A DNA stretch of 64,000 nt from NCBI RefSeq assembly GCF_012272815.1, contig NZ_JAAWWL010000001.1, positions 452,929 to 516,928 on the forward strand. Reading direction: 5' to 3'. This document shows positions 1 through 64,000 of this stretch, one piece after another. The DNA is from Croceivirga thetidis. GTDB lineage: Bacteria > Bacteroidota > Bacteroidia > Flavobacteriales > Flavobacteriaceae. The notes beneath the pieces are model-generated. The model was not told where the DNA came from. It made no database searches and saw nothing but the letters and a program-made list of their open reading frames with translations. The stretch's first letter is position 1. The number at the start of each line of letters is the position of its first letter. Made by a program: the position numbers and the translations under genes.

Positions 1-3000
1 CGAACCAGAGCGTTACACCTTCAGCCGCATGGGGAACTGCTGATTGTGATGGCGATGGAATTGATAACGATACCGAGGTAAATACGGATAGCACCGACCC
101 ACTTAATGATTGTGATTCCGTTGGGGGTACTCCCCTGGGAACCTCCGACTGTGATGGCGATGGGGTGACCAATGCCCAAGAAGCCACCGATGGTACCGAC
201 CCTGATGATCAGTGTGATTTCGTTCTGGCAAATCAAAGTGTCGCACCTTCCGCCGCATGGGGTACTGCAGATTGTGATGGCGATGGAATTGATAACGATA
301 CCGAGGTAAATACCGATGGAACAGACCCACTTAATGATTGTGATTCCGTTGGGGGTACTCCCCTTGGAATCTCTGATTGTGATGGCGATGGGGTGACCAA
401 TGCCCAAGAAGCCACCGATGGTACCGACCCTGATGACCAATGTGATTTCGTTCTGGCGAACCAGAGCGTTACACCTTCAGCCGCATGGGGAACTGCTGAT
501 TGTGATGGCGATGGAATTGATAACGATACCGAGGTAAATACGGATAGCACCGACCCACTTAATGATTGTGATTCCGTTGGGGGTACTCCCCTAGGAACCT
601 CTGATTGTGATGGCGATGGGGTGACCAATGCCCAAGAAGCCACCGATGGTACCGACCCTGATGATCAGTGTGATTTCGTTCTGGCAAATCAAAGTGTCGC
701 ACCTTCAGCCGCATGGGGAACTGCAGATTGCGATGGCGATGGAATCGACAACGATACCGAGGTAAATACCGATGGAACAGACCCACTCGATGATTGCGAT
801 TCCGTAGGGGGCACTCCCCTTGGAACATCCGATTGTGATGGCGATGGTCTAATCAATTCTGATGAAATTATTGCGGGCACTGATATTTTTAATACGGATA
901 CCGATTCAGATGGACTAACGGATAACGAAGAAGTAAATGCCGTAAATGACCCTGCCACAGCATTATTCCCATTGGGCCCTAGTGACCCTCTAGACCCCTG
1001 TGACCCAAATACTGGTGTAGGCATTTGCGACTCAGATAATGATGGGCTAACCAATAACGAAGAAGCTACGGCTGGCACTGATCCTAACAATCCTGATACT
1101 GATGGTGATACTATTCTAGATGGGCAAGAAGTTAATACTGATTCAACAGATCCACTTGATGATTGTGATTCCGTCGGAGGAACACCCTTGGGTACTTCTG
1201 ACTGTGATTCAGATGGCCTAACTACAGATCAAGAAACTGCAGCTGGTACAAATCCTGATGACCCTGATACCGATGGCGATGGAGTTCTTGATGGACAAGA
1301 AGTCAACACCGATGGCACCGACCCCTTAGATGATTGTGATTCTGTAGGAGGTACACCTCTAGGAACCTCCGATTGTGATGGTGACGGATTAACCAACGAT
1401 GAAGAGACTACGGGAATTGATGATGGAGCTACACCCGCAGATCCAAATGGCAACATAACCGACCCTAATGATAACGACTCAGATGATGATGGTGTTTTAG
1501 ATGGGCAAGAAGCCTTGGATGGTACTGACCCAAATGATGATTGTGATTCTATAGGAGGAACTCCCCTGGGAACATCAGATTGCGATTCTGATGGACTAAC
1601 TACAGACCAAGAGACTGCAGCAGGTACAAATCCTGATAATCCAGATACTGACGGTGATGGTGTCTTGGATGGTCAAGAAGTTAATACAGATGGCACAGAT
1701 CCTTTAGACGATTGTGATTCTGTAGGGGGAACCCCATTGGGAACCACTGACTGTGATGGAGATGGATTAACTAACGACGAAGAGACGACAGGAGTTGATG
1801 ATGGTGCAACGCCCGCAGACCCCAACGGAAATATTACCGATCCTAACAATCCAGATACAGATGGAGACACCATTAATGATGGTCAAGAGGCTATAGATGG
1901 TACTGACCCTTTAAATGATTGTAGTTCTATAGGGGGTACTCCAACTTCGACATCAGATTGTGATGCAGATGGGCTAACATTTGCAGAAGAAACCACAAAC
2001 GGAACCGATCCAGACAATCCAGATTCTGATGGCGATGGTATTACAGACGGGCAAGAAGTCAATACTGATGGTACAGACCCACTGGACGATTGTAACTCTT
2101 TAGGTGGTACACCGATGGGTACAACCGATTGCGACTCGGATGGATTGAATACGGATCAAGAAACAGCCGTTGGCACTGATCCCGACAATCCGGATACAGA
2201 CGGAGACGGTATCCCAGATGGTCAAGAGGTGAATATTGATGCAACCGACCCCTTAGATGATTGTGACTCCATCGGAGGAATACCTTTGGGTACTTCTGAT
2301 TGTGATGGAGATGGATTGGTAAATGCAGATGAAGCTACCGCAGGAACAGATCCTGACAATCCAGATTCAGATGGTGATGGTATCAATGATGGTCAAGAAG
2401 TGAATGTTGATGGCACAGATCCCCTAGACACTTGCGATTCGGTTGGAGGCATTCCTGTAGGCTCCGGTGATTGTGATTCTGATGGATTAACAAACGATGA
2501 AGAATCGAGCTTAGGTACAAATGGTAACAATCCAGATACGGATGGAGACGGAATTAATGATGGCCAAGAAGTAAACGTTGATAATACAGACCCATTAAAC
2601 GATTGTAGTTCCATCGGCGGAACACCAACTGGACTGTCAGATTGTGATGTAGATGGATTGACTTTTGACGAAGAAACAGCCCTTGGAACAGATCCAACAA
2701 GTCCAGATACTGATGGTGATGGAATAACAGACGGGCAAGAAGTCAATACCGATGGAACAGACCCCTTGAATGATTGCGAATCTATAGGCGGTACTCCCAT
2801 GGGTACTTCAGACTGTGACGGAGATGGCCTAAATACCCTGGAAGAAACTACAGGAGTTGATGATGTGGATACAGGTGCGAATCCTAATGGAAACATTACT
2901 GATCCTGAAGATCCAGATACCGATGGTGATGGTAATATTGATTCTGCTGATCCAAATCCTACGCTACCCACAGCGGCCGACGATTCTATTTCCGGAGTAA

Positions 3001-4022
3001 TTGATGGTAATCCTATCATCTTAAATATTTTGATCAATGACGATTACCTAACAAACAACGATAGTAACAATCTAGGAACAACAACGATTACAAATACCGG
3101 CAACGGAACCGCAATTGGTGTAGTCACCTTTGACGCCAATACCGGTGAAATAAGCTACCTCCCTGACTCTTCAGAAGGAGGGCAAACGGTTACCATAGAA
3201 TATGAAGTTTGTAATGATGAAAGTGGTTCATTGGTCTGCACTACCGCAATTATTAGCATTGACCTAGAAGGCGGTGATACCGATGGTGACGGAATTAACG
3301 ACATCATAGAAAATATGGATGGTACGGACCCATTGGATGATTGCGATTCAATTGGTGGCACCCCTCTTGGTTCATCTGACTGTGATGGAGACGGTCTTAC
3401 CAACGATGATGAGGCTACTCTTGGCACTGATCCAGATAATATCGATACCGACGGAGACGGTATTAATGATGGACAAGAATTCAACGATAGCACCAATCCT
3501 TTGGATGATTGTGATTCTATCGGCGGAACACCTCTTGAAACAAGTGATTGTGATAATGATGGGTTGTCAACCAGTGAAGAAAATAGTCTTGGAACGGACC
3601 CGAACGACCAGGATACCGACAACGACCAAATCTCTGATGGCCAAGAAATTCAAGATGGAACGGACCCTCTGAACCCCTGCGATAATATTAATGGTACGCC
3701 TCCTTCAAATGCAGCGTGTAACGTTGGTATCGTCAGTGAATACGTAGTGCCTGGTTCAGGAACTCCAGATGAAAGTTTTAGGGTATTGAACATAGAAAAC
3801 TTCCCAGATAATAAGGTGCGAATTTATAACCGTTGGGGGGTACTGGTTTATGAAATTGAAGGCTATGACAATAATGGAAGATCCTTTAAGGGCATCTCTA
3901 ATGGAAGGGCCACGCTTAGTGTTGATGAAGAGCTCCCTGTCGGGGTATACTTTTACATCATTGATTATAACGATAACGGAACAGTGAGAACCTTAAACGG
4001 TTATCTCTATGTAAATAGGTAA
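1..4022 (+). CDS. Giant TSP3-repeat adhesin with T9SS type-B sorting domain (5' end outside window)
   Basis: The reading frame is open from the left edge (codons in frame from base 3) to the stop at 4020-4022, so only the last ~1339 residues are visible and the start and signal peptide lie outside. Nearly all of it is acidic, calcium-binding thrombospondin-type-3-like repeats of the form DxDGDGxxDxxE, followed by GTDP and a conserved C-x12-C loop (DCDSVGGTPLGTSDC). Around window positions 2965-3275 the repeats are interrupted by an Ig/cadherin-like domain beginning at AADDSISG. The last ~90 residues (from about 3740) form a gliding-motility-associated type-B C-terminal sorting domain, with the motif VRIYNRWGVLVYE and the ending GYLYVNR. 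The family is exported by the type IX secretion system and held on the cell surface. The downstream PorP/SprF and OmpA genes on the same strand fit an SprB-like adhesin locus. Binding target unknown. Confidence 0.9.
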   Translation, partial: NQSVTPSAAWGTADCDGDGIDNDTEVNTDSTDPLNDCDSVGGTPLGTSDCDGDGVTNAQEATDGTDPDDQCDFVLANQSVAPSAAWGTADCDGDGIDNDTEVNTDGTDPLNDCDSVGGTPLGISDCDGDGVTNAQEATDGTDPDDQCDFVLANQSVTPSAAWGTADCDGDGIDNDTEVNTDSTDPLNDCDSVGGTPLGTSDCDGDGVTNAQEATDGTDPDDQCDFVLANQSVAPSAAWGTADCDGDGIDNDTEVNTDGTDPLDDCDSVGGTPLGTSDCDGDGLINSDEIIAGTDIFNTDTDSDGLTDNEEVNAVNDPATALFPLGPSDPLDPCDPNTGVGICDSDNDGLTNNEEATAGTDPNNPDTDGDTILDGQEVNTDSTDPLDDCDSVGGTPLGTSDCDSDGLTTDQETAAGTNPDDPDTDGDGVLDGQEVNTDGTDPLDDCDSVGGTPLGTSDCDGDGLTNDEETTGIDDGATPADPNGNITDPNDNDSDDDGVLDGQEALDGTDPNDDCDSIGGTPLGTSDCDSDGLTTDQETAAGTNPDNPDTDGDGVLDGQEVNTDGTDPLDDCDSVGGTPLGTTDCDGDGLTNDEETTGVDDGATPADPNGNITDPNNPDTDGDTINDGQEAIDGTDPLNDCSSIGGTPTSTSDCDADGLTFAEETTNGTDPDNPDSDGDGITDGQEVNTDGTDPLDDCNSLGGTPMGTTDCDSDGLNTDQETAVGTDPDNPDTDGDGIPDGQEVNIDATDPLDDCDSIGGIPLGTSDCDGDGLVNADEATAGTDPDNPDSDGDGINDGQEVNVDGTDPLDTCDSVGGIPVGSGDCDSDGLTNDEESSLGTNGNNPDTDGDGINDGQEVNVDNTDPLNDCSSIGGTPTGLSDCDVDGLTFDEETALGTDPTSPDTDGDGITDGQEVNTDGTDPLNDCESIGGTPMGTSDCDGDGLNTLEETTGVDDVDTGANPNGNITDPEDPDTDGDGNIDSADPNPTLPTAADDSISGVIDGNPIILNILINDDYLTNNDSNNLGTTTITNTGNGTAIGVVTFDANTGEISYLPDSSEGGQTVTIEYEVCNDESGSLVCTTAIISIDLEGGDTDGDGINDIIENMDGTDPLDDCDSIGGTPLGSSDCDGDGLTNDDEATLGTDPDNIDTDGDGINDGQEFNDSTNPLDDCDSIGGTPLETSDCDNDGLSTSEENSLGTDPNDQDTDNDQISDGQEIQDGTDPLNPCDNINGTPPSNAACNVGIVSEYVVPGSGTPDESFRVLNIENFPDNKVRIYNRWGVLVYEIEGYDNNGRSFKGISNGRATLSVDEELPVGVYFYIIDYNDNGTVRTLNGYLYVNR
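3..846 (+). repeat. 228-bp tandem repeat in 456-bp higher-order pairs
   Basis: Four in-frame copies of a 228-bp (76-codon) unit start at 3, 231, 459 and 687; the fourth diverges after about 846. Copies 1 and 3 share NQSVTPSAAWG and NTDSTDP and appear identical in protein. Copies 2 and 4 share NQSVAPSAAWG and NTDGTDP. This A-B-A-B pattern implies duplication of a 456-bp block. The array probably continues left of the window. Confidence 0.9.
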
Positions 4023-4039
4023 CCATTTAAACCCAAACA

Positions 4040-4969
4040 ATGAAAAGAATTCTGCCGATTTTACTCTTGCTTTTTGCCGGTGAACTTTTTGCCCAGCAAG
4101 ATGCTCAGTATACCCAATACATGTATAATACCCTCGCGATAAATCCTGCTTATGCAGGGTCAAGGGGTGTATTAAGTGTGGCCGGACTCCATCGTTCACA
4201 ATGGATTGGTTTGGATGGGGCCCCCTCTACACAAACTTTTAATCTACATGCCCCAATTTCAGAAAAAATGGGTGCCGGTCTTTCTATTGTAAACGACGAG
4301 ATTGGGAACGGCACCAATCAAGACACTTATTTTGACGCGGTATTTTCTTATACCATTTCAACCTCATACAATAGTAGGGTTTCATTTGGTCTTAAAGCAG
4401 GAGGACATTTATTGAATATTGATTTTAATCGTTTACAAGAATTTAATCCTAGTGCTAATGTTACCCAAGAAAGTAATATCGACAACAGGTTTTCACCCAA
4501 TTTTGGCGCTGGGGTTTATTATTATTCACCAACCTTCTATGCTGGCCTTTCGGTACCAAATTTTCTCGAAACCGAGCACTTTCAAAATTCGGGGTCAAGC
4601 AGTTTCTTGGCGCAAGAACGGATGAACTTTTATTTCATTTCGGGGGTCGTTTATGATTTTAGACCCGATTGGAAGTTTAAACCGACCATTCTTCTTAAAG
4701 CAGTGCAAGGAGCTCCCCTGCAAGCGGATTTATCTGCCAATTTTATGTATAAGGAGACCTTCACATTTGGGGCCGCTTATAGATGGAGTGCGGCTTGGAG
4801 TGCGCTTTTCGGATACCAAATAAGTGATCAATTCATGCTAGGCTTGGCCTATGACAGAGAAACTACGGAACTCGGTAATAGTTCTTTCAACAACGGTTCA
4901 TTCGAAGTCTTCCTAAGGTTCGAATTCCTGACGCAATTTAAAAAAGTGGTAACCCCAAGATTCTTCTAA
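4040..4969 (+). CDS. PorP/SprF family type IX secretion membrane protein
   Basis: 309 residues with an N-terminal signal peptide ending near LFAQQ. The family hallmark follows immediately (QYTQYMYN, INPAYAGSRG, HRSQWIGLDGAP), then alternating beta strands expected of an outer-membrane barrel. PorP/SprF proteins help deliver and attach type IX cargo carrying type-B sorting domains. They are often encoded next to that cargo, as SprF is next to SprB in gliding flavobacteria. Here the gene starts 17 bases after a type-B cargo gene and ends one base before the OmpA-family gene, so the three probably form one operon. Which cargo it serves is inferred from position only. Confidence 0.93.
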   Translation: MKRILPILLLLFAGELFAQQDAQYTQYMYNTLAINPAYAGSRGVLSVAGLHRSQWIGLDGAPSTQTFNLHAPISEKMGAGLSIVNDEIGNGTNQDTYFDAVFSYTISTSYNSRVSFGLKAGGHLLNIDFNRLQEFNPSANVTQESNIDNRFSPNFGAGVYYYSPTFYAGLSVPNFLETEHFQNSGSSSFLAQERMNFYFISGVVYDFRPDWKFKPTILLKAVQGAPLQADLSANFMYKETFTFGAAYRWSAAWSALFGYQISDQFMLGLAYDRETTELGNSSFNNGSFEVFLRFEFLTQFKKVVTPRFF

Positions 4970-4970
4970 A

Positions 4971-6908
4971 ATGAAACTACGTCAATACATAGTATATCTT
5001 TTTTTGACGCTGAGTGTTCCCTTGGTTGGACAGCTCTCAAAAGAAGATAAGGCCAAAAAAGAATTTGACAATTACGAATTTATTGATGCTATTGAATCGC
5101 ACGAGAAATTGGTTGAAAAAGGCATGTACAATGCCGATATCTTAAAACGTTTGGGTGATGCCAATTATGTTACGGGAAATTATAAGAAGGCAGCTGAATG
5201 GTATTCCAACCTCATGTCTCTAGACAGTTTGGCCATTGATGCCGGATATCTCTACCGTTATGCACAATCAATGAAAAGCCTTGGTCAATATGAGACCTCC
5301 GATTTTCTCATGAAACGATTTGCCGAAGTAAGTACAGAAGACCAAAGAGCTCTGGAATTTGCAAAGAATCAAGAATATTTGAATGAGATAAGTGAAAAAT
5401 CTGGTCGTTTCGAATTAATAAAGGTTAATTTCAATTCAAAGCTCTCTGATTTTGCACCTTCATTTTATCAAGACACCCTGGTTTTCACGAGTGCTAGAGA
5501 TACCGGGTTGGTTATCAAAAAAAATCATGCATGGACGAAACAGCCATTTCTCAACCTCTATAAAGTAGATGAAAATGAGAGTGGTGACGGAGTAGTTATG
5601 GAGTTTTCGGCAGAAGTAAACAGTTTTGCACACGAATCCTCTACCGTATTCACCAAAAGTGGCAATACCGTCTATTTTACTAGAAATAATGCCGAGAAAA
5701 ATCAGTTTAAGAGAGATAAAAAAGGTGTCAGCCGTTTAAAATTAATGCGGGCCGATTATATAGATGGTGTATGGCAGAATGAATTCGTTCTTCCGTTCAA
5801 TGAAGATGGTTTTTCAACGGCCAACCCAGCTTTAAGCCCAGATGAAAAAACGCTTTATTTTGTTTCAGATATGCCCGGTACGATTGGGCAATCAGATATA
5901 TTTAAAGTAGCCATTAATTCCGATGGTAGTTTTGGTGACCCTGAAAACCTTGGCCCAAAGGTCAATACTGAGGGAAGGGAAACTTTTCCGTTTATCGATG
6001 CGAATGGTTTACTGTATTTTTCGTCTGATGGTAGGCCAGGTTTAGGAGGTCTAGACGTTTTTGTAGCAAATATTAAAGGTGCCAATGCTGAGGTTCAAAA
6101 TTTAGGCAAACCTGTTAATAGTCCGAGTGATGATTTTTCTTTTATCATAAATCCTAAAACGAATTCAGGTTATTTTGCCTCTAACCGTTCCGGAGGAAAA
6201 GGTGATGATGACATCTATGCTTTCGTTGCAACTGTTCCAATAACATTTGGGTGCACGGCTACGGCCAGTGGATTCGTTATTAATGAAGTAGATGGTTCAT
6301 TGGTTGCCAAGGCCAATATTGAAGTTATCAATAGGCAAGGACAGGTTGTAGGTAGCACCATAACAAATAATACTGGTGAATTTTCGATTTCATTGGATTG
6401 TGCAGAAACTCAAGATTTCTTGATTATTGGTAAAAAAGAAGGCTTTGGAGAAGGTAACGTTGAAATTAGTTTTATTGGTTCATTTGATGTTAATGAAATC
6501 GAAATTGGGCTGAAACCTGATGAAAAACCAGCTGAAGTAGGAACCGACTTGGCTGAGGTATTGGAATTGCAACCCATTTATTTTGATAAAAATAAATCAG
6601 ATATAAGGCCTGAAGCGGAGATTGAATTGGACAAAGTAATTGAATACATGTCTAAATTCCCAGAAGTAAAGGTATCAATCAGGGCACATACCGATAGTCA
6701 AGGTCGTGATTCATACAATCTTAGTTTATCCGATAGACGTGCAAAATCTTCAATGGATTATTTAGTAGCCAACGGAATAGCCGAAGAACGTCTGACCGCA
6801 GAAGGTTTTGGTGAGACGCAATTGGTCAATGAGTGCGCTAATGGTGTTGAGTGTTCAAAAGAAAAACATGAAGAAAATAGACGCTCAGAGTTTATAATAG
6901 TTCAGTAA
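4971..6908 (+). CDS. PorE-like OmpA family protein (TPR, PD40 propeller, carboxypeptidase-regulatory-like, OmpA)
   Basis: 645 residues. A signal peptide is followed by TPR-like helices (about 25-150). Next come PD40/WD40-like beta-propeller blades (about 150-420; motifs NPALSPDEKTLYFVSD and LYFSSDGRPGLGGLDVF) and a carboxypeptidase-regulatory-like domain (about 430-515). The C-terminal OmpA peptidoglycan-binding domain (about 535-645) has IYFDKNKSDIRPEA and the AHTDSQGRDSYN / LSDRRAKS core. This architecture matches PorE of the type IX system and related proteins beside PorP/SprF genes, thought to tie outer-membrane components to peptidoglycan. It follows the PorP gene by one base, indicating translational coupling, and ends at a strong terminator. 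Confidence 0.9.
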   Translation: MKLRQYIVYLFLTLSVPLVGQLSKEDKAKKEFDNYEFIDAIESHEKLVEKGMYNADILKRLGDANYVTGNYKKAAEWYSNLMSLDSLAIDAGYLYRYAQSMKSLGQYETSDFLMKRFAEVSTEDQRALEFAKNQEYLNEISEKSGRFELIKVNFNSKLSDFAPSFYQDTLVFTSARDTGLVIKKNHAWTKQPFLNLYKVDENESGDGVVMEFSAEVNSFAHESSTVFTKSGNTVYFTRNNAEKNQFKRDKKGVSRLKLMRADYIDGVWQNEFVLPFNEDGFSTANPALSPDEKTLYFVSDMPGTIGQSDIFKVAINSDGSFGDPENLGPKVNTEGRETFPFIDANGLLYFSSDGRPGLGGLDVFVANIKGANAEVQNLGKPVNSPSDDFSFIINPKTNSGYFASNRSGGKGDDDIYAFVATVPITFGCTATASGFVINEVDGSLVAKANIEVINRQGQVVGSTITNNTGEFSISLDCAETQDFLIIGKKEGFGEGNVEISFIGSFDVNEIEIGLKPDEKPAEVGTDLAEVLELQPIYFDKNKSDIRPEAEIELDKVIEYMSKFPEVKVSIRAHTDSQGRDSYNLSLSDRRAKSSMDYLVANGIAEERLTAEGFGETQLVNECANGVECSKEKHEENRRSEFIIVQ

Positions 6909-6923
6909 AATAGTTTAAGCAAA

Positions 6924-6957
6924 TAAAAAAAGCCGAGAAGTATTTCTCGGCTTTTTT
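6924..6957. terminator. Bidirectional rho-independent terminator
   Basis: Stem GCCGAGAA / TTCTCGGC at 6932-6939 and 6944-6951 with a 4-base loop, flanked by an A-run on the left and a T-run on the right. It can therefore end transcripts from both sides: the adhesin/PorP/OmpA operon on the plus strand and the tRNA-Leu on the minus strand. Confidence 0.92.
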
Positions 6958-6958
6958 G

Positions 6959-7040
6959 TGCGGATGAAGGGAGTCGAACCCCCACGCCTCACGGCACTAG
7001 ATCCTAAGTCTAGCGTGTCTACCAATTCCACCACATCCGC
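6959..7040 (-). tRNA. tRNA-Leu (anticodon UAG)
   Basis: On the minus strand the acceptor stem GCGGATG (7034-7040) pairs with CATCCGC (6960-6966). The anticodon stem CTAGA/TCTAG encloses loop CTTAGGA, giving anticodon UAG for leucine codon CUA. The T-arm GGGGGTTCGACTCCC is clear. The variable arm is longer than in class I tRNAs, as expected for leucine. The discriminator A is at 6959 and the CCA end is not encoded. Confidence 0.95.
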
Positions 7041-7050
7041 TTAGGGAGTG

Positions 7051-7058
7051 CAAATATA
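7051..7058 (-). promoter_or_regulatory. -7 box of the tRNA-Leu promoter
   Basis: The minus strand reads TATATTTG, an exact match to the Bacteroidota -7 consensus TAnnTTTG, ten bases upstream of the mature tRNA 5' end. I see no well-placed TTG -33 element. Confidence 0.6.
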
Positions 7059-7134
7059 CTTTAAAATTTTGTTGGTAAAACCCCAATTTTCAGAAAGTTC
7101 TATTTCGTAATTTTAGCCTGCTTTATAAACGTGT

Positions 7135-8529
7135 ATGGAACAAATCAAAACCTATATAGCCGAACATCGAGATCGTTTTATTAACGAATTGGTAGAATTA
7201 CTTAAACTACCTTCAATAAGTGCAGACCCCGCCTACTCAAAAAGTGTATTGGATACGGCCGAATCTGTAAAAAACGCTCTGATTTCCGCAGGCTGCGAAG
7301 CCGTTGAAATTTGTAAGACCAAGGGGTATCCCGTGGTTTACGGTGAAAAAATTATTGATAAAACTTTACCAACGGTAATGGTTTATGGTCATTATGATGT
7401 ACAACCACCCGACCCATTGGATTTATGGACCTCTCCCCCTTTTGAACCAGTTATGAAAAAAACGGAACTTCATCCTCAAGGGGCAATTTTTGCAAGGGGA
7501 GCCTGTGATGATAAAGGGCAAATGTACATGCATGTAAAAGCAGTGGAATTCATGATTAAAAATGACACCCTGCCCTGTAATGTGAAATTCATGATTGAAG
7601 GTGAAGAGGAAGTAGGCAGCGATAGCCTTGCTGATTTTTTAGAGGCAAACAAGGAGAAATTGGCCAATGACATTATTTTAATTTCCGATACGGGAATGAT
7701 GGCCAACGATATTCCATCCATAACTACAGGTCTTCGCGGCTTGAGTTATGTTGAAGTTGAGGTAACCGGGCCTAATCGCGATCTACATTCAGGTATTTAT
7801 GGGGGTGCTGTGCCAAACCCAATCAATGTACTGAGCAAAATGATTGCCTCCTTGCATGATGAAAACAACCACATTACCATTCCTGGTTTTTACGAAAAAG
7901 TAGCAGAATTATCAGCCGAAGAAAGGAATCATATGGCTGAAGCCCCCTTTGATATTGAAGACTACAAAAAAGCCTTGGATATTGGAGACGTTTATGGCGA
8001 AAAAGGATATTCAACACCAGAAAGGTATTCAATACGTCCAACATTGGATGTGAACGGTATTTGGGGTGGATATACAGGAGAAGGTGCTAAAACGGTTATT
8101 GCCAGCAAAGCATTTGCAAAAATTTCTATGCGTTTGGTTCCAGACCAAGATCCTGATGAAATCACGGAACTCTTCTCCAATCATTTTAAATCCATAGCTC
8201 CCGCCGGTGTCAAAGTAAAAGTAACACCTCATCATGGTGGACAACCTTATGTCACCCCAACAGATACCATTGGTTACAAAGCTGCGTCGAAAGCCTACGA
8301 AGCGACTTTTGGAAAAACACCGATACCCGAGCGTACAGGAGGTAGTATTCCTATTGTAGCACTATTTGAGCAGGTACTCAATAGCAAAACCATATTAATG
8401 GGATTTGGCTTGGATAGTGATGCTATACATTCACCGAATGAACATTTTGGGGTATGGAATTATTTAAAAGGCATAGAAACCATTCCATATTTTTATAAAT
8501 ACTATACAGAGCTTTCGACTACAGTATAA
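7135..8529 (+). CDS. M20 family dipeptidase
   Basis: 464 residues, no signal peptide, so probably cytosolic. Metal-binding and catalytic motifs of M20 metallopeptidases of the carnosinase/CNDP2 type are visible. These are YGHYDVQP (His86, Asp88), RGACDDKGQ (bridging Asp125), EGEEEVGS near 155-162 (general-base and metal-binding Glu), ISDTGM near 184-189, and DLHSGIYGG in the dimerisation domain. A final His is in DAIHSPNEHFG. The family uses two zinc or manganese ions to hydrolyse dipeptides; substrate specificity cannot be read from sequence. The gene stands alone between the tRNA and a convergent small gene. Length is normal for the family. Confidence 0.9.
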   Translation: MEQIKTYIAEHRDRFINELVELLKLPSISADPAYSKSVLDTAESVKNALISAGCEAVEICKTKGYPVVYGEKIIDKTLPTVMVYGHYDVQPPDPLDLWTSPPFEPVMKKTELHPQGAIFARGACDDKGQMYMHVKAVEFMIKNDTLPCNVKFMIEGEEEVGSDSLADFLEANKEKLANDIILISDTGMMANDIPSITTGLRGLSYVEVEVTGPNRDLHSGIYGGAVPNPINVLSKMIASLHDENNHITIPGFYEKVAELSAEERNHMAEAPFDIEDYKKALDIGDVYGEKGYSTPERYSIRPTLDVNGIWGGYTGEGAKTVIASKAFAKISMRLVPDQDPDEITELFSNHFKSIAPAGVKVKVTPHHGGQPYVTPTDTIGYKAASKAYEATFGKTPIPERTGGSIPIVALFEQVLNSKTILMGFGLDSDAIHSPNEHFGVWNYLKGIETIPYFYKYYTELSTTV

Positions 8530-8586
8530 AAAAAGGACCGAAAGTTAAGAGCCTCGGGGGAAGTTTGGCTCCTAACAATCGGTCCT
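8528..8586 (-). terminator. Terminator of the 45-residue gene
   Basis: A long hairpin spans 8534-8586: outer stem AGGACCGA / TCGGTCCT and inner stem GTTAAGAGCC / GGCTCCTAAC with one mismatch. On the minus strand it is followed by a run of seven or more T, which overlaps the end of the dipeptidase gene. The plus strand lacks a strong T-run after the stem, so it mainly serves the minus-strand gene. Confidence 0.75.
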
Positions 8587-8628
8587 ACAGTTTAGTTCAG
8601 TAAGGTTTGGGGAGGGATGCTGCCGTGT

Positions 8629-8766
8629 TTAGCAGCTTATTGGACTGTACATGTTGATCAGAAGTTCACCTTCGTTGACTTCTACATCACACATTCTAAA
8701 TACTTTTTTGTTCTCGTTTAAGATTATCATTCCTGTGAACTTGTCTTGTTTAACTTGCTTTTTCAT
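8629..8766 (-). CDS. Small 45-residue protein of unknown function
   Basis: Starts with ATG at 8766 (MKKQVKQDKFTGMIILNENK) and stops with TAA at 8629-8631. It has no signal peptide or membrane segment. It is lysine-rich at the start, contains two Cys (one in FRMCDVEV, one as the last residue) and looks like a small beta-rich domain. I do not recognise the family. The case for a real gene is its full transcription unit: a TAAATTTG -7 box about 46 bases upstream of the start codon and a strong terminator about 40 bases after the stop, both on the same strand. It is convergent with the dipeptidase gene and divergent from the BlaI/M56 pair. Confidence 0.6.
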   Translation of the reverse strand: MKKQVKQDKFTGMIILNENKKVFRMCDVEVNEGELLINMYSPISC

Positions 8767-8811
8767 GAGGTTATATTTTTAAAAGATTTTATTTCCTTTT
8801 TTGTTACACTC

Positions 8812-8819
8812 CAAATTTA
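8812..8819 (-). promoter_or_regulatory. -7 box upstream of the 45-residue gene
   Basis: The minus strand reads TAAATTTG, an exact TAnnTTTG match, which would start transcription near 8805 and leave a leader of about 40 bases. No TTG lies at the ideal -33 distance. Confidence 0.5.
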
Positions 8820-9008
8820 CCTCGGATGCTCAGGGTGGTGTTCTGAACAAAAATCAAAAGGGCTTGAGTATCGACGAATGGTATTTTAGTATAGACTGGT
8901 ACTTTGAATATTCAAAAAATCCAAATTTTGGTATTCCACTAAGTGCACACAATGATCGATTTAAAGCACGTCTTCAACCCTTTAAAATTTAGAATTGAAA
9001 AAATTTTG

Positions 9009-9052
9009 ATTCTACGTTTGTAGAATATAAATATTATTCTACATTTGTAGAG
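9009..9052 (+). promoter_or_regulatory. Double BlaI-type operator overlapping the promoter
   Basis: Two inverted repeats: TTCTAC-N4-GTAGAA at 9010-9025 and TTCTAC-N4-GTAGA at 9037-9051. Each contains an exact TAnnTTTG -7 box (TACGTTTG at 9013-9020, TACATTTG at 9040-9047). A TTG at 9018-9020 lies 19 bases before the second -7 box, the usual Bacteroidota spacing. A repressor bound here would sit on the promoter. The first ATG follows at 9067. Confidence 0.8.
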
Positions 9053-9066
9053 CAATTAAACTTGTT

Positions 9067-9432
9067 ATGCAATTATCCAAAAGTGAAGAAGAACTCATGA
9101 ATATTCTATGGAAGCTTAAAAAAGCTTTCATGAAAGATTTACTGGAATCATATCCAGAACCAAAGCCAGCTACAACTACAGTAGCCACATTATTAAAGCG
9201 AATGATTGATAAAGGTTTTGTGGCGTACGAAAGTATTGGACGTTCCAGAGAGTATTATCCGTTAGTAAAAAAGAAAGCCTATTTCTCTAATCATGTAAAT
9301 GGATTGATTAAAAACTTCTTTAACGATAGCCCGTCGCAATTTGCCTCGTTCTTTACAGAATCGGCTAACCTATCAAAAGAAGAACTGCAAAATCTTAGGG
9401 ATATGATTGACCAACAAATTAAAAAAAGCTGA
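9067..9432 (+). CDS. BlaI/MecI/CopY family transcriptional repressor
   Basis: 121 residues, the family's usual size. The N-terminal winged helix includes LSKSEEELMNILWKLKKAF and the recognition region TTVATLLKRMIDKGFV. A short C-terminal dimerisation region ends with the LSKEELQNLRDMI helix. Family members repress their own operon until a partner M56 membrane protease triggers repressor cleavage. The M56 gene begins two bases after this stop codon, and two palindromic operators precede the gene, so autoregulation is likely. In Bacteroidota these pairs are seldom tied to beta-lactam resistance; the inducing signal is unknown. Confidence 0.92.
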   Translation: MQLSKSEEELMNILWKLKKAFMKDLLESYPEPKPATTTVATLLKRMIDKGFVAYESIGRSREYYPLVKKKAYFSNHVNGLIKNFFNDSPSQFASFFTESANLSKEELQNLRDMIDQQIKKS

Positions 9433-9433
9433 C

Positions 9434-11890
9434 ATGGCAATTTATATACTAAAATCCATAGCCTGTATGGCTGTTTTCTTAGTCTTTTACAAATTACTCC
9501 TTGAAAAGGAAAACATGCATGTTTTTAAACGATTTTATTTGTTAGTATCGGTTATAGCTTCCCTTTTAATACCTACTATTGTTTTTATGGAATACGTAGT
9601 TGTAAATCCTGTTTCCTTACCGGTATCAACAGAACCTCAAGTAAATGACTATAATTTCATCGCAGAACCAAAGGCCATAAAAGATAATGTAACGGATTTT
9701 AGTCCAGTTTTTGGGTTTGTTTATTTTTTAGGGCTAATCTATTTCAGTTTTAGATTCATCAGAAATTTGAATCAAATTATTAGACGAATTATAAGAAACC
9801 CCAAAAAGAAAGCTACTGGTTTTATACATGTCTTACTGAAAGAGAATTTTCCACCACACACTTTTTTCAAATACATTTTTTTGAATAAGAATAAATCGGA
9901 AGCGAATCAAATTCCAATAGAAGTGCTGCTTCACGAAGAAACCCATGCTAAACAAAGACATAGCTATGATATCGTTTTTATTGAGTTGGTTCAGGTTGTT
10001 TTTTGGTTCAATCCTTTGATTATTCTATTTAAAAAAGCCATCAAATTGAATCATGAATTTTTGGCAGATCAAGCAGTACTAAAAAAAGAAATAGACCAAC
10101 CTACCTATCAAAATACATTGCTATCCTATTTATCTAACAATAGCTATAACAATTATCAGTCGAAAATGGCCAATGCCATTAATTATTCATCCATCAAAAA
10201 TCGTTTTACAGTCATGAAAAAAACAACAACAAAGAAGTCAATTTTTTTAAGGACCTTGCTTTTGCTGCCATTGACATTGCTACTAGTCTTTGGATTTAGT
10301 GAGACAAAAGTTGTCCAAAAAGTTTCAAGTCAAAACTCAATTGAAGGGGTATGGTTAGATGCAAATACCGAAACCTATGCGTTCTCGATTCTTTCAAATG
10401 GAAATCAACTTCATTTCAATGGACTAAACTATAATCATCCAATTGAAAAGTTTGGGCAAGAATATTACGTCACCACTGAATATGCCGATTTACCAATTTC
10501 ATTGGAAAGCGAGACAGGTTTGCTTTCATTTTCAGGCCGAAACTATGTTCTCAAGGAGAATAGTCTTCGAAATCAATTTGAAGGAAACTGGAAAAGTATA
10601 GAAGGGGATATAACCCTAAAAGTTGAAAATTATACAGATGGTTTTATTTGGGCCATAACAAAAGATGGGCAAACCAATAAGTTCTATCCAAAAAGGGATG
10701 AGGATGGTTTCTTTTTTACCTATGGCCATGAAAATTGGTCATTTAAAATTGAAAACGGTGATTTAATAGATTCAAAAGGAATGACATATTCTAAAGAAGT
10801 TCTTCCTGACACCAATGAAGTTTTATTTAACCAAGACGAAAATTCAAGTCTGTCTACTGAAGAGCTTGAAGAGTACAATAGGTTAGCCACAAAACTTAAA
10901 AACAATAAATATGGACAGTCAAGAATTTTGGTTAGTGAAATTGAGACAATGCAACGACTTTACCAAAAAATGACAAAGGAAGAAAAATTAGCATCTGTAG
11001 AACGCTTCGGTTTCCCAACTGGTTCAAACCTTAAGAATAGAAAAGAGCTACCTCAAAAACAAGTTAACATTTATAATAAGCTTGCCAAAAAGTATAATAG
11101 CATTCCAATAGAAAATAGAATTATTCCTTCGTATGCTTTAAAAGCCCTCGAAGTTAACTATAGGCAAATGACCTTAACACAAAAAGAGCGGGCGCAACCT
11201 TTCCCTGACTATCTGCCCGATAATATTCAAAAAGGTGCCTCTAGGGAACAAATGGCGATATACAATGCATTGGCCAAAAAATATAATGAAATGTCAAAGG
11301 ACAACATGCATATTAAAATGAAGGAAGTAGAGCGCATGAAATATATCTATAATCTCATGTCAGAAAAACAAAGAGCAGATGCAGAACCTTTTCCTGAATT
11401 GCCTGAACCACCTCCACCACCCCAGACTCCTGGCAATCCTGAGCCACCCAAGACTATAGGAAATGGAAATGATTTACCTCCTCCTCCCCCACCTCCTACC
11501 CCGCCTTCACCTTTAGACCATGTTATAGAAATGGCAAAAAAAGGAGCAGACTTTTATTATGAAGGCAAGAAAATATCATCGGATAAGGCTATTGAATTAC
11601 TAAAAAAGAACAAGAGTCTAAATATTGATTCTCGTTCAAATAACAGTAACAATCCTGTTGTACGCATTTCAAAAGCTCCTATAAAAGTTGGTCTTAGTTC
11701 AGAAAAGGAAACTAACATTTATAAGTATTCGAGAGAACTTAATGAGAAAGGTGCTTTATTTTACTTGCATGGGGAAATAATTGAGGCTGAACTTGCTTTA
11801 TATATTATTCAAAATCGAGATTTTGAAAAAGTAGAAACCTACCCATGGATAAATAAAAAACCAGAGGTCAAAATTTTGTCCAAGTCCTGA
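9434..11890 (+). CDS. M56 family (BlaR1-like) membrane metalloprotease with C-terminal repeats
   Basis: 818 residues from ATG 9434, two bases after the repressor stop; a possible upstream start at 9407 would overlap the repressor gene and adds only MTNKLKKAD. Membrane helices lie near residues 5-25, 30-50, 95-115 and 270-290. The zinc motif HEETH lies in LLHEETHAKQRHS, followed by the M56-type NHEFLADQA. After the last helix comes a long extracytoplasmic part. It starts with lipocalin-like strands (GVWLDANTETYAF), then three helical repeats of about 55 residues (EYNRLATKL, IYNKLAKKYN, IYNALAKKYN). Next are a proline-rich linker and two related KGADFYYEGKKI / KGALFYLHGEII motifs. Unlike many flavobacterial homologues it lacks a TonB C-terminal domain. 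The family role is sensing and cleavage of the BlaI-type repressor. Confidence 0.88.
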   Translation: MAIYILKSIACMAVFLVFYKLLLEKENMHVFKRFYLLVSVIASLLIPTIVFMEYVVVNPVSLPVSTEPQVNDYNFIAEPKAIKDNVTDFSPVFGFVYFLGLIYFSFRFIRNLNQIIRRIIRNPKKKATGFIHVLLKENFPPHTFFKYIFLNKNKSEANQIPIEVLLHEETHAKQRHSYDIVFIELVQVVFWFNPLIILFKKAIKLNHEFLADQAVLKKEIDQPTYQNTLLSYLSNNSYNNYQSKMANAINYSSIKNRFTVMKKTTTKKSIFLRTLLLLPLTLLLVFGFSETKVVQKVSSQNSIEGVWLDANTETYAFSILSNGNQLHFNGLNYNHPIEKFGQEYYVTTEYADLPISLESETGLLSFSGRNYVLKENSLRNQFEGNWKSIEGDITLKVENYTDGFIWAITKDGQTNKFYPKRDEDGFFFTYGHENWSFKIENGDLIDSKGMTYSKEVLPDTNEVLFNQDENSSLSTEELEEYNRLATKLKNNKYGQSRILVSEIETMQRLYQKMTKEEKLASVERFGFPTGSNLKNRKELPQKQVNIYNKLAKKYNSIPIENRIIPSYALKALEVNYRQMTLTQKERAQPFPDYLPDNIQKGASREQMAIYNALAKKYNEMSKDNMHIKMKEVERMKYIYNLMSEKQRADAEPFPELPEPPPPPQTPGNPEPPKTIGNGNDLPPPPPPPTPPSPLDHVIEMAKKGADFYYEGKKISSDKAIELLKKNKSLNIDSRSNNSNNPVVRISKAPIKVGLSSEKETNIYKYSRELNEKGALFYLHGEIIEAELALYIIQNRDFEKVETYPWINKKPEVKILSKS

Positions 11891-11913
11891 AACAACTTCC
11901 TTACAAATCTGTT

Positions 11914-11940
11914 AAAGCCTTCTAAATGAAGGCTTTTATT
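11914..11940 (+). terminator. Terminator of the blaI-M56 operon
   Basis: Perfect 9-bp stem AAAGCCTTC / GAAGGCTTT (11914-11922, 11928-11936) with a 5-base loop, running into TTTTATT. It lies 24 bases after the M56 stop codon. Confidence 0.88.
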
Positions 11941-11999
11941 GTAAGAAATCATTCCAAACTCCGTTCTAATAACCTAGTCAAACCAAAACGAACACTATC

Positions 12000-13100
12000 A
12001 TGTTACAGAAATTCTTCATTTTCTGCTCAGGAGCAGATTCCGATATATTAGATACTTGTAGTAAAGGAGAGCAGAACAAATACGCCGGTATAGGAGCCAC
12101 AGTTTTCTTTACTGCAGTAATGGCATTTATTGCATCAGGCTATGCGCTTTATACGGTATTTGATAACGTATACACAGCGATTTTCTTTGGATTTATATGG
12201 GGACTTTTAATATTCAACCTTGACCGTTACATCGTTTCCACAATCAAAAAAAGGGATAATAAATGGAGTGAGATAGCACAAGCCACACCTAGAATAATCT
12301 TGGCACTAATCATTGCAATCGTAATTTCCAAGCCACTGGAATTGAAGATATTCCAAAAGGAAATCGACCAGGTTCTATTGGAAGAAAAGAACCAAATGAC
12401 ACTGGCCAACAAAGAACAATTGGCACTGCAATACAGTCCGAAAATTGAAAGTCTTAACCAAGAAATCAAATCGCTAAAAGCGGATATCGCTTCTAAAGAG
12501 GCAGAAACCAATGCGCTCTATGACACTTATATTTCGGAGGCAGAAGGAACGGCAGGAACAGGTCTGTTAGGTAAAGGGCCTGTTTATAAAGAAAAACGAG
12601 AAAAGCACGATGCATACTTAGCAGAATTGAAGTTGCTAAAAGAGAACAACGGACAAAAGATTGCAGCCTTAGAAGATCAAATTGCAACCTTGAACGCGGA
12701 TTACAACACAAAGGTGGGTGATACACAACCCGTTATTGACGGCTTTGATGGCCTCATGGCGCGCATCAACGCCTTGGACAAGCTCCCTTGGTTGCCTTCT
12801 TTCTTTATTTTTCTTTTGTTCCTGGCAATTGAAACTGCACCTATAATCGCAAAGCTTTTGGCACCAAAAGGAGAGTACGATTACAAAACTGAAGAAGCTG
12901 AAAGTGTGGTTGCGGTTTGGGTTAACCAAAAAGTGGCGCAACGCAAACTCTTGATGTCCACCGATGCAGAAATGAACCAAGGTATTTATGAGGATTTAAA
13001 GTCAGAAGAAGAATTGTACAATTACAAGAAGAAAAAAGCTGGCGAAGTACTTCGGTTGCAGGCGGATTCATTTTACAAAACCCAGACCAAAGGACTTTAA
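12000..13100 (+). CDS. DUF4407 domain-containing membrane protein
   Basis: 366 residues. It opens with FFIFCSGADSDILDTC and two closely spaced membrane helices (about 32-75, ending FNLDRYIVST), a third near 93-112, a long charged coiled-coil middle (about 115-235) and a final helix near 260-280. A cytoplasmic tail contains VVAVWVNQKVAQRKLL. This is the DUF4407 pattern, common in Bacteroidota; its function is not established. The gene stands alone after a terminator. Its stop codon overlaps that of the convergent MutS-like gene. Confidence 0.85.
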   Translation: MLQKFFIFCSGADSDILDTCSKGEQNKYAGIGATVFFTAVMAFIASGYALYTVFDNVYTAIFFGFIWGLLIFNLDRYIVSTIKKRDNKWSEIAQATPRIILALIIAIVISKPLELKIFQKEIDQVLLEEKNQMTLANKEQLALQYSPKIESLNQEIKSLKADIASKEAETNALYDTYISEAEGTAGTGLLGKGPVYKEKREKHDAYLAELKLLKENNGQKIAALEDQIATLNADYNTKVGDTQPVIDGFDGLMARINALDKLPWLPSFFIFLLFLAIETAPIIAKLLAPKGEYDYKTEEAESVVAVWVNQKVAQRKLLMSTDAEMNQGIYEDLKSEEELYNYKKKKAGEVLRLQADSFYKTQTKGL

Positions 13101-14863
13101 ATCAAATCCATTTTCTTGAGCATAAAAGAGGCGTTCATCGTTTTACTGACCCCATTTTTTAATTTATAGTCAAAACTAAGTTCGTCGTTTTCAATAGTGG
13201 CATCTAGATGATAGTTCTGCACATTGGTATGGTCATCAGCTGCATCACATAGACTTAAATCATGTGTGGCAATCAAACCTGTGGCTCCCTCTTTAAGTAG
13301 ACGTGCCAAAATTTGTTTGGAACCCTTGGCCTTGTCATTACTATTGGTGCCCCTAAGAATTTCATCCAATAGCACAAAATACGGTTCTTCTTGAACCAAG
13401 TCCACTACTATTTTAAGTCTTTTCAGTTCGGCTAAGAAATACGAATCACCCTTATGCAATGAATCGGCACTGCGCATACTTGTTATTAATTTTAAGGGGG
13501 AATATTTACAGGATTTTGCACATATTGGCAAACCAACATTTGCCATTACAATTGCAAGACCGACACTTCGTAAAAAAGTACTTTTACCGGCCATATTCGA
13601 TCCCGTAATTATGTGAAAGGATTTGTCGGCTATTGAAAAATCGTTTTTTACATTTTTATCATCAGGAATTAATGGATGGCCCAAATCCTTAACTTCAAGG
13701 ATGGGGCCTGTTCTACTGATTTCTGGAAATGTGAAGGCGGAATGATTGAATCTAAAATTTCCGAAACTGCTATATGCTTCAAAGAAGGCAACAATCTCAA
13801 ACCATCGCTCAACCTCATCCTTGTTAGATTTTATCCAGTTTTCTATTAGATAGGCAGTCCGTAAAGCACCCAAAAAACAACCATTCCCGAAAATAGCATA
13901 GAATACGTTATTGTTATAGTCCATAACATCGAGCAATCTGGAGAACTTTGCGATAGCTTTCGATGCTTTCTTATTTTCATTTTTTAGGAGGTCTTGTTGT
14001 TGGCGTAAAAAATCGGACTCAAATTGTTCATCTTCAATAACCTCTAGCAATTTTGCATATTCTTTGAAAGTAGATTTGGCTATATCAGCCTTTGCAGCTA
14101 GTTTCTTAATGCGTCCAAAGTACATACCAGTTATTGCCAAACCCAGAATAAGTAAGGGTATTGCTAAATTCAGCAATCCAATATTCTTAAATGATAGTAA
14201 AATAACCAGCATAAAAACGGATAAGAATGCCCATGACAGATACCGTATCGCTTTCGGTGTGAAATTTTGATAGCTGTGCAACCATTTTACTATACTTGAA
14301 ATCGAGGTGTGTTCTTTAACGAACATCGCATTTGCTGTCAGCTCCTGACGCCATTTTATCTTTTCTGAAAGCTCTTGAATTGCCTGCTGCTTCAATTCAA
14401 TAGTGTCAATATTATTGGATAACAATAGTTGTGAAAACGCATCCTTACCTCCTTTGAGAATACATCTGTTCACGTATTGAAAAAAAGAAGATGTACCGAA
14501 CAAATCCAAATCATTACTGAAATGATGTTTTGTTTGAAGATACTCCTTACCATCATTGAAACCTTCCAATTCTTGATGTAAAGCTTTCAATTCTTTTTTG
14601 TTAATCTGAACCAAATGATAATTGAATCTGTATAGTTTTTTTACGTCTTCGTATAGTCGCACCAAATACAAAAACCCAATAACGCAAATAGCCGTTGAAA
14701 TCAGTCCAAATGTAGTGTTCCAAAAAACATACGGTAGCAGAAAAACGCCTATAAAGGCAACCAACCGCGCCAAACTCAGCAACCTTAATTTTTGCTTAAG
14801 TCGTTCGCATTTTTTGGAATAACCTTTAATCGTTTTGGAATAAAAATCGAGAAGATCTTGCAT
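13097..14863 (-). CDS. Membrane-anchored MutS-like ATPase
   Basis: 588 residues from ATG 14863 (MQDLLDFYSK); a TTG nine codons upstream is a weaker alternative. The C-terminal half has the MutS ABC-type ATPase: Walker A GSNMAGKST, signature-like DSLHKGDSYF, Walker B YFVLLDEILRGTNS and the switch histidine in LIATHDLSL. The N-terminal half is unlike MutS proper. It has two hydrophobic helices at about 31-70 and two more at about 210-255, and no recognisable mismatch-binding or connector domain. This form recurs in Bacteroidota as a MutS-related protein. The membrane segments argue against classical mismatch repair; the function is unknown. The gene is convergent with DUF4407 with overlapping stops. 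Confidence 0.82.
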   Translation of the reverse strand: MQDLLDFYSKTIKGYSKKCERLKQKLRLLSLARLVAFIGVFLLPYVFWNTTFGLISTAICVIGFLYLVRLYEDVKKLYRFNYHLVQINKKELKALHQELEGFNDGKEYLQTKHHFSNDLDLFGTSSFFQYVNRCILKGGKDAFSQLLLSNNIDTIELKQQAIQELSEKIKWRQELTANAMFVKEHTSISSIVKWLHSYQNFTPKAIRYLSWAFLSVFMLVILLSFKNIGLLNLAIPLLILGLAITGMYFGRIKKLAAKADIAKSTFKEYAKLLEVIEDEQFESDFLRQQQDLLKNENKKASKAIAKFSRLLDVMDYNNNVFYAIFGNGCFLGALRTAYLIENWIKSNKDEVERWFEIVAFFEAYSSFGNFRFNHSAFTFPEISRTGPILEVKDLGHPLIPDDKNVKNDFSIADKSFHIITGSNMAGKSTFLRSVGLAIVMANVGLPICAKSCKYSPLKLITSMRSADSLHKGDSYFLAELKRLKIVVDLVQEEPYFVLLDEILRGTNSNDKAKGSKQILARLLKEGATGLIATHDLSLCDAADDHTNVQNYHLDATIENDELSFDYKLKNGVSKTMNASFMLKKMDLI

Positions 14864-14952
14864 TGGTATACTACTGGTTAAAGATATCAAATACCATCAA
14901 AATTGAAGACTTTAAGTATTTGAGTTGGCCGATGACTGCTGCCGGTAAGCAA

Positions 14953-15831
14953 TCAATTATTTGATTTTTTTAATTGAAAAAGGGCAGTATGCAAACTTTC
15001 TTGCCATGGTTTTAGATGAACCCCAAAAACAGATTTGATTTTAGTTGAATCCAATGCGCTGAATTTTGGGCGCTTCGCAAGAGTTGGATATTCTTCTGTA
15101 GAAATGGGAAATGTTTTAATTTTTATATCGGAGAGTTCATAAATTTTTTGTGCAAATTCAAACCAAGAAGTAATGCCACTATTGCTGAAATGATATAGAC
15201 CATAGGTAGGATTTGGTTCTTTCAATATCTGGAGGACCACATTTGCCAGATCAGCAGCGTAGGTCGGTGAACCTAATTGATCATTGACAATTGAGATTTC
15301 GTCATTTGCATTTGCCAAATGCAACATGGTCTTCATAAAATTAGAACCATATTCCGAATAAAGCCATGAGGTTCGAATAATAATATGTGATTCAAGAATT
15401 TCGGCAATCCCTTTTTCGCCCTCTAGTTTTGTTTTACCATAAACTCCGAGAGGATTGGTGGTATCCATTTCTGAGTATGGAAGATTGGATTCACCATCAA
15501 AAACAAAATCAGTTGAAATATGCACCAATGTTGCACCTGAATTTTTACAAGCCATTGCTAGGTTTCTAACACCAAAAACATTGACTTTTTCAGCTTCGTC
15601 GGGTTCCTTTTCAGCATTATCGACATTAGTGTAGGCAGCACAATTAATACAGCAATCAAACTGTTCTTTCTGGAATAAGGTGGTAACCTTTTTAGAATCC
15701 GAAATATCCAATTCTTGAAAAGATTTGAATATGAAATGGTAGTGATTATTTGATTGGTCTTTAGCCAATTCTTTTAGGCACTTGCCAAGTTGGCCGTTGG
15801 CCCCAGTTACCAAAACTTTTTTAAAAGACAA
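14953..15831 (-). CDS. rmlD: dTDP-4-dehydrorhamnose reductase
   Basis: 292 residues of the extended short-chain dehydrogenase type. The NAD(P)-binding motif is VTGANGQLGK, with the RmlD features NCAAYTNVDNAE, STDFVFDG, NPLGVYGKTKLEGE (catalytic Tyr-x3-Lys), RTSWLYSEYG and DQLGSPTYAADLA. The enzyme makes dTDP-L-rhamnose in the last step of the rhamnose pathway; rmlA, rmlB and rmlC are not in the window. Only a TTG start (15829-15831) is available, because an in-frame stop lies five codons upstream and the glycine-rich motif begins directly after it. It follows the REC-GT2 gene on the same strand, suggesting that nucleotide-sugar supply and polymer synthesis are linked. Confidence 0.9.
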   Translation of the reverse strand: MSFKKVLVTGANGQLGKCLKELAKDQSNNHYHFIFKSFQELDISDSKKVTTLFQKEQFDCCINCAAYTNVDNAEKEPDEAEKVNVFGVRNLAMACKNSGATLVHISTDFVFDGESNLPYSEMDTTNPLGVYGKTKLEGEKGIAEILESHIIIRTSWLYSEYGSNFMKTMLHLANANDEISIVNDQLGSPTYAADLANVVLQILKEPNPTYGLYHFSNSGITSWFEFAQKIYELSDIKIKTFPISTEEYPTLAKRPKFSALDSTKIKSVFGVHLKPWQESLHTALFQLKKSNN

Positions 15832-15861
15832 AGCCTTAACTTTTTAGCAAAGCTAAGGCTT
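15831..15861 (-). terminator. Hairpin between the REC-GT2 and rmlD genes
   Basis: The inverted repeat AAGCCTTA / TAAGGCTT (15831-15838, 15854-15861) is followed on the minus strand by TTGTCTTTT. It could be a weak terminator of the upstream gene. Its 3' arm touches the rmlD TTG start codon, so it could also hide the ribosome site. An inner TTAGC/GCTAA pairing competes with it. Confidence 0.5.
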
Positions 15862-15883
15862 GTAATTATAATTTGCTTTTTGG

Positions 15884-17080
15884 TTATGCACTAACCATTT
15901 CTGCAGTTTCTTTCGCAGCATATTGACGGGCCTTTTTCTTTTTAACCCTATAATGAACAGCAATTCTAAATAATTGCAAACCGATTTTAGCCGAATCTTT
16001 AAAAGAAAGTTTTGAGCCATCTGCATGAATCCATCTTTTTAATGGTTGCTCACAGATAACTTCTAGGGCCTTCTCCCTCCCATAATGATTACTGATTCGT
16101 TTAAAGACCTCTACATCAAAGAGCCATTTGGTCAAAAATCGTTTACTAAAAGCTAGTTTAACAATGTCTTTATCCATAACCTTCGCCCCACATTGGGTAT
16201 CATTAAAAGGCATATGAAGAATCTTACGAATCAAAAGATTAATTGTTTTACTAATAATGGCGCGTGCAGATTCTTTGGTGATGTCTGCACCCATTCGCGC
16301 CATTCGCGATCCACTAACAATTTTATATTCTGAGTTTCTAAGGGTTTTTACCAAATCGTCAAAGTCCCTAAAATCAGTAGAAAGGTCAGCATCTAAAAAG
16401 CCGACATAATCCAATTGTGGATTTTTTGCCATGTGTAACATTCCTTGCCGAACAGCTTCAGCTTTACCTCCATTTTTCTCGCAGTCATAAACTGTTATAT
16501 GGTCTTCGTTACCTTTTCTTAAATCGTTAAGAATTTCTAATGTATTATCGGTACTGCCATCGTTAACAAAGCAAAGTTGGTAACCAAGGTTCTGGAATGA
16601 AAAATCCATAAAATCCTTACCAGAAAGACGGTCCGCTTCATTATAGCAAGGAATTACCACCCCCACGCAATATTCTTGTATCATTTGCGCCTGAGCGGAC
16701 TTTTGAACATTTTCAACTTTTGGTGTTCCTAAAATTCGTTTTACACGAGCCTCAACTTCATTTAAGCTAACAGGCTTCTTCATATAATCATCAATACCGA
16801 GTTCAAAGCCTTGCATTATGACATCTTCGTCTGTATTGCCAGACATCACCATTATCGGAATATGCCTTTCTTCAATTTCTCTAATTTTTTGAACAACTTC
16901 TAAACCAGACATGTCTGGCATATTAATGTCAACAATAACCAAATCGGGTTGAAACGATTCTACTAGTTCAATGCCTTTTTGACCGGAGTCGGCAACTTCA
17001 ACATCATAACCTATTTCATTCAATCTCTTTTGAAGCGATAATAGAATAAGGATTTGGTCGTCAATAGTTAAAATTTTCAT
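15884..17080 (-). CDS. Response-regulator receiver fused to GT2 glycosyltransferase
   Basis: 398 residues. Residues 1-118 form a complete receiver domain: acidic pair Asp7-Asp8, phosphoacceptor Asp51 in VIVDINMPDMSG, Ser80 in VMSGN and Lys102 in DYMKKPVS. A linker leads to a GT2 domain of the dolichyl-phosphate-glucose-synthase-like type (about 138-380), with VIPCYNEADR, VNDGSTDNT, KNGGKAEAVRQG, the metal-binding DAD in FLDADLSTD, SGSR and DTQCGAKV. No membrane helix is evident. The GT2 family transfers a sugar from a nucleotide donor, often to a lipid carrier. All phosphorelay residues are present, so phosphorylation probably controls the transferase. It is divergent from a secreted glycosidase-like gene and upstream of rmlD. 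Confidence 0.9.
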   Translation of the reverse strand: MKILTIDDQILILLSLQKRLNEIGYDVEVADSGQKGIELVESFQPDLVIVDINMPDMSGLEVVQKIREIEERHIPIMVMSGNTDEDVIMQGFELGIDDYMKKPVSLNEVEARVKRILGTPKVENVQKSAQAQMIQEYCVGVVIPCYNEADRLSGKDFMDFSFQNLGYQLCFVNDGSTDNTLEILNDLRKGNEDHITVYDCEKNGGKAEAVRQGMLHMAKNPQLDYVGFLDADLSTDFRDFDDLVKTLRNSEYKIVSGSRMARMGADITKESARAIISKTINLLIRKILHMPFNDTQCGAKVMDKDIVKLAFSKRFLTKWLFDVEVFKRISNHYGREKALEVICEQPLKRWIHADGSKLSFKDSAKIGLQLFRIAVHYRVKKKKARQYAAKETAEMVSA

Positions 17081-17122
17081 GTGGTGTGTTTAAGCCCACC
17101 TGTGGGGTTGTTTATGTAAAAT

Positions 17123-17157
17123 ATTTGGGTTTATTTATTTTGTAGGTTTTTTCTGTA
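17123..17157 (-). promoter_or_regulatory. Motif shared with 21006-21038, upstream of the REC-GT2 gene
   Basis: This AT-rich segment matches 21006-21038 almost throughout. On the minus strand both have TACA, then ACCTACAAAA starting 11 bases after the first T, then AACCCAAAT. It lies 43 bases upstream of the REC-GT2 start, in the region shared with the divergent glycosidase-like gene at 17213. Confidence 0.5.
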
Positions 17158-17212
17158 TTATAACGAAGTATTATACTTAATATTATGTAATTCTGTTTTA
17201 GAGCTAGGCCTA

Positions 17213-18199
17213 ATGCTGTCTCCAATGAGATTTTTAATACTTCTACTCATTTTTTCTATCAATTCTTGGGCTCAAACCAATGAATACAAGGACTTTGTAA
17301 GAGTTTTGAAAATTAGAGGTGTAAATTACTATCCGCAGCTGAGCCCTTGGGATACCTTTGGAGAATCCTTCGATGCGAACATTTTTCATGAAGATTTTGC
17401 CCTAATTCGTAACATGGGGCTCAATACCATCCGAATTTTTATCCAGTATGAAGATTTTAATGATGAAACCAATATTGAAGAAAAAATCAATCGTTTAAAT
17501 ACGGTGATGAAAATTGCTTCTAAGGAAGGCCTTCAGGTAATGGTCACCCTTTTTGATTTTTACGGGAGTTATGATAAAGCCAGCCTAACTGAAAATAAAA
17601 AGTACTTATTTAGGGTAGTTGAAAGTTTAAAGAACCACGCCAACCTTCTTGCATGGGACATAAAAAATGAGCCCGATCTCGATTTTAATTCGCAAGGAAA
17701 AGAAACAGTCATAAGATGGCTAAAGTTAATTATCGAACATCTTAGAAAATTGGATAAACGCCATCCGATAACCATTGGATGGTCTAACCCAGAATCTGCA
17801 ATAAACCTATTGAATCAAGTAGATTTCGTTAGTTTTCACTATTACCGCGATTTGAAAAATTTACCTCAAGACTATATGACTCTGTCTAATCGGAGTAACA
17901 AGCCTATGGTCCTGCAGGAATTTGGTTTTTCATCATTTTCGGGCTTTCTGAATTTTTTCTCCAGTTCGGAAAAAAAACAAGCAAACTATTTCAAAAAAGC
18001 CTCAGAAATTCTAAAAGAGCATTCAATACCCCATTTATTTTGGACCCTTTACGATTTCGAAGAAATTCCAGACCAAGTTGTTGGAAAAAAAACACGACAT
18101 CAGAAAAAACAAATGCGTTTCGGAATTATAGGAGTGAATAGGAACAAAAAAAAGGCCTATCGTTATTTGAACCACAACTTAGGCCTGTCGAATAATTAA
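17213..18199 (+). CDS. Secreted glycoside hydrolase-like TIM-barrel protein
   Basis: 328 residues with a signal peptide (MRFLILLLIFSINSWAQ). ATG 17213 is taken; ATG 17225, four codons on, is equally possible. The fold is a clan GH-A TIM barrel related to GH2/GH5: RGVNYYPQLSPWDTFG, NTIRIFIQYEDF, VTLFDFYGSYD, the acid/base motif WDIKNEPDLD (Glu153), FVSFHYYRDL, the nucleophile motif VLQEFGFSS (Glu236) and FWTLYDFEEIP. The closest relative in the window is the barrel of the SPOR fusion at 23409-25409, so the two are paralogues. It probably cuts or trims a beta-linked polymer in the periplasm, as PslG- or BcsZ-like hydrolases do in other systems. Substrate unknown. Confidence 0.8.
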   Translation: MLSPMRFLILLLIFSINSWAQTNEYKDFVRVLKIRGVNYYPQLSPWDTFGESFDANIFHEDFALIRNMGLNTIRIFIQYEDFNDETNIEEKINRLNTVMKIASKEGLQVMVTLFDFYGSYDKASLTENKKYLFRVVESLKNHANLLAWDIKNEPDLDFNSQGKETVIRWLKLIIEHLRKLDKRHPITIGWSNPESAINLLNQVDFVSFHYYRDLKNLPQDYMTLSNRSNKPMVLQEFGFSSFSGFLNFFSSSEKKQANYFKKASEILKEHSIPHLFWTLYDFEEIPDQVVGKKTRHQKKQMRFGIIGVNRNKKKAYRYLNHNLGLSNN

Positions 18200-18210
18200 T
18201 TTCAAAGGAA

Positions 18211-19449
18211 CTATTGATGCACAAACATTTCCTTGATTTCTTCTTGACTGTAGGATTTTGAAACTTTAATTCCCCTTTTACGCTGAATTTCTTCAAATAA
18301 ATCCAAATACATTTCAGTGATTTTTGACATCGGCAATGAAGTGGCAGCATTATAATTGGTCTGACCTAATTCAATACGATAGGCATCATCAATCAAAATC
18401 TTTTGAATTGCATACCCCAAAGAATCGGCACTGTCGGCGGTGAAAAATTCGCCCATGTAGCCTTCTTCACGTATCAGAATACCCAAATCACCTAAGTCTG
18501 GAAGCACAACAGCCTTTCCATAGCTTCCGGCTTGGTGTAATACACCCGAGCTACCAGTGGTCGAAGTATACGGAAAAACACATACGGCACTTTCATCGAA
18601 AATGCGTTCAACATCCTCCTCCGGAACGTATCCTGTAAAGCGCAATTGTTGTACATGTTTGTATTTTTCAGCAACATCTGCCAAATAACCTGGAGTATTT
18701 GGGCTATCGGTTCCAGCAATAACAATCTCAATATCAAGGTCTGTACGCTGACGTATTTGCTCAACAGCTTCAATCATTACTTCCACCTTTTTATAAGTAC
18801 CAAACTTGCCAAATGCCATTACTTGTTTTGGTCCAGTTGGTAATTTAAAATCCGGTAATGGCGGAAGCTCAAAAGTTCCGTGTGGAATCAATTCAATGTT
18901 GTCCTTTTTGTATTTCGCTTTAAGCGTTGTCACATATTTGCTTATGGTAACAGAAACGGCGTCAGAGGCTAAAACAAAACGGGTCAAGGTTGTTCCAATA
19001 AAATTATAAATATTGGCCAATATTGGATTGGATGTAAATCCGGCATCCTTCAAATCAACCGTCTCCATAATATTATGCAAAAGTGACACGGTAGGAACCC
19101 CCATCTTTTTAGTAACAAAAGGGAGCATTAGGCCGAGAGCTGCAGGCACCTTCTTATCACCAAACTTCATAAATTGTAGATTGTACAATAAGGCATCAGG
19201 TTTAGTCTTTCTTACGGCTTTTGAAACCGAGATAAGATTGGTGTAACTGTTGAATTTCCAACATTCCTCTACTGTTATCTTACATCCTTCTTCTTCAAAA
19301 TTCAGGTCTTTTTCACCTTCTGTCTTATCACAAAGTAAAATCAGCTCGTCAACTCGACCTTGCAATCGAAAACTTTTAACGAGATAATAAGCGTACTCAG
19401 TGAGTGTGACTTTACTTGGTGGGTAGGCGGTAACTAAAGCAATTTTCAT
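18211..19449 (-). CDS. GT4 family glycosyltransferase
   Basis: 412 residues with two Rossmann-like halves. N-terminal: IALVTAYPPSKVTLTEYAYYL, and SLLHNIMETVDL. C-terminal: VMAFGKFGTYKKVEV, IAGTDSP, FTGYVPEEDVERIF and VCVFPYTSTTGSSGVLHQAGSYGKAVV, which holds the donor-binding region of GT-B retaining enzymes. It is cytosolic and transfers sugars from nucleotide donors. It starts 10 bases after the flippase gene in the STAS-flippase-GT4 operon. In the pel system a GT4 enzyme (PelF) works with a flippase-like protein (PelG); the pairing here is analogous, but I cannot show homology at that level. Confidence 0.88.
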   Translation of the reverse strand: MKIALVTAYPPSKVTLTEYAYYLVKSFRLQGRVDELILLCDKTEGEKDLNFEEEGCKITVEECWKFNSYTNLISVSKAVRKTKPDALLYNLQFMKFGDKKVPAALGLMLPFVTKKMGVPTVSLLHNIMETVDLKDAGFTSNPILANIYNFIGTTLTRFVLASDAVSVTISKYVTTLKAKYKKDNIELIPHGTFELPPLPDFKLPTGPKQVMAFGKFGTYKKVEVMIEAVEQIRQRTDLDIEIVIAGTDSPNTPGYLADVAEKYKHVQQLRFTGYVPEEDVERIFDESAVCVFPYTSTTGSSGVLHQAGSYGKAVVLPDLGDLGILIREEGYMGEFFTADSADSLGYAIQKILIDDAYRIELGQTNYNAATSLPMSKITEMYLDLFEEIQRKRGIKVSKSYSQEEIKEMFVHQ

Positions 19450-19459
19450 GGTTATGTTA

Positions 19460-20716
19460 TTATTGATTTGAGATTTTTGTTTTTAGAACTTCCTTCTTCA
19501 AGAAATATAGAATTTGGACGAGCAGAAGAATGGACATGGCCATTATTTGCATAATGATTACCGTATTCAAACTATCATGATATAGCACAATAAGGCCTAT
19601 TTGAGACATGCCCAATAAACCGGATAGAATAACAGGCACATATTGGTCCAGTGACAAAAAGTAATACGCAAATATGTTTGAAAGTGCGAATAAGGATGTG
19701 GCCAACGCGTATTTCCATAGAAGATGTGAGACTTCTAGATATTCGCTTCCGAACATTATATTCACCACAAAATCGGGAAATAGATAACAAACGGCCACAA
19801 TCATTAAGGCCAATGCACCGATGTAGGCAACATACTTAAATAGCACAGGTGCAGTAGGTTTACCTTCCTTATGATTTTTTACAACAGTGGGTAAAAGAAG
19901 CATAACGAACATCCACGCTGCGAAATACACCACCCTACCTATCAGTGCCAAAGAAGCATAAAGACCAGCAGGTTTAGCCTCGAAAAAATGCTTTACCAAT
20001 AAAATATCACTGTTATTTATTATGATTTGGGTGAGCTCATAACAAGCTGTCAAAACCATAAACTTTACCATACGGTTTTGATCGTATTTTTCAAGTTTCA
20101 AGGTCTTATCAATCTTCAAGCTTTTAATTTCTGAAGGATAGAGACCAAAAAAGAAAGAGACCAAAATACCTATTGCCACCAAAACTCCTGGCTGCCAAGG
20201 CAGTATGAATAAGATTGCCAAAGTAATTAGCAACCTGCTCCACATTTCGGTTTGATATGTTACAGAAAGACTTTTAAATTCTTGTCTGCCTTGATAAATT
20301 CCCCGGTTTAAACTCATAAAGAAATACAGGGGTACTCCAAAAGCAAAAACAACAAACATCAAATTGCTTTCCGTGTGAAAAATCTGCTGAAGCTGTTTGG
20401 AAAAAACCAACATCAGAATACCAACTGAGATTCCAAATAAAAGCGAAAGTCTCAGGGTGTTGTTTTTAAAAGCCTGCCATTTTTCTCCAGAGAAAATCAC
20501 CGCAAATTTTGCAGCGGTCAACTGAAACGTCATGCCCAAAAAAGACAATACCAATAATAGGGTAATTAATAGGGCGGCTTCAGCAAAGGCTTCTGGCCCC
20601 AAAATTCTACCTAACAAAAGATTGTAAAGGTAATTACCGCCATTTACGACGATAACACTGAGCATAAAAACCTGTTCTGGCGATAAGCGCTTTTGTAAAA
20701 CGCGTAATGTTTCCAT
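19460..20716 (-). CDS. Polysaccharide flippase-like (Wzx/MOP superfamily) membrane protein
   Basis: 418 residues with about twelve hydrophobic helices. The N-terminus has VNGGNYLYNLLLGRILGPEAFAE, typical of the polysaccharide transporter branch of the MOP superfamily, and later SLNRGIYQGRQEF and NNSDILLVKHFF. Such proteins move lipid-linked sugars or growing polymer across the inner membrane, or act as membrane partners of a polymerase as PelG does. The gene lies three bases downstream of the STAS gene and ten bases upstream of the GT4 gene. Confidence 0.85.
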   Translation of the reverse strand: METLRVLQKRLSPEQVFMLSVIVVNGGNYLYNLLLGRILGPEAFAEAALLITLLLVLSFLGMTFQLTAAKFAVIFSGEKWQAFKNNTLRLSLLFGISVGILMLVFSKQLQQIFHTESNLMFVVFAFGVPLYFFMSLNRGIYQGRQEFKSLSVTYQTEMWSRLLITLAILFILPWQPGVLVAIGILVSFFFGLYPSEIKSLKIDKTLKLEKYDQNRMVKFMVLTACYELTQIIINNSDILLVKHFFEAKPAGLYASLALIGRVVYFAAWMFVMLLLPTVVKNHKEGKPTAPVLFKYVAYIGALALMIVAVCYLFPDFVVNIMFGSEYLEVSHLLWKYALATSLFALSNIFAYYFLSLDQYVPVILSGLLGMSQIGLIVLYHDSLNTVIIMQIMAMSILLLVQILYFLKKEVLKTKISNQ

Positions 20717-20719
20717 GAA

Positions 20720-20995
20720 TTAACTGTTTACAATCAATTGGTCTTCGACCAGTTCGCTGGTTTCGTTATAGAAAAAGACCAACTTTCGATTGACTGCTTC
20801 TGCGTTCTTCTTTAGTCTAAAAAGCTCTCTTGCGACTTCTTTTGAAATTTCATCTACACGATTCAAATCAATCGAAACCTTAGCTCGAGTTTCATATAAA
20901 TGCATCAGATAACTACTTAGACTTCTAATATTACTTGTGGTCAAATTTCCTTTAAGGTGAATTATGTTATTCCTTTCGGTTATGTGCAGTGCCAT
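20720..20995 (-). CDS. Small STAS-domain protein
   Basis: 91 residues covering one STAS domain: strand IIHLKGNLT, helix IRSLSSYLMHLYE, strand VSIDLNRVDEIS, helix KEVARELFRLKKNAE, strand RKLVFFYNE. Ser51 aligns with the serine phosphorylated in SpoIIAA-type antagonists, although the usual DSSG is ISKE here. STAS proteins work by switchable binding to a kinase or phosphatase partner, and no partner-switch kinase is seen nearby. As first gene of the STAS-flippase-GT4 operon it may be a post-translational switch for polymer export. That role is inference. Confidence 0.75.
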   Translation of the reverse strand: MALHITERNNIIHLKGNLTTSNIRSLSSYLMHLYETRAKVSIDLNRVDEISKEVARELFRLKKNAEAVNRKLVFFYNETSELVEDQLIVNS

Positions 20996-21005
20996 AATGT
21001 TTAAG

Positions 21006-21038
21006 ATTTGGGTTAATTTTTTGTAGGTCTATTTTGTA
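21006..21038 (-). promoter_or_regulatory. Motif shared with 17123-17157, upstream of the STAS gene
   Basis: Second copy of the shared element: minus-strand TACA, ACCTACAAAA and AACCCAAAT in the same order and spacing as upstream of the REC-GT2 gene. It ends 11 bases before the STAS start and lies in the region shared with the divergent TPR-barrel gene. Confidence 0.5.
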
Positions 21039-21201
21039 CAAAACGTATTATCCTAAATATATTGTAATTATTTTCTTACTTTCGATGAATTGTCGTTTCA
21101 TACTTAGGTGACAACATAATCCGCAAGCTTCACAACTAATACTTGACTTATCTTAATAAAATGTAGGATTTTTCGTTCTTATTTAATCTTACAACGTACC
21201 C

Positions 21202-23298
21202 ATGATCAGAATAATTACCCCGCTGATTATTTTAAGTTTTAGCCTACTTACAGCCCAAGCCCCAATGGACAAAGGTTTCAATCACCTAGAAAAAGGTGAG
21301 TTTAAAGAAGCAAAAACCTTTTTTGAGAATTATTTAGCCACCAATCCTCCAAATAAAACAGCACAGCTTTGTTTTGGTCGTGCCCTTGGACTCAGTGGTG
21401 AACCCGAAAAAGCAACTGAACATTTTGAAAAAATGCTTGTGGAATACTCGGATGACTATGAAATATTGTCCAATCATGCCGAGTCCTTTTTATGGGCCAA
21501 AAATTTTAAAGGGGCTAAGCCACATTATATTACACTTGTAGAAAAGTTCCCGGATAAGTTTGGTGCCTTATTAGGGTTCGCAAATACACTTTCAAACCTG
21601 CAGGAATATGTAGATGCCTTAAAGTGGGTAAACCAAGCTATTGCTTTAGAACCTGATAATGAGGGTGCAAAAATTTCCAGGAAATACATCAAAATGGGGT
21701 ATGCCAATGAATTTGTGAAGAAAGAAGAATATAAGACCGCAGAAAATCTCCTTAAACAAATTTTCAATGATTTTCCAGAAGATAAAAACGTTCTTCAAAT
21801 TTTGGCGAATATCTATTTAATGACCAAAGAATTTGATAAAAAAATTGATGCCTACGAACGCATGGCAACCTCATTTAAAGATTCTATAGTTGCATTAAAC
21901 GGCATTGCACTTGCACACCACCTTGACGGTAAAAGCAAAAAAGCACTCCACTTTGCTGAATTGGCAAAAGCTAAAGTTGATACCCAACCTGGTCATGAAA
22001 TGACCAATGATACCTATAATAGATACGTACAGGCACTTATTTGGAACCATAAATACGTACCCGCCAAAAAGAAAATCGATAGCTTGGAAATCAAGCACCC
22101 GAATAGCAATTGGGTGCTATCACTTAGGTCAACTCTGGGCATGTATACCGCAGACTTTAAAACAAGCATCAAAAACTACAATTCAATCTTGGCCAATGAC
22201 AGCACATCTTTTGATGGCAACTTAGGAAAAGCAAATGCCTTGTTTGCCTCTGATGAATTAATTCCGGCATATGAAGGTGCGTTCCAAACCTTGCGCATTT
22301 TCGGACAACAACGAGACGCCATCGGATTCATTGAACGATTGAATATTCAAAATTCCCCTTCTGCAGAACAGTGGTTTCAATACACCTTCGACAATGGTGA
22401 CAACATTGCTTACGCAGCAACAACAACAATTAATGTGCCTTTTTCGCCAAGTTTAAAGTCTACGTTTAAATATCAATATAGAACATCTGAAAATGAGGTA
22501 ACCGTAAATCAGGCAAATTCGCATACCTTTTCAGGGGCCATGACCTTTAAAATAAGGCCCAAGGTCTATCTACAAGCTGAGGGGGGAGTGTTTTCAGCTC
22601 AATTTTTGGACACTACCTATTTGCAACCTACGCTCAACTTAAAATTACAAACCAAACCATTTCGGCTCAATAGCTTGGACCTATATTACATTCGTGAAAT
22701 GCAGGCCTTCAATGCTGAGTTGATAAAACGGGAAATCGTAATGAACAACTATGGCCTGACTTACAATTTAGGAACCAATTTCAATCTTGGTTGGTACACT
22801 CAATTGATTTATACCCCGCAAACCGATGGTAATACCCGAAACTTATTATTCACCTCTTTGTACTATAATCTTGCCAGAAAACCAGCTTTTAAAATTGGTC
22901 TGAACTTCTCATACATCACCTTTGCAGAACAGGTTCCGACCATATATTTTAGTCCGTCTATTTACCGAAATGCGGAATTCTTCTTTGACCTTCGAGGTAA
23001 TTTCTCTTCAAAAACAAAAGGATTTGTTAGTGCTGCCGGAGGTTTACAAAAAGTTGAAGACGACGATGAAACCCTTATTTATAGAGCGGAAACTGGTCTG
23101 ACACATGAATTCTCAAAACGTCTAAAATTGGATGTTTACGGAAAGTACAGCAATATTGCGTCAGCTATAGGCGCCGGATTTCAATTTACTGAATTCGGAT
23201 TAAAACTAAATTGGAACATCACTAAACAACCTTTATTCTTTAAGAGTATGTTCAGTGAAGAAATGAGTCTTTTAGAAACAACTGACGAAGAAGAATGA
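21202..23298 (+). CDS. TPR and outer-membrane beta-barrel protein, putative polysaccharide exporter
   Basis: 698 residues. A signal peptide (ending LLTAQA) precedes about ten TPR-like helical pairs (20-385; for example GFNHLEKGEFKEAKTFFENY and ALKWVNQAIALEPDN). From about residue 390 to the end the sequence becomes alternating amphipathic strands typical of a barrel (LKSTFKYQYRTSE, AMTFKIRPKVYLQAEGGVF, FGLKLNWNIT). This layout is shared by PgaA, BcsC and PelB, which carry polymer across the periplasm and outer membrane; sequence family not assigned. It is divergent from the STAS-flippase-GT4 operon and convergent with the glycosidase-SPOR gene. Confidence 0.72.
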   Translation: MIRIITPLIILSFSLLTAQAPMDKGFNHLEKGEFKEAKTFFENYLATNPPNKTAQLCFGRALGLSGEPEKATEHFEKMLVEYSDDYEILSNHAESFLWAKNFKGAKPHYITLVEKFPDKFGALLGFANTLSNLQEYVDALKWVNQAIALEPDNEGAKISRKYIKMGYANEFVKKEEYKTAENLLKQIFNDFPEDKNVLQILANIYLMTKEFDKKIDAYERMATSFKDSIVALNGIALAHHLDGKSKKALHFAELAKAKVDTQPGHEMTNDTYNRYVQALIWNHKYVPAKKKIDSLEIKHPNSNWVLSLRSTLGMYTADFKTSIKNYNSILANDSTSFDGNLGKANALFASDELIPAYEGAFQTLRIFGQQRDAIGFIERLNIQNSPSAEQWFQYTFDNGDNIAYAATTTINVPFSPSLKSTFKYQYRTSENEVTVNQANSHTFSGAMTFKIRPKVYLQAEGGVFSAQFLDTTYLQPTLNLKLQTKPFRLNSLDLYYIREMQAFNAELIKREIVMNNYGLTYNLGTNFNLGWYTQLIYTPQTDGNTRNLLFTSLYYNLARKPAFKIGLNFSYITFAEQVPTIYFSPSIYRNAEFFFDLRGNFSSKTKGFVSAAGGLQKVEDDDETLIYRAETGLTHEFSKRLKLDVYGKYSNIASAIGAGFQFTEFGLKLNWNITKQPLFFKSMFSEEMSLLETTDEEE

Positions 23299-23408
23299 TG
23301 CTTAATCAATCTTGATTTAAAGTACTTTATACTTTACAAAACCGAGGTTCGACATTCATACTCATTTACAAAACTGATTTCTTTGGAAATCCCAAACATT
23401 GAATGCCT

Positions 23409-25409
23409 TTACTTTCTTAGTAACCAGGCATCATCCACTCCGGAATTTTTAAGTAGCACTAAATTTTCTTTCGCATCTGCTTCAGTGCGGTAAGGACCGA
23501 ATACGACGTAGTACAAATTTTTTCGCCAATCAAAATAGCAATTGGCATTTAAGTTCAGCGAGCGAAAATGTGCTATTTGTTTTTTAGCATTATTTTGAAC
23601 GCCAAAAGCCCCGGAAACTAAATAATTACCTGAAGCCCAGCCTTGGTTACATTCTTCATTTTTGGTTTCAGGTGCCAATTTAGTCTGAACACTATTTTTC
23701 TCCGTTTCAAGAGCGACCACAATGGTATCTACCTCTTTTTCCTTACGCTCTGGATTGGAAGTAACCGGCGCAACATTTTCCAAGGTTTCATTATTTTCCA
23801 ATAGTCCATTCTCGAATTCATGATCCTCGAAGGGTACAAAATGTTGATTCGGTGATATTCCTAAATCTTTAAATACCTCCATAACCATTTTAGGATTACC
23901 ATCAACATCCAATAGACCCATATTCTTCTGAGGTAATGTTCGCCATGGAAAAATGCCAAAAATCTCTTTTGGAATATCTGGAAAATCATAAAGTGTCCAC
24001 GCTATAAAATGCTTTTCACCCTTTTCAATTTTATCCATTATTAATTGATAATGTTCTTTTTGCTCTTCTGGTGAATTACCCATGAAAGCCTTACCCCAAC
24101 TATGAATTCCGAACTCACCAACAACAAGTGGTTTATCAGTTTGTTCAGCCCAATTATCATAAGCTTTCTCAAAACCGTCCAAAGCTTCATAAAAGTGAAA
24201 AGTGAATATATCGGTACCACTTTTTTTCGCGAAATGGGGATGCGGATGCAACCACCCTATAGTGCTTAAATGATTTGGAGCATAATATTTCAGCCTTCGC
24301 AATGCAAAGTCCAACCATGAGGTAACCTGACCTTCTGAGTGAACCTGCATGTCTAAATCCGCTTCATTCTTTATATCCCAGGCCAAAATGGCTCTATGCT
24401 TATTTAGGGGTTTAACGACCCCTTTAAGGTGTTGCTCTGTTAGGGTCCAATTAATGATATCGTATTTACCGAAGAAATCAAATAAGGTAACGATTAGTTT
24501 TAAATTGTTCTTTTCAGCAAGGTCAAGGGTTCGCTTAAGTTGTTCAACCATTTTTACCTTAACTTCTTCTTTTCCGAATTCATTGTAGTTCACAAATATT
24601 CGAGCAGTATTGAAGCCCAAACTATCTATTTTTCTAAAGTCTTGGTTGATTATGGTATCATTAAACTTATTTCCGAACATGGCCCAAGGACTCTCTTTGG
24701 GGTAATAATTAACCCCTCTTATGTAAAACGGTTCGTCATTCAATAAAAGTTGCTTTCCCCGTCTTTGAACAAAACCATCTTTGGGTTCCTCACTAATTGT
24801 GATAGCTGAATCTTTCGAATTGCTTCGAACCATGTGGCGTATGCGCCAGAAGCCATCTTCAAGAAGCATGACAATTTTATAATCTGAAAATACCTCTTGC
24901 TGTCTTACCAATGAATCGTTTTGAAAAATACGATAGACTTCATGCACATTTTTATCATCAAAAGCAACGAGTTTACCGTCGGCCGAGAAGAAATTAATGT
25001 CAATATTATGGCTCAAGGTGGTGCCATGAATTTTAATATCGTTCTTTTTATTGAACTCGATTGTTCGAAATAAATTGACCCTTGAACTATCGGTATAAAA
25101 ATCAGCAATTCCTTTTGTGGTGTTCACCGACTGATTTAAATTTTTCACATACCAAGAATCGGTATAATCCCGCTGCACTTCGCCCTGATTCTTTTCAATA
25201 AAGTCACGACCAGGATTTTCTAAATTTTTCCAGTTAAAAACAGGTTTATAGTAATCATTGACCTTTAAGACCTTGGCCATCATTTGTTCACGATCAGCGC
25301 CTGATTTTACAAATGCAAGTAAACTTCCAATACCTCTTAGAATAAAGAAGTTCGCTATTACGAAAACCCCAAGGATAACAGCACGATAAAACAATCTACT
25401 CCTTTTCAT
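23409..25409 (-). CDS. Membrane-anchored glycoside hydrolase-like protein with SPOR domain
   Basis: 666 residues. One N-terminal membrane helix (about 8-32) is followed by a beta-rich domain of about 100-210. A clan GH-A TIM barrel runs from about 220 to 520: RGVNYYPKESPWAMFG, LIVTLFDFFGKYD, WDIKNEADLD with acid/base Glu349, FTFHFYEAL, VVGEFGIHS with nucleophile Glu432, and WTLYDFPDIP. A linker leads to a C-terminal SPOR domain (about 590-666; NYLVSGAFGVQNNA, YYVVFGPYRTEADAKENL). SPOR domains bind glycan strands lacking peptide stems, so the hydrolase is probably held at the cell wall. The start overlaps the end of the upstream gene by 14 bases. It is a paralogue of 17213-18199. Confidence 0.82.
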   Translation of the reverse strand: MKRSRLFYRAVILGVFVIANFFILRGIGSLLAFVKSGADREQMMAKVLKVNDYYKPVFNWKNLENPGRDFIEKNQGEVQRDYTDSWYVKNLNQSVNTTKGIADFYTDSSRVNLFRTIEFNKKNDIKIHGTTLSHNIDINFFSADGKLVAFDDKNVHEVYRIFQNDSLVRQQEVFSDYKIVMLLEDGFWRIRHMVRSNSKDSAITISEEPKDGFVQRRGKQLLLNDEPFYIRGVNYYPKESPWAMFGNKFNDTIINQDFRKIDSLGFNTARIFVNYNEFGKEEVKVKMVEQLKRTLDLAEKNNLKLIVTLFDFFGKYDIINWTLTEQHLKGVVKPLNKHRAILAWDIKNEADLDMQVHSEGQVTSWLDFALRRLKYYAPNHLSTIGWLHPHPHFAKKSGTDIFTFHFYEALDGFEKAYDNWAEQTDKPLVVGEFGIHSWGKAFMGNSPEEQKEHYQLIMDKIEKGEKHFIAWTLYDFPDIPKEIFGIFPWRTLPQKNMGLLDVDGNPKMVMEVFKDLGISPNQHFVPFEDHEFENGLLENNETLENVAPVTSNPERKEKEVDTIVVALETEKNSVQTKLAPETKNEECNQGWASGNYLVSGAFGVQNNAKKQIAHFRSLNLNANCYFDWRKNLYYVVFGPYRTEADAKENLVLLKNSGVDDAWLLRK

Positions 25410-26862
25410 CGCTTAGTGTTTTTTCAAATTGCTTGGTCAAACCAAGGGTTTCCAATGTCATTTTATATTCCCCAGAAGGGAAATAAAAGTCCCGAAGTAC
25501 AAATGTGGTCATGGCACCAACGGTGTACTGCGTTATTTCAGAGGTCTTACCATTATGCTGCAAGGTTAGGGTCACAGCTGTTCCGTTGGGCAACAATTGG
25601 CCCATATAACTTTTTATCGGCCCAACCTGTATTTCTCGATTCTCTTTGAAAAAAGTAAGAGGAAAATCATATGCAATCTGCTCAAAATCGATTTCTAGAC
25701 TATTACTTTCCGCCAGCCCTGGAATAAAGGCTTGAATTGTCCATGAATCTTCGGTATACGGATGTTGGATTTTTGCCGTTGCAATACCCTTAACGGTCTT
25801 AGCAAAAGCCGCTAATTGCTTACCGCTCTTAGTGACAATTTGGTAATGGACCATGGTTCCATTTTGGATTATATTACCGTATATATCTTCAATTATTGAA
25901 GTTTTGATGCTTACCACCTCATTACCATCGGCAAAATTGTGTTCCTTACTTTGTTCAATTGTAAAATCTTTGGGAGAGTATGGATAGATATCCGAAGTTT
26001 TCTCCTTAGTAGTGATTCCGTTATCGGTGTTCATCGAAACTGTAATTTTCCCAGTTTGATTGTAGGAATAAAACCTTCTAAACGATACAAAATCAAAAGT
26101 GTACTGTTCGTGGACTTTCTGTGTTTCCTTAAAATTTTCATGAACTTCAATACGGGTCTCGTCTGGCATCGGGTTATCATAGTCATCGACAGGTATGACC
26201 GTAAGCATACTAAAATCATTACCCCCTGCTAATATTATTCTGGGACCAAAATAGGATTCGATGTAATCAATATCCTTAGGTTCTGTAATCACCTTCAAGC
26301 TATCTTTAAGAATACTTTCCTCCCCATACATGAGATTGATTTCATAATCACCTATTTTCTCAGTAATCAGCTCCGGAGTATTGTATTCGATTATTCCATT
26401 TCTAACTGTCTCTCGAATAACAATTGAACCATAGCCTGATGAATACAAAATATTTATGGGAACATTTTCATAGCAGGGTAAGCTGTACTCAACTTGATGA
26501 GAATGACCGACCTGAACAGTTTTTTGAGAATTCGAAACTAGCTCACATTCAAACTTTTCATATACTCTTTGCGTATAAATTACCTTATCGGTTTCGTTTG
26601 ATTTTTTGATTACGATGAAAAGGAATAGCCCTAGGAACAATGTAGACAATGGACCAACAACCCTTGCAAAAGGACTTAACTTTCCATAGTCCTTGAATGG
26701 AAAGAGCAATAAACGTCGAATAACAAGCCAATTGACCCATAAAAATTTAAAGGGCCACATTAACCATGCCTTTCGGTAGGTCCGTTTTCTTCGTATTCGA
26801 ATCTCTTTTCGAATACGATTTAGCCATCTTATGCCATTATTTATGGATTCAGGTAATTGCAT
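25396..26862 (-). CDS. Single-pass membrane protein with periplasmic Ig-like domains
   Basis: 488 residues. The first ~60 are strongly basic and cytosolic (RIRKEIRIRRKRTYRKAW). One membrane helix follows at about 66-86 (VVGPLSTLFLGLFLFIVI). The rest is periplasmic and beta-rich, with repeats resembling bacterial Ig-like (Big-1/invasin) domains: VIPVDDYDNPMPDETRIEV and SIIEDIYGNIIQNGTMVHY. No catalytic motif is seen. It overlaps the upstream GT-C-like gene by one base (TAATG) and the downstream glycosidase-SPOR gene by 14 bases, so the three are surely co-translated. It may be a periplasmic scaffold. I do not recognise a named family. Confidence 0.7.
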   Translation of the reverse strand: MQLPESINNGIRWLNRIRKEIRIRRKRTYRKAWLMWPFKFLWVNWLVIRRLLLFPFKDYGKLSPFARVVGPLSTLFLGLFLFIVIKKSNETDKVIYTQRVYEKFECELVSNSQKTVQVGHSHQVEYSLPCYENVPINILYSSGYGSIVIRETVRNGIIEYNTPELITEKIGDYEINLMYGEESILKDSLKVITEPKDIDYIESYFGPRIILAGGNDFSMLTVIPVDDYDNPMPDETRIEVHENFKETQKVHEQYTFDFVSFRRFYSYNQTGKITVSMNTDNGITTKEKTSDIYPYSPKDFTIEQSKEHNFADGNEVVSIKTSIIEDIYGNIIQNGTMVHYQIVTKSGKQLAAFAKTVKGIATAKIQHPYTEDSWTIQAFIPGLAESNSLEIDFEQIAYDFPLTFFKENREIQVGPIKSYMGQLLPNGTAVTLTLQHNGKTSEITQYTVGAMTTFVLRDFYFPSGEYKMTLETLGLTKQFEKTLSDEKE

Positions 26863-29800
26863 TAATCTGGGGAACCTATGTAATTGTTGACTTCGATTTT
26901 AATCTTGGAATAAATGTCACCTTCTACCGGAATCAAATCTGAATACAAAAGGCCATCACGGCGATAATCCAAGTATTTTTGCTTTATATCATCGTTGGGT
27001 AAGCCATTTACAAAGAAATTCTCCTTCTCTTGAGGATAGGTAAAATGACAATCAAATTTTCTAAGCGTAAATTCGAAAGGACTCTTACGTTGTGGTCGTG
27101 TCGCCAACATCACGATTGAATCTTCAACCCACACCAATTCGTTATCATCATTGTAATAGGATACGATCAACTGCGGAATAGTAACATCAGAAATACCGTA
27201 ATTGTATAAATATCCGGTAACCTTATCACCTTCAATCTGTAAATCGTTAAGCGAGAGTTCTCGATACAAATCCTGACTTGTTTGGTTGGCCGAAGCTTGG
27301 AGATCGAAAACAGCAGGAACATCTTCCCATACCATAGGGGTGAATGTGTCGGGGTCAAATACCGGTGGCATACTGTCTTTAATTTTTTGCCATGCAACTG
27401 CTTCAAAATGAATTTTAAAAGCACTTACTTCTTTCGGCAGAAGTTTGTGCTTAATGGTGTTTTGTGCATTGTAAACCCCTATCTCTTTAAAATCTGCCGT
27501 ATAAACAGTTGATTTGATATCTAAATCAGCGGGCATATTATCAATATTCTGCACGCGTCCAATGATGTAAAACTGATTATCGTTTTCAATCATTTTCGCT
27601 TCCAGAATTTCAACTACTGGCTGCGGTACAATGTCTTCATGAAAGGTTTGTTGTGTGGTTACCCTTCGACGCCCATGATTCTTGTATTTTGGTTCACCTA
27701 TACTGAACAATTGATCATTGGGAATATCAACATCAAAGACCTCGGGTACGATATACCATTTGTTGTCTTTTCTCTTGTTCAATTCGTAAACTGTGGTATC
27801 CTTTACATAGGTCAAAGGGGTAATATACTCCGTGTAGACCCGAGCTTTTGCGTGATTTTCAGTTTGGTCAAAAATGTCAACTTCGACGCCATTCAATTTG
27901 CCATAAGAATTTAATAAACCATCACTAACCGAAGTTTCGAGCATAAATTGATCAAAGGTCTTACCATAGTCTGGATCATAATACGAATGGGCTTTACCAA
28001 AACGCTTAAAATCAAGATCATCGTGATAGGCCAGAATAACGTTTTCGGGAGAAATCTGTTCTTGGCTTTGAATGAAAAAGAGGTAAATCCCATAAAATAT
28101 CATACCAAGGGTAAATAAGAACCATCCTGCCATAATCTTTGCCAACAGTGGTCGGAACCCAGAAGTGACTACCTTGAACTTATCATATGGATTTGGTTCT
28201 ATTGTCTTCAATTTGAAAGCTGAAATGACAATAATCCTGATATTGACGAAAAGGGCAATCAAAACTGTTGATACGGGTATTGAACCCCACATAATTCGCT
28301 GCCAACGCGGATAGTCTTTGTAGGGTTTAATATCAGGAATGGGCTTAATACCCAATCGTTGCCAAACTGCGATCCCATTCGCCAATGGTTTTATTCGTTC
28401 CCAACCAGTGAAATAAAGTATGGGGTCATAAAACTTATCATTTGAAAAAATAAACTTGATATTGTATTTGTTCGGAACAGTTAAAAATTGCTGTAACGAA
28501 CCAAGCCCCTCCACACCAAGAAATTTGGCGTTTTCCAGACGCTCGACTGCCCTTGTTGTCAATTCGGGAAGCCTACGTGCGGAATGATAATTTCCATCTA
28601 TCTGAAGCGCATGGGTGTTTGCGGAAAGCCAGGCCATCTGGTCCCCAAAACCCAAGGTTAGGTAACGCCATTTGTAATGTTCATCTGCCGCCAAGAAATT
28701 AATAATTGGGAGCATGTTTATTTTCTGAGGCTGTAAGGGTTTAAAATAGCCGAGGTTTATAATTGAAATCGCATTAAAAATTATGAGGAAAGCAACAGTA
28801 CCGCCCATAGCCCTATGCACGACATTACCTAATTTATCTTGAATGAACTTTTTAAGGTCTGTATGGGCAAATCGATATAAAAATTCTCCATATATCGGCA
28901 ATGCCATAATTGAGCCCCAAAGTGTGAATCGGTCCAAGGTGAGGATATTGAAAGCATTCGAACCTAAAATCATTTCGGGTAATGGTGTTGTTCCCCCGGT
29001 TCCCAACAGAGACAACATCGCAAAAGACAAACCGAAAAAGATAAATCGTTTTGAGAAAAAACGATAAAACAAATACGGAAAAATAAACATCAGAAAGCCC
29101 CATGGAATAATAAAGAAAGCTAGACCTGATGAAGTAACTTCCAGAAAACTATCTCGAGAGCCATGAGGGATTGGAACCTGGGTAATAGGCTCGTTCATTG
29201 TTGTAATCCAGTATGGTAATATTAACCCGACTAGACACAATACCACAGAAAGGCCAAAGATTACGATTCTTGGCAAACACGGTTTAAGCGCTTCCATAAA
29301 ATGCTTTAGACGAACAGCTTTGAAACTACCCGCTATCTCAGAAGCATGATCCATAACCACGGTACCCATTAGAGGTGCTATAAAAAACACCATTCCAAAT
29401 AGTGGGGTCACATGATGAGAGGTAATCGTAAAAGCCATCATAGACATACATGCTATGTAAAACTTTAGTTTACCCGTCTTTATATACTTATAAACTTCAG
29501 GCATAGCATGCATGAGCATTGATACCCCAAATAGACTCGGTAGCTGCCCAAATACATGTAATGTTTCAATGAATGAAGAAGAGAACACCGCTATAAGCGC
29601 TGTAAAACCGGCAATATCTCGGTTGCCGGTCATCATTTTACCGTAACGATATGCTCCTGTGGTAAAAAGCGTAATGGCTACAAAACAACAGACAAAAAGT
29701 CCGAACTTTAAACCACCGATATATGAGAAAAGTCCAATAAGTTGGTGTACCAATGGTGGGTAGGTCATCACCGAAAAACCAGTATACCATCGAGGTTCCC

Positions 29801-29954
29801 ACGGATTCCACCAACTGTTGGCATAATGATCCGCAAAAAAAAGATGTATCAGGGCATCATAGGTTTTTTCAATCGTAAAGAATACGCCCGAACCATGAAA
29901 TATCAAAGCCAAAATAAGGGCAATGACCAAGTATTTGTTTGTCTTTATCCGCAT
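26862..29954 (-). CDS. Large GT-C-like polytopic membrane protein
   Basis: 1030 residues. About a dozen membrane helices lie within residues 1-640. The first loop has acidic and aromatic residues typical of GT-C enzymes (EKTYDALIHLFFADHY, NPWEPRWYTGFSVMTYPP), and TFTITSHH-like histidine pairs follow (TITSHHVTPLFG). A soluble insert (about 415-540) and a periplasmic tail (about 645-1030) with beta-rich segments follow. GT-C enzymes use polyprenyl-phosphate sugars and work on the outer face of the inner membrane, so this could elongate or decorate a polymer. The GT-C call rests on topology and loop motifs, and no exact family was recognised. First gene of a three-gene overlapping operon. Confidence 0.6.
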   Translation of the reverse strand: MRIKTNKYLVIALILALIFHGSGVFFTIEKTYDALIHLFFADHYANSWWNPWEPRWYTGFSVMTYPPLVHQLIGLFSYIGGLKFGLFVCCFVAITLFTTGAYRYGKMMTGNRDIAGFTALIAVFSSSFIETLHVFGQLPSLFGVSMLMHAMPEVYKYIKTGKLKFYIACMSMMAFTITSHHVTPLFGMVFFIAPLMGTVVMDHASEIAGSFKAVRLKHFMEALKPCLPRIVIFGLSVVLCLVGLILPYWITTMNEPITQVPIPHGSRDSFLEVTSSGLAFFIIPWGFLMFIFPYLFYRFFSKRFIFFGLSFAMLSLLGTGGTTPLPEMILGSNAFNILTLDRFTLWGSIMALPIYGEFLYRFAHTDLKKFIQDKLGNVVHRAMGGTVAFLIIFNAISIINLGYFKPLQPQKINMLPIINFLAADEHYKWRYLTLGFGDQMAWLSANTHALQIDGNYHSARRLPELTTRAVERLENAKFLGVEGLGSLQQFLTVPNKYNIKFIFSNDKFYDPILYFTGWERIKPLANGIAVWQRLGIKPIPDIKPYKDYPRWQRIMWGSIPVSTVLIALFVNIRIIVISAFKLKTIEPNPYDKFKVVTSGFRPLLAKIMAGWFLFTLGMIFYGIYLFFIQSQEQISPENVILAYHDDLDFKRFGKAHSYYDPDYGKTFDQFMLETSVSDGLLNSYGKLNGVEVDIFDQTENHAKARVYTEYITPLTYVKDTTVYELNKRKDNKWYIVPEVFDVDIPNDQLFSIGEPKYKNHGRRRVTTQQTFHEDIVPQPVVEILEAKMIENDNQFYIIGRVQNIDNMPADLDIKSTVYTADFKEIGVYNAQNTIKHKLLPKEVSAFKIHFEAVAWQKIKDSMPPVFDPDTFTPMVWEDVPAVFDLQASANQTSQDLYRELSLNDLQIEGDKVTGYLYNYGISDVTIPQLIVSYYNDDNELVWVEDSIVMLATRPQRKSPFEFTLRKFDCHFTYPQEKENFFVNGLPNDDIKQKYLDYRRDGLLYSDLIPVEGDIYSKIKIEVNNYIGSPD

Positions 29955-30343
29955 TCCTTAAATAAGAACGCAAAATTAGAATGATTAGGATGTTTCTTAA
30001 AACATAATAAGTTTATACACCACAGTTTTGTAGTATTTTACAACATTTTTAAATAAATGACTACCCTCAAGAGCTGAAACGAGTGGTTAATGGAAGGATA
30101 GTGAAGATTTGAAGAATGAAAAGTAAACAGTCAATTAGGTAAGGAATTTGACAGGTACTGTTTAGTTAAGTACTTATAGAATTTTTAGGTATCGATTTCT
30201 CCTGCCAGTACCTACTTCAATGTTGTTTTAGGAAGGATGGCAATTCTCATTGGAAAGTAAGACTATGTAAACTATATTTTGGAAGGGTTTCCTTTATTCT
30301 AGGAAAAAGAAAATTATACCCAAATGACGATTTTGTTTTATCC
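29955..30343. promoter_or_regulatory. Intergenic region between the signalling and polymer operons
   Basis: 389 bases without a credible gene. On the minus strand TAATTTTG (29971-29978) matches the -7 consensus TAnnTTTG and lies 17 bases upstream of the 1030-residue gene, so that gene probably has its own promoter. TTTTGTAG at 30026-30033 matches the core of the motif shared by 17123-17157 and 21006-21038, but its flanks do not. I see no clear terminator for the signalling operon ending at 30344. Confidence 0.45.
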
Positions 30344-31060
30344 CTAAAGTAGATTTAAGCGTTCCATTAGCATTGGACGATTACTACGGCTAATTGGAAT
30401 TACTTTTCTACCAATCAACACACTGTTATCCTGAATGTCTATTATCTTATTGAAATTGATAATATAACTTCTATGGATTTGCATAAAAACAGGTTCTGGA
30501 AGCCTCTCCCTTATGCGTTTTAACGTCGTATGAACGTGATAATTCTCTGTAGCAGTGTATACGTTAATATAATCTCCATCAGCTTCAACATAATCTATCT
30601 CGTCAAATTGAAGATGTATCAGTCTTCTATCAATATTGATGTAAAGGCTGTTGACCCTATTTGATTGAGATTCACCTTCGTTTGAGTCTACAGAAATCTG
30701 ATCTAGTACAAACTGCTTTCTCACACGTTGAACGGCCTTATCAAATCGCTCTGGAGTAACGGGTTTCACCAGATAATCAACTATGTTATCGTAATCGTAT
30801 GATTCAGAGGCAAACTTTTTGTCAGAAGTGGTCAGTACTACTTTCTGATCCTCTTTTAAGGTTTTTAGAAGATCAAAACCTGAAAAGCTTTCCATATGTA
30901 GATCTAGAAATATTACGTCGACCTCATTATCATTCAAATATTTTAGAGCATCCACACAATTATCAAAACTAGATGTCATTTCTAAATTTGAAGTCTGGGA
31001 ACATAGTTGTTCCGTTATCATTCTTGAGGCCAATTCGTCGTCAATAACAATACAGTTCAT
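30344..31060 (-). CDS. LytTR-type response regulator
   Basis: 238 residues from ATG 31060; an upstream TTG would overlap the Hpt gene. The receiver domain has IDDE at 6-9 and phosphoacceptor Asp53 (VIFLDLHMESFSG), with KPVTPERFD closing it. The C-terminal LytTR DNA-binding domain (about 140-235) has DEIDYVEADGDYINVYT, FMQIHRSYIINF and PISRSNRPML. LytTR regulators bind DNA as dimers at paired sites and activate transcription. It is the last gene of the seven-gene signalling operon and starts one base after the Hpt stop, so it is the probable output of the relay. The adjacent polymer genes are the nearest candidate targets, which is inference. Confidence 0.92.
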   Translation of the reverse strand: MNCIVIDDELASRMITEQLCSQTSNLEMTSSFDNCVDALKYLNDNEVDVIFLDLHMESFSGFDLLKTLKEDQKVVLTTSDKKFASESYDYDNIVDYLVKPVTPERFDKAVQRVRKQFVLDQISVDSNEGESQSNRVNSLYINIDRRLIHLQFDEIDYVEADGDYINVYTATENYHVHTTLKRIRERLPEPVFMQIHRSYIINFNKIIDIQDNSVLIGRKVIPISRSNRPMLMERLNLL

Positions 31061-31061
31061 T

Positions 31062-31382
31062 TTACAGATCTTTAATAAATTGGTCAACTTCTTTTAGTAC
31101 TTCTAAAAATTGTTCGTGAAATCGGTCTGATTCCACTTTCAACTCTTCTTCATATTTAACGGCTAACTTGTAACCTTCTTGCATGCCGCAAACATTTAGC
31201 TTATGCTTTAGTTTGTGAACAATGCTAGCAGTCTGAGGAAAATCCCTCTCCTCGTATTTGTTGATATAATGTTGAAATTCGCCTGGGTATTCCTTTTTTA
31301 AGATCTCTATAAATTTTAAACGGAAGGTTTCGTCATTCCCGGCGACGGAGTCGATGTAGCTTGTGTTTGGTGTTTCCATCAT
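31062..31382 (-). CDS. Histidine phosphotransfer (Hpt) protein
   Basis: 106 residues, an alpha-helical Hpt domain. His56 in ASIVHKLKHKLNVCGM is the phosphorylated histidine, matching the HxLKG pattern with His in place of Gly. Hpt proteins carry phosphoryl groups between receiver domains. Its ATG overlaps the stop of the upstream kinase by one base (TAATG) and the LytTR regulator begins one base after it. It could pass phosphate between the two kinases and the three receiver proteins of this region (36550-36948, 30344-31060 and the REC-GT2 fusion). Confidence 0.85.
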   Translation of the reverse strand: MMETPNTSYIDSVAGNDETFRLKFIEILKKEYPGEFQHYINKYEERDFPQTASIVHKLKHKLNVCGMQEGYKLAVKYEEELKVESDRFHEQFLEVLKEVDQFIKDL

Positions 31383-32431
31383 TACTTCATGTTTATTGTA
31401 AAGAACACTGTGGTTCCTTTATTTTCTTTAGAAGATATCCAAATATCCCCTTGATAATAATTGATTATTTTTTTAACGAGTGCCAACCCAATACCTGTTG
31501 CACTGGAGTCCTGCCTTAATCGTTTAAACATATCAAAAATACTCTCTTGATGGTGTTGTGGGATTCCTATTCCGTTGTCACTAACACTGAACAATAGTTC
31601 ATCCTCCTTTTCTTTAAAATCAATTTCAACAATACCCATTTCTGTATCCTCAACAGCTCTAAGTGCGTTGGAAATTAGATTATCGAACAATTGCTCTATT
31701 CTAAATTTATTGATGAATAAAGTCGGCAATTTTGAACGTATTTTGACCTTGATGTGTTTTGGAATGGACTTTCGTGATACGATACTTTCAACCACCTTAT
31801 TGAAATCCAACTCTTCGTTTTTATCTTCAACATTATCGATTGTAGCATGTTTTAAAATCCCATCTATCAAACGGTCCATTTTACCCAAATTTTCAAAAAT
31901 GAGTTCAACATTTTCCTTGCTCTTATTTTTAAATTCATCATTCGAATCCTCGAATACCCAGCTAACCAATGAATGTACGTTGCGTATAGGTGACTTTAAA
32001 TCATGCGAAACCATATGCGCATAATTGTTTAGTGATTCATTGCGTTGTTCTAAATTCCGCAATAGTTTGTCCTTTTCAGAGGTTATTTCGATGATTTTAT
32101 TGGTCTGGTGCTTAATTCCTTCAACCAACTCGTTTTGATCGAATGCCCCGTTCTCCTCTTCGCCCTCACATTTGTCGGTTCTAAAAGAATACAAAGCATT
32201 GCTCAAAGCACCTAGAATTTCCCTTTGTTGCACAGTTTCTTTATTCAATCGCTTGTTCGCCTCAAAAAGTTCTTTTGAACTTAATGTGGTCGCACGTTGA
32301 ATCATCTTGACTTTTTCTTCAAGATTTTCGTAGGAATGACCTATGGCATCCCATAATTCTTGAAGCCCGGGTTCATTTTGTAAATGCTCGGGCAAGAATT
32401 TTCGCAACTGTCTTTTTAGCAGTGGGTGCAT
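31382..32431 (-). CDS. Soluble histidine kinase paired with the FIST protein
   Basis: 349 residues, no membrane helix. An N-terminal helical segment (RQLRKFLPEHL, SSKELFEANKRLN) leads by coiled coil to the dimerisation domain with the phosphorylated histidine in AHMVSHDLKSPIRNVHS. An HATPase_c domain follows (N box DNLISNALRAV, G1 SDNGIGIP, G2 TGIGLALVKKI). It has no sensor domain of its own. It starts directly after the FIST stop codon, so the FIST protein probably serves as its sensor subunit, as NosP does for its partner kinase in proteobacteria. Confidence 0.9.
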   Translation of the reverse strand: MHPLLKRQLRKFLPEHLQNEPGLQELWDAIGHSYENLEEKVKMIQRATTLSSKELFEANKRLNKETVQQREILGALSNALYSFRTDKCEGEEENGAFDQNELVEGIKHQTNKIIEITSEKDKLLRNLEQRNESLNNYAHMVSHDLKSPIRNVHSLVSWVFEDSNDEFKNKSKENVELIFENLGKMDRLIDGILKHATIDNVEDKNEELDFNKVVESIVSRKSIPKHIKVKIRSKLPTLFINKFRIEQLFDNLISNALRAVEDTEMGIVEIDFKEKEDELLFSVSDNGIGIPQHHQESIFDMFKRLRQDSSATGIGLALVKKIINYYQGDIWISSKENKGTTVFFTINMK

Positions 32432-33559
32432 CTATTCACTTAAAAGGGTCAATGTCATTGTTTGATTGTGCAATTGACAAGAATTACGGCCTGTAAAGGG
32501 AGCCATTTCACCATAGGAATAAAATCCTGCAATACTGGCTTGTTCCCCAACTGTATCCATTACCTCTTCAATTTCTTCTTCGGTACGCTGATCTAAAACC
32601 AACCTTCTACCCACACAGCTTATCAATAACGCCAATTCTGGCTTTTTAGTTCGCAATTCCATTGCTTTTAACGCTGCGTTTTGAGCTCCTTCTGCAATAT
32701 CATTTGTGGTTGACATCATTAATTGCACTGTTGAATTCAATGGAACATCGCCTGCTAAAATCATGGAATTTGTCTCCTCATCAATATTCAAAATAGTTCG
32801 AACCAAAGGTTCTGCATTTTCATTTTCTTGCACACTTAAAGGGTAAAGAAGGGCAGCTTCAGGTAAGTCTTTTGCTTTTTCACCCAAATATTTTTTATAA
32901 AGATCCAGTGCAGGCAATCCATCAATTTCATAAAGCACATTGCCGTCAGATTTGGTAATTGTTCTTTCTGGTCCAAAAGGGGTCCAGCCACCATCGTAGC
33001 CATAGGTAACTTCTAATGAATCCCCATAGAGGCCAATAGCTATTACCTCACCTTGTTTTGGATTATCGTTATAGGAGGCCAATGTTTTTTCAAATCGCGC
33101 ACCGTCTCCGCATAACCCTCCGGTAATAGAAAATTTGAATTCTACATCGGATTCCAAACCTTCAATAAGTTCACTTCCGTTGATAAGGCTTCCATCAGAC
33201 ACCACGAAAAGATGTCTTAAATTTTCCTTTTCCAAATTTTCAGAAATCTTAGCACCCAGCTCTTCAACATTTTCAAAGTCATTGATATTTTCACTTAGGA
33301 CCTCAAATGTGGTATGCTCAAACTCAATAGCCGTTACTGTAATTGATTTTTCAAATACATTGATTCCCAAGATTTCACCTGAGGTAGATCCAAATACCAA
33401 TTCTCCGTCAGGATAGAAGTTTTTGATTTCTTCATAAATGTTTTCTGATTCCAGAAGATGTCTATCTCCGAATACCAGTACCAAAGGCTTTTTTAGTGCA
33501 TTGACTTTTAAGTACTCCCAAGAGCCTTCCTCCGTTCTTTTAAGCTGCTCAATCTTCAT
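32432..33559 (-). CDS. FIST-domain sensor protein (NosP-type family)
   Basis: 375 residues with FIST_N (about 25-220; KPLVLVFGD, LVFGSTSGEI, SITGGLCGDGARF) and FIST_C (about 225-365; NMI-like LISCVGRRLVLDQRTEEEI, IAGFYSYGEMAPF, LHNQTMTLTLL). FIST proteins are small-ligand sensors. One branch, NosP, binds heme and senses nitric oxide and is usually encoded beside a histidine kinase. Which ligand this one binds cannot be told from sequence. Its position next to a sensor-less kinase and within two genes of an H-NOX gene makes the heme/NO option attractive. Confidence 0.88.
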   Translation of the reverse strand: MKIEQLKRTEEGSWEYLKVNALKKPLVLVFGDRHLLESENIYEEIKNFYPDGELVFGSTSGEILGINVFEKSITVTAIEFEHTTFEVLSENINDFENVEELGAKISENLEKENLRHLFVVSDGSLINGSELIEGLESDVEFKFSITGGLCGDGARFEKTLASYNDNPKQGEVIAIGLYGDSLEVTYGYDGGWTPFGPERTITKSDGNVLYEIDGLPALDLYKKYLGEKAKDLPEAALLYPLSVQENENAEPLVRTILNIDEETNSMILAGDVPLNSTVQLMMSTTNDIAEGAQNAALKAMELRTKKPELALLISCVGRRLVLDQRTEEEIEEVMDTVGEQASIAGFYSYGEMAPFTGRNSCQLHNQTMTLTLLSE

Positions 33560-33571
33560 TTTTTTCTTTAT

Positions 33572-35938
33572 TTATTCGACTTTTTTGATGATTGTAAAGT
33601 GAAAGGTGGTTCCTTGACCAATTTCACTTTCGAGCCAGACTTTACCTTTGTATCGTTCGATTATTTTTTTGACAATGGATAAACCTATACCGGTCGATCG
33701 TTCTTTATTGCCAATGGATTGAAATATTTTAAATATTTTTTCGTGGTATTCTTTAGGAATGCCAACACCATTATCAGCAATACTGAATTGCCAATGGGTT
33801 CCTAAATCTTTACAGCCCACCTCAACAACGCCTTCTTCTTTATCTATGTGAACCACCGCATTGCTCAAGAAATTCTGGAACAATTGATGCATCATTGTTG
33901 GGTCTGCTTTTATGGTGGGGAGTGTTTCCTTTGTTTTAATGGTTACATGATCAGGAATATAAATGATATCACTTATACCTGAGATTATCTCATTTACATC
34001 AACATCAACATTTTCCAAACTGTTACTATTGACCGTTGAATATTTTAAGATTCCCCCTATAAGATTATCCATGCCTTCAATCTTATCTTGTATCATTTTA
34101 AGATTGTACATGCCATTTTCATCTAACTTATCCTTATAGTCTTGACATAACCAATCGACAAGGGCACTAACACTTCTTAATGGTGATTTTAAATCGTGGG
34201 AGACGATATGGGCATATTCTTGTAGTCCTTTATTGCTCTCTTCCAGCTCTTTTACCAAAGATTCTTTCTGGAGTTCTAATTCTCTTTGGCGCGTTACATC
34301 TAAATGAACGCCGACTGAACCGATAACTTTACCTAAATCATCATAGGTTGGTCCACCACTAATCAACCAATATTTCTTTTCGTTATTCTGATTTGTAATT
34401 TGTATTTGGTACGAATCGGACTCAGACTTCTTTCGACGCTCTAGTTGGGATTGCACCAGACTCAAATTTTCATCATCCATGTTCATTAGCTCCAGAACAT
34501 CTTTGCCAATTAGTTCGGATTCATTAAGACCGATCATTTGACAATAGCGATTGTTAACCAGTAAAATCTTGCCATCGTTATCCACTTCTACCAAGCCAAG
34601 ATTCATGTTCGCAATAATATTGCTGTACTTTTCCTTTTGCTGCTCAATATTCCTTCTATAATTCTTTTGAATGGTAATATCGCTATAGGTCCAAAGATGC
34701 CCTATCGGTTCATCATCATTAAAGAGGGGAATGTAATCACGGGAAAAAACCCTGCCGTCATTTAACTCTAATTCATCGGCAATGACCACCCTTCTTTCAT
34801 GAATAGCTCTATCAATACCCAAGATAAATTGTTCTGGATCTTTGAATTTTTCCTTCCATTGGTGCAAGGTTGATTTACAATCCAATCCTTTTAATGCACC
34901 TAATTCGGGTGGTATTCCAAATAAATCTTTGAATTTTTGATTAGTCTTTAGCAATTTACGATTAACGTCTTCCAACAAGACACCTGATTGAAGGTTGCCA
35001 ATCATTGTGGTCATTCGAGATTCAGAGGCAGCCAACATGTCGGTAGCTTCTTTCTCACTGGTTATATCATCGACCATAACCACATTATATTCCACTTGAC
35101 CAAGATTGTTATAGACGTTGGTCAGTGAAGTCTTACCGTACAAAGAATCTCCATTTTTTTGATGGAATATTCGGGTTATCGTGATTTTATCCGAAGAGGA
35201 TTCCTCCATATCCAACAACGCTTGATACTGCGAAATGTCTTCGATGGTTGAAATATCTTCAAGCGACATATTCTTCAACTCAAACTCTTGATAATTGAGC
35301 ATATCGCAAAATGCTCGATTGGCCTTAATTATTTTGCCCTTTACAATTAGGATGATACCTAATGAAGAATTTTCAAAAATGAGGTCCAATTGTTGCTTTT
35401 GGCTTTCCATAAGCTTTTTGACCTCCATATCAGCAGTGATGTCCCTTATTACACCTTGCGCGGCAACCGGATTGCCATTCTTATTGTATATGAGACTGGC
35501 ATTGATATTAACGTATTTAAGACCGTATTTTTTTGTGAAGATTTGGGCATTGTAATTCTTTAAAATACCAACCTGTAATAATCTCTGAAATGACTCTGCG
35601 GTATATTCCAAATAATCCTTATGCACCAAATCTGAAAGGATTAAATCTTCCTTTTCATTGTCATACCCTAAAAACTCCTTGGCACTGGAGTTCATACTCA
35701 GCACCTTGGTGGTTAAGTCCATGACTACATATGGATCAACCAAATTTACAAAGGCCCCTTCAAGGCTTTTCCCTTCTTCACTGAGCAGTGATTCCAGTCG
35801 TCCGTTAGCCTCTTTAAGATGAAGCATGGCATCATAGAGTTCTTTTGACTTATTTTCTAAAAGTCGTTCTGCCTCTTTTCTAGCCTTACGTTCTCGTTGG
35901 AGTGCCCTTTCTAAAATATATGTAGTCTCTTTATCCAA
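33572..35938 (-). CDS. Multi-PAS soluble histidine kinase paired with H-NOX
   Basis: 788 residues. The N-terminal coiled coil (LERALQRERKARKEAERLL) is followed by four PAS-like domains (about 55-175, 180-300, 305-430, 435-560; for example NSSLGIILIVKGKI and IANMNLGLVEVDNDGKI). A dimerisation domain carries the phosphorylated histidine in AHIVSHDLKSPLRSVSA, and an HATPase_c domain has DNGVGIP and TGIGLSIVKKI. There is no membrane helix. The only start compatible with the coiled coil is TTG at 35936-35938, inside the last codons of the H-NOX gene, giving an 8-base overlap and tight coupling. It is the likely partner of H-NOX. Confidence 0.88.
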   Translation of the reverse strand: MDKETTYILERALQRERKARKEAERLLENKSKELYDAMLHLKEANGRLESLLSEEGKSLEGAFVNLVDPYVVMDLTTKVLSMNSSAKEFLGYDNEKEDLILSDLVHKDYLEYTAESFQRLLQVGILKNYNAQIFTKKYGLKYVNINASLIYNKNGNPVAAQGVIRDITADMEVKKLMESQKQQLDLIFENSSLGIILIVKGKIIKANRAFCDMLNYQEFELKNMSLEDISTIEDISQYQALLDMEESSSDKITITRIFHQKNGDSLYGKTSLTNVYNNLGQVEYNVVMVDDITSEKEATDMLAASESRMTTMIGNLQSGVLLEDVNRKLLKTNQKFKDLFGIPPELGALKGLDCKSTLHQWKEKFKDPEQFILGIDRAIHERRVVIADELELNDGRVFSRDYIPLFNDDEPIGHLWTYSDITIQKNYRRNIEQQKEKYSNIIANMNLGLVEVDNDGKILLVNNRYCQMIGLNESELIGKDVLELMNMDDENLSLVQSQLERRKKSESDSYQIQITNQNNEKKYWLISGGPTYDDLGKVIGSVGVHLDVTRQRELELQKESLVKELEESNKGLQEYAHIVSHDLKSPLRSVSALVDWLCQDYKDKLDENGMYNLKMIQDKIEGMDNLIGGILKYSTVNSNSLENVDVDVNEIISGISDIIYIPDHVTIKTKETLPTIKADPTMMHQLFQNFLSNAVVHIDKEEGVVEVGCKDLGTHWQFSIADNGVGIPKEYHEKIFKIFQSIGNKERSTGIGLSIVKKIIERYKGKVWLESEIGQGTTFHFTIIKKVE

Positions 35939-36473
35939 CCTGTTTTAGCGTAAATTCCACTTCTTTACCGTCTTCACGTAATAGCTTAAAATCGACATTG
36001 ACCTTTTGACCAAAATGCTCAAAGGTTTTTTCCATTAGGCCTTTTGCTAACATGTAGAGGCCTCTTGAAGAGGTGTAAACCAATCGCAATTGGGTGTCTG
36101 TTTGTTCAAGTATTTTAAAAGTTGGCAGCTCGGCATCAGGATACAACTTCTTAACATGTACATGTATATGGTCTTCAATAGAAGCTATCAAAGAAAGAGG
36201 TGAGCTATAGCTTGAGACAACTTCTGGATGGGTTTTTACCAAACTATCAAAAAGATAATGACCAAAATGGTGTAATAGGTCAGGAACAGGCACATCAATC
36301 TCTTGACTTAGTTCTGTAACCAAGGCTACCATTTCGTTGAAATCATAAGTACCCACAGTTGTATAAACTCCACCGGATGGTAAATCGGATTTTGTAATAA
36401 TTGAATCTACAGTTATCAAACCGTAGTTAGCTTCAACCATTTGAAGAAATTCATCGAATACAATTCCTTTCAT
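35931..36473 (-). CDS. H-NOX (heme nitric oxide/oxygen binding) protein
   Basis: 180 residues, the standard single-domain length. The proximal heme ligand is His104, seven residues before Tyr111-Pro112 in HIHVHVKKLYPDAELPTF, aligning with His105 of soluble guanylate cyclase beta-1. The heme-propionate motif YxSxR is intact (Tyr133, Ser135, Arg137 in YTSSRGLYMLAKG). H-NOX proteins bind NO at ferrous heme and modulate a neighbouring kinase or cyclase. This gene overlaps the following PAS kinase gene by 8 bases. Confidence 0.95.
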   Translation of the reverse strand: MKGIVFDEFLQMVEANYGLITVDSIITKSDLPSGGVYTTVGTYDFNEMVALVTELSQEIDVPVPDLLHHFGHYLFDSLVKTHPEVVSSYSSPLSLIASIEDHIHVHVKKLYPDAELPTFKILEQTDTQLRLVYTSSRGLYMLAKGLMEKTFEHFGQKVNVDFKLLREDGKEVEFTLKQVG

Positions 36474-36549
36474 ATTTCTAGTATTATAAATTAAATGTAG
36501 GAATTGCCTTTCTTGAAGTAAAAAAAATGTTGTGAAATGGGCGTTTTTG

Positions 36550-36948
36550 TTAGCCTTTAATCAATTCACTAACCTGCCAATAGTCAAAGACTTTTTTGAT
36601 TTTGGCTTCGTAATCTTCATATTTTAAAGGCTTTATGATGTAGCCTGCGATTCCTATTTCAAAACAGGTAAGTAAATCGGCCCTATTTTCAGATGTGGTC
36701 AGAATTATTGTCGGTAGGTATTTTAGCTTTTCGTCTTGTTTTAGAATCCCTAAAAATTCAATGCCGCTCATTCTCGGCATATTCAAATCTAGAAGGATAA
36801 TATCTGGTAAGTCTCCTCCATTCAGGATTTCTAAGGCCTCCTCGCCGTTTTTAGCTTCAATTATCTGGTGCTTCGATTCAAAATTAGAAATTGCCCGATG
36901 CAATTTCATGGTTTCGATCATATCATCTTCTATAAAAAGGACTTTCAT
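36550..36948 (-). CDS. Single-domain response regulator
   Basis: 132 residues from ATG 36948 (MKVLFIEDDMIET); a TTG eight codons upstream is a weaker option. It is a complete receiver domain: acidic pair EDD, phosphoacceptor Asp in IILLDLNMPRMSG, Thr-Thr in ILTTSEN and Lys in IIKPLKYEDY. There is no output domain, so it acts by protein contact or as a phosphate shuttle or sink. It is the first gene of the signalling cluster, 76 bases before the H-NOX gene. Confidence 0.9.
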   Translation of the reverse strand: MKVLFIEDDMIETMKLHRAISNFESKHQIIEAKNGEEALEILNGGDLPDIILLDLNMPRMSGIEFLGILKQDEKLKYLPTIILTTSENRADLLTCFEIGIAGYIIKPLKYEDYEAKIKKVFDYWQVSELIKG

Positions 36949-37141
36949 GACTGTGTTTGTAGTTTTATCCAAAATTCAGAATCTCTATCTTATTCACGTG
37001 TCGGGGGGCGGTGAAATGTTATTTTCTATAGATGAATTGTATTATTCCTCCGCTCAAAATAACTACTCAATTAACAGAGATATTGTAATTTTAAGATTTT
37101 TTTAACTTAAATTTTCCTACGAAGAATATAGTCCGAATAAA

Positions 37142-37495
37142 TTAGTTATCCAAGCTCGATTTTACCTTTTTGGGAATTTTACTCCAAACCAAATCATAAG
37201 AATGGTCAATTAATTCTTCAACCATAGGTCTTGGGAGCAAACCCAGTAAAATGGTATTCCAATGTTTCTTACTCATGTGATACCCTGGGAATATAACACC
37301 ATCAAATTGCTCCCGTAAATCGATTGCCCGGTCAGGATCGCATTTAAGATTGGCCTGTGGAGGTTGACGCTCTAAAGGGTAAAGTGCAAACATTTTTCCT
37401 GCAACTTTAAAAACTAAGGTATGTTCGTCAAACGGAAATTCTTCGGTAACCCACTTTTTTAAAAGACAGTAAGCTCGAAATTCTTCTACATTCAT
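37142..37495 (-). CDS. MmcQ/YjbR family protein
   Basis: 117 residues matching the MmcQ/YjbR fold: FRAYCLLKKWVTEEFPFDEHTLVFKV, the ANLKCDPDRAIDLRE segment and PGYHMSKKHWNTI. The family is related to CyaY-like folds and often described as DNA-binding, but its cellular role is not settled. Its start overlaps the stop of the Dabb gene (ATGA-type overlap, 37492-37495). It is the last gene of a long minus-strand run. Confidence 0.88.
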   Translation of the reverse strand: MNVEEFRAYCLLKKWVTEEFPFDEHTLVFKVAGKMFALYPLERQPPQANLKCDPDRAIDLREQFDGVIFPGYHMSKKHWNTILLGLLPRPMVEELIDHSYDLVWSKIPKKVKSSLDN

Positions 37496-37890
37496 TGTGC
37501 TACCCCAATTGCATCATACACAATTACCCTCTGCCATAAGTCTTTGCATTCTTCAATGAAGATTAAATGTGCCTCTTCTTCTTGGTATTTCTCTTGCGCC
37601 TCGGCAGATTCAAATGAAACAATCAAATTATAAGTAAAGGAATCGTCCACCACATCCCTAACAGCTTTCGGAGGTTTACCCATGAAATTGGTCTTGGCAT
37701 ATTTCGAATTATTCAAAAATTTGGTAAGCGAAGCTTCAAATTGTTTGTGATGGTTTTCGTTCTCTGGCTCATTGAACCAAAAATAAACTACATGGGCAAA
37801 ATTTGAATCAAATGAATGCATGGTTTCTTTTTCTTGTGCTAATAGGTTCGAACCCAATACTAGGGCAAGTATGATGATAGTTTTTTTCAT
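37492..37890 (-). CDS. Exported Dabb-domain protein
   Basis: 132 residues with a clear signal peptide (MKKTIIILALVLGSNLLAQ), then a stress-responsive alpha/beta-barrel (Dabb) domain: FAHVVYFWFNEPEN, NLIVSFESAEAQEKYQEEEAH and QRVIVYDAIG. Most Dabb proteins are small cytosolic dimers, so export is a little unusual. No enzyme activity can be assigned. It overlaps both neighbours by four bases. Confidence 0.82.
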   Translation of the reverse strand: MKKTIIILALVLGSNLLAQEKETMHSFDSNFAHVVYFWFNEPENENHHKQFEASLTKFLNNSKYAKTNFMGKPPKAVRDVVDDSFTYNLIVSFESAEAQEKYQEEEAHLIFIEECKDLWQRVIVYDAIGVAQ

Positions 37891-38507
37891 TCTTCTAAAA
37901 GTTCTATTTCGTTCTGGGATAAATGTAAGGAGGTATAATCTAATTTCCAGCCTATGGTCTCGACCATTTTTTCAATTAACAATACCGCTTGCAAGGCTTC
38001 CTTTTTAGCGCTATCGATAAGTCTACTCTCCGGAATCTTATCCCTAATATGGGACTTTGCTTCCTGATTTAATTTGGTCAAGTCTTCTGAATCAAACGAA
38101 TTAAAAAGACCGTTTTTAATATCGTAAAATTGAATATCCGGTTCAATCGACAATATTTCCGGTTCTGGAAACTCCTTCAGAATAATTCGTTTATTATCGT
38201 TATCTGCTGATAGTTTTATCTTCTTTAGGTCATAACCAACTTGTGCTTTCGCATTAATAATTAATAGTGCCTTCTTTTTACTGGTAATATTAAGAAAGCC
38301 TTCTTTGATATTTTCATAGTTGTAGATTTCAGCAAAATCACCCTCTACCGATACCAACTTACATACCCTTTTTATCCGATCAAGAATAATCGTGCTTTGG
38401 TGTTCAATCAGTTCCCGTCTTCGTTTTTTACGAGTCAAGGAAAAAATCCAATACATAAGTATAGCGCCAAGAACTAATCCTAATAAAGCCTCAACTAGAC
38501 TATCCAT
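37887..38507 (-). CDS. DUF4230 domain-containing membrane-anchored protein
   Basis: 206 residues. One N-terminal membrane helix (LVEALLGLVLGAILMYWIFSL), a basic stop-transfer RKKRRR, then the DUF4230 region: RVCKLVSVEGDFAEIYNYEN, KKKALLIINAKAQVGYDL and the conserved ILSIEPDIQFYDIKNGLFN. The C-terminal helix has IDSAKKEALQAVLLIEKMVE. The family is widespread but uncharacterised. Overlaps the Dabb gene by four bases. Confidence 0.85.
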   Translation of the reverse strand: MDSLVEALLGLVLGAILMYWIFSLTRKKRRRELIEHQSTIILDRIKRVCKLVSVEGDFAEIYNYENIKEGFLNITSKKKALLIINAKAQVGYDLKKIKLSADNDNKRIILKEFPEPEILSIEPDIQFYDIKNGLFNSFDSEDLTKLNQEAKSHIRDKIPESRLIDSAKKEALQAVLLIEKMVETIGWKLDYTSLHLSQNEIELLEE

Positions 38508-38509
38508 AA

Positions 38510-38863
38510 TTAACTTCCAATTTCCCCTAAATGGGTATACTTAAACCCCTTTTCATATTTAAGCCCATAACCAACTATTCTATCCATGGCCGTATGGCTG
38601 AATAAAATGATTCCAACCAATTCTAAAACCGGACTTTGCAATATCAGCGTACCAACTAAATAAAACAAAATTGCAACACCCCTATGATGAAAAAAATTAT
38701 AGGTGTATGCTCCAACTTTGTTTCCGAATAAATAACCCAACATTCCGATATCAGGGGTCAACAAAAGACCGAAGAACCACCACCAAGATATTTCCAATTG
38801 ACTGAACAAATAGCATCCTAAAATGAACAGGCCGAATTCTTCTAATTTCAATTGTTCCTTCAT
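38510..38863 (-). CDS. DUF4260 family membrane protein
   Basis: 117 residues from ATG 38863, which overlaps the cyclase stop by one base (TGATG). There are three to four hydrophobic segments, with the family motifs WWWFFGLLLTPDIGMLGYL, NFFHHRG, LFSHTAMDRIVGYGLKY and FKYTHLGEIG. Homologues are small inner-membrane proteins without a known role. Confidence 0.82.
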   Translation of the reverse strand: MKEQLKLEEFGLFILGCYLFSQLEISWWWFFGLLLTPDIGMLGYLFGNKVGAYTYNFFHHRGVAILFYLVGTLILQSPVLELVGIILFSHTAMDRIVGYGLKYEKGFKYTHLGEIGS

Positions 38864-39612
38864 CAACTCATAATTTTATACAACACCGGCCTACTCGGAC
38901 TAGCATCGTTCTCAAAAGGCGCCACCTGAAGATTTAAAAAATAGGTGCCGTCGTCAATCGAATTAGCTACGTACACAAATTCGGTTATTGTGGCATCCAT
39001 TCGTAGTTCTCCATTTGTGTTCCACCAGGCATTATGTCCTAGTAACTTACCCTCATCCTTTTCGCGATCTACCGAGGGCAAATCCACCAATAAGTGTTTT
39101 ATTCCTTTATCCCGTAAATAAACTATGGCCTCTTCTAATAGATATGGAGGATTGGAATGCGAATATTGCCTTGCAGTTTTGCTATTGGTATTGGGCAACG
39201 TTCGTATGACAATTGCTTCCCTCTTCTTATTTCCCAGAACATATTTCAATTGTCGCGCAGAAATCACAAAATCATCATCTTTCTTTTCGGGGGCAACCGA
39301 TACCAATTCAGCAAGAAAAAAGTACTGCTTTAAGTTTTCATTCACCGAATGCACCTCTTCAGTAATATGACCCACACATTCGGTATGCGTCACATGGGAA
39401 TGCGGGTTGAAATAGATATCATTAAAGTTAATTACTGCACCATCTTTTACACTACCAATAAAACCTTCTTCAACATGCGGGGATATTTTCGGAGGTCCAA
39501 CATACCAGGCATTGACATTTTCTTTATTGCCAGTCAAAGCAATAGAAATATCCAAAGGATTTGAAAGATTGATTTTAAGGTTCTTAGAATTGTATTTAAT
39601 GGTAGCTATCAT
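38863..39612 (-). CDS. Cyclase family (kynurenine-formamidase-like) metalloenzyme
   Basis: 249 residues. The cyclase/KynB-type metal site is in NPHSHVTHTECVGHITEEVH, with further conserved segments VIRTLPNTNSK and KHLLVDLPSVDREKDEGKLLGH. The family hydrolyses or cyclises amide- and ester-like substrates using a metal such as zinc. Without kynurenine-pathway neighbours the substrate stays unknown. It overlaps hemW at its start and the DUF4260 gene at its stop, so it belongs to the hemW-ruvC run. Confidence 0.8.
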   Translation of the reverse strand: MIATIKYNSKNLKINLSNPLDISIALTGNKENVNAWYVGPPKISPHVEEGFIGSVKDGAVINFNDIYFNPHSHVTHTECVGHITEEVHSVNENLKQYFFLAELVSVAPEKKDDDFVISARQLKYVLGNKKREAIVIRTLPNTNSKTARQYSHSNPPYLLEEAIVYLRDKGIKHLLVDLPSVDREKDEGKLLGHNAWWNTNGELRMDATITEFVYVANSIDDGTYFLNLQVAPFENDASPSRPVLYKIMS

Positions 39613-40745
39613 TTATCCAATTTAACCATAAACAAATCGGCAGCAATACCATCAACTAAAAATTTTCCCTTTTTGGTTGCCAGCAATTTATCATCATCCA
39701 AGAACAATAGATGCTCATCTATATACTTCTGGGCCTGAATTTCAAGATACTTTCGATAATTCGCTCCGTATACGGTACCAACTTTTTTGAGTGAAACACC
39801 CCATATTGTTCTTAAACCGGTCATCACATATTCGTTGTAGGCGTCTAAGGTGGATAGCTGCTCATATTCTATTGGAATATTGTCATTCTCCAACTCTTGT
39901 ATGTATTTGGTGTTATTACGAACGTTCCAACCGCGTTTTGAACCATTAAAACTATGTGCGGATGGACCGATACCGAGATATGATTTGCCTTGCCAATAGG
40001 CGGTATTATTTCTGGAAAAAAAATCGGGCTTTCCAAAATTTGAAATTTCATAGTTGACATAACCCTCATTTTCCAGTAGTTCAACCAACATCAAAAATTG
40101 CCGTTGGGCCTGTTCATCATCAACATTTGATATCAAACCTTTTTGAACATATTTCGCAAGGGCAGTCTTTGGTTCAACAGTTAAGGCATAACTCGAAATA
40201 TGTGGCAATCCAAAATCAAGTGCTTTATCAATATTGGCTTTCCACCTAGCGTCATCAGCCCCCTGAATACCATAAATCAAATCAATAGAAATGTTTTCAA
40301 AATATTCTTTTACGTACAAAATTGAATTTTCAGCCTCTTGTGAATTATGGGCCCTATTCATCAAAGTCAAATCCTCATCAAAGAAAGATTGAACTCCAAT
40401 ACTTAAACGGTTCACCAAACTCTTTGATAAGGTTGAAATCCATTTTTCCGTCAAATCATCAGGATTCGCTTCTAAGGTTATTTCCGGGTTTTCAATTACC
40501 TCAAAATTCGCATATACCGAATTTAGAATTTGATTGATTTCATCTAGGGACAAAATTGAGGGTGTTCCTCCTCCAAAATATATGGTTTCCACCCGTTCAT
40601 TACCAAGCTCACTAATTCTAAGCCTTAATTCTTTTTGAAGGGCATTTAAGAGTAATGCTTTCTTCTTCAAGTTTGTCGAAAAATGAAAGTCACAATAATG
40701 ACAGGCTTGCTTACAAAATGGAATATGAATATAAATTCCGGCCAC
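39609..40745 (-). CDS. hemW: Radical SAM heme chaperone HemW
   Basis: 378 residues. The iron-sulfur motif C-x3-C-x2-C is in CKQACHYCDFHF (Cys11, Cys15, Cys18). It also has the HemN/HemW features YFGGGTPS, LEANPDDLT, NRLSIGVQSF, IDLIYGIQG and the C-terminal YLGIGPSAHSF. HemW binds heme and delivers it to respiratory enzymes; it is not a coproporphyrinogen dehydrogenase. The start is GTG at 40743-40745, overlapping the ruvC stop by one base. Confidence 0.93.
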   Translation of the reverse strand: MAGIYIHIPFCKQACHYCDFHFSTNLKKKALLLNALQKELRLRISELGNERVETIYFGGGTPSILSLDEINQILNSVYANFEVIENPEITLEANPDDLTEKWISTLSKSLVNRLSIGVQSFFDEDLTLMNRAHNSQEAENSILYVKEYFENISIDLIYGIQGADDARWKANIDKALDFGLPHISSYALTVEPKTALAKYVQKGLISNVDDEQAQRQFLMLVELLENEGYVNYEISNFGKPDFFSRNNTAYWQGKSYLGIGPSAHSFNGSKRGWNVRNNTKYIQELENDNIPIEYEQLSTLDAYNEYVMTGLRTIWGVSLKKVGTVYGANYRKYLEIQAQKYIDEHLLFLDDDKLLATKKGKFLVDGIAADLFMVKLDK

Positions 40746-41296
40746 TACCCTAGCTTATCAGGATTGTTTTTTATAAACGAAGCCCAACCCGAGTATTTAA
40801 CTCCCGCATCCACACGACCTGAATTGTAAAAATGGCATACCGCTGCGGCCAAACCATCCGTACTATCTAAATTCTTTGGTAGGGTTTTCAAGGCCAACAT
40901 ACCTTGTAACATCTTAGCAACCTGTTCTTTACTGGCATTCCCATTACCTGTAATTGCCATTTTGATTTTCTTAGGCAAATATTCAGTGATGGGGATTTGC
41001 CGAGAAAGACCCGCGGCCATGGCAACACCTTGGGCTCTACCCAACTTGAGCATAGATTGAACGTTTTTAGCATAAAAAGGAGCTTCTATGGCGATTTCAT
41101 CAGGATGATAGGTATCAATAAGCTCTAAAGTTCGCTCAAAAATTAGTTTAAGCTTAAGATAAGGGTCATTGTACTTTTTGAGCATCAATTCGTTCATTTG
41201 AACAAACTGCATCTTTTTATTGACCACTTTTATGAGTCCAAAACCCATAATCTGCGTGCCAGGATCAATTCCCAATATGATTCTTTCTTCTCCCAA
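40745..41296 (-). CDS. ruvC: Holliday junction resolvase RuvC
   Basis: 183 residues. The catalytic acidic residues lie in the usual places: Asp in ILGIDPGTQIMGFG, Glu in IAIEAPFYAKN, and Asp in STDGLAAAVCHF. RuvC cuts four-way junctions made during recombination, with RuvAB. The first usable start is TTG at 41294-41296, two bases after the lipoprotein gene. The conserved N-terminal strand begins six residues later, so this start fits. Confidence 0.93.
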   Translation of the reverse strand: MGEERIILGIDPGTQIMGFGLIKVVNKKMQFVQMNELMLKKYNDPYLKLKLIFERTLELIDTYHPDEIAIEAPFYAKNVQSMLKLGRAQGVAMAAGLSRQIPITEYLPKKIKMAITGNGNASKEQVAKMLQGMLALKTLPKNLDSTDGLAAAVCHFYNSGRVDAGVKYSGWASFIKNNPDKLG

Positions 41297-41297
41297 G

Positions 41298-41777
41298 CTA
41301 ATTCGTTGTTTCTATTACAATGGGCAATCGAACTTTGATTCCAACTGGTATTCCACGTTTTAAGGCTGGTTCTATTTTAATGGAATCATTTAGTCTCCTC
41401 GTAATTTTTTCTTTTAACCCCCGAATCGAGGTTTCGATTTTGGTGTTTTGAAATATATGGGCAACTGAAGTATATCCATTTTCGTCAATTTTTAAATCTA
41501 ACCACAAGGTATCGCTCAAATCTATTTCCGATTGGATACTAAGGTCTTTAAATGTCTGATTCAATTGATTAAGCAGTTGATTTTGAAAGCACCTTTCTTG
41601 TTCCATTTTTGTGGCTGTTTCATCACAATCAGCGAATAATGGGTATTGCTCAACAGAATTCATATCGATTTCCTCCATCTTCTCTTCAACCAACCTATCG
41701 GTACGTTCTTGATTCGACAAGAAATACTGGCAAGATGTTAGAGAAAGGCAAATAAGAAACATCCAAAACCTACGCAT
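41298..41777 (-). CDS. Lipoprotein with a TonB-like C-terminal segment
   Basis: 159 residues from ATG 41777 (MRRFWMFLICLSLTSC), with a lipobox LTSC that makes Cys16 the likely lipidated residue. The C-terminal half (LWLDLKIDENGYTSVAHIF to LKRGIPVGIKVRLPIVIE) resembles the TonB C-terminal fold found in many flavobacterial proteins, including the M56 protein at 42961-45003. A real energy-transducing role is unlikely, as it has no inner-membrane anchor and no proline-rich spacer. Function unknown. Confidence 0.7.
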   Translation of the reverse strand: MRRFWMFLICLSLTSCQYFLSNQERTDRLVEEKMEEIDMNSVEQYPLFADCDETATKMEQERCFQNQLLNQLNQTFKDLSIQSEIDLSDTLWLDLKIDENGYTSVAHIFQNTKIETSIRGLKEKITRRLNDSIKIEPALKRGIPVGIKVRLPIVIETTN

Positions 41778-41818
41778 GAGCAACCCCAGATTTTGGTGGA
41801 AAATACGATAATTAGCAA

Positions 41819-42958
41819 TTATTCTTTTGCGAAATGCAGTTCTTCTTTCAACTCGTTTACCCGTTTTTGGGCTCTTTCTTTTAAAAAAGGCATAAGATCT
41901 TTGAAATCGGCCAATAATTTCTCGTAGTACTTCAACTTGAGTTCAGGATCCTTGTAGTATTCATCGGCCATAACACAAACTTGCCAATACGCAAATTGAT
42001 TAGCGGGATTTTCTTCCCACGCCAGCGTGTAATAGTCCAAGGCTTTTTTGGTGTCTTTCTGAATTCTGAAAATTCGTCCTAAGCTGGCGTATTCTTCTTG
42101 AAAATTATACCGCCTTTCCTTTATCGATTTCTTGTAATAAATAGCCGCACTATCCAAGACATCTTCCTTCATATAAACCTCAGCTAGGCCCTTGTAAGCG
42201 TCCGCTTCGTAATTCTCAATATCACCCAATCTATTATAGGCTTTTTTTGCCTTTTCGTACTGCCAACGTTGTGCACTGGCCTCACCAAGTTTCTTTAAAA
42301 CGAAGGGCTTTCCTTCGCCCACTTCTACCAACTTTTCAAATAGAGGTATAGCCTCCTCAAATTTTCCCAAGGTAAAAAGGGCCAGTGCCTTTAGATTGAT
42401 TAACGCCACATCTTCTGGAGCCGTTCTTAATCCGGTATTGGTGATGTCCAAGGCATTTGAAGGTTCATCCACAGCTAGATACAACTTGCCCAATAGATAA
42501 ATACTTCGCAGATGGGTACTGTCCAATTGCACCGCTTTTTTTAGTGACTCTTTGCCCCTATCGAAGTCTGAATTGTAGCGAAATGCCTTGCCTAAGAAAT
42601 ATTGAAATTCGGGATTATCAGGACTTTTTAAAATCAATATTCCGAACAAGTTTTCAGCGTCTTCATACTTTTTGGTCTTATCGAAAATCTTCCCTAGCTC
42701 AAATTGGGCCAAAATATTTGTGCTGTCTTTTTTGACAACAGCCTGGTACTGAAGAATTGCTTTTTCATGGTTGCCTATGGCTTCGTATGACCGAGCAATT
42801 TGATGAAGGGATTTAAGGTCTCCAAGTTTAGAATATTCATTAATGGCCTTTGAGTAATTACCTAGGGCAAAATAGTTGTCAGCAAGCACCGAAGAATTGT
42901 TTTGCGCTATGCTACTTGCAAATGGAATTAAAATAAGAACGAGAACAAAACTTTTCAA
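41819..42958 (-). CDS. Exported TPR protein
   Basis: 379 residues. A signal peptide (KSFVLVLILIPFASSIAQ) is followed by about nine TPR units covering the rest (for example NYSKAINEYSKLGDL, HEKAILQYQAVVKKDSTN and ALDYYTLAWEENPANQ). It probably acts as a periplasmic protein-protein scaffold. The only start that preserves the signal peptide is TTG at 42956-42958, two bases after the M56-TonB stop, so it is probably translated by coupling and belongs to the BlaI-M56 operon. Confidence 0.8.
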   Translation of the reverse strand: MKSFVLVLILIPFASSIAQNNSSVLADNYFALGNYSKAINEYSKLGDLKSLHQIARSYEAIGNHEKAILQYQAVVKKDSTNILAQFELGKIFDKTKKYEDAENLFGILILKSPDNPEFQYFLGKAFRYNSDFDRGKESLKKAVQLDSTHLRSIYLLGKLYLAVDEPSNALDITNTGLRTAPEDVALINLKALALFTLGKFEEAIPLFEKLVEVGEGKPFVLKKLGEASAQRWQYEKAKKAYNRLGDIENYEADAYKGLAEVYMKEDVLDSAAIYYKKSIKERRYNFQEEYASLGRIFRIQKDTKKALDYYTLAWEENPANQFAYWQVCVMADEYYKDPELKLKYYEKLLADFKDLMPFLKERAQKRVNELKEELHFAKE

Positions 42959-42960
42959 TA

Positions 42961-45003
42961 TTAACTGGATAAAACGTTAAGCTTTTTTTGAAGTTCAGCT
43001 TTCATTAAAGTTAGTTGTTTATCGAGATTTTCAATTACGGGATTATTCTCATTTGCATGCCTAAGCAATCTACTGCGCTCGGTAACCAATTTATTGTAGC
43101 GCGCAACGGTCTTTTGAACTTCACCACTCTGCTTATCAAAAACATCAGACGTTATCAAACCGAAACCATTAATGTCATCACTTAGTTTAAAAGTTACAGG
43201 AATCGAAAATGGAACTTTTACCAACTGACCTTTGTGAATACCGGGTTTCATTTTTGGTAGGCGTTTTATTATTCGTTCTACTTCATCTTCCAAAAGTTTA
43301 TGGGGGCCACGTTTTCTAATATTTTCGATGGTTCCATTTTGGGCAATTGTAAACATTACACTAACACGACCTTGAATATTCAATTCTTGAGCGATTTTAG
43401 GATAATTGAAGTGCTTGCGGATATGCTCTTGTATTTTCTCTTGAAAGCAAGCTTTGGAATCCAGAACATTTTCACAGCCAGGAAATACTGGCACCCTATC
43501 TATAACAGCAAAAGGCACGCTTTGGGTTTGGGTTTCAATTGAAGCATTCCATTTGGTTTCAAAACCGAATGAAGGTTTGGAATCTACAGCAGTAATCAAA
43601 AAACCATGGTTTCCGTCACCTAAATGAACAAATTTTTGTGTTTCAGAAACAAAGTTCATTGCATCCAAAACGCGTTGAATTTCACCTTCAGATAAATCAG
43701 CGACATCCTTAATCGTAATGAACTCACCAGGTCCTAAATTTTTATCATTCTTAACCACCTGCCGAATCTTATAGGAAAAATTTGAAGTCAAGGTCATTAA
43801 ATCCGAATCTAAAATTTGGAAAACCTTTTTTCTATTTACATAATCAACATAACCTTCAGAACTTGGCAAAGGTTTGGATAAAATGAAGTCATATGATATT
43901 GGTGAAGCAGGGTTGTCTTGCTTCATTTTTGTAAATAAAACACGCATATAAAGGTCCATCCTAAAGAAATCTTCTTTGTCAAGAATAGCATCGGAAGAAC
44001 GGGACTTTTCCATTAGTTCACGACTCTTTTCGAATATTGATAGTTCTCCATCCAATGCGTCAATTTCCCTTTGAATTTGATCTATTAAGGCTGCATCACT
44101 TTCTGAACTATTTTCAACAGATTGATTGACCTCTTCATTCTCATACTCTTGCTCGCAAGAGGAATAAAATAACATCCCCATGACCAAGGGTAACAGTACT
44201 AAATATTTTAACTGTAAAATGGTCTTTGATTTCTTTTTAGTTAACATGACGATTCGTTTTTTGATTAATGATTTTCTAAAAAATTGATTGACAAAACTTA
44301 AATTTTGGGTCTGAAAAGCTTCAGATAGGAGTAATTGGTACTGCTCTTTTTTATTCTGCTTGGCGACTTTGGCATCTGCAATGAACTCATGGAGCTCGGC
44401 GAGTCTACTTTGATAGACATACACCAAGGGGTTAAACCATAAACCTATTCGCACAAGTTCAAAAAATAGCAAGTCCAAAGAATGCCACTGTTTGATATGA
44501 ACCAATTCATGGGCTAAAATTTGTGGTTCTTTTTCAGTGGGTATGGCATCACCAAGAAAAACTTGCTTAAAAAAAGAAAATGCGAGATTACTTTTTGGTA
44601 GGGTTATTTTTGTGAATTTGGGGTAGAACGTAATGACACCTTGTTGCCTTAATTTTTGAATTCGATAAAGTTTAACTAGCAACATAATAGTCATAGCAAC
44701 AGCACCTAATAGAAAAATCCATTCGTAAATCGTAAGCACCTCAATAAAACCCGGTTCCACTTCTGCAGGTGCTAGCTCGACCGCATCAATACCAATCAAA
44801 AACTCAGGATAGTAAACAGCATCTACGGAAACCGTTGATTCCAAGGCCTCAAAATGAACCTTTGGCAACACCAAGGAAAGCAAAAATGTTAGCAACAAAT
44901 ACGCACGGTTCAATTGAAAAAAAGTCTCCTTTTTTAGGAAAAGGTCATAGATTAACAAAAACGCCAGTTGAAATGCTAATGTTTCTAAAAGATATTGTAA
45001 CAT
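42961..45003 (-). CDS. M56 family (BlaR1-like) metalloprotease with TonB C-terminal domain
   Basis: 680 residues from ATG 45003; a longer reading would overlap the repressor gene. Membrane helices lie near 1-20, 30-50, 90-110 and about 250-275. The zinc motif HELVH is in ILAHELVHIKQWHSLD, followed by LHEFIADAKVAKQNK. After the last helix comes a Cys in FYSSCEQE, then a coiled and helical region. A TonB C-terminal domain (about 525-620) has FNYPKIAQELNIQGRVSVMF and LVKVPFSIPVTFKL. The family senses an envelope signal and relieves repression by its BlaI partner, encoded 10 bases upstream. The TonB-like domain may contact an envelope ligand. Confidence 0.9.
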   Translation of the reverse strand: MLQYLLETLAFQLAFLLIYDLFLKKETFFQLNRAYLLLTFLLSLVLPKVHFEALESTVSVDAVYYPEFLIGIDAVELAPAEVEPGFIEVLTIYEWIFLLGAVAMTIMLLVKLYRIQKLRQQGVITFYPKFTKITLPKSNLAFSFFKQVFLGDAIPTEKEPQILAHELVHIKQWHSLDLLFFELVRIGLWFNPLVYVYQSRLAELHEFIADAKVAKQNKKEQYQLLLSEAFQTQNLSFVNQFFRKSLIKKRIVMLTKKKSKTILQLKYLVLLPLVMGMLFYSSCEQEYENEEVNQSVENSSESDAALIDQIQREIDALDGELSIFEKSRELMEKSRSSDAILDKEDFFRMDLYMRVLFTKMKQDNPASPISYDFILSKPLPSSEGYVDYVNRKKVFQILDSDLMTLTSNFSYKIRQVVKNDKNLGPGEFITIKDVADLSEGEIQRVLDAMNFVSETQKFVHLGDGNHGFLITAVDSKPSFGFETKWNASIETQTQSVPFAVIDRVPVFPGCENVLDSKACFQEKIQEHIRKHFNYPKIAQELNIQGRVSVMFTIAQNGTIENIRKRGPHKLLEDEVERIIKRLPKMKPGIHKGQLVKVPFSIPVTFKLSDDINGFGLITSDVFDKQSGEVQKTVARYNKLVTERSRLLRHANENNPVIENLDKQLTLMKAELQKKLNVLSS

Positions 45004-45013
45004 CTGAATATTT

Positions 45014-45379
45014 TTAAGATTCCCCCTCTTCTTTGATTTTATCCAATATGGATTCCAGTTCATTTAAACTGATGTCGTTTTTCTTGACAAAAAAGGACAC
45101 CATACTTTGAAATGAACCTTGAAAGTACCCGTCGACCAACTTGTTCAGACTTTGGTTACTGTAATCTGATTTTTTCACAATTGGAAAATAAACATGGCCC
45201 TTGCCCACTTTTTCATGATCTACAAAACCCTTGTCCTCTAAAATTCTAATAATTGTCGAAACCGTATTGTATGCTGGTTTAGGCTCGGCTAATTCCTCAA
45301 GTAGGGCAGCTACGTTTGCTTTGCCTACTTTCCAAAGTAATTGCATTACCTCTTCTTCAGCTTTTGTTAGTTGTTTCAT
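45014..45379 (-). CDS. BlaI/MecI/CopY family transcriptional repressor
   Basis: 121 residues. The winged helix includes LTKAEEEVMQLLWKVGKANV, the recognition region YNTVSTIIRILEDKGFVDHE and the wing GKGHVYFPIV. The C-terminal dimerisation part has LNKLVDGYFQGSFQSMVSFF. It has the same length and layout as the repressor at 9067-9432 but sits behind a different palindrome. It heads an operon with the M56-TonB gene and, probably, the exported TPR gene. Confidence 0.92.
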   Translation of the reverse strand: MKQLTKAEEEVMQLLWKVGKANVAALLEELAEPKPAYNTVSTIIRILEDKGFVDHEKVGKGHVYFPIVKKSDYSNQSLNKLVDGYFQGSFQSMVSFFVKKNDISLNELESILDKIKEEGES

Positions 45380-45381
45380 TT

Positions 45382-45448
45382 AACTAAATGTTTAGTTGAA
45401 ATACAAACAAATATAACTAATTTTTTAGTTTAAACTAATTTCTTAGTT
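45382..45448 (-). promoter_or_regulatory. Triple palindromic operator and promoter of the second BlaI-M56 operon
   Basis: Three copies of AACTAA-N4-TTAGTT: 45382-45397 (a perfect 16-base palindrome AACTAAATGTTTAGTT), 45415-45430 and 45433-45448. The minus strand reads TATATTTG at 45408-45415, an exact TAnnTTTG -7 box between the first two copies. A bound repressor would block both the promoter and the leader, since the first copy ends two bases before the start codon. Confidence 0.82.
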
Positions 45449-45501
45449 AAAAATTGATTGAACGGTACTCCATGATTTAAACAGATGTAACAAAATCGGC
45501 C

Positions 45502-45509
45502 TAAATTTG
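45502..45509 (+). promoter_or_regulatory. -7 box upstream of the DUF456 gene
   Basis: TAAATTTG, an exact match to TAnnTTTG, 23 bases before the GTG start. No TTG is seen at the ideal -33 distance. Confidence 0.45.
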
Positions 45510-45532
45510 TCTAACAGTTAAAATTAAATGCT

Positions 45533-46045
45533 GTGGATATAGCACTGGTCATCATTGGATTTTTATTTACGCTAGTTGGCATTATAGGTAGTTTTCTACC
45601 TGTTTTACCCGGCCCTCCACTAAGTTGGGTTGGACTTTTACTCCTCTACTTGACAAAAGCAGTACCTGAAGATTGGTGGTTCTTAGGTATAACTTTGGTT
45701 ATTGCGCTGACGGCAACAGTTTTGGACTATGTTATACCAGCTGCTGGAACCAAAAAATTTGGAGGAAGTAAAGCAGGAATGTGGGGCAGTATTATTGGGC
45801 TTTTAGTTGCCATTTTCTTTCCCGTTCTTGGCCCTTTTGGTATTATTATCTGGCCCTTTGTGGGTGCTTTAGTAGGTGAACTTTCTCAAAATCAAGACCA
45901 AAAACGAGCTTGGAAAGCCGCGTTTGGGTCCTTTATTGGTTTTTTGACCGGCACGTTCTTAAAGTTCCTTATCGCACTAATTTATTTTGGTCTTTTTCTT
46001 TGGAAGGCGATTGAGTATAGTGGGGAGATTTTTACTTTTTCCTAG
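45533..46045 (+). CDS. DUF456 domain-containing membrane protein
   Basis: 170 residues with GTG start at 45533; the nearest ATG (45528) is out of frame. Four or five hydrophobic helices carry the DUF456 features SFLPVLPGPPLSWVGLLLLY, DYVIPAAGTKKFGGSKAGMWG and FGIIIWPFVGALVGEL, with GxxxG-rich helices. The family is widespread, small and uncharacterised. Its TAG stop overlaps the TAG stop of the convergent nitroreductase gene. Confidence 0.85.
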   Translation: MDIALVIIGFLFTLVGIIGSFLPVLPGPPLSWVGLLLLYLTKAVPEDWWFLGITLVIALTATVLDYVIPAAGTKKFGGSKAGMWGSIIGLLVAIFFPVLGPFGIIIWPFVGALVGELSQNQDQKRAWKAAFGSFIGFLTGTFLKFLIALIYFGLFLWKAIEYSGEIFTFS

Positions 46046-46596
46046 TCCATCCAAATAACTTTGTCTTCGATGGGCGTTCGATTTCCTTCTACAACTTCAC
46101 CTTCATAATACCCCATATAGAAAAAGCCCAGACACTTTTCCCCTTCTGCAAAATCAAAAAATTCATCCATGTATTTGATTAATCCAGGTGAACTCCAATA
46201 ACATCCAATATTTAGTTCGGTACAGGCCAACCACATATTTTGAACTGCCATTGCCGTTGCTGCCAACTCTTCCCATTCTGGTAAACTTTCCTGTAAATCA
46301 CGTTGCATGCATATGGCTATAATAGCCCCTGCTCGCGAAGGGTTTTCCAACAACTTTTTAATCTTAATTTTTTTTGGTCGCTCCTCAACCTCTTGATACT
46401 TGGTTGCAAGAAAAGTACCTAAGGCTTCTTTTGAATTTCCTTGCAATACTTTGAACCGCCATGGCTCTGTCTTTTTATGGTTTGGAGCCCAATTAGCAGC
46501 CTCAAGAATCTTCTCCAGAACTTCTTTTTCGATTGGCTTATTGATATACTGAGCGGGAAAAATGCTTCTTCGTTTTTCGATTAATTCAAAAACCAT
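46042..46596 (-). CDS. Nitroreductase family protein
   Basis: 184 residues of the short YdjA-like nitroreductase branch. FMN-phosphate contacts are in EKRRSIFPAQY, followed by ANWAPNHKKTEPWRF, LAATAMAVQNMWLACTELNIG, SSPG and the C-terminal FFYMGYYEGE. Members are dimeric FMN enzymes reducing nitro or quinone compounds with NAD(P)H; the true substrate is unknown. Convergent with DUF456 and 38 bases downstream of the LysR gene on the same strand. Confidence 0.88.
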   Translation of the reverse strand: MVFELIEKRRSIFPAQYINKPIEKEVLEKILEAANWAPNHKKTEPWRFKVLQGNSKEALGTFLATKYQEVEERPKKIKIKKLLENPSRAGAIIAICMQRDLQESLPEWEELAATAMAVQNMWLACTELNIGCYWSSPGLIKYMDEFFDFAEGEKCLGFFYMGYYEGEVVEGNRTPIEDKVIWMD

Positions 46597-46634
46597 AACT
46601 AACTTTTTTTCAAAGATAAATTGAACTCAAAAAT

Positions 46635-47531
46635 TTATTCCTTCAAAAGAAGATTTAAACAATGTTGTAAAACTGGATTTCTATTATCTTTTTTCCAAGC
46701 TACTGAAAGTAAAGCTCGTTGTTCAATTTTTTTAAGTTCAATGAACTTTACCTTCATATCAAATCCGTGTGTCAAGGAAGTTGGTATTATGGCCAAACCC
46801 ATCCCCTTTTCAACCAATCTGAAAATGGTCAGCGCATGAACAGATTTATGGTTCACTTTTGGAGTAAATCCTGCATCTTCACAGATACCCATTACGGTAT
46901 TAAAGTATTCTGGACTGTATTCTTTAGAAAATAGAATGAAATTTTCATCTTGTACCCGGGACATTCTTTTGAAATTTTGGGCTTCCAAAGGATAGTCTTC
47001 AGGTAAAACAAGGGAGAATGTGTCTTCAACCACTGTTCTTCTTTCCAAGCCAGTAGGCATTCTTCCAACCCTTACAAATGCCAAATCCAACTTATCTTTT
47101 AGTAATAAATTTAACTGTGCCTGATTTGACAATTCTTCCAAACTAGTATGAATGTCAGGGTACTTTTGCTGCAATCGAACCAACAAATCAGGAACCACAT
47201 TTTGCATGGCAGATCCCAAAAAACCTATACGAATTTCTCCAAGGGCGCCAGAACCGATTAACATAGTCTGTTTTCGGGTCTGTTGCAAGTGATTTAAAAT
47301 GAACTCAGCTTCCTCTTTTAAATATTCTCCAGCTGCTGTAAGCTGAACTTTCTTTTTGTTCCGAGTAAAAAGTTCAACACCCAAAAGTTCTTCCATTTGT
47401 TTAATCTGGGTACTTAAGCCAGGTTGTGAAATAAATAATTTTTCAGCAGCCTTTCTAAAGTGAAGTTCTTCGGCTACAGCAAGAAAATAACGATAATGCC
47501 GTAATTCAATTTGATAATCTTGACTTATCAT
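46635..47531 (-). CDS. LysR family transcriptional regulator
   Basis: 298 residues. The N-terminal helix-turn-helix is ELRHYRYFLAVAEELHF to ISQPGLSTQIKQME, followed by LELFTRNKKKVQLT-like wing residues and a two-lobed effector domain from about residue 90 (IRIGFLGSAMQN, EDYPLEAQNF, GLAIIPTSLT). It is divergent from hutH with 70 bases between the starts, the usual position of a LysR regulator next to its target. Control of histidine use by urocanate or histidine is therefore likely but not shown by sequence. Confidence 0.9.
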   Translation of the reverse strand: MISQDYQIELRHYRYFLAVAEELHFRKAAEKLFISQPGLSTQIKQMEELLGVELFTRNKKKVQLTAAGEYLKEEAEFILNHLQQTRKQTMLIGSGALGEIRIGFLGSAMQNVVPDLLVRLQQKYPDIHTSLEELSNQAQLNLLLKDKLDLAFVRVGRMPTGLERRTVVEDTFSLVLPEDYPLEAQNFKRMSRVQDENFILFSKEYSPEYFNTVMGICEDAGFTPKVNHKSVHALTIFRLVEKGMGLAIIPTSLTHGFDMKVKFIELKKIEQRALLSVAWKKDNRNPVLQHCLNLLLKE

Positions 47532-47601
47532 ATCTTAATAAATAAGTATTGGCAACTATCAAATGTACCTCATAATTTTATGAATAGGATAAATCCTGGT
47601 C
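47532..47601. promoter_or_regulatory. Divergent lysR/hutH control region
   Basis: The palindrome TCATAA-N2-TTATGA (47570-47583) ends 18 bases before the hutH start and has the size of a LysR-type site. On the minus strand TACATTTG (47560-47567) is an exact TAnnTTTG -7 box for the lysR gene. Confidence 0.55.
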
Positions 47602-49167
47602 ATGAACGATTTTTTATACGGAGAAGAAACATTGACTGCTGCAAAGGCTCTTGCAATTTCAAACAAGACGCTTAAGGCCAAACTTTCAAAAAAAACAATA
47701 GATAAAGTAAAGGAGAGTGCAACCCATGTTCACCGAATGGTCGAACGCGGCGAACCGGTATACGGCATTAATACGGGCTTTGGTCCACTCTGCACTACTT
47801 CAATTTCTGCTGACGAAACCAAAATACTACAGCGGAACATTTTACAAAGTCATAGTGTTGGAGTTGGCGAACCCATCAATACCCAAATTGCCAAGCTAAT
47901 GTTGATTACCAAAGTTCATGCGCTGGCCAAGGGGCATTCCGGAGTGAGAATTGAAACTTTGGAACGAATAATCTGGCATATCAACCAAGACATTATTCCG
48001 GTAGTACCCTCCCAGGGTTCCGTCGGGGCCTCTGGTGATTTGGCGCCGCTGTCACACCTCTTTTTGCCATTAATAGGACTCGGTAAAGTTCAGTTTAAAG
48101 GAAAAATAGTTGCTACAAGCGAACTGTTTCAAGAGCTAGGAGTACGTTCTCTTGACTTAGGGCCTAAAGAAGGGCTGGCACTTATCAACGGCACACAGTT
48201 TATTTTGGCTCACAGTATTTTGGTATTGGACAGACTACAAAACTGCTTGAAACAAGCGGATATTATTGGGGCAATGATGCTTGAAGGACTACAGGGATCA
48301 TTGAGTCCATTTCATGAAAAACTACATCTCTTACGTCCGTTCAAGGGAAACCAGCACGTTGCAGGACGCATTCGAACCTTATTGAAGGGGTCAGAGATTT
48401 TAGAGGACCATATTGATTGTGACAGGGTTCAAGACCCGTATTCGTTACGATGTATTCCACAAGTACATGGAGCCTCTAGAAACACTTGGTTGCATCTTAA
48501 GGAACTTGTTGAAATAGAACTGAATTCGGTTACTGACAATCCCATTATTTTAGATGAAAACAACGCCATTAGTGGCGGTAATTTTCATGGTCAGCCTCTG
48601 GCCATGGCACTAGACTACGCCGCTTTAGCTACATCAGAATTGGGCAATATTTCAGATCGTAGAATTTATCTTGCTCTTGAAGGCGGTCATGGTTTACCTC
48701 AACTCTTAATGCAAGACACTGGTATAAACTCAGGTTACATGATTCTACAATATACATCTGCCGCGCTGGCCAGTGAAAATAAGAGCTTGTGTTTTCCTGC
48801 TAGTGCTGACAGTATACCAACTTCGATGGGCCAGGAAGACCATGTGAGCATGGGATCAATCAGCGGACGAAAGGCATTGCAAATAGTTGGGAATCTAGAA
48901 AAGATTTTGGCCATTGAACTATTGACCGCTGCCCAGGCTTTCGAGTTCAGAAGGCCTTTAAAGTCTGGGGTTTTATTGGATGAAGTACATAAATACCTGA
49001 GAACAAAAGTCACATTTGCCGAATCTGACCGAGTTTTTGCAGACGATATTGAAATCGCTATTGGGATTATCAGGTCGGGTACTATTCCTCAATTAATTGA
49101 TGGTGTTATGCAAGAAAAAAACATAGCTTGGAGTACACCTTTTCGCAACGAATTTGATACCCTTTAA
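47602..49167 (+). CDS. hutH: Histidine ammonia-lyase
   Basis: 521 residues, normal length. The Ala143-Ser144-Gly145 triad that forms the MIO cofactor is in GSVGASGDLAPLSHL. Other family segments are YGINTGFGPL, LINGTQ, QDPYSLRCIPQVHGASR and GGNFHGQPLAMALD. It deaminates L-histidine to urocanate without other cofactors, the first step of the Hut pathway. It is first in the hutHIUG operon and divergent from a LysR regulator. Confidence 0.96.
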   Translation: MNDFLYGEETLTAAKALAISNKTLKAKLSKKTIDKVKESATHVHRMVERGEPVYGINTGFGPLCTTSISADETKILQRNILQSHSVGVGEPINTQIAKLMLITKVHALAKGHSGVRIETLERIIWHINQDIIPVVPSQGSVGASGDLAPLSHLFLPLIGLGKVQFKGKIVATSELFQELGVRSLDLGPKEGLALINGTQFILAHSILVLDRLQNCLKQADIIGAMMLEGLQGSLSPFHEKLHLLRPFKGNQHVAGRIRTLLKGSEILEDHIDCDRVQDPYSLRCIPQVHGASRNTWLHLKELVEIELNSVTDNPIILDENNAISGGNFHGQPLAMALDYAALATSELGNISDRRIYLALEGGHGLPQLLMQDTGINSGYMILQYTSAALASENKSLCFPASADSIPTSMGQEDHVSMGSISGRKALQIVGNLEKILAIELLTAAQAFEFRRPLKSGVLLDEVHKYLRTKVTFAESDRVFADDIEIAIGIIRSGTIPQLIDGVMQEKNIAWSTPFRNEFDTL

Positions 49168-49168
49168 T

Positions 49169-50398
49169 ATGGAAGAAAAACTTCTCATTGGTCCATTTAC
49201 CCAACTTTTACCTTTGTCTGGATTACCTCTGAAAGGAGCAATATCCGATGAAAAATTGCTAGTAATCGAACAAGGGGGGCTTCTCATTTCAAATGGACGC
49301 ATTTCTGAAATTGGAAAATTTTCAGAACTTAAAAAAGTGGCATATAGGATAGAAAGGGTTGAAGAAGAAACTGTTTGTCTACCTGGCTTTATCGATGCAC
49401 ATACCCATATTTGTTTTGGAGGCTCAAGAGCCAATGATTATGCCATGCGCAATGCCGGAAAATCCTATTTAGATATTGCCAAAGCCGGCGGTGGAATATG
49501 GGATACCGTAACCAAAACACGCAAGGAAACGGATAATTCTTTAGTTGATGGGATTGTTGAAAGGGCCAAGACCCATTTAAGTCAGGGAACAACGACGATT
49601 GAAGTAAAAAGTGGTTATGGTTTAACTGTAGCTGAAGAACTCAAAATGTTGCGGGCCATAAAAAAGGCCAATAACACCACCCCACAAGATCTAATTGCAA
49701 CATGCTTGGCAGCACATATGATACCAAAAGACTGGTCTGGCAAACCACAAGAGTACTTAAGTGAAATCACCGAAAACCTTTTTCCCATTCTCCTTTCCGA
49801 GAAATTGACGAACCGGATTGATGCCTTTATTGAAGAAAGTGCCTTTACAGCATATCAAATCGAGCCTTATTTTAAAGCGGGCAAAGCCTTGGGTCTAGAC
49901 ATAACAGTTCACGCAGATCAGTTTTCTACAGGAGGAAGTCAAGTTGCTGTAGATTTTGGCGCGGTCAGTGCCGACCATCTCGAAGCAAGTGGAGATTTGG
50001 AAATTGAACTTCTTGCGAAAAGCAATACGGTGGCAGTGGCGCTTCCTGGAGCTTCTATTGGTTTGGGCTGTGAGTTTAGCCCTGCTAGAAAGTTATTGGA
50101 TTCTGGTGCTTGTTTGGCTATTGCCAGTGATCATAATCCAGGTTCAGCTCCAATGGGAAATTTAATTACGCAAGCTTCACTTTTAGGAACATTCCAAAAG
50201 TTGAGCAACGCTGAAGTTTTAGCTGGAATTACCGCACGTGCTGCCAAAGCCCTTAATATGAATGACCGCGGTGAATTATCGAAACGGAAACTCGCCGATT
50301 TCTGTCTTTTCCCAACGAACAACTACCAAGAAATCACCTATCACCAAGGGCAACTATTGCCCAGTATGGTTTACAAAAACGGTAAAAAAGTATTTTGA
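49169..50398 (+). CDS. hutI: Imidazolonepropionase
   Basis: 409 residues from ATG 49169, one base after the hutH stop. This is an amidohydrolase-superfamily enzyme with the metal-binding HxH in GFIDAHTHICFGG (His78, His80). Other family segments are RNAGKSYLDIAKAGGGI, EVKSGYGLT, CLAAHMIP, VHADQFSTGG, SADHLEAS and ASDHNPGSAP. It opens the ring of imidazolone-5-propionate to N-formimino-L-glutamate, the third pathway step. Confidence 0.96.
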   Translation: MEEKLLIGPFTQLLPLSGLPLKGAISDEKLLVIEQGGLLISNGRISEIGKFSELKKVAYRIERVEEETVCLPGFIDAHTHICFGGSRANDYAMRNAGKSYLDIAKAGGGIWDTVTKTRKETDNSLVDGIVERAKTHLSQGTTTIEVKSGYGLTVAEELKMLRAIKKANNTTPQDLIATCLAAHMIPKDWSGKPQEYLSEITENLFPILLSEKLTNRIDAFIEESAFTAYQIEPYFKAGKALGLDITVHADQFSTGGSQVAVDFGAVSADHLEASGDLEIELLAKSNTVAVALPGASIGLGCEFSPARKLLDSGACLAIASDHNPGSAPMGNLITQASLLGTFQKLSNAEVLAGITARAAKALNMNDRGELSKRKLADFCLFPTNNYQEITYHQGQLLPSMVYKNGKKVF

Positions 50399-50399
50399 T

Positions 50400-52418
50400 A
50401 TGTCAATAGCTACATCTATGGATTTTAAACTGCAAATTACTCAGGGTATTCCTGCCAATCTACCTGAGCCAAAGTCCTTTCATCGAAGCGGAAATCCAGC
50501 TCCAAAGCGGAAGGACATTTTAACCTTGGAAGAAAAAAAATTGGCTTTAAGAAATGCGTTGCGCTATTTTCCTTCAGATTGGCATGGAATATTAGCTGAG
50601 GAATTTTATCAGGAGCTTAATGAATTCGGACGCATCTACATGTATCGATTTAAACCGGAATATAGAATGTATGCCAGACCTATTTCCGAATATCCCGCCA
50701 AGACCAAAGCAGCTGCGGCAATCATGCTGATGATACAAAACAACCTCGATCCCGCCGTTGCACAACATCCTAATGAGCTAATTACATATGGCGGTAACGG
50801 GGCCGTTTTTCAAAATTGGGCCCAGTACCTGTTGACCATGAAATACCTTTCAGAAATGTCTGAAGAACAGACATTGCACTTATATTCAGGGCATCCAATG
50901 GGATTATTCCCTTCGACAATAGAAGCGCCTAGGGTAGTTGTTACCAATGGGATGATGATTCCCAATTATTCCAAACCAGACGATTGGGAGAGGTTCAATG
51001 CCTTAGGGGTAACCCAATATGGTCAAATGACTGCCGGCTCCTACATGTACATAGGACCTCAAGGCATTGTTCACGGTACTACCATCACTGTAATGAATGC
51101 CTTTAGAAAGGTCTTAAAACCCCATGAGTCGACACATGGAAAAATCTTCTTGACGGCAGGACTCGGGGGAATGAGCGGAGCCCAACCAAAAGCAGGAAAT
51201 ATTGCCAAATGTATTACCGTGTGTGCCGAGGTAAATCCAAGTGCCGCCAGAAAACGCCATGAACAGGGCTGGGTAGATGAGTTAATCGAAGAGTTAGATG
51301 GTCTTGTCGTTCGGGTAGGAACCGCTGTAACCAACAAAGAGGTCGTTTCAATTGCTTATTTGGGAAATATCGTTGAAGTCTGGGAACGCTTTTTAGAAGA
51401 AAACATTTTTGTGCATTTGGGATCGGATCAGACTTCACTGCACAATCCATGGGCCGGTGGGTATTATCCCGTTGGTTTAAGTTATGATGAGTCCAATGAA
51501 ATGATGGTTCAAAATCCGGATTTGTTTAAATCAAAAGTAGAAGAATCATTACGCCGTCAAATAAACGCAATCAATAAGCATACTTCTAAGGGAACCTATT
51601 TTTTCGATTACGGGAACGCCTTCTTATTGGAATCTTCGAGGGCCGGCGCGAATGTCATGGCCGAAAATAAAATTGACTTTAAGTATCCCTCATATGTTCA
51701 AGACATATTGGGGCCGATGTGTTTTGATTACGGTTTTGGCCCATTTCGTTGGGTCTGCACCTCTGGCAAAAAAGAGGATTTACAAAAAACAGATGCCATC
51801 GCTTTAAAAGTTCTGAAAGAAATAAAAGCAAATGCACCTGCCGAAATTCAGCAACAAATGCAAGATAATATTACTTGGATTGAAGAGGCAGATAACAACA
51901 ATTTAGTCGTAGGCTCACAAGCAAGAATTCTCTATGCAGATTCCGAAGGCCGAATAAAAATCGCCCAGGAGTTCAATAAAGCAATTGCAAGAGGAGTGCT
52001 AAGCGCCCCGATAGTTTTAGGTCGTGATCATCACGATGTCAGCGGAACTGATTCACCTTATCGAGAAACGAGCAATATTTATGACGGAAGTAAGTTTACG
52101 TCAGACATGGCTATTCAAAATGTTATTGGTGATAGTTTTAGAGGTGCCACTTGGGTTTCCATTCATAACGGCGGTGGCGTAGGATGGGGGGAAGTCATCA
52201 ATGGTGGTTTTGGAATGGTATTGGACGGTTCGGATGAAGCTTCGAAGAAATTGGAAAACATGTTGTTTTATGATGTTAACAATGGCATTGCCCGAAGAGG
52301 TTGGGCCCGCAACGAAGAAGCCATCTTTGCAATCAAAAGGGAAATGAAAAGAAGTCCTAACCTTCGTGTAACCCTACCCAACATTGTTCAAGATTCCATC
52401 TTGCAGCATATTAATTAA
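50400..52418 (+). CDS. hutU: Urocanate hydratase
   Basis: 672 residues from ATG 50400, one base after the hutI stop; codons further upstream lie inside hutI. The NAD-dependent urocanase hallmarks are present: YGGNGAVFQNWAQY, LYSGHPMGLFPS, ITVMNAFRK, AGLGGMSGAQPKAGN, the catalytic Cys region FGPFRWVCTSGKKEDL and ATWVSIHNGGGVGWGE. At 672 residues it belongs to the longer urocanase group, against about 555 in many bacteria. It converts urocanate to imidazolone-propionate, step two. Confidence 0.95.
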   Translation: MSIATSMDFKLQITQGIPANLPEPKSFHRSGNPAPKRKDILTLEEKKLALRNALRYFPSDWHGILAEEFYQELNEFGRIYMYRFKPEYRMYARPISEYPAKTKAAAAIMLMIQNNLDPAVAQHPNELITYGGNGAVFQNWAQYLLTMKYLSEMSEEQTLHLYSGHPMGLFPSTIEAPRVVVTNGMMIPNYSKPDDWERFNALGVTQYGQMTAGSYMYIGPQGIVHGTTITVMNAFRKVLKPHESTHGKIFLTAGLGGMSGAQPKAGNIAKCITVCAEVNPSAARKRHEQGWVDELIEELDGLVVRVGTAVTNKEVVSIAYLGNIVEVWERFLEENIFVHLGSDQTSLHNPWAGGYYPVGLSYDESNEMMVQNPDLFKSKVEESLRRQINAINKHTSKGTYFFDYGNAFLLESSRAGANVMAENKIDFKYPSYVQDILGPMCFDYGFGPFRWVCTSGKKEDLQKTDAIALKVLKEIKANAPAEIQQQMQDNITWIEEADNNNLVVGSQARILYADSEGRIKIAQEFNKAIARGVLSAPIVLGRDHHDVSGTDSPYRETSNIYDGSKFTSDMAIQNVIGDSFRGATWVSIHNGGGVGWGEVINGGFGMVLDGSDEASKKLENMLFYDVNNGIARRGWARNEEAIFAIKREMKRSPNLRVTLPNIVQDSILQHIN

Positions 52419-52421
52419 TCA

Positions 52422-53372
52422 ATGGCAAACTACCTAAAAGCAACATCTGAGAATTGGATTGGAAGGACATCGGGAGACCAATTGTACCTTCATGAAAAAA
52501 TTGAGCTTTTAACTCCTGAACAAACTCCAGCAGGAAGGCATTTTTCAATTCTGGGTTACGCCTGTGATGAGGGTGTGCGCAGAAATCAAGGACGGGTCGG
52601 GGCCGCAAATGGTCCTAATAGCATAAGAAAAATGCTGGGCAAAATGCCAAATCATCTGTCTGAATCACAAAAGGTTTATGATTTTGGCGACATTCAATGT
52701 GACGATGGTAATATGGAAGCTTGCCAAGAGCTTCTCTCAAAAACAATAGGTAGTTTACTGGACAAAGGCACTTTCCCTATTGTTTTGGGAGGAGGCCATG
52801 ATGTAGCATACGGGCACTACAATGGAATAAAGCAACACCTGCTATCTTCAAATAAATTACCAAGTATTGGCATTATAAATTTTGATGCACACTTTGATTT
52901 AAGGGATGACAGTTTCGGAAGTAATTCCGGCACACCATTTTATCAAATAGCCAATGAAAATGAACCATTTCATTACCTCTGCCTGGGCATTCGAAAGGAT
53001 GCAAACGATAAAAAGCTATTTGAAACCGCAGCATCATTAGATGTAACTTATGTTATGCAAAACACCTTTCGAATAGAGTTCATGAATGAAATCAAAACTT
53101 GGATAAAAGCTTTCTTGAAAAAGGTTAATCATGTGTATGTCACCATTGATATGGACGGCTTTTCTTCTGCTTATGCTCCAGGCAGCAGCGCCGCATCTCC
53201 AATGGGTTTTGCTCCTGATATCGTTTTGGAGTGCTTGGATACCATTATAAGTTCAGAAAAGTTAATCAGTGTGGATATTGCCGAAATGAATCCTGTTTAC
53301 GATAGTGACCATCAAACTGCAAAGTTGGCTGCTTCATTGGTTCATCACATTATCCATCGCATAATGCCCTAA
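52422..53372 (+). CDS. hutG: Formimidoylglutamase (arginase family)
   Basis: 316 residues. The binuclear manganese motifs of the arginase/ureohydrolase family are seen: GGGHDVAYGH, NFDAHFDLRD and TIDMDGFSSAYAPGSS. HutG of this type splits N-formimino-L-glutamate into glutamate and formamide, completing a four-enzyme route. It starts three bases after the hutU stop and is the last gene of the operon. Confidence 0.94.
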   Translation: MANYLKATSENWIGRTSGDQLYLHEKIELLTPEQTPAGRHFSILGYACDEGVRRNQGRVGAANGPNSIRKMLGKMPNHLSESQKVYDFGDIQCDDGNMEACQELLSKTIGSLLDKGTFPIVLGGGHDVAYGHYNGIKQHLLSSNKLPSIGIINFDAHFDLRDDSFGSNSGTPFYQIANENEPFHYLCLGIRKDANDKKLFETAASLDVTYVMQNTFRIEFMNEIKTWIKAFLKKVNHVYVTIDMDGFSSAYAPGSSAASPMGFAPDIVLECLDTIISSEKLISVDIAEMNPVYDSDHQTAKLAASLVHHIIHRIMP

Positions 53373-53375
53373 ATG

Positions 53376-53401
53376 AAAAAAAGCCTCCCATATTGGAAAG
53401 C
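53376..53401 (-). terminator. Terminator of the ROK gene
   Basis: On the minus strand the stem GCTTTCC / GGGAGGC (with two G-U pairs, loop AATAT) is followed by seven T. Two further hairpins, at 53411-53431 and 53434-53455, lie between it and the ROK stop codon and lack T-runs. No good terminator is seen for the hut operon on the plus strand. Confidence 0.7.
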
Positions 53402-53491
53402 CTTTCATTGGTTATCACCTTTCGGTGTAACACGATTCCGAACATTTTCGGAATCCAACACAACGTTGCAAAGATAAATAAAGAATTATAT

Positions 53492-54448
53492 TCAACGATG
53501 TTCTTCCCAAATTAGGGCAGCTGCTCCACAAATGGCCGCTGTTTTTCCTTCCATCCCTGACTCTAAAATTTTTACTTTTCCGCGATAGACCTTAAGTAAG
53601 AATTGATTTAGATATCTTTCAAGGGGATCCAAAATCCACTTGCCACTATTTACAAGTCCTCCCATTAGAATAAAAGCTTCGGGCTGGGTGAAAGCGGTAA
53701 AATTTGCCAGGGCTTGCGCCATAATCTTTGCCGTATAGTCAAAGGCCTTAATTGCTATTTCATCTCCTTCTTCCGCAGCTTGGGTAATTTCTTCACCATG
53801 TAGATCATTGTAGGCAATTGAGCGAAAACGACTCTCATCTAAATATTGGCTCTGCATGTATAAAATTGTTCTCTTCAAGCCTGTTGCAGATACATAAGCC
53901 TCCAAGCCACCTGCTATTCCAAGTCCGGTTAATCGTCCATCTCCAATCGTCATATCTACATGCCCCAGTTCTCCGGCAAAACCGTCGTAACCGTCAATCA
54001 AATGACCATTGGCAACAATACCCGCTCCAAACCCGGTACCTAGGGTAATTGCAATAAAGTCCGTCATTTCCTTACCACGCCCAAATAATAATTCCCCTAA
54101 GGCCGCAGCGCTGGCATCGTTCATTATGCGCATTGGAACATTCCATTTTTCTTTAAACTTTTCTAAAAAAGGAACAGTACCTTTCCAAGCAAGATTAGCG
54201 GCGTTTTCTATCGTCCCTCTTTTACTAGAGGCGTTGGGGGCACCAATACCGCAACCAAGGATAGTTGGAGTAAAATCCAATTTTGACAACAATTCATCTA
54301 CATTGGTTTTAATTTGATCCTGATATTCACCTAAATCAGGATATTCACGAGTTCTGAAAAAAGTCTGGTCCAAACAGTTTCCATGGCCGTCGACCAAACC
54401 AATTTTAGTCTTGGTACCTCCTATATCAATGCCGACTACTAAATCCAT
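53492..54448 (-). CDS. ROK family sugar kinase
   Basis: 318 residues. The ATP-binding motif VVGIDIGGTKTKIGLVD and the ROK segments NDASAAALGELLFGRG, ITLGTGFGAGIV and GFAGELGHVDM are present, with the conserved Glu-Leu-Gly-His. The cysteine zinc motif of many ROK proteins is not evident. There is no DNA-binding N-terminus, so this is a kinase (glucokinase-like or another hexose) rather than a repressor. It is divergent from the SusC/SusD operon and probably serves the same sugar-use programme. Confidence 0.87.
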   Translation of the reverse strand: MDLVVGIDIGGTKTKIGLVDGHGNCLDQTFFRTREYPDLGEYQDQIKTNVDELLSKLDFTPTILGCGIGAPNASSKRGTIENAANLAWKGTVPFLEKFKEKWNVPMRIMNDASAAALGELLFGRGKEMTDFIAITLGTGFGAGIVANGHLIDGYDGFAGELGHVDMTIGDGRLTGLGIAGGLEAYVSATGLKRTILYMQSQYLDESRFRSIAYNDLHGEEITQAAEEGDEIAIKAFDYTAKIMAQALANFTAFTQPEAFILMGGLVNSGKWILDPLERYLNQFLLKVYRGKVKILESGMEGKTAAICGAAALIWEEHR

Positions 54449-54837
54449 ACGAAAAGTCTTATGTTTTATTAAAGATACACTTTTATGAACCCTTGAAAAA
54501 GGGATTTTTTTTGGGGTAATAGTTTCTTCAGAACCATAAAGAAATAGTCAAAAAAACACAACAGGACCCCATTACTTTACTGTTTTACGAAACTTTTTAC
54601 GAAAACGTTTTCGGGAAACCTTTAAATAAAGTACAATTTATTATTATTTAACTGTATATCAATTACTTAAAAATTTATTAACTAATACTTTTACGTTAAA
54701 GTCATTCTTTGAATCTTCCTCCTATCCACTGTTAAAAATTGGTTTTTCACTGAATTACGAAAATACCTTTAAACAGCTTTTAACGTACGATTTAGCACAC
54801 AACTGAACTTAAAAAATTAACTGTAAAAACTAATCTT
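54449..54837 (+). promoter_or_regulatory. susC upstream region with operator-like palindrome
   Basis: 389 bases without a gene. It contains a perfect palindrome CGAAAACGTTTTCG at 54600-54613, the shape of a LacI-family operator with a central CG. Similar arms recur before xylulokinase at 59634-59647. No exact TAnnTTTG box was found on the plus strand. The long leader is usual for susC genes. Confidence 0.55.
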
Positions 54838-57800
54838 ATGATGTCACATTTTCTTAAAAGATGTGGGGTGATTCTAGCGTTTTTCATATCCGCTAATTCA
54901 GTCGCTCAAACGATTTCAGGTAAGGTTTCAGATGATACTGGACCCTTACCTGGTGCTAGTATTGTTGAAAAAGGCACTACGAATGGAACTCAAACCGATT
55001 TTGACGGAAATTTTGTATTGGACCTATCTAATTCCAATGCTACCCTAGTGGTTAGCTACATTGGTTATTCTTCTCAAGAAATTACACTTAACGGTAATAC
55101 GCAATTCAATATAATTCTGGAGACTGATTCACAAAGCCTTGATGAAGTTGTGATCATTGGTTATGGTCAAACCCAAAACAAAAGAACCGTTTCACAGGCG
55201 GTCAATACAATTTCATCTAATCGGATTGCAGCCTTACCAGTGGCAAGGCCAGAATCCGCGCTACAAGGAACCGCACCAGGTATTGTCGTTGTTCAAAATT
55301 CAGGGGCCCCAGGCTCTCCTTTGACTATTCGATTAAGAGGAACCGCCACACCGGGAAATTCACAACCGCTATTTCTAGTTGACGGAATTCAGGTACCCAA
55401 TATTGATTTTGTAAATCCATCGGATATTCAATCCATATCAACACTTAAAGATGCTGCTGCTTCAGCCATTTACGGAGCAAGAGCTGCCAATGGAGTTGTT
55501 TTGGTGGAAACTAAAAAAGGAAGAAGAAATACTGATAAAATAACGGTATCAATTGATGGTTATACAGGTTTTCAAGATCGCGTGAATACCCCCGATTTAA
55601 TGAATACCTCGCAATATGTTGAGTATTACAACCAATACCAAACCCGAGTTGGGGGAAATACAATAGCAGCAGCTGACATTCCAAGGTTACCAAACACCAA
55701 TTGGTATGATGTGCTGTACGATAACAGTTCACCAAAATCATTCTTAAATGCTTCCGTTCAAGGCGGTGGGGAAAAATCCAACTTTTTGGTATCCGGAAGT
55801 ATTTTCGACCAACAAGGTCTTATTGGGGGTGATGCTGGCAAATCCGGATTTGAACGAAAAACACTAAACCTAAACTTCGGTACGGAAGTTGTCAAAAATG
55901 TCAATCTAAATATCGGGGCGAACTTAATCAGGAATACAAGACAAAGGTTGCCAGGAGAGAATGATGATACTGTGGGAGCCGGTAATCCATTCAACCAACT
56001 TGCATCACTGTTACCGCTTTTTCCGGTTCTTGATGATGCCGGTAATCCATTTGATGTCAGTGCTCAAAATGGACCAGCTGATGTGAATGGTATTGCAATA
56101 CCAAAAATTAATGGCCCATTTAATCCCATAATCCCGATTGAATATTCAACAATAGAGGATATTTCAGATATTAAACTTTTCAATATTGGAGCCTCATGGA
56201 ACATCATGAGCGACCTAACGTTTAATCTTGGGGCCAGTTATTTTGAAAACTTGACAAATACCAAGAGTTTTCAAGAGGCATTTGATTTTAGAGGAGATAC
56301 AGTTCCTAATGGCGTTGCTTCTTTAGGAACTGGGACAAATCAGTTAGACGAAACCCAATCAAATAGTCGTTGGTCTCAAATTGATGCGACCCTTACCCAT
56401 AAATTCGATGGTTTGCCAGATGCCCACAATTTAGAGATGATTGTTGGCACATCTTTTTACGAAAGAAAATTCGAAACTTTTTCTCGACAAGCGCAAGGGC
56501 TATTGGTCAACAATTTCGGTGACGCCAACTTCGCACAAGTTGGTGACCAAACTAACATCATCACGCCTTTTCCAGATTTCAGCACCAAAGAAAGGTTGAT
56601 TGCTTATTTCGGAAGAGCATTATACAATTACAAAGAAAAATATCTTTTTTCTGCTTCACTCAGGGCAGATGCATCAAGCAAATTTGGTCCAGGTAATCGC
56701 ACAGGATATTTTCCTTCGTTGTCTGCTGGTTGGGTTTTATCTGAAGAAGATTGGTTCGGAAATAACCTATTCGATTTATTCAAGATTAGGGGAAGTTGGG
56801 GTATTAGTGGTGTCGATAATATTGCTGATGACCAATATAGGGCCACTTTTTCTGCCAATTCCGGTAGTGTCATCAGCAACCAGTTCATTGTTGGCCTTAA
56901 CCAAAATGTGCTTCCAAATCAAGACATTAAATGGGAAGAAACTACCCAGGCCAATATTGGTTTGGACGCAAACCTTTTGAACAACTCCCTGGGTATAACC
57001 CTTGATTATTATACCAACACCACAAATGACATTTTGCTAAATGTTGGAGGGTCGACAGCAATTGGTATTCCCCTAGCCGCCCAAAATGTGGGTGAGGTAA
57101 AAAACTCTGGTTTTGAAGCTTTGATTTCTTACCGCAAAAAGTACGGCAGCGGATTCGGCTGGAATGCAAATTTCAACATTGCATTCAATGACAATGAAGT
57201 AAAAGATTTGGGTGGGTTAAGTGCTTTAACTTCTGGAACTACCTTGGTCTTTGCAAGCCCTGTCTCAGCAACATCTGAAGGAGAGTCGATAGCTAGCTTT
57301 TTTGGATTTAAATCAAACGGAGTTGATTCAGATGGCGAGTTAATTTTTGAGGATCTCAACGGTGACGGAACCATTAATGCTGACGATCGCCAAATCATTG
57401 GTAATCCACTACCCGACTTTACATATGGATTTAATTTTGGGGCCAACTACAAAGGTTTCGATTTCAGTACGTTCTTCTATGGATCGCAAGGAAACGACAT
57501 CTTTGACGCAACGGTTAGAAATGACTTTGCATTTTCTAATAGACCTGCTTCCTACTTAAACAATGGCATTATCAATGTTCTTGGCAATGTCAATGAAAGT
57601 GCCACACTTGGTGAGGTTTCCGATTTTTATGTGAAAGATGGTTCGTTTTTGAGACTTCGAACGATTACTCTTGGATATTCAATTCCAGACAAATTTATTT
57701 CCAATATAGGCTTGAGTCGAGCTAGATTCTATTTAACAGGTGAGAACCTTTTTGTTATTACGGATTACGATGGTGCTGACCCGGAAATAGGACAGCAAAA

Positions 57801-57888
57801 TGCAGCCAATTCCTTGGATATTGGTATTGACCGAGGATTCTATCCTGCACCAAAGACCATTTTATTCGGATTCCAACTTCAATTCTAA
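54838..57888 (+). CDS. SusC/RagA family TonB-linked outer membrane transporter
   Basis: 1016 residues. The signal peptide (GVILAFFISANSVAQ) is followed by a carboxypeptidase-regulatory-like domain (about 25-100; ISGKVSDDTGPLPGASIVEKG). The SusC signature begins at LDEVVIIGYGQT, with plug domain (LFLVDGIQVPN, IQSISTLKDAAASAIYGARA) and a C-terminal barrel ending FGFQLQF. These transporters take up oligosaccharides with a SusD lipoprotein lid, powered by TonB. Start may be ATG 54838 or 54841. The susD gene starts 7 bases after it, and xylose genes follow, so a xylan- or other pentose-derived oligosaccharide is the likely substrate. Confidence 0.95.
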   Translation: MMSHFLKRCGVILAFFISANSVAQTISGKVSDDTGPLPGASIVEKGTTNGTQTDFDGNFVLDLSNSNATLVVSYIGYSSQEITLNGNTQFNIILETDSQSLDEVVIIGYGQTQNKRTVSQAVNTISSNRIAALPVARPESALQGTAPGIVVVQNSGAPGSPLTIRLRGTATPGNSQPLFLVDGIQVPNIDFVNPSDIQSISTLKDAAASAIYGARAANGVVLVETKKGRRNTDKITVSIDGYTGFQDRVNTPDLMNTSQYVEYYNQYQTRVGGNTIAAADIPRLPNTNWYDVLYDNSSPKSFLNASVQGGGEKSNFLVSGSIFDQQGLIGGDAGKSGFERKTLNLNFGTEVVKNVNLNIGANLIRNTRQRLPGENDDTVGAGNPFNQLASLLPLFPVLDDAGNPFDVSAQNGPADVNGIAIPKINGPFNPIIPIEYSTIEDISDIKLFNIGASWNIMSDLTFNLGASYFENLTNTKSFQEAFDFRGDTVPNGVASLGTGTNQLDETQSNSRWSQIDATLTHKFDGLPDAHNLEMIVGTSFYERKFETFSRQAQGLLVNNFGDANFAQVGDQTNIITPFPDFSTKERLIAYFGRALYNYKEKYLFSASLRADASSKFGPGNRTGYFPSLSAGWVLSEEDWFGNNLFDLFKIRGSWGISGVDNIADDQYRATFSANSGSVISNQFIVGLNQNVLPNQDIKWEETTQANIGLDANLLNNSLGITLDYYTNTTNDILLNVGGSTAIGIPLAAQNVGEVKNSGFEALISYRKKYGSGFGWNANFNIAFNDNEVKDLGGLSALTSGTTLVFASPVSATSEGESIASFFGFKSNGVDSDGELIFEDLNGDGTINADDRQIIGNPLPDFTYGFNFGANYKGFDFSTFFYGSQGNDIFDATVRNDFAFSNRPASYLNNGIINVLGNVNESATLGEVSDFYVKDGSFLRLRTITLGYSIPDKFISNIGLSRARFYLTGENLFVITDYDGADPEIGQQNAANSLDIGIDRGFYPAPKTILFGFQLQF

Positions 57889-57895
57889 AAAAGCA

Positions 57896-59491
57896 ATGAA
57901 AACTATATATAGAAAAATCAACGTATTAGCACTCATCGCCATGCTCGCGATGCCATTGGTCTCATGCGACCAAGATGAATTATTGGATGTAGGCTCTGAA
58001 ACCGTTTTACGAGAAGATGGGTTGACTTCAGAAGCAGCAGAAGCTTTTATTGCGGCTGCGTACGACCCATTGCAATGGCAAAACCTTGGTGTGAATGAAG
58101 GAAATGCCAAACATATCTACCCCGTTATGTGGCAAGGAATTCGGGCTGATGACATGGTTTCGCAATGGGCCACCTTCTGGCAACCTGGACTTCTATTGGA
58201 TGATTTAAGTTTAATGCAGCCGAACAATACCAATGTAGCAGCATTATGGCAAAAATTATTCACTGGCGTATCAAGGTCAAATAATGTTATTCAAAGTCTT
58301 GAAGATTCTGATGCCGGTAATAAAGACCTGATTATTGCTGAAGCCAAATTCCTCCGTGCATTCTATTATTTTGAACTTGTAAGGCACTTCGGTGGTGTTC
58401 CATTGATAACTGAAAATCCCACTGATGTAAGTGAAGTTGAACTGACCGGTAGGACGAACAGTGGCGAAGTTTACAATCAAGTAAAAAATGATTTAAATGA
58501 GGCGATTCCGAACTTATTGGGAAGAAACGAAACTCCAGAAGGAAGGGCAACCGCCGGAGCTGCAAGAACTTTGTTGGCAAAGGTTCATCTGACTTTAGGT
58601 GAGTATGCAGAAGTTTTGACCCAAACCAATGCTATAATCAATAGTGGTGAATATTCTTTAGAGCCCAATTTCGCTGATAATTTTACGGTCACTAATGAAT
58701 ATGGAATCGAATCCATTTTCGAAATTGGCTACTTGTCAAATGTGAATAATGGGTATTTCGAATCAGTGGGCACTTCGGCGGAAGGCTCTTCTTCCTATCA
58801 AATGTTTGGCTATATATTTAATAATAACGGTTCTTTCGGTAATAGTGTGCCAAGACCTGAATTAATTGCACTTTACGACGATATTGATTCCAGAAAGGAC
58901 GCCACTTTTATAACTCCTGAATCCATTCTTGAAAACGGACCTCAGACATGTGATTGTCTTGTTTTTAATCCGGATGGAACAGTAGTCTTTGGGGAAGAAG
59001 GCAATGAAAGTCAATGGATTGGAACCGATATCTATAATTTCTTTTGGTTAGTGAACGATAATTCATGGGTATCCCGAGCATCTATGCGCAAGTACAATAT
59101 TGGCCAAATCTCAATAACACAATTGAGTCAGAATGATTTAAATGAAAAAGTATTTCGATATGCGGAAGTTCTCCTAATGCATGCCGAAGCCAGTCTTTTT
59201 GCTAGTGGGGCAACAGCAATGTCTGGCCAACAAGCCTTTGATATGGTTCGAAACCGTGCTTATGCTGGTACAGCGCCAGCTGAAACCTTAAGCCTTGCGA
59301 CCTTAAAACTTGAGCGAAGAAAAGAATTGGCCACTGAAGGATGGAATCGATTCTCTGATTTGGTAAGATGGGGCGATGCGGCAACTACCCTTTCATTTAA
59401 AAATTTCACCAGTGGAAGGGATGAATTACTACCGATACCCCTTTCAGAAATTGAAGCAAACCCATTATTGGATCAAAATCCTGGGTATTAA
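57896..59491 (+). CDS. SusD/RagB family surface lipoprotein
   Basis: 531 residues from ATG 57896, 7 bases after the susC stop. The lipoprotein signal has lipobox LVSC. Family features: EAFIAAAYDPLQWQ, IIAEAKFLRAFYYFELVRHFGGVPL, ATAGAARTLLAKVHLTLGEY, RYAEVLLMHAEAS and the C-terminal LKLERRKELATEGWNRFSDL and LLPIPLSEIEANP. It binds glycans at the surface as the lid of the SusC channel. A GC-rich hairpin follows the gene. Confidence 0.94.
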   Translation: MKTIYRKINVLALIAMLAMPLVSCDQDELLDVGSETVLREDGLTSEAAEAFIAAAYDPLQWQNLGVNEGNAKHIYPVMWQGIRADDMVSQWATFWQPGLLLDDLSLMQPNNTNVAALWQKLFTGVSRSNNVIQSLEDSDAGNKDLIIAEAKFLRAFYYFELVRHFGGVPLITENPTDVSEVELTGRTNSGEVYNQVKNDLNEAIPNLLGRNETPEGRATAGAARTLLAKVHLTLGEYAEVLTQTNAIINSGEYSLEPNFADNFTVTNEYGIESIFEIGYLSNVNNGYFESVGTSAEGSSSYQMFGYIFNNNGSFGNSVPRPELIALYDDIDSRKDATFITPESILENGPQTCDCLVFNPDGTVVFGEEGNESQWIGTDIYNFFWLVNDNSWVSRASMRKYNIGQISITQLSQNDLNEKVFRYAEVLLMHAEASLFASGATAMSGQQAFDMVRNRAYAGTAPAETLSLATLKLERRKELATEGWNRFSDLVRWGDAATTLSFKNFTSGRDELLPIPLSEIEANPLLDQNPGY

Positions 59492-59539
59492 TTGAGAATT
59501 TGTTTGTTTAGTTAAATAAGATGACTTCATCTAAATTGT

Positions 59540-59563
59540 AGGGGATGCCAAATGGCATCCCCT
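59540..59563 (+). terminator. Hairpin after susD
   Basis: Strong stem GGGGATGCCA / TGGCATCCCC (59541-59550, 59553-59562), 48 bases after the susD stop and followed by the weak tract CAATTAAT. It may be a terminator or an mRNA-stabilising end. Confidence 0.6.
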
Positions 59564-59633
59564 CAATTAATGAGCATGTAGTTCTTTACAAGAAAAAGTA
59601 TCGTAGGTAATTACTCTTTTTTTTTAATAATTA

Positions 59634-59660
59634 CGAAAACCTTTTCGAAATATTTCGAAA
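59634..59660 (+). promoter_or_regulatory. Operator-like palindromes upstream of xylB
   Basis: CGAAAACCTTTTCG (59634-59647) has the same arms as the palindrome before susC. It overlaps a perfect 18-base palindrome TTTCGAAATATTTCGAAA (59643-59660). Apart from these sites and the susD hairpin, the 330-base gap 59492-59821 holds nothing I can call. Confidence 0.55.
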
Positions 59661-59821
59661 GCACAATTTTTCGTTTAACGAACTAGTATACTGATGTTTA
59701 TAAATAAAAATAGCTGCAATTTAAATATCAAAAAATCAATCAATTTTACTCATTCACGAAAAAAAACGAAAATCTCTAGCATCATTCTCTAAATTTGAGA
59801 GTATAGCGAATCACATCAATA

Positions 59822-61303
59822 ATGTACTATCTAGGAATTGACATAGGGAGTTCTTCAATCAAAATAGCCTTGGTCGAAAGTACCACTGGCAAAAGTTTAG
59901 GTGTGGTTCAGGAGCCCGATGAAGAAATGTCAATGTTTGCCTTAAATAAGGGATGGGCTGAACAAGAACCAGAAGATTGGTGGCGCTGTATTTGTACCGG
60001 AATTGACAGAATAAAAAAACAATATGCGATTTCAAAAGAGGACATCATTGGTGTGGGTATCGCTTATCAAATGCATGGTTTGGTATTGGTTGATGATGAA
60101 GGTAAGCTTTTAAGAAAATCAATCATCTGGTGTGACAGCCGAGCAGTCGAAATAGGAAATGCTGCTTATGAAGCGATTGGTAAGGAGTTTTGTGACACCA
60201 ACTTATTGAACTCACCTGCAAACTTCACAGCATCAAAATTAAAGTGGGTAAAAGAAAATGAACCTGAGTTGTTTTCTAAAGCAAGCAAATTTATGCTTCC
60301 AGGTGATTACGTGGCCTATAAATTTTCAAATCAAATCAACACCACACTTTCAGGATTGTCCGAAGGCATCTTTTGGAATTTTAAGGAAGATGATTTAGCC
60401 ACTGAATTGCTTGATTATTACGGTATCTCAAAAAATCTTGTACCAGATATTACTGACACATTTGCAATTCAGTCAGTGGTTTCAAAACAAGGCGAACAAG
60501 AAAGTGGCTTAAAAGAAGGTACCCCTATCCTCTACAGGGCAGGAGACCAACCTAATAACGCCCTTTCTTTAAATGTCTTCAATCCTGGGGAAGTGGCAGC
60601 AACTGGAGGAACTTCGGGGGTGATGTATGCCATCACCGATAATCTCTCTGCAAAAGAATGTGCCCGGGTGAACAATTTTGCCCACGTAAATTACCAAAAG
60701 GGCGGTTCAAAAAATATTGGAAAGCTGTTATGTATCAATGGAGCGGGCATTCAATACCGATGGCTCATGAATAACCTCGCAGTTTCAAATTATGATGAAA
60801 TGAACCAAGAGGCATCGCAAATTGAAATCGGTTCAGATGGCGTTTGTTTAATTCCTTTTGGTAACGGTGCTGAACGAATGCTTTTAAACAAAGATGTAGG
60901 TACGCGCATTGCGAATTTAGATTTGAATCGTCATCATAAGGGACATTTGTGTCGTGCCGCGTTAGAAGGAATTGCGTTTTCATTTGTTTATGGATTCGAA
61001 ATCATGCAAAAAGACGGAATCTCCCCCACTGTAATTCGAGCCGGAAACGACAATCTTTTTAGATCTGAAATTTTTGCAAATACCGTTGCAACTTTAATAC
61101 AACAAGAAATAGAAATTTATAATACAACTGGTGCGATAGGCGCAGCCAGAGCGTGTATTTTGAAGGATAAGGATTATGAGAAATTCTCATCATTTATGAG
61201 TAATAATCATGTGATGACCTTTATGCCCTTAAAAGACAAAACCGCTTATGAAGAAGCATATCAAAACTGGAAAACGGAACTACAACTAATCTTAAATTCT
61301 TAA
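59822..61303 (+). CDS. xylB: Xylulokinase
   Basis: 493 residues of the FGGY carbohydrate kinase family. It has [31 protein letters not shown] (the QMHG motif typical of xylulokinases), [42 protein letters not shown] and the late [14 protein letters not shown]. It phosphorylates D-xylulose to xylulose-5-phosphate, feeding the pentose phosphate pathway. It is followed within four bases by xylA. Confidence 0.93.
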
Positions 61304-61307
61304 AATA

Positions 61308-62636
61308 ATGGCATTAATCGGTGACAAGGAATATTTTAAAGGTATTGGTGAGATAAAATTTGAAGGAAAGGATTCTGATAATCCATTGGCTTTTAAATTT
61401 TATAATCCTGAACAAGTTATTGCCGGCAAAACCATGCGCGAGCATTTTAAGTTCGCCATGGCCTACTGGCACACACTATGTGGAACCGGCGGTGATCCTT
61501 TTGGCCCTGGCACAAAAGAGTTCCCTTGGGCAACGAATAATGACCCAATTGCAGCCGCAAGGGAAAAAGCTGACGCAGCTTTTGAATTTTCTACCAAGAT
61601 GGGATTTGACTATTACTGTTTTCATGATGTTGATATCGTAGATGAACCAGGAACTTCGTTGGTAGAATTTGAAAACAGAGTGCAACAGACCACATCTTAT
61701 TTAAAGGAGAAAATGAATGCCTCAGGAGTTAAATTACTTTGGGGAACGGCCAACCTCTTTTCAAATGCAAGATATATGAATGGTGCCGGATCTAATCCAA
61801 ATTTTGATGTCGTTGCAAGGGCTGGTGCACAAATCAAAATTGCCTTAGACGCCACAATGGAACTTAATGGAGAGAATTATGTTTTCTGGGGTGGTCGTGA
61901 AGGATATATGTCGCTTTTGAACACCAATATGAAATTGGAGCAGGATAACATTGGCCGATTAATGAGAATGGCCAGGGATTATGCTAGAAAACAAGGATTT
62001 AAGGGAACCTTCTTTATCGAACCAAAACCTATGGAACCCTCAAAGCATCAGTATGATTTTGATGCGGCAACCTCTATTAACTTTATTAGGGAACAAGGTC
62101 TAGAGAAAGATTTCAAACTCAATATTGAAGTTAACCATGCTACATTGGCGCAACACACCTTTCAACACGAATTACAGGTATCTGCTGATGCGGGTATGCT
62201 GGGAAGTATAGATGCAAACCGAGGAGATTACCAAAACGGATGGGATACAGACCAATTTCCGAATAATGTCTTGGAAACTGCCGAGGCAATGTTGGTCTTT
62301 TTGAAGGCAGGAGGACTGCAAGGCGGTGGAGTGAACTTTGATGCAAAAACCCGTAGAAATTCGACCGATTTAGAAGACCTTTTCTATGCCCATATTGGAG
62401 GTGCTGACACTTTCGCTAGAGGATTGTTGGTTGCAGATTCGGTTTTGAACAATTCCAACTACGAAAATCTTTTGGATGAACGTTATGCTTCATTTACTTC
62501 TGGTAAAGGTCTAGATTATGTAAGAGGTTCACTGTCATTGACCGATTTGTTTGAATACGCCAAAGTTGGCGGCGAGCCACCACAAATAAGTGGTAAGCAA
62601 GAATTGTACGAGAACATTTTAAATCAGCACATATAA
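61308..62636 (+). CDS. xylA: Xylose isomerase
   Basis: 442 residues, class II length. Active-site and metal regions are clear: [103 protein letters not shown] and [13 protein letters not shown]. It converts D-xylose to D-xylulose with two divalent metals. Middle gene of the xylB-xylA-symporter operon. Confidence 0.96.
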
Positions 62637-62640
62637 TCCG

Positions 62641-64000
62641 GTGGAATCGATATTGGAATCAGCGGATTGGTGGGTCTTAGGGGCTTATTTAGCAGCATTA
62701 ATTGGCGTTGCAGTTTGGGTCGTTCTCCAAAAGAATAAAGACACCGCAGACTACTTTCTTGCCGGTAGAAATGTGGGATGGTTTGTTATTGGTGCATCCA
62801 TTTTTGCATCCAATATAGGTTCGGAACACGTAGTAGGGCTTGCAGGCACAGGGGCTGAATCGGGAATGCCGATGGCGCACTATGAACTGCACGCCTGGAT
62901 TGTGCTATTGTTGGGTTGGCTCTTTCTCCCATTTTACTTTAGAAGTAAGGCCTTTACGATGCCCGAATTCCTAGAAAAGCGATTTGATGCAAGATCACGT
63001 TGGTTTTTATCGGTATTTACCTTAACGGCCTATGTAATTACAAAGGTTTCTGTGACCATCTATGCTGGAGGAATCGTTGTTTCAGAATTATTGGGCATTC
63101 CCTTTTGGTACGGGGCAATAGGCATCGTAATTTTTACAGGTATATATACGGTTGTCGGGGGAATGAAAGCGGTAATCTATACGGAAACCCTGCAGACGGT
63201 AATTTTAATTGCAGGCTCTATAGTTATCACTTATTTGGGATTACAGGAGGTTGGCGGTTGGTCAGCCCTTCGAGAAGCCGCGGGGAGTGAACATTTTAAT
63301 ATGTGGCGTCCAATTTCTGACCCTGATTTTCCATGGACGGGTATGTTAATTGGCGGAACGATAGTCGGTGTTTGGTATTGGTGTACCGACCAATATATTG
63401 TACAGCGGACACTGGCGGCTAACAATATTAAAATTGGCCGGCGAGGTGCCATTTTTGGTGCCTACTTAAAGTTGCTTCCAATCTTTATTTTTCTGATACC
63501 AGGTATTATTGCTTTTGCACTTTCACAACAAGGGGTGTTGACCTATGAAAAGAGCGATGAAGTATTTCCAGTTTTGGTAAAAACTTTATTACCTGTAGGC
63601 TTAAAAGGTCTTGTTGCTGGTGGCTTGATGGCGGCATTGATGAGCTCTTTGGCTTCGGTATTCAATTCGTGCTCAACCATTTTTACAATTGATATTTATA
63701 AAAAATTAAGACCTAAAACACCGGAAAAAAGATTGGTGAATATTGGCAAACTGGCTACTTCAATTGTGGTGATTTTAGGTATCATATGGATTCCTATCAT
63801 GAACAAGATTGGTGGTGGTGTGTTGTACCAATACCTTCAAAGTGTACAGTCTTATATCGCCCCGCCCATCACCGCCGTATTCCTGTTGGGAATTCTATGG
63901 AAGCGAGTTAATTCAAAGGCAGCGATAGTCACACTCTTTTCTGGTCTTGTGGTGGCGGCACTTCGAATATTAGCCGAAATCTACCAAACCGATTTGTCTG
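62641..64000 (+). CDS. Sodium/sugar symporter of the SSS family (3' end outside window)
   Basis: The frame opens with GTG at 62641, four bases after the xylA stop, and stays open to the window edge (453 codons). Multiple membrane helices and SSS/SGLT signatures are present: DYFLAGRNVGWFVIGASIFA, SNIGSEHVVGLAGTGAESG, GGMKAVIYTETLQT, DQYIVQRTLAANN, GLMAALMSSLASVFNSCSTI. These resemble the vSGLT/SGLT branch that imports sugars with sodium. The operon context points to D-xylose or a related pentose. The left part is complete and about 80-100 residues are probably missing at the C-terminus. Confidence 0.9.
   Translation, partial: MESILESADWWVLGAYLAALIGVAVWVVLQKNKDTADYFLAGRNVGWFVIGASIFASNIGSEHVVGLAGTGAESGMPMAHYELHAWIVLLLGWLFLPFYFRSKAFTMPEFLEKRFDARSRWFLSVFTLTAYVITKVSVTIYAGGIVVSELLGIPFWYGAIGIVIFTGIYTVVGGMKAVIYTETLQTVILIAGSIVITYLGLQEVGGWSALREAAGSEHFNMWRPISDPDFPWTGMLIGGTIVGVWYWCTDQYIVQRTLAANNIKIGRRGAIFGAYLKLLPIFIFLIPGIIAFALSQQGVLTYEKSDEVFPVLVKTLLPVGLKGLVAGGLMAALMSSLASVFNSCSTIFTIDIYKKLRPKTPEKRLVNIGKLATSIVVILGIIWIPIMNKIGGGVLYQYLQSVQSYIAPPITAVFLLGILWKRVNSKAAIVTLFSGLVVAALRILAEIYQTDLS

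Follow-up and report, generated by a model that had tools for sequence, protein, structure and literature searches.

A conserved flavobacterial operon joins H-NOX and FIST genes in one predicted phosphorelay and probably sets transcription of a neighbouring exopolysaccharide cluster

The operon described here raises two linked questions: which signals feed a relay that carries genes of two sensor families, and what does its single DNA-binding output control? The operon lies in a 64,000-nucleotide stretch of the Croceivirga thetidis genome (contig NZ_JAAWWL010000001.1, positions 452,929 to 516,928), which we call the window and whose numbering we use throughout. All seven minus-strand genes claimed by the initial annotation were found, and in the same order: a stand-alone REC protein (36550..36948; Pfam Response_reg, 1e-20), an H-NOX protein (35931..36473; HNOB, 4.5e-38), a TTG-initiated histidine kinase with PAS, HisKA and HATPase_c domains, the presumed H-NOX partner (33572..35938), a FIST protein (32432..33559; Pfam FIST, 1e-43, and FIST_C, 6.4e-36), a FIST-partner histidine kinase of 349 residues (31382..32431; HATPase_c, 1.8e-24), an Hpt protein (31062..31382) and, as the DNA-binding output, a REC-LytTR response regulator (30344..31060; LytTR, 4e-21; Response_reg, 4e-16). 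The five joins from H-NOX onward match exactly as well: an 8-base overlap, a 12-base gap, abutting genes, a 1-base overlap and a 1-base gap. The genome has one copy each of H-NOX and FIST. Between REC and H-NOX lies a conserved spacer of ∼77 bp (36474..36549, minus strand), a possible second promoter, with the block TTTCACAACA and later TTCCTACNTTT; with loose matching both blocks were present in 73 of 79 loci, and the spacer had no Rfam match at the gathering threshold. The earlier reading ended at the LytTR gene, and the exopolysaccharide cluster and LytTR-type sites discussed below were not noticed there.

The operon encodes a complete His-Asp-His-Asp set, that is, kinase, REC, Hpt and REC with their active residues, the PAS kinase residues lying outside the scoring. 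Conservation reaches at least 97% for each of D7, D8, D53, T84 and K105 of REC (80 rows) and for H56 of Hpt (72 rows), and across REC, Hpt, the LytTR regulator and the FIST kinase the phospho-acceptor residues are near-invariant in 51–80 rows. The Hpt match is weak (Pfam Hpt 0.0037; 17.9 bits, below the curated cut-off of 24.6), and the HisKA match of the FIST-partner kinase also falls below the Pfam cut-off. The output protein has both a REC and a LytTR domain, which places it among the LytTR regulators. Pfam found no receiver domain in either kinase, and thus a relay from them to Hpt requires an intermediate, the stand-alone REC, which is the proposed phosphate carrier between the two. One related locus (L170) encodes, between H-NOX and the LytTR gene, a single fused protein of kinase, REC and Hpt, which would indirectly support phosphotransfer in that order. 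These results support the earlier claim that two sensor-kinase pairs feed a single phosphorelay ending in a LytTR regulator; the gene order is conserved across genera.

The first sensor is a clear H-NOX, with 131.2 bits for HNOB against a Pfam cut-off of 25.5. Its best PDB match is 6bde (E 1.2e-52), which with 6bdd is the closest solved H-NOX and comes from Kordia algicida, also a flavobacterium. The heme ligand His104 and the YxSxR motif (Y133, S135, R137), both singled out previously, were borne out: H104 aligns with position 104 of 6bde, and H104, Y133 and R137 are near-invariant (at least 97% of 81 rows). The proximal His104 is thus common to both proteins and is named for 6BDD in the accessible part of PMC7356049; there, however, the Kordia protein is treated as a lone domain. 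Another genome (G008) has an H-NOX very similar by eye to that of Kordia, together with the core operon and the exopolysaccharide cluster. Absence of the distal Tyr, at a position counted from YxSxR, distinguishes NO-type from O2-type H-NOX proteins; the equivalent residue, 142, is a conserved Leu, and the distal Tyr is absent. We predict that H-NOX is a heme NO sensor. Denitrification was considered as the NO source and rejected: a search of the C. thetidis genome turned up no nosZ, and across genomes the gene shows no enrichment with H-NOX, which is present in 45 of the 158 genomes that carry nosZ, versus 124 of an assumed ∼342 genomes drawn.

The second sensor is less readily assigned. Pfam reports FIST_N (149.9 bits) and FIST_C (123.8 bits), and the abutting 349-residue kinase lacks a recognised sensor domain, as expected of a NosP partner. 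Nevertheless, the initial annotation's view of this protein as a NosP-type NO sensor failed as a membership claim: the protein scores 56.8 bits with the NCBIfam NosP equivalog model, versus a cut-off of 450, and six other FIST proteins span 50–90 bits, a range that includes this score. Thus, the idea of two NO sensors is unproven. The predicted model (pLDDT 86.8) has FBXO22 as its best PDB folds and is weakly like cyclic amide hydrolases, so that the fold does not imply heme; neither phmmer nor profile searches gave useful sequence relatives in the PDB. Two invariant residues near the C-terminus, C361 and H364, fall within residues 351–366, the sole stretch of the model with pLDDT under 50 and possibly a ligand loop. 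The catalytic core of the adjoining kinase is 40% identical to that of the PAS kinase and 26–27% identical to those of four FIST-linked hybrid kinases, and its N-terminal profile is present in 16 of 16 hybrid kinases adjoining FIST genes. By these comparisons the kinase looks chimeric, with a PAS-kinase-like catalytic half joined to the N-terminus of other FIST-following kinases.

Judged by gene content, the operon recurs across the Flavobacteriaceae with REC, PAS kinase, Hpt and LytTR as its core and the sensors as plug-ins. The seven-gene order, whose conservation the initial annotation had left to a comparison of relatives, is whole in 47 of the 71 named loci whose downstream sequence extends for at least 7.5 kb. 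Six of the seven genes were found in two more: L106 starts just before H-NOX, so REC falls outside the locus, and in L104 no LytTR match was found. FIST and its kinase are both present in 49 of the 71 loci, both missing from 21, which lack only those two genes, and represented by a kinase remnant in one. From this pattern the pair is gained and lost as a unit; on a 70-row tree, starred branches force at least eight changes of the FIST-kinase cassette, and 13 is the fewest. H-NOX varies too, being absent from a few relatives and swapped in five sampled loci for an H-NOX of 20–26% identity, while REC is 57–62% identical in the three swap loci compared. The PAS kinase ranges from 530 to 896 residues, and one locus (L180) has added a GAF kinase to the relay. 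Wherever both were seen in the loci examined for this, the genes of H-NOX and the PAS kinase overlap.

The operon is followed by an exopolysaccharide cluster (14.9–30 kb of the window) that is also present in 15 of 20 sampled relatives. Nearest the operon are minus-strand genes for a membrane-like protein of 1030 residues that matches no Pfam family and that we used as the cluster marker (26862..29954), a 488-residue protein (25396..26862) and a GH5-like protein with a SPOR domain (23409..25409), the latter two each in 14 of the 20 relatives, and a plus-strand gene for a TPR protein (21202..23298; 16 of 20). The exopolysaccharide operon proper begins on the minus strand with a STAS-domain protein (20720..20995), followed by a polysaccharide flippase (Polysacc_synt_3; 19460..20716) and a GT4-type glycosyltransferase (Glycos_transf_1; 18211..19449), each in 15 of the 20. 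Beyond a secreted GH5-like glycosidase on the plus strand (17213..18199), two further minus-strand genes encode a REC domain fused to a family 2 glycosyltransferase (15884..17080; Response_reg, 5.6e-27; Glycos_transf_2, 3.4e-21) and an RmlD-type sugar nucleotide reductase (14953..15831), which was found in only two of the 20 relatives, one by a 21-bit match. Among 397 genomes surveyed, 102 of the 111 with the marker also have H-NOX, a count inflated by kinship among relatives, and in 85 of these 102 the two lie within 33 kb.

At target promoters, LytTR regulators bind direct repeats arranged in tandem, about two turns of the helix apart. A predicted site of this type, with two 15-bp units spaced 21 bp apart, of which one is good and the other weak, precedes REC in the window (37005..37040, minus strand; held-out score 19.3). 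Scores reached at least 20 in 34 of 40 held-out promoters, which are not independent of each other, compared to a shuffle maximum of −0.4, and of the spacings from 10 to 33 only 21 bp stood out. Sites adjoin REC in four Flavobacterium-like loci (L165 and L178–180, with the L178 site on the other strand) as well as in a locus of another family (L172). In 20 downstream regions (400 kb) we found 20 sites, all intergenic, with none at other spacings from 14 to 28 and none in three shuffles; 11 precede STAS or STAS-like, flippase or REC-glycosyltransferase genes. By our reading, 13 of the 15 genomes with flippase and GT4 relatives have a site upstream of a cluster gene. A wider footprint matched in 26 of 60 relatives; six of the ten matches with at most one mismatch were read, by coordinate comparison, as H-NOX operon promoters, and one more as that of an H-NOX-less relay (G005). 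In the C. thetidis genome itself, a pattern search gave 12 sites versus five in the reversed control, and so most single matches mean little. A sigma-70 promoter scan found 28, with 25.5 expected in shuffles.

Taken together, the neighbouring cluster and the LytTR-type sites likely give the relay's function, and we consider it probable that a multi-input His-Asp-His-Asp phosphorelay sets transcription of the exopolysaccharide cluster without c-di-GMP. H-NOX would bind NO and tune the PAS kinase, and FIST would tune its own kinase on binding a second ligand, which could be heme/NO or some other small molecule. Both kinases would phosphorylate the stand-alone REC, from which phosphate would pass through Hpt to the LytTR regulator. 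The phosphorylated regulator would bind the 21-bp tandem sites before REC, an autoregulation, and, in most sampled relatives, those before exopolysaccharide genes (STAS-flippase, GT4 and REC-glycosyltransferase). NO would thus alter matrix production, and could either raise or lower it. The genes, motifs, sites, synteny and modularity are read from sequence; NO binding, both kinase pairings, the direction of phosphate flow and LytTR occupancy of the sites we infer from them. A broader form of this reading, which we judge about evenly balanced, is that REC, kinase, Hpt and LytTR are a fixed platform with exchangeable H-NOX, FIST-kinase and GAF-kinase cassettes, in which LytTR directly switches neighbouring sugar-polymer clusters.

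Several observations count against the multi-input relay reading. The REC site is weaker in the window and weaker still in two congeners (L181, 12.5; L182, 12.9), and the nearest named relative, Croceivirga lutea, has no REC-promoter site (score −9.6). The window's exopolysaccharide promoter has a half-site only, 83 bp before the STAS gene (21079..21093, minus strand), with a degenerate second half (unit 11.9, pair −18.0). One congener (G164) has the marker and H-NOX on different contigs, and another (G341) lacks the marker and has a different sugar-polymer cluster after the operon. Nine of the 111 marker genomes lack H-NOX, and the marker is missing from 44 of 146 H-NOX genomes. To these are added the lack of nosZ enrichment with H-NOX and the other LytTR regulators of these genomes, which could use the same site.

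With respect to the signal, it is possible, if doubtful, that FIST is a NosP-type heme protein and that NO acts through both inputs, which might differ in the concentration or redox state to which they respond. Its two FIST domains adjoin a kinase without a recognised sensor domain, as in NosP-NosK (described in the accessible part of PMC12570481), and C361 and H364 would suit a ligand loop, but the NosP-model score and the fold common to FBXO22 argue otherwise. We think it rather unlikely that the PAS kinase is the main sensor, with H-NOX and FIST as optional modifiers and a principal signal other than NO. Three genomes (G005, G123, G277) keep the relay genes without H-NOX, and thus NO is not essential to the relay; the swapped H-NOX proteins, the variable length of the PAS kinase and the added GAF kinase point the same way. 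Nevertheless, H-NOX accompanies nearly all marker genes, and its gene overlaps that of the PAS kinase.

With respect to the output, the exopolysaccharide neighbourhood might be old synteny without control, with LytTR governing only its own operon and distant genes. The window's half-site is consistent with this, as are the seven of 20 downstream sites that precede other genes or none, and, in C. thetidis, the sites upstream of a CAP-family protein whose start is lipoprotein-like and of a second protein of this kind. We consider this explanation improbable, given the intergenic placement of all 20 downstream sites, the 11 before cluster genes and a locus (L259) that has a different polymer cluster, by its gene starts, yet also has two LytTR-type sites. 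Least credible to us is that the relay acts post-translationally on the REC-glycosyltransferase and not mainly on transcription: this fusion has a full REC match and long matches in most cluster-bearing regions sampled, but the relay ends in a LytTR regulator, and sites of the matching type precede both its own operon and the cluster.

Transcriptional control of the cluster would resemble known relays in part. H-NOX and NosP systems reportedly converge in Shewanella. In the window genome (G000) we found no GGDEF protein, in a search that matched eight of 14 control genomes, and by this measure, which covers the GGDEF part only, its H-NOX is not of the c-di-GMP-coupled kind. As far as the accessible parts of the papers describe them, the Vibrio relays NosP-VpsS-LuxU-LuxO and H-NOX-HqsK-LuxU (PMC6769237, PMC8738867) likewise encode a cytosolic NO sensor with a kinase that lacks its own sensor domain and signals to an Hpt protein and a transcriptional regulator, but their kinases are hybrids, whereas here a stand-alone REC, two kinases and LytTR share one operon beside exopolysaccharide genes. 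Similarly, in the H-NOX/HnoK and NosP/NahK systems of Shewanella, Legionella and others, two NO sensor families act via kinases on biofilm traits, but the outputs described in the parts seen of PMC8846402 and PMC11237717 are c-di-GMP enzymes. The initial annotation had called the combined operon undescribed, which is too strong, since section 10 of PMC8738867 lists FIST among the gene neighbours of group 1 H-NOX, and PMC6769237 describes a Vibrio relay of FIST, kinase and Hpt. The operon logic, LytTR output and exopolysaccharide link do not appear in section 10. We found no report of H-NOX with FIST in Bacteroidetes in the open-licence papers searched. The earlier interpretation is thus supported in part, for the relay, its two inputs, its LytTR output and its conserved order, and not for a NosP-type FIST or for calling the operon undescribed.

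In the cited literature, as far as accessible, NO control of biofilms runs mostly via c-di-GMP, and this locus offers a concrete wiring in a genome where no GGDEF protein was found; the platform reading, if true, would be a c-di-GMP-free counterpart of that control. The operon also appears to show a relay gaining and losing whole sensor-kinase inputs, including an apparently chimeric kinase; if true, a new kinase arose when the catalytic core of the relay was copied and received a foreign sensor-coupling N-terminus. With a probable DNA site and target promoters named, NO-to-matrix control in marine flavobacteria becomes directly testable.

Re-analysis of the window reproduced exactly the seven minus-strand genes (REC, H-NOX, PAS kinase, FIST, FIST kinase, Hpt and LytTR regulator) and the five joins described in the initial annotation. 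Six of the seven genes are backed by Pfam matches; the match for Hpt is below threshold, yet its histidine is nearly invariant. The window is part of contig C1; the genome, of 3.7 Mb, has a single match each for H-NOX and FIST, and both H-NOX identity and the tree give Croceivirga, of the Flavobacteriaceae, as the nearest named relatives. The H-NOX protein, whose closest relative of solved structure is that of Kordia algicida, retains H104 and YxSxR in the alignment, as had been annotated. H-NOX proteins that bind O2 carry a tyrosine at a fixed position; the window protein has a leucine there and thus fits a predicted NO sensor rather than an O2 sensor.

The proposal that FIST is a second NO sensor of the NosP type was not supported: the protein carries both FIST domains and scores 56.8 bits against a NosP model that requires 450, and six other FIST proteins score 50–90 bits. 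The top matches of its AlphaFold model (pLDDT 86.8) are human FBXO22 entries, with cyclic amide hydrolases as weaker fold matches. Residues 351–366, the sole stretch with pLDDT <50, contain C361 and H364, which are invariant in 35 aligned rows; in the model this stretch would suit a ligand loop, although it is not proof of heme. Little is known of ligand binding by FIST, according to one review (PMC8846402).

Conservation counts, which are limited by kinship and uneven sampling, were taken from 397 genomes of the Flavobacteriaceae, of which 146 have H-NOX and 116 have FIST (positions listed for 112). Both positions are listed in 89 genomes, and FIST lies ≤3.3 kb from H-NOX in 75 of these. The 80 named loci are the best 80 of 156 found, and in 71 of them the sequence continues for 7.5 kb or more past H-NOX. 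The initial annotation had suggested a search of Bacteroidota genomes for co-occurrence of H-NOX and FIST; the complete seven-gene set, in full order, is present in 47 of these 71 loci (from the best 80 of 156). The sequence of L106 begins too near H-NOX for REC to be seen, and no LytTR match was found in the L104 operon. FIST and its kinase (the cassette) are both missing from 21 of the same 71 loci, and without the cassette the distance from the end of the PAS kinase to Hpt is −17 to +3 bp, except in L072 (104 bp). In Croceivirga lutea (1 of the 71) a 158-aa kinase remnant is all that stays of the cassette, and FIST without its kinase was found in none of the 71. On a tree of 70 rows built from four other operon proteins, the cassette needs 13 changes at the fewest, with at least 8 forced by starred branches; shuffled cassette states average 18.9 changes, and 2 of 500 shuffles are as low as the real count.

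Pfam finds a receiver domain in neither operon kinase, so that a stand-alone REC would be needed between the kinases and Hpt. In L170, a locus from another family of the same class, H-NOX is followed by a single 950-aa PAS-HisKA-HATPase-REC-Hpt protein and then a LytTR gene, a fusion that supports the predicted order kinase, REC, Hpt, LytTR. The catalytic half of the FIST kinase shares 40% identity with the operon's PAS kinase, compared to 26–27% with four FIST-following hybrid kinases from elsewhere. Residues 1–70 are 36–38% identical to two of these hybrids and match the third more weakly (E 3e-7), with no BLAST match to the fourth, L159 (E 0.40). This N-terminus also matches the kinase behind a FIST gene on an Azospirillum plasmid (E 2e-8), and not the kinases of L161 and L279. 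Its profile finds 16 of 16 hybrid kinases adjoining FIST genes at L145–L159 (31–47 bits) and does not pick up those of L161 and L162. From these comparisons, we read the FIST kinase as a putative sensor-coupling N-terminus joined to a copy of the relay's own core.

The relay genes also occur in other combinations. REC, FIST, kinase, Hpt and LytTR form a single row in L165 and L178–L180, which belong to one genus-level group, termed Flavobacterium-like solely for its size, and L177, its fifth locus, has the same relay genes partly rearranged; H-NOX of the five is only 20–26% identical to that of the window, REC of the group is 57–62% identical (three compared), and L180 has a third kinase bearing GAF. 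Relay genes are found without H-NOX in genomes G005, G123 and G277 (the G123 stretch ends before the REC position). H-NOX and the cassette are on separate contigs in G320, as they are in G050, where a PAS-kinase-like gene precedes the cassette. In Croceivirga radicis and its kin (L066, L056 and L182), a second Hpt gene lies ∼380–390 bp past LytTR and is closer to the window Hpt than is the Hpt at the operon position.

FIST genes are found in other settings as well. The sixteen stand-alone FIST genes of L145–L159, each before a hybrid kinase of 575–616 aa that has a match to REC (Pfam confirmed PAS in the one checked), are a second, separate FIST system. L163 is a compact FIST/H-NOX system, with FIST, a divergent H-NOX and then a 1156-aa HNOBA-PAS-HisKA-HATPase-REC protein with a sub-threshold Hpt match. 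Three or four FIST genes stand in tandem at L161 and L162 and in arrays in G225, G261 and G368. At L161 and L162 the array is followed by a kinase whose N-terminus does not clearly resemble that of the FIST kinase; none of these five genomes is among those listed with H-NOX.

Upstream of REC, most loci carry a 15-bp unit, ACCATTCRYCKACAS, twice, 21 bp apart. A unit model trained on 40 promoters with no spacing rule was scored on 40 held-out promoters, themselves kin of the training promoters: 34 score ≥20 and 37 score ≥10, shuffled promoters score at most −0.4, and 39 of the 40 exceed the 99th percentile of the shuffles. Of spacings from 10 to 33, 21 bp alone stands out (mean best score 29.4 versus ≤4.6 elsewhere). 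Across 98 loci (1.6 Mb of partly overlapping sequence), the first model yields 100 sites scoring ≥28 at the 21-bp spacing and none at spacings of 16, 18, 20, 22, 24 or 26; 68 of the 100 lie at promoters of this operon, which the model had seen, and are spread over 61 of the named loci (80, the best of 156). The tandem site before REC in the window (37005–37040) scores 19.3 and those of two congeners 12–13, and none was found before REC in Croceivirga lutea (−9.6) or L104 (−20.9). LytTR sites usually take the form of direct repeats two turns apart, and since the sites before REC have this form, the regulator probably governs the operon that encodes it, with the least clear case in the genus of the window. 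In L172, from another family, a candidate LytTR-type tandem site precedes REC and a weaker one precedes the next gene (867 aa). The spacer between REC and H-NOX (36474–36549) has two conserved blocks, is 70–87 bp long in 74 of 79 loci, and may serve H-NOX as a promoter or operator of its own. Elsewhere in the window's genome, L185 (G000:C1:1235388-1235504) holds two matches to the LytTR-type pattern that face opposite ways; ∼113 bp separate one of them from a downstream CAP-family gene, which is itself followed by a paralogue.

The adjoining exopolysaccharide cluster in the window comprises, in order on the operon strand, p1030 (a 1030-aa membrane-like protein), p488 (488 aa), GH5-SPOR, STAS, flippase, GT4, REC-GT2 and RmlD (GT4 and GT2 being glycosyltransferases), with a TPR gene and a GH5 gene on the opposite strand. 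We read 20 kb downstream in 20 chosen genomes, 12 with FIST beside H-NOX and 8 without, and found relatives of the flippase and GT4 in 15, of TPR in 16 and of p1030 in 14. L245 and L259 have other polymer genes in place of the cluster (by Pfam, a sugar transferase, flippase and GT2 in L245, which L259 resembles judged by gene starts), L257 and L262 have surface-protein-like genes, and L258 has a TPR match alone within 20 kb, its p1030 lying ∼32 kb from H-NOX, past the stretch read. The held-out model finds 20 tandem sites in these 20 regions, every one intergenic, with none at other spacings of 14–28 and none in three shuffles. For eleven sites the next gene encodes a STAS or STAS-like protein, a flippase or REC-GT2, and for two a secreted protein of 819–867 aa; the remaining seven lie before different genes or before no gene. 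When the first model is applied with a threshold of 22, a site lies, on our reading, before a cluster gene (GT4 included) in 13 of the 15 cluster-bearing regions; the cluster promoter of the window has a single good half-site. Across the family, p1030 is present in 111 of 397 genomes, a few as fragments, and H-NOX in 102 of these 111 compared to 44 of the 286 without p1030 (Fisher p 7e-48, kinship ignored); the two are ≤33 kb apart in 85 of the 102 genomes with both. The REC-GT2 gene of the window (15884–17080) joins a receiver domain to a family 2 glycosyltransferase, and most of the sampled regions that bear the cluster contain long matches to it; the fusion hints at direct phospho-control of the sugar transferase.

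The operon had been called undescribed, which goes too far: H-NOX with a kinase and FIST in the neighbourhood is already on record (PMC8738867), and in Vibrio FIST or H-NOX acts via kinases on Hpt (PMC6769237, PMC8738867). In the open-licence literature searched, we found no published account of this relay in flavobacteria or of its link to exopolysaccharide. No GGDEF protein was found in the window's genome, and thus, judged by this search, the route through c-di-GMP that H-NOX systems of proteobacteria use seems unavailable there. The main weaknesses of our reading are the feeble sites in the window's own genus and the dispensability of H-NOX in a few relatives. Based on the sequence comparisons, the operon is most likely a relay from NO and a FIST ligand through REC, Hpt and LytTR to exopolysaccharide genes: NO on H-NOX would alter the PAS kinase, the FIST ligand would alter the FIST kinase, and phosphate would run via REC and Hpt to LytTR, which would set its own operon and the exopolysaccharide genes.
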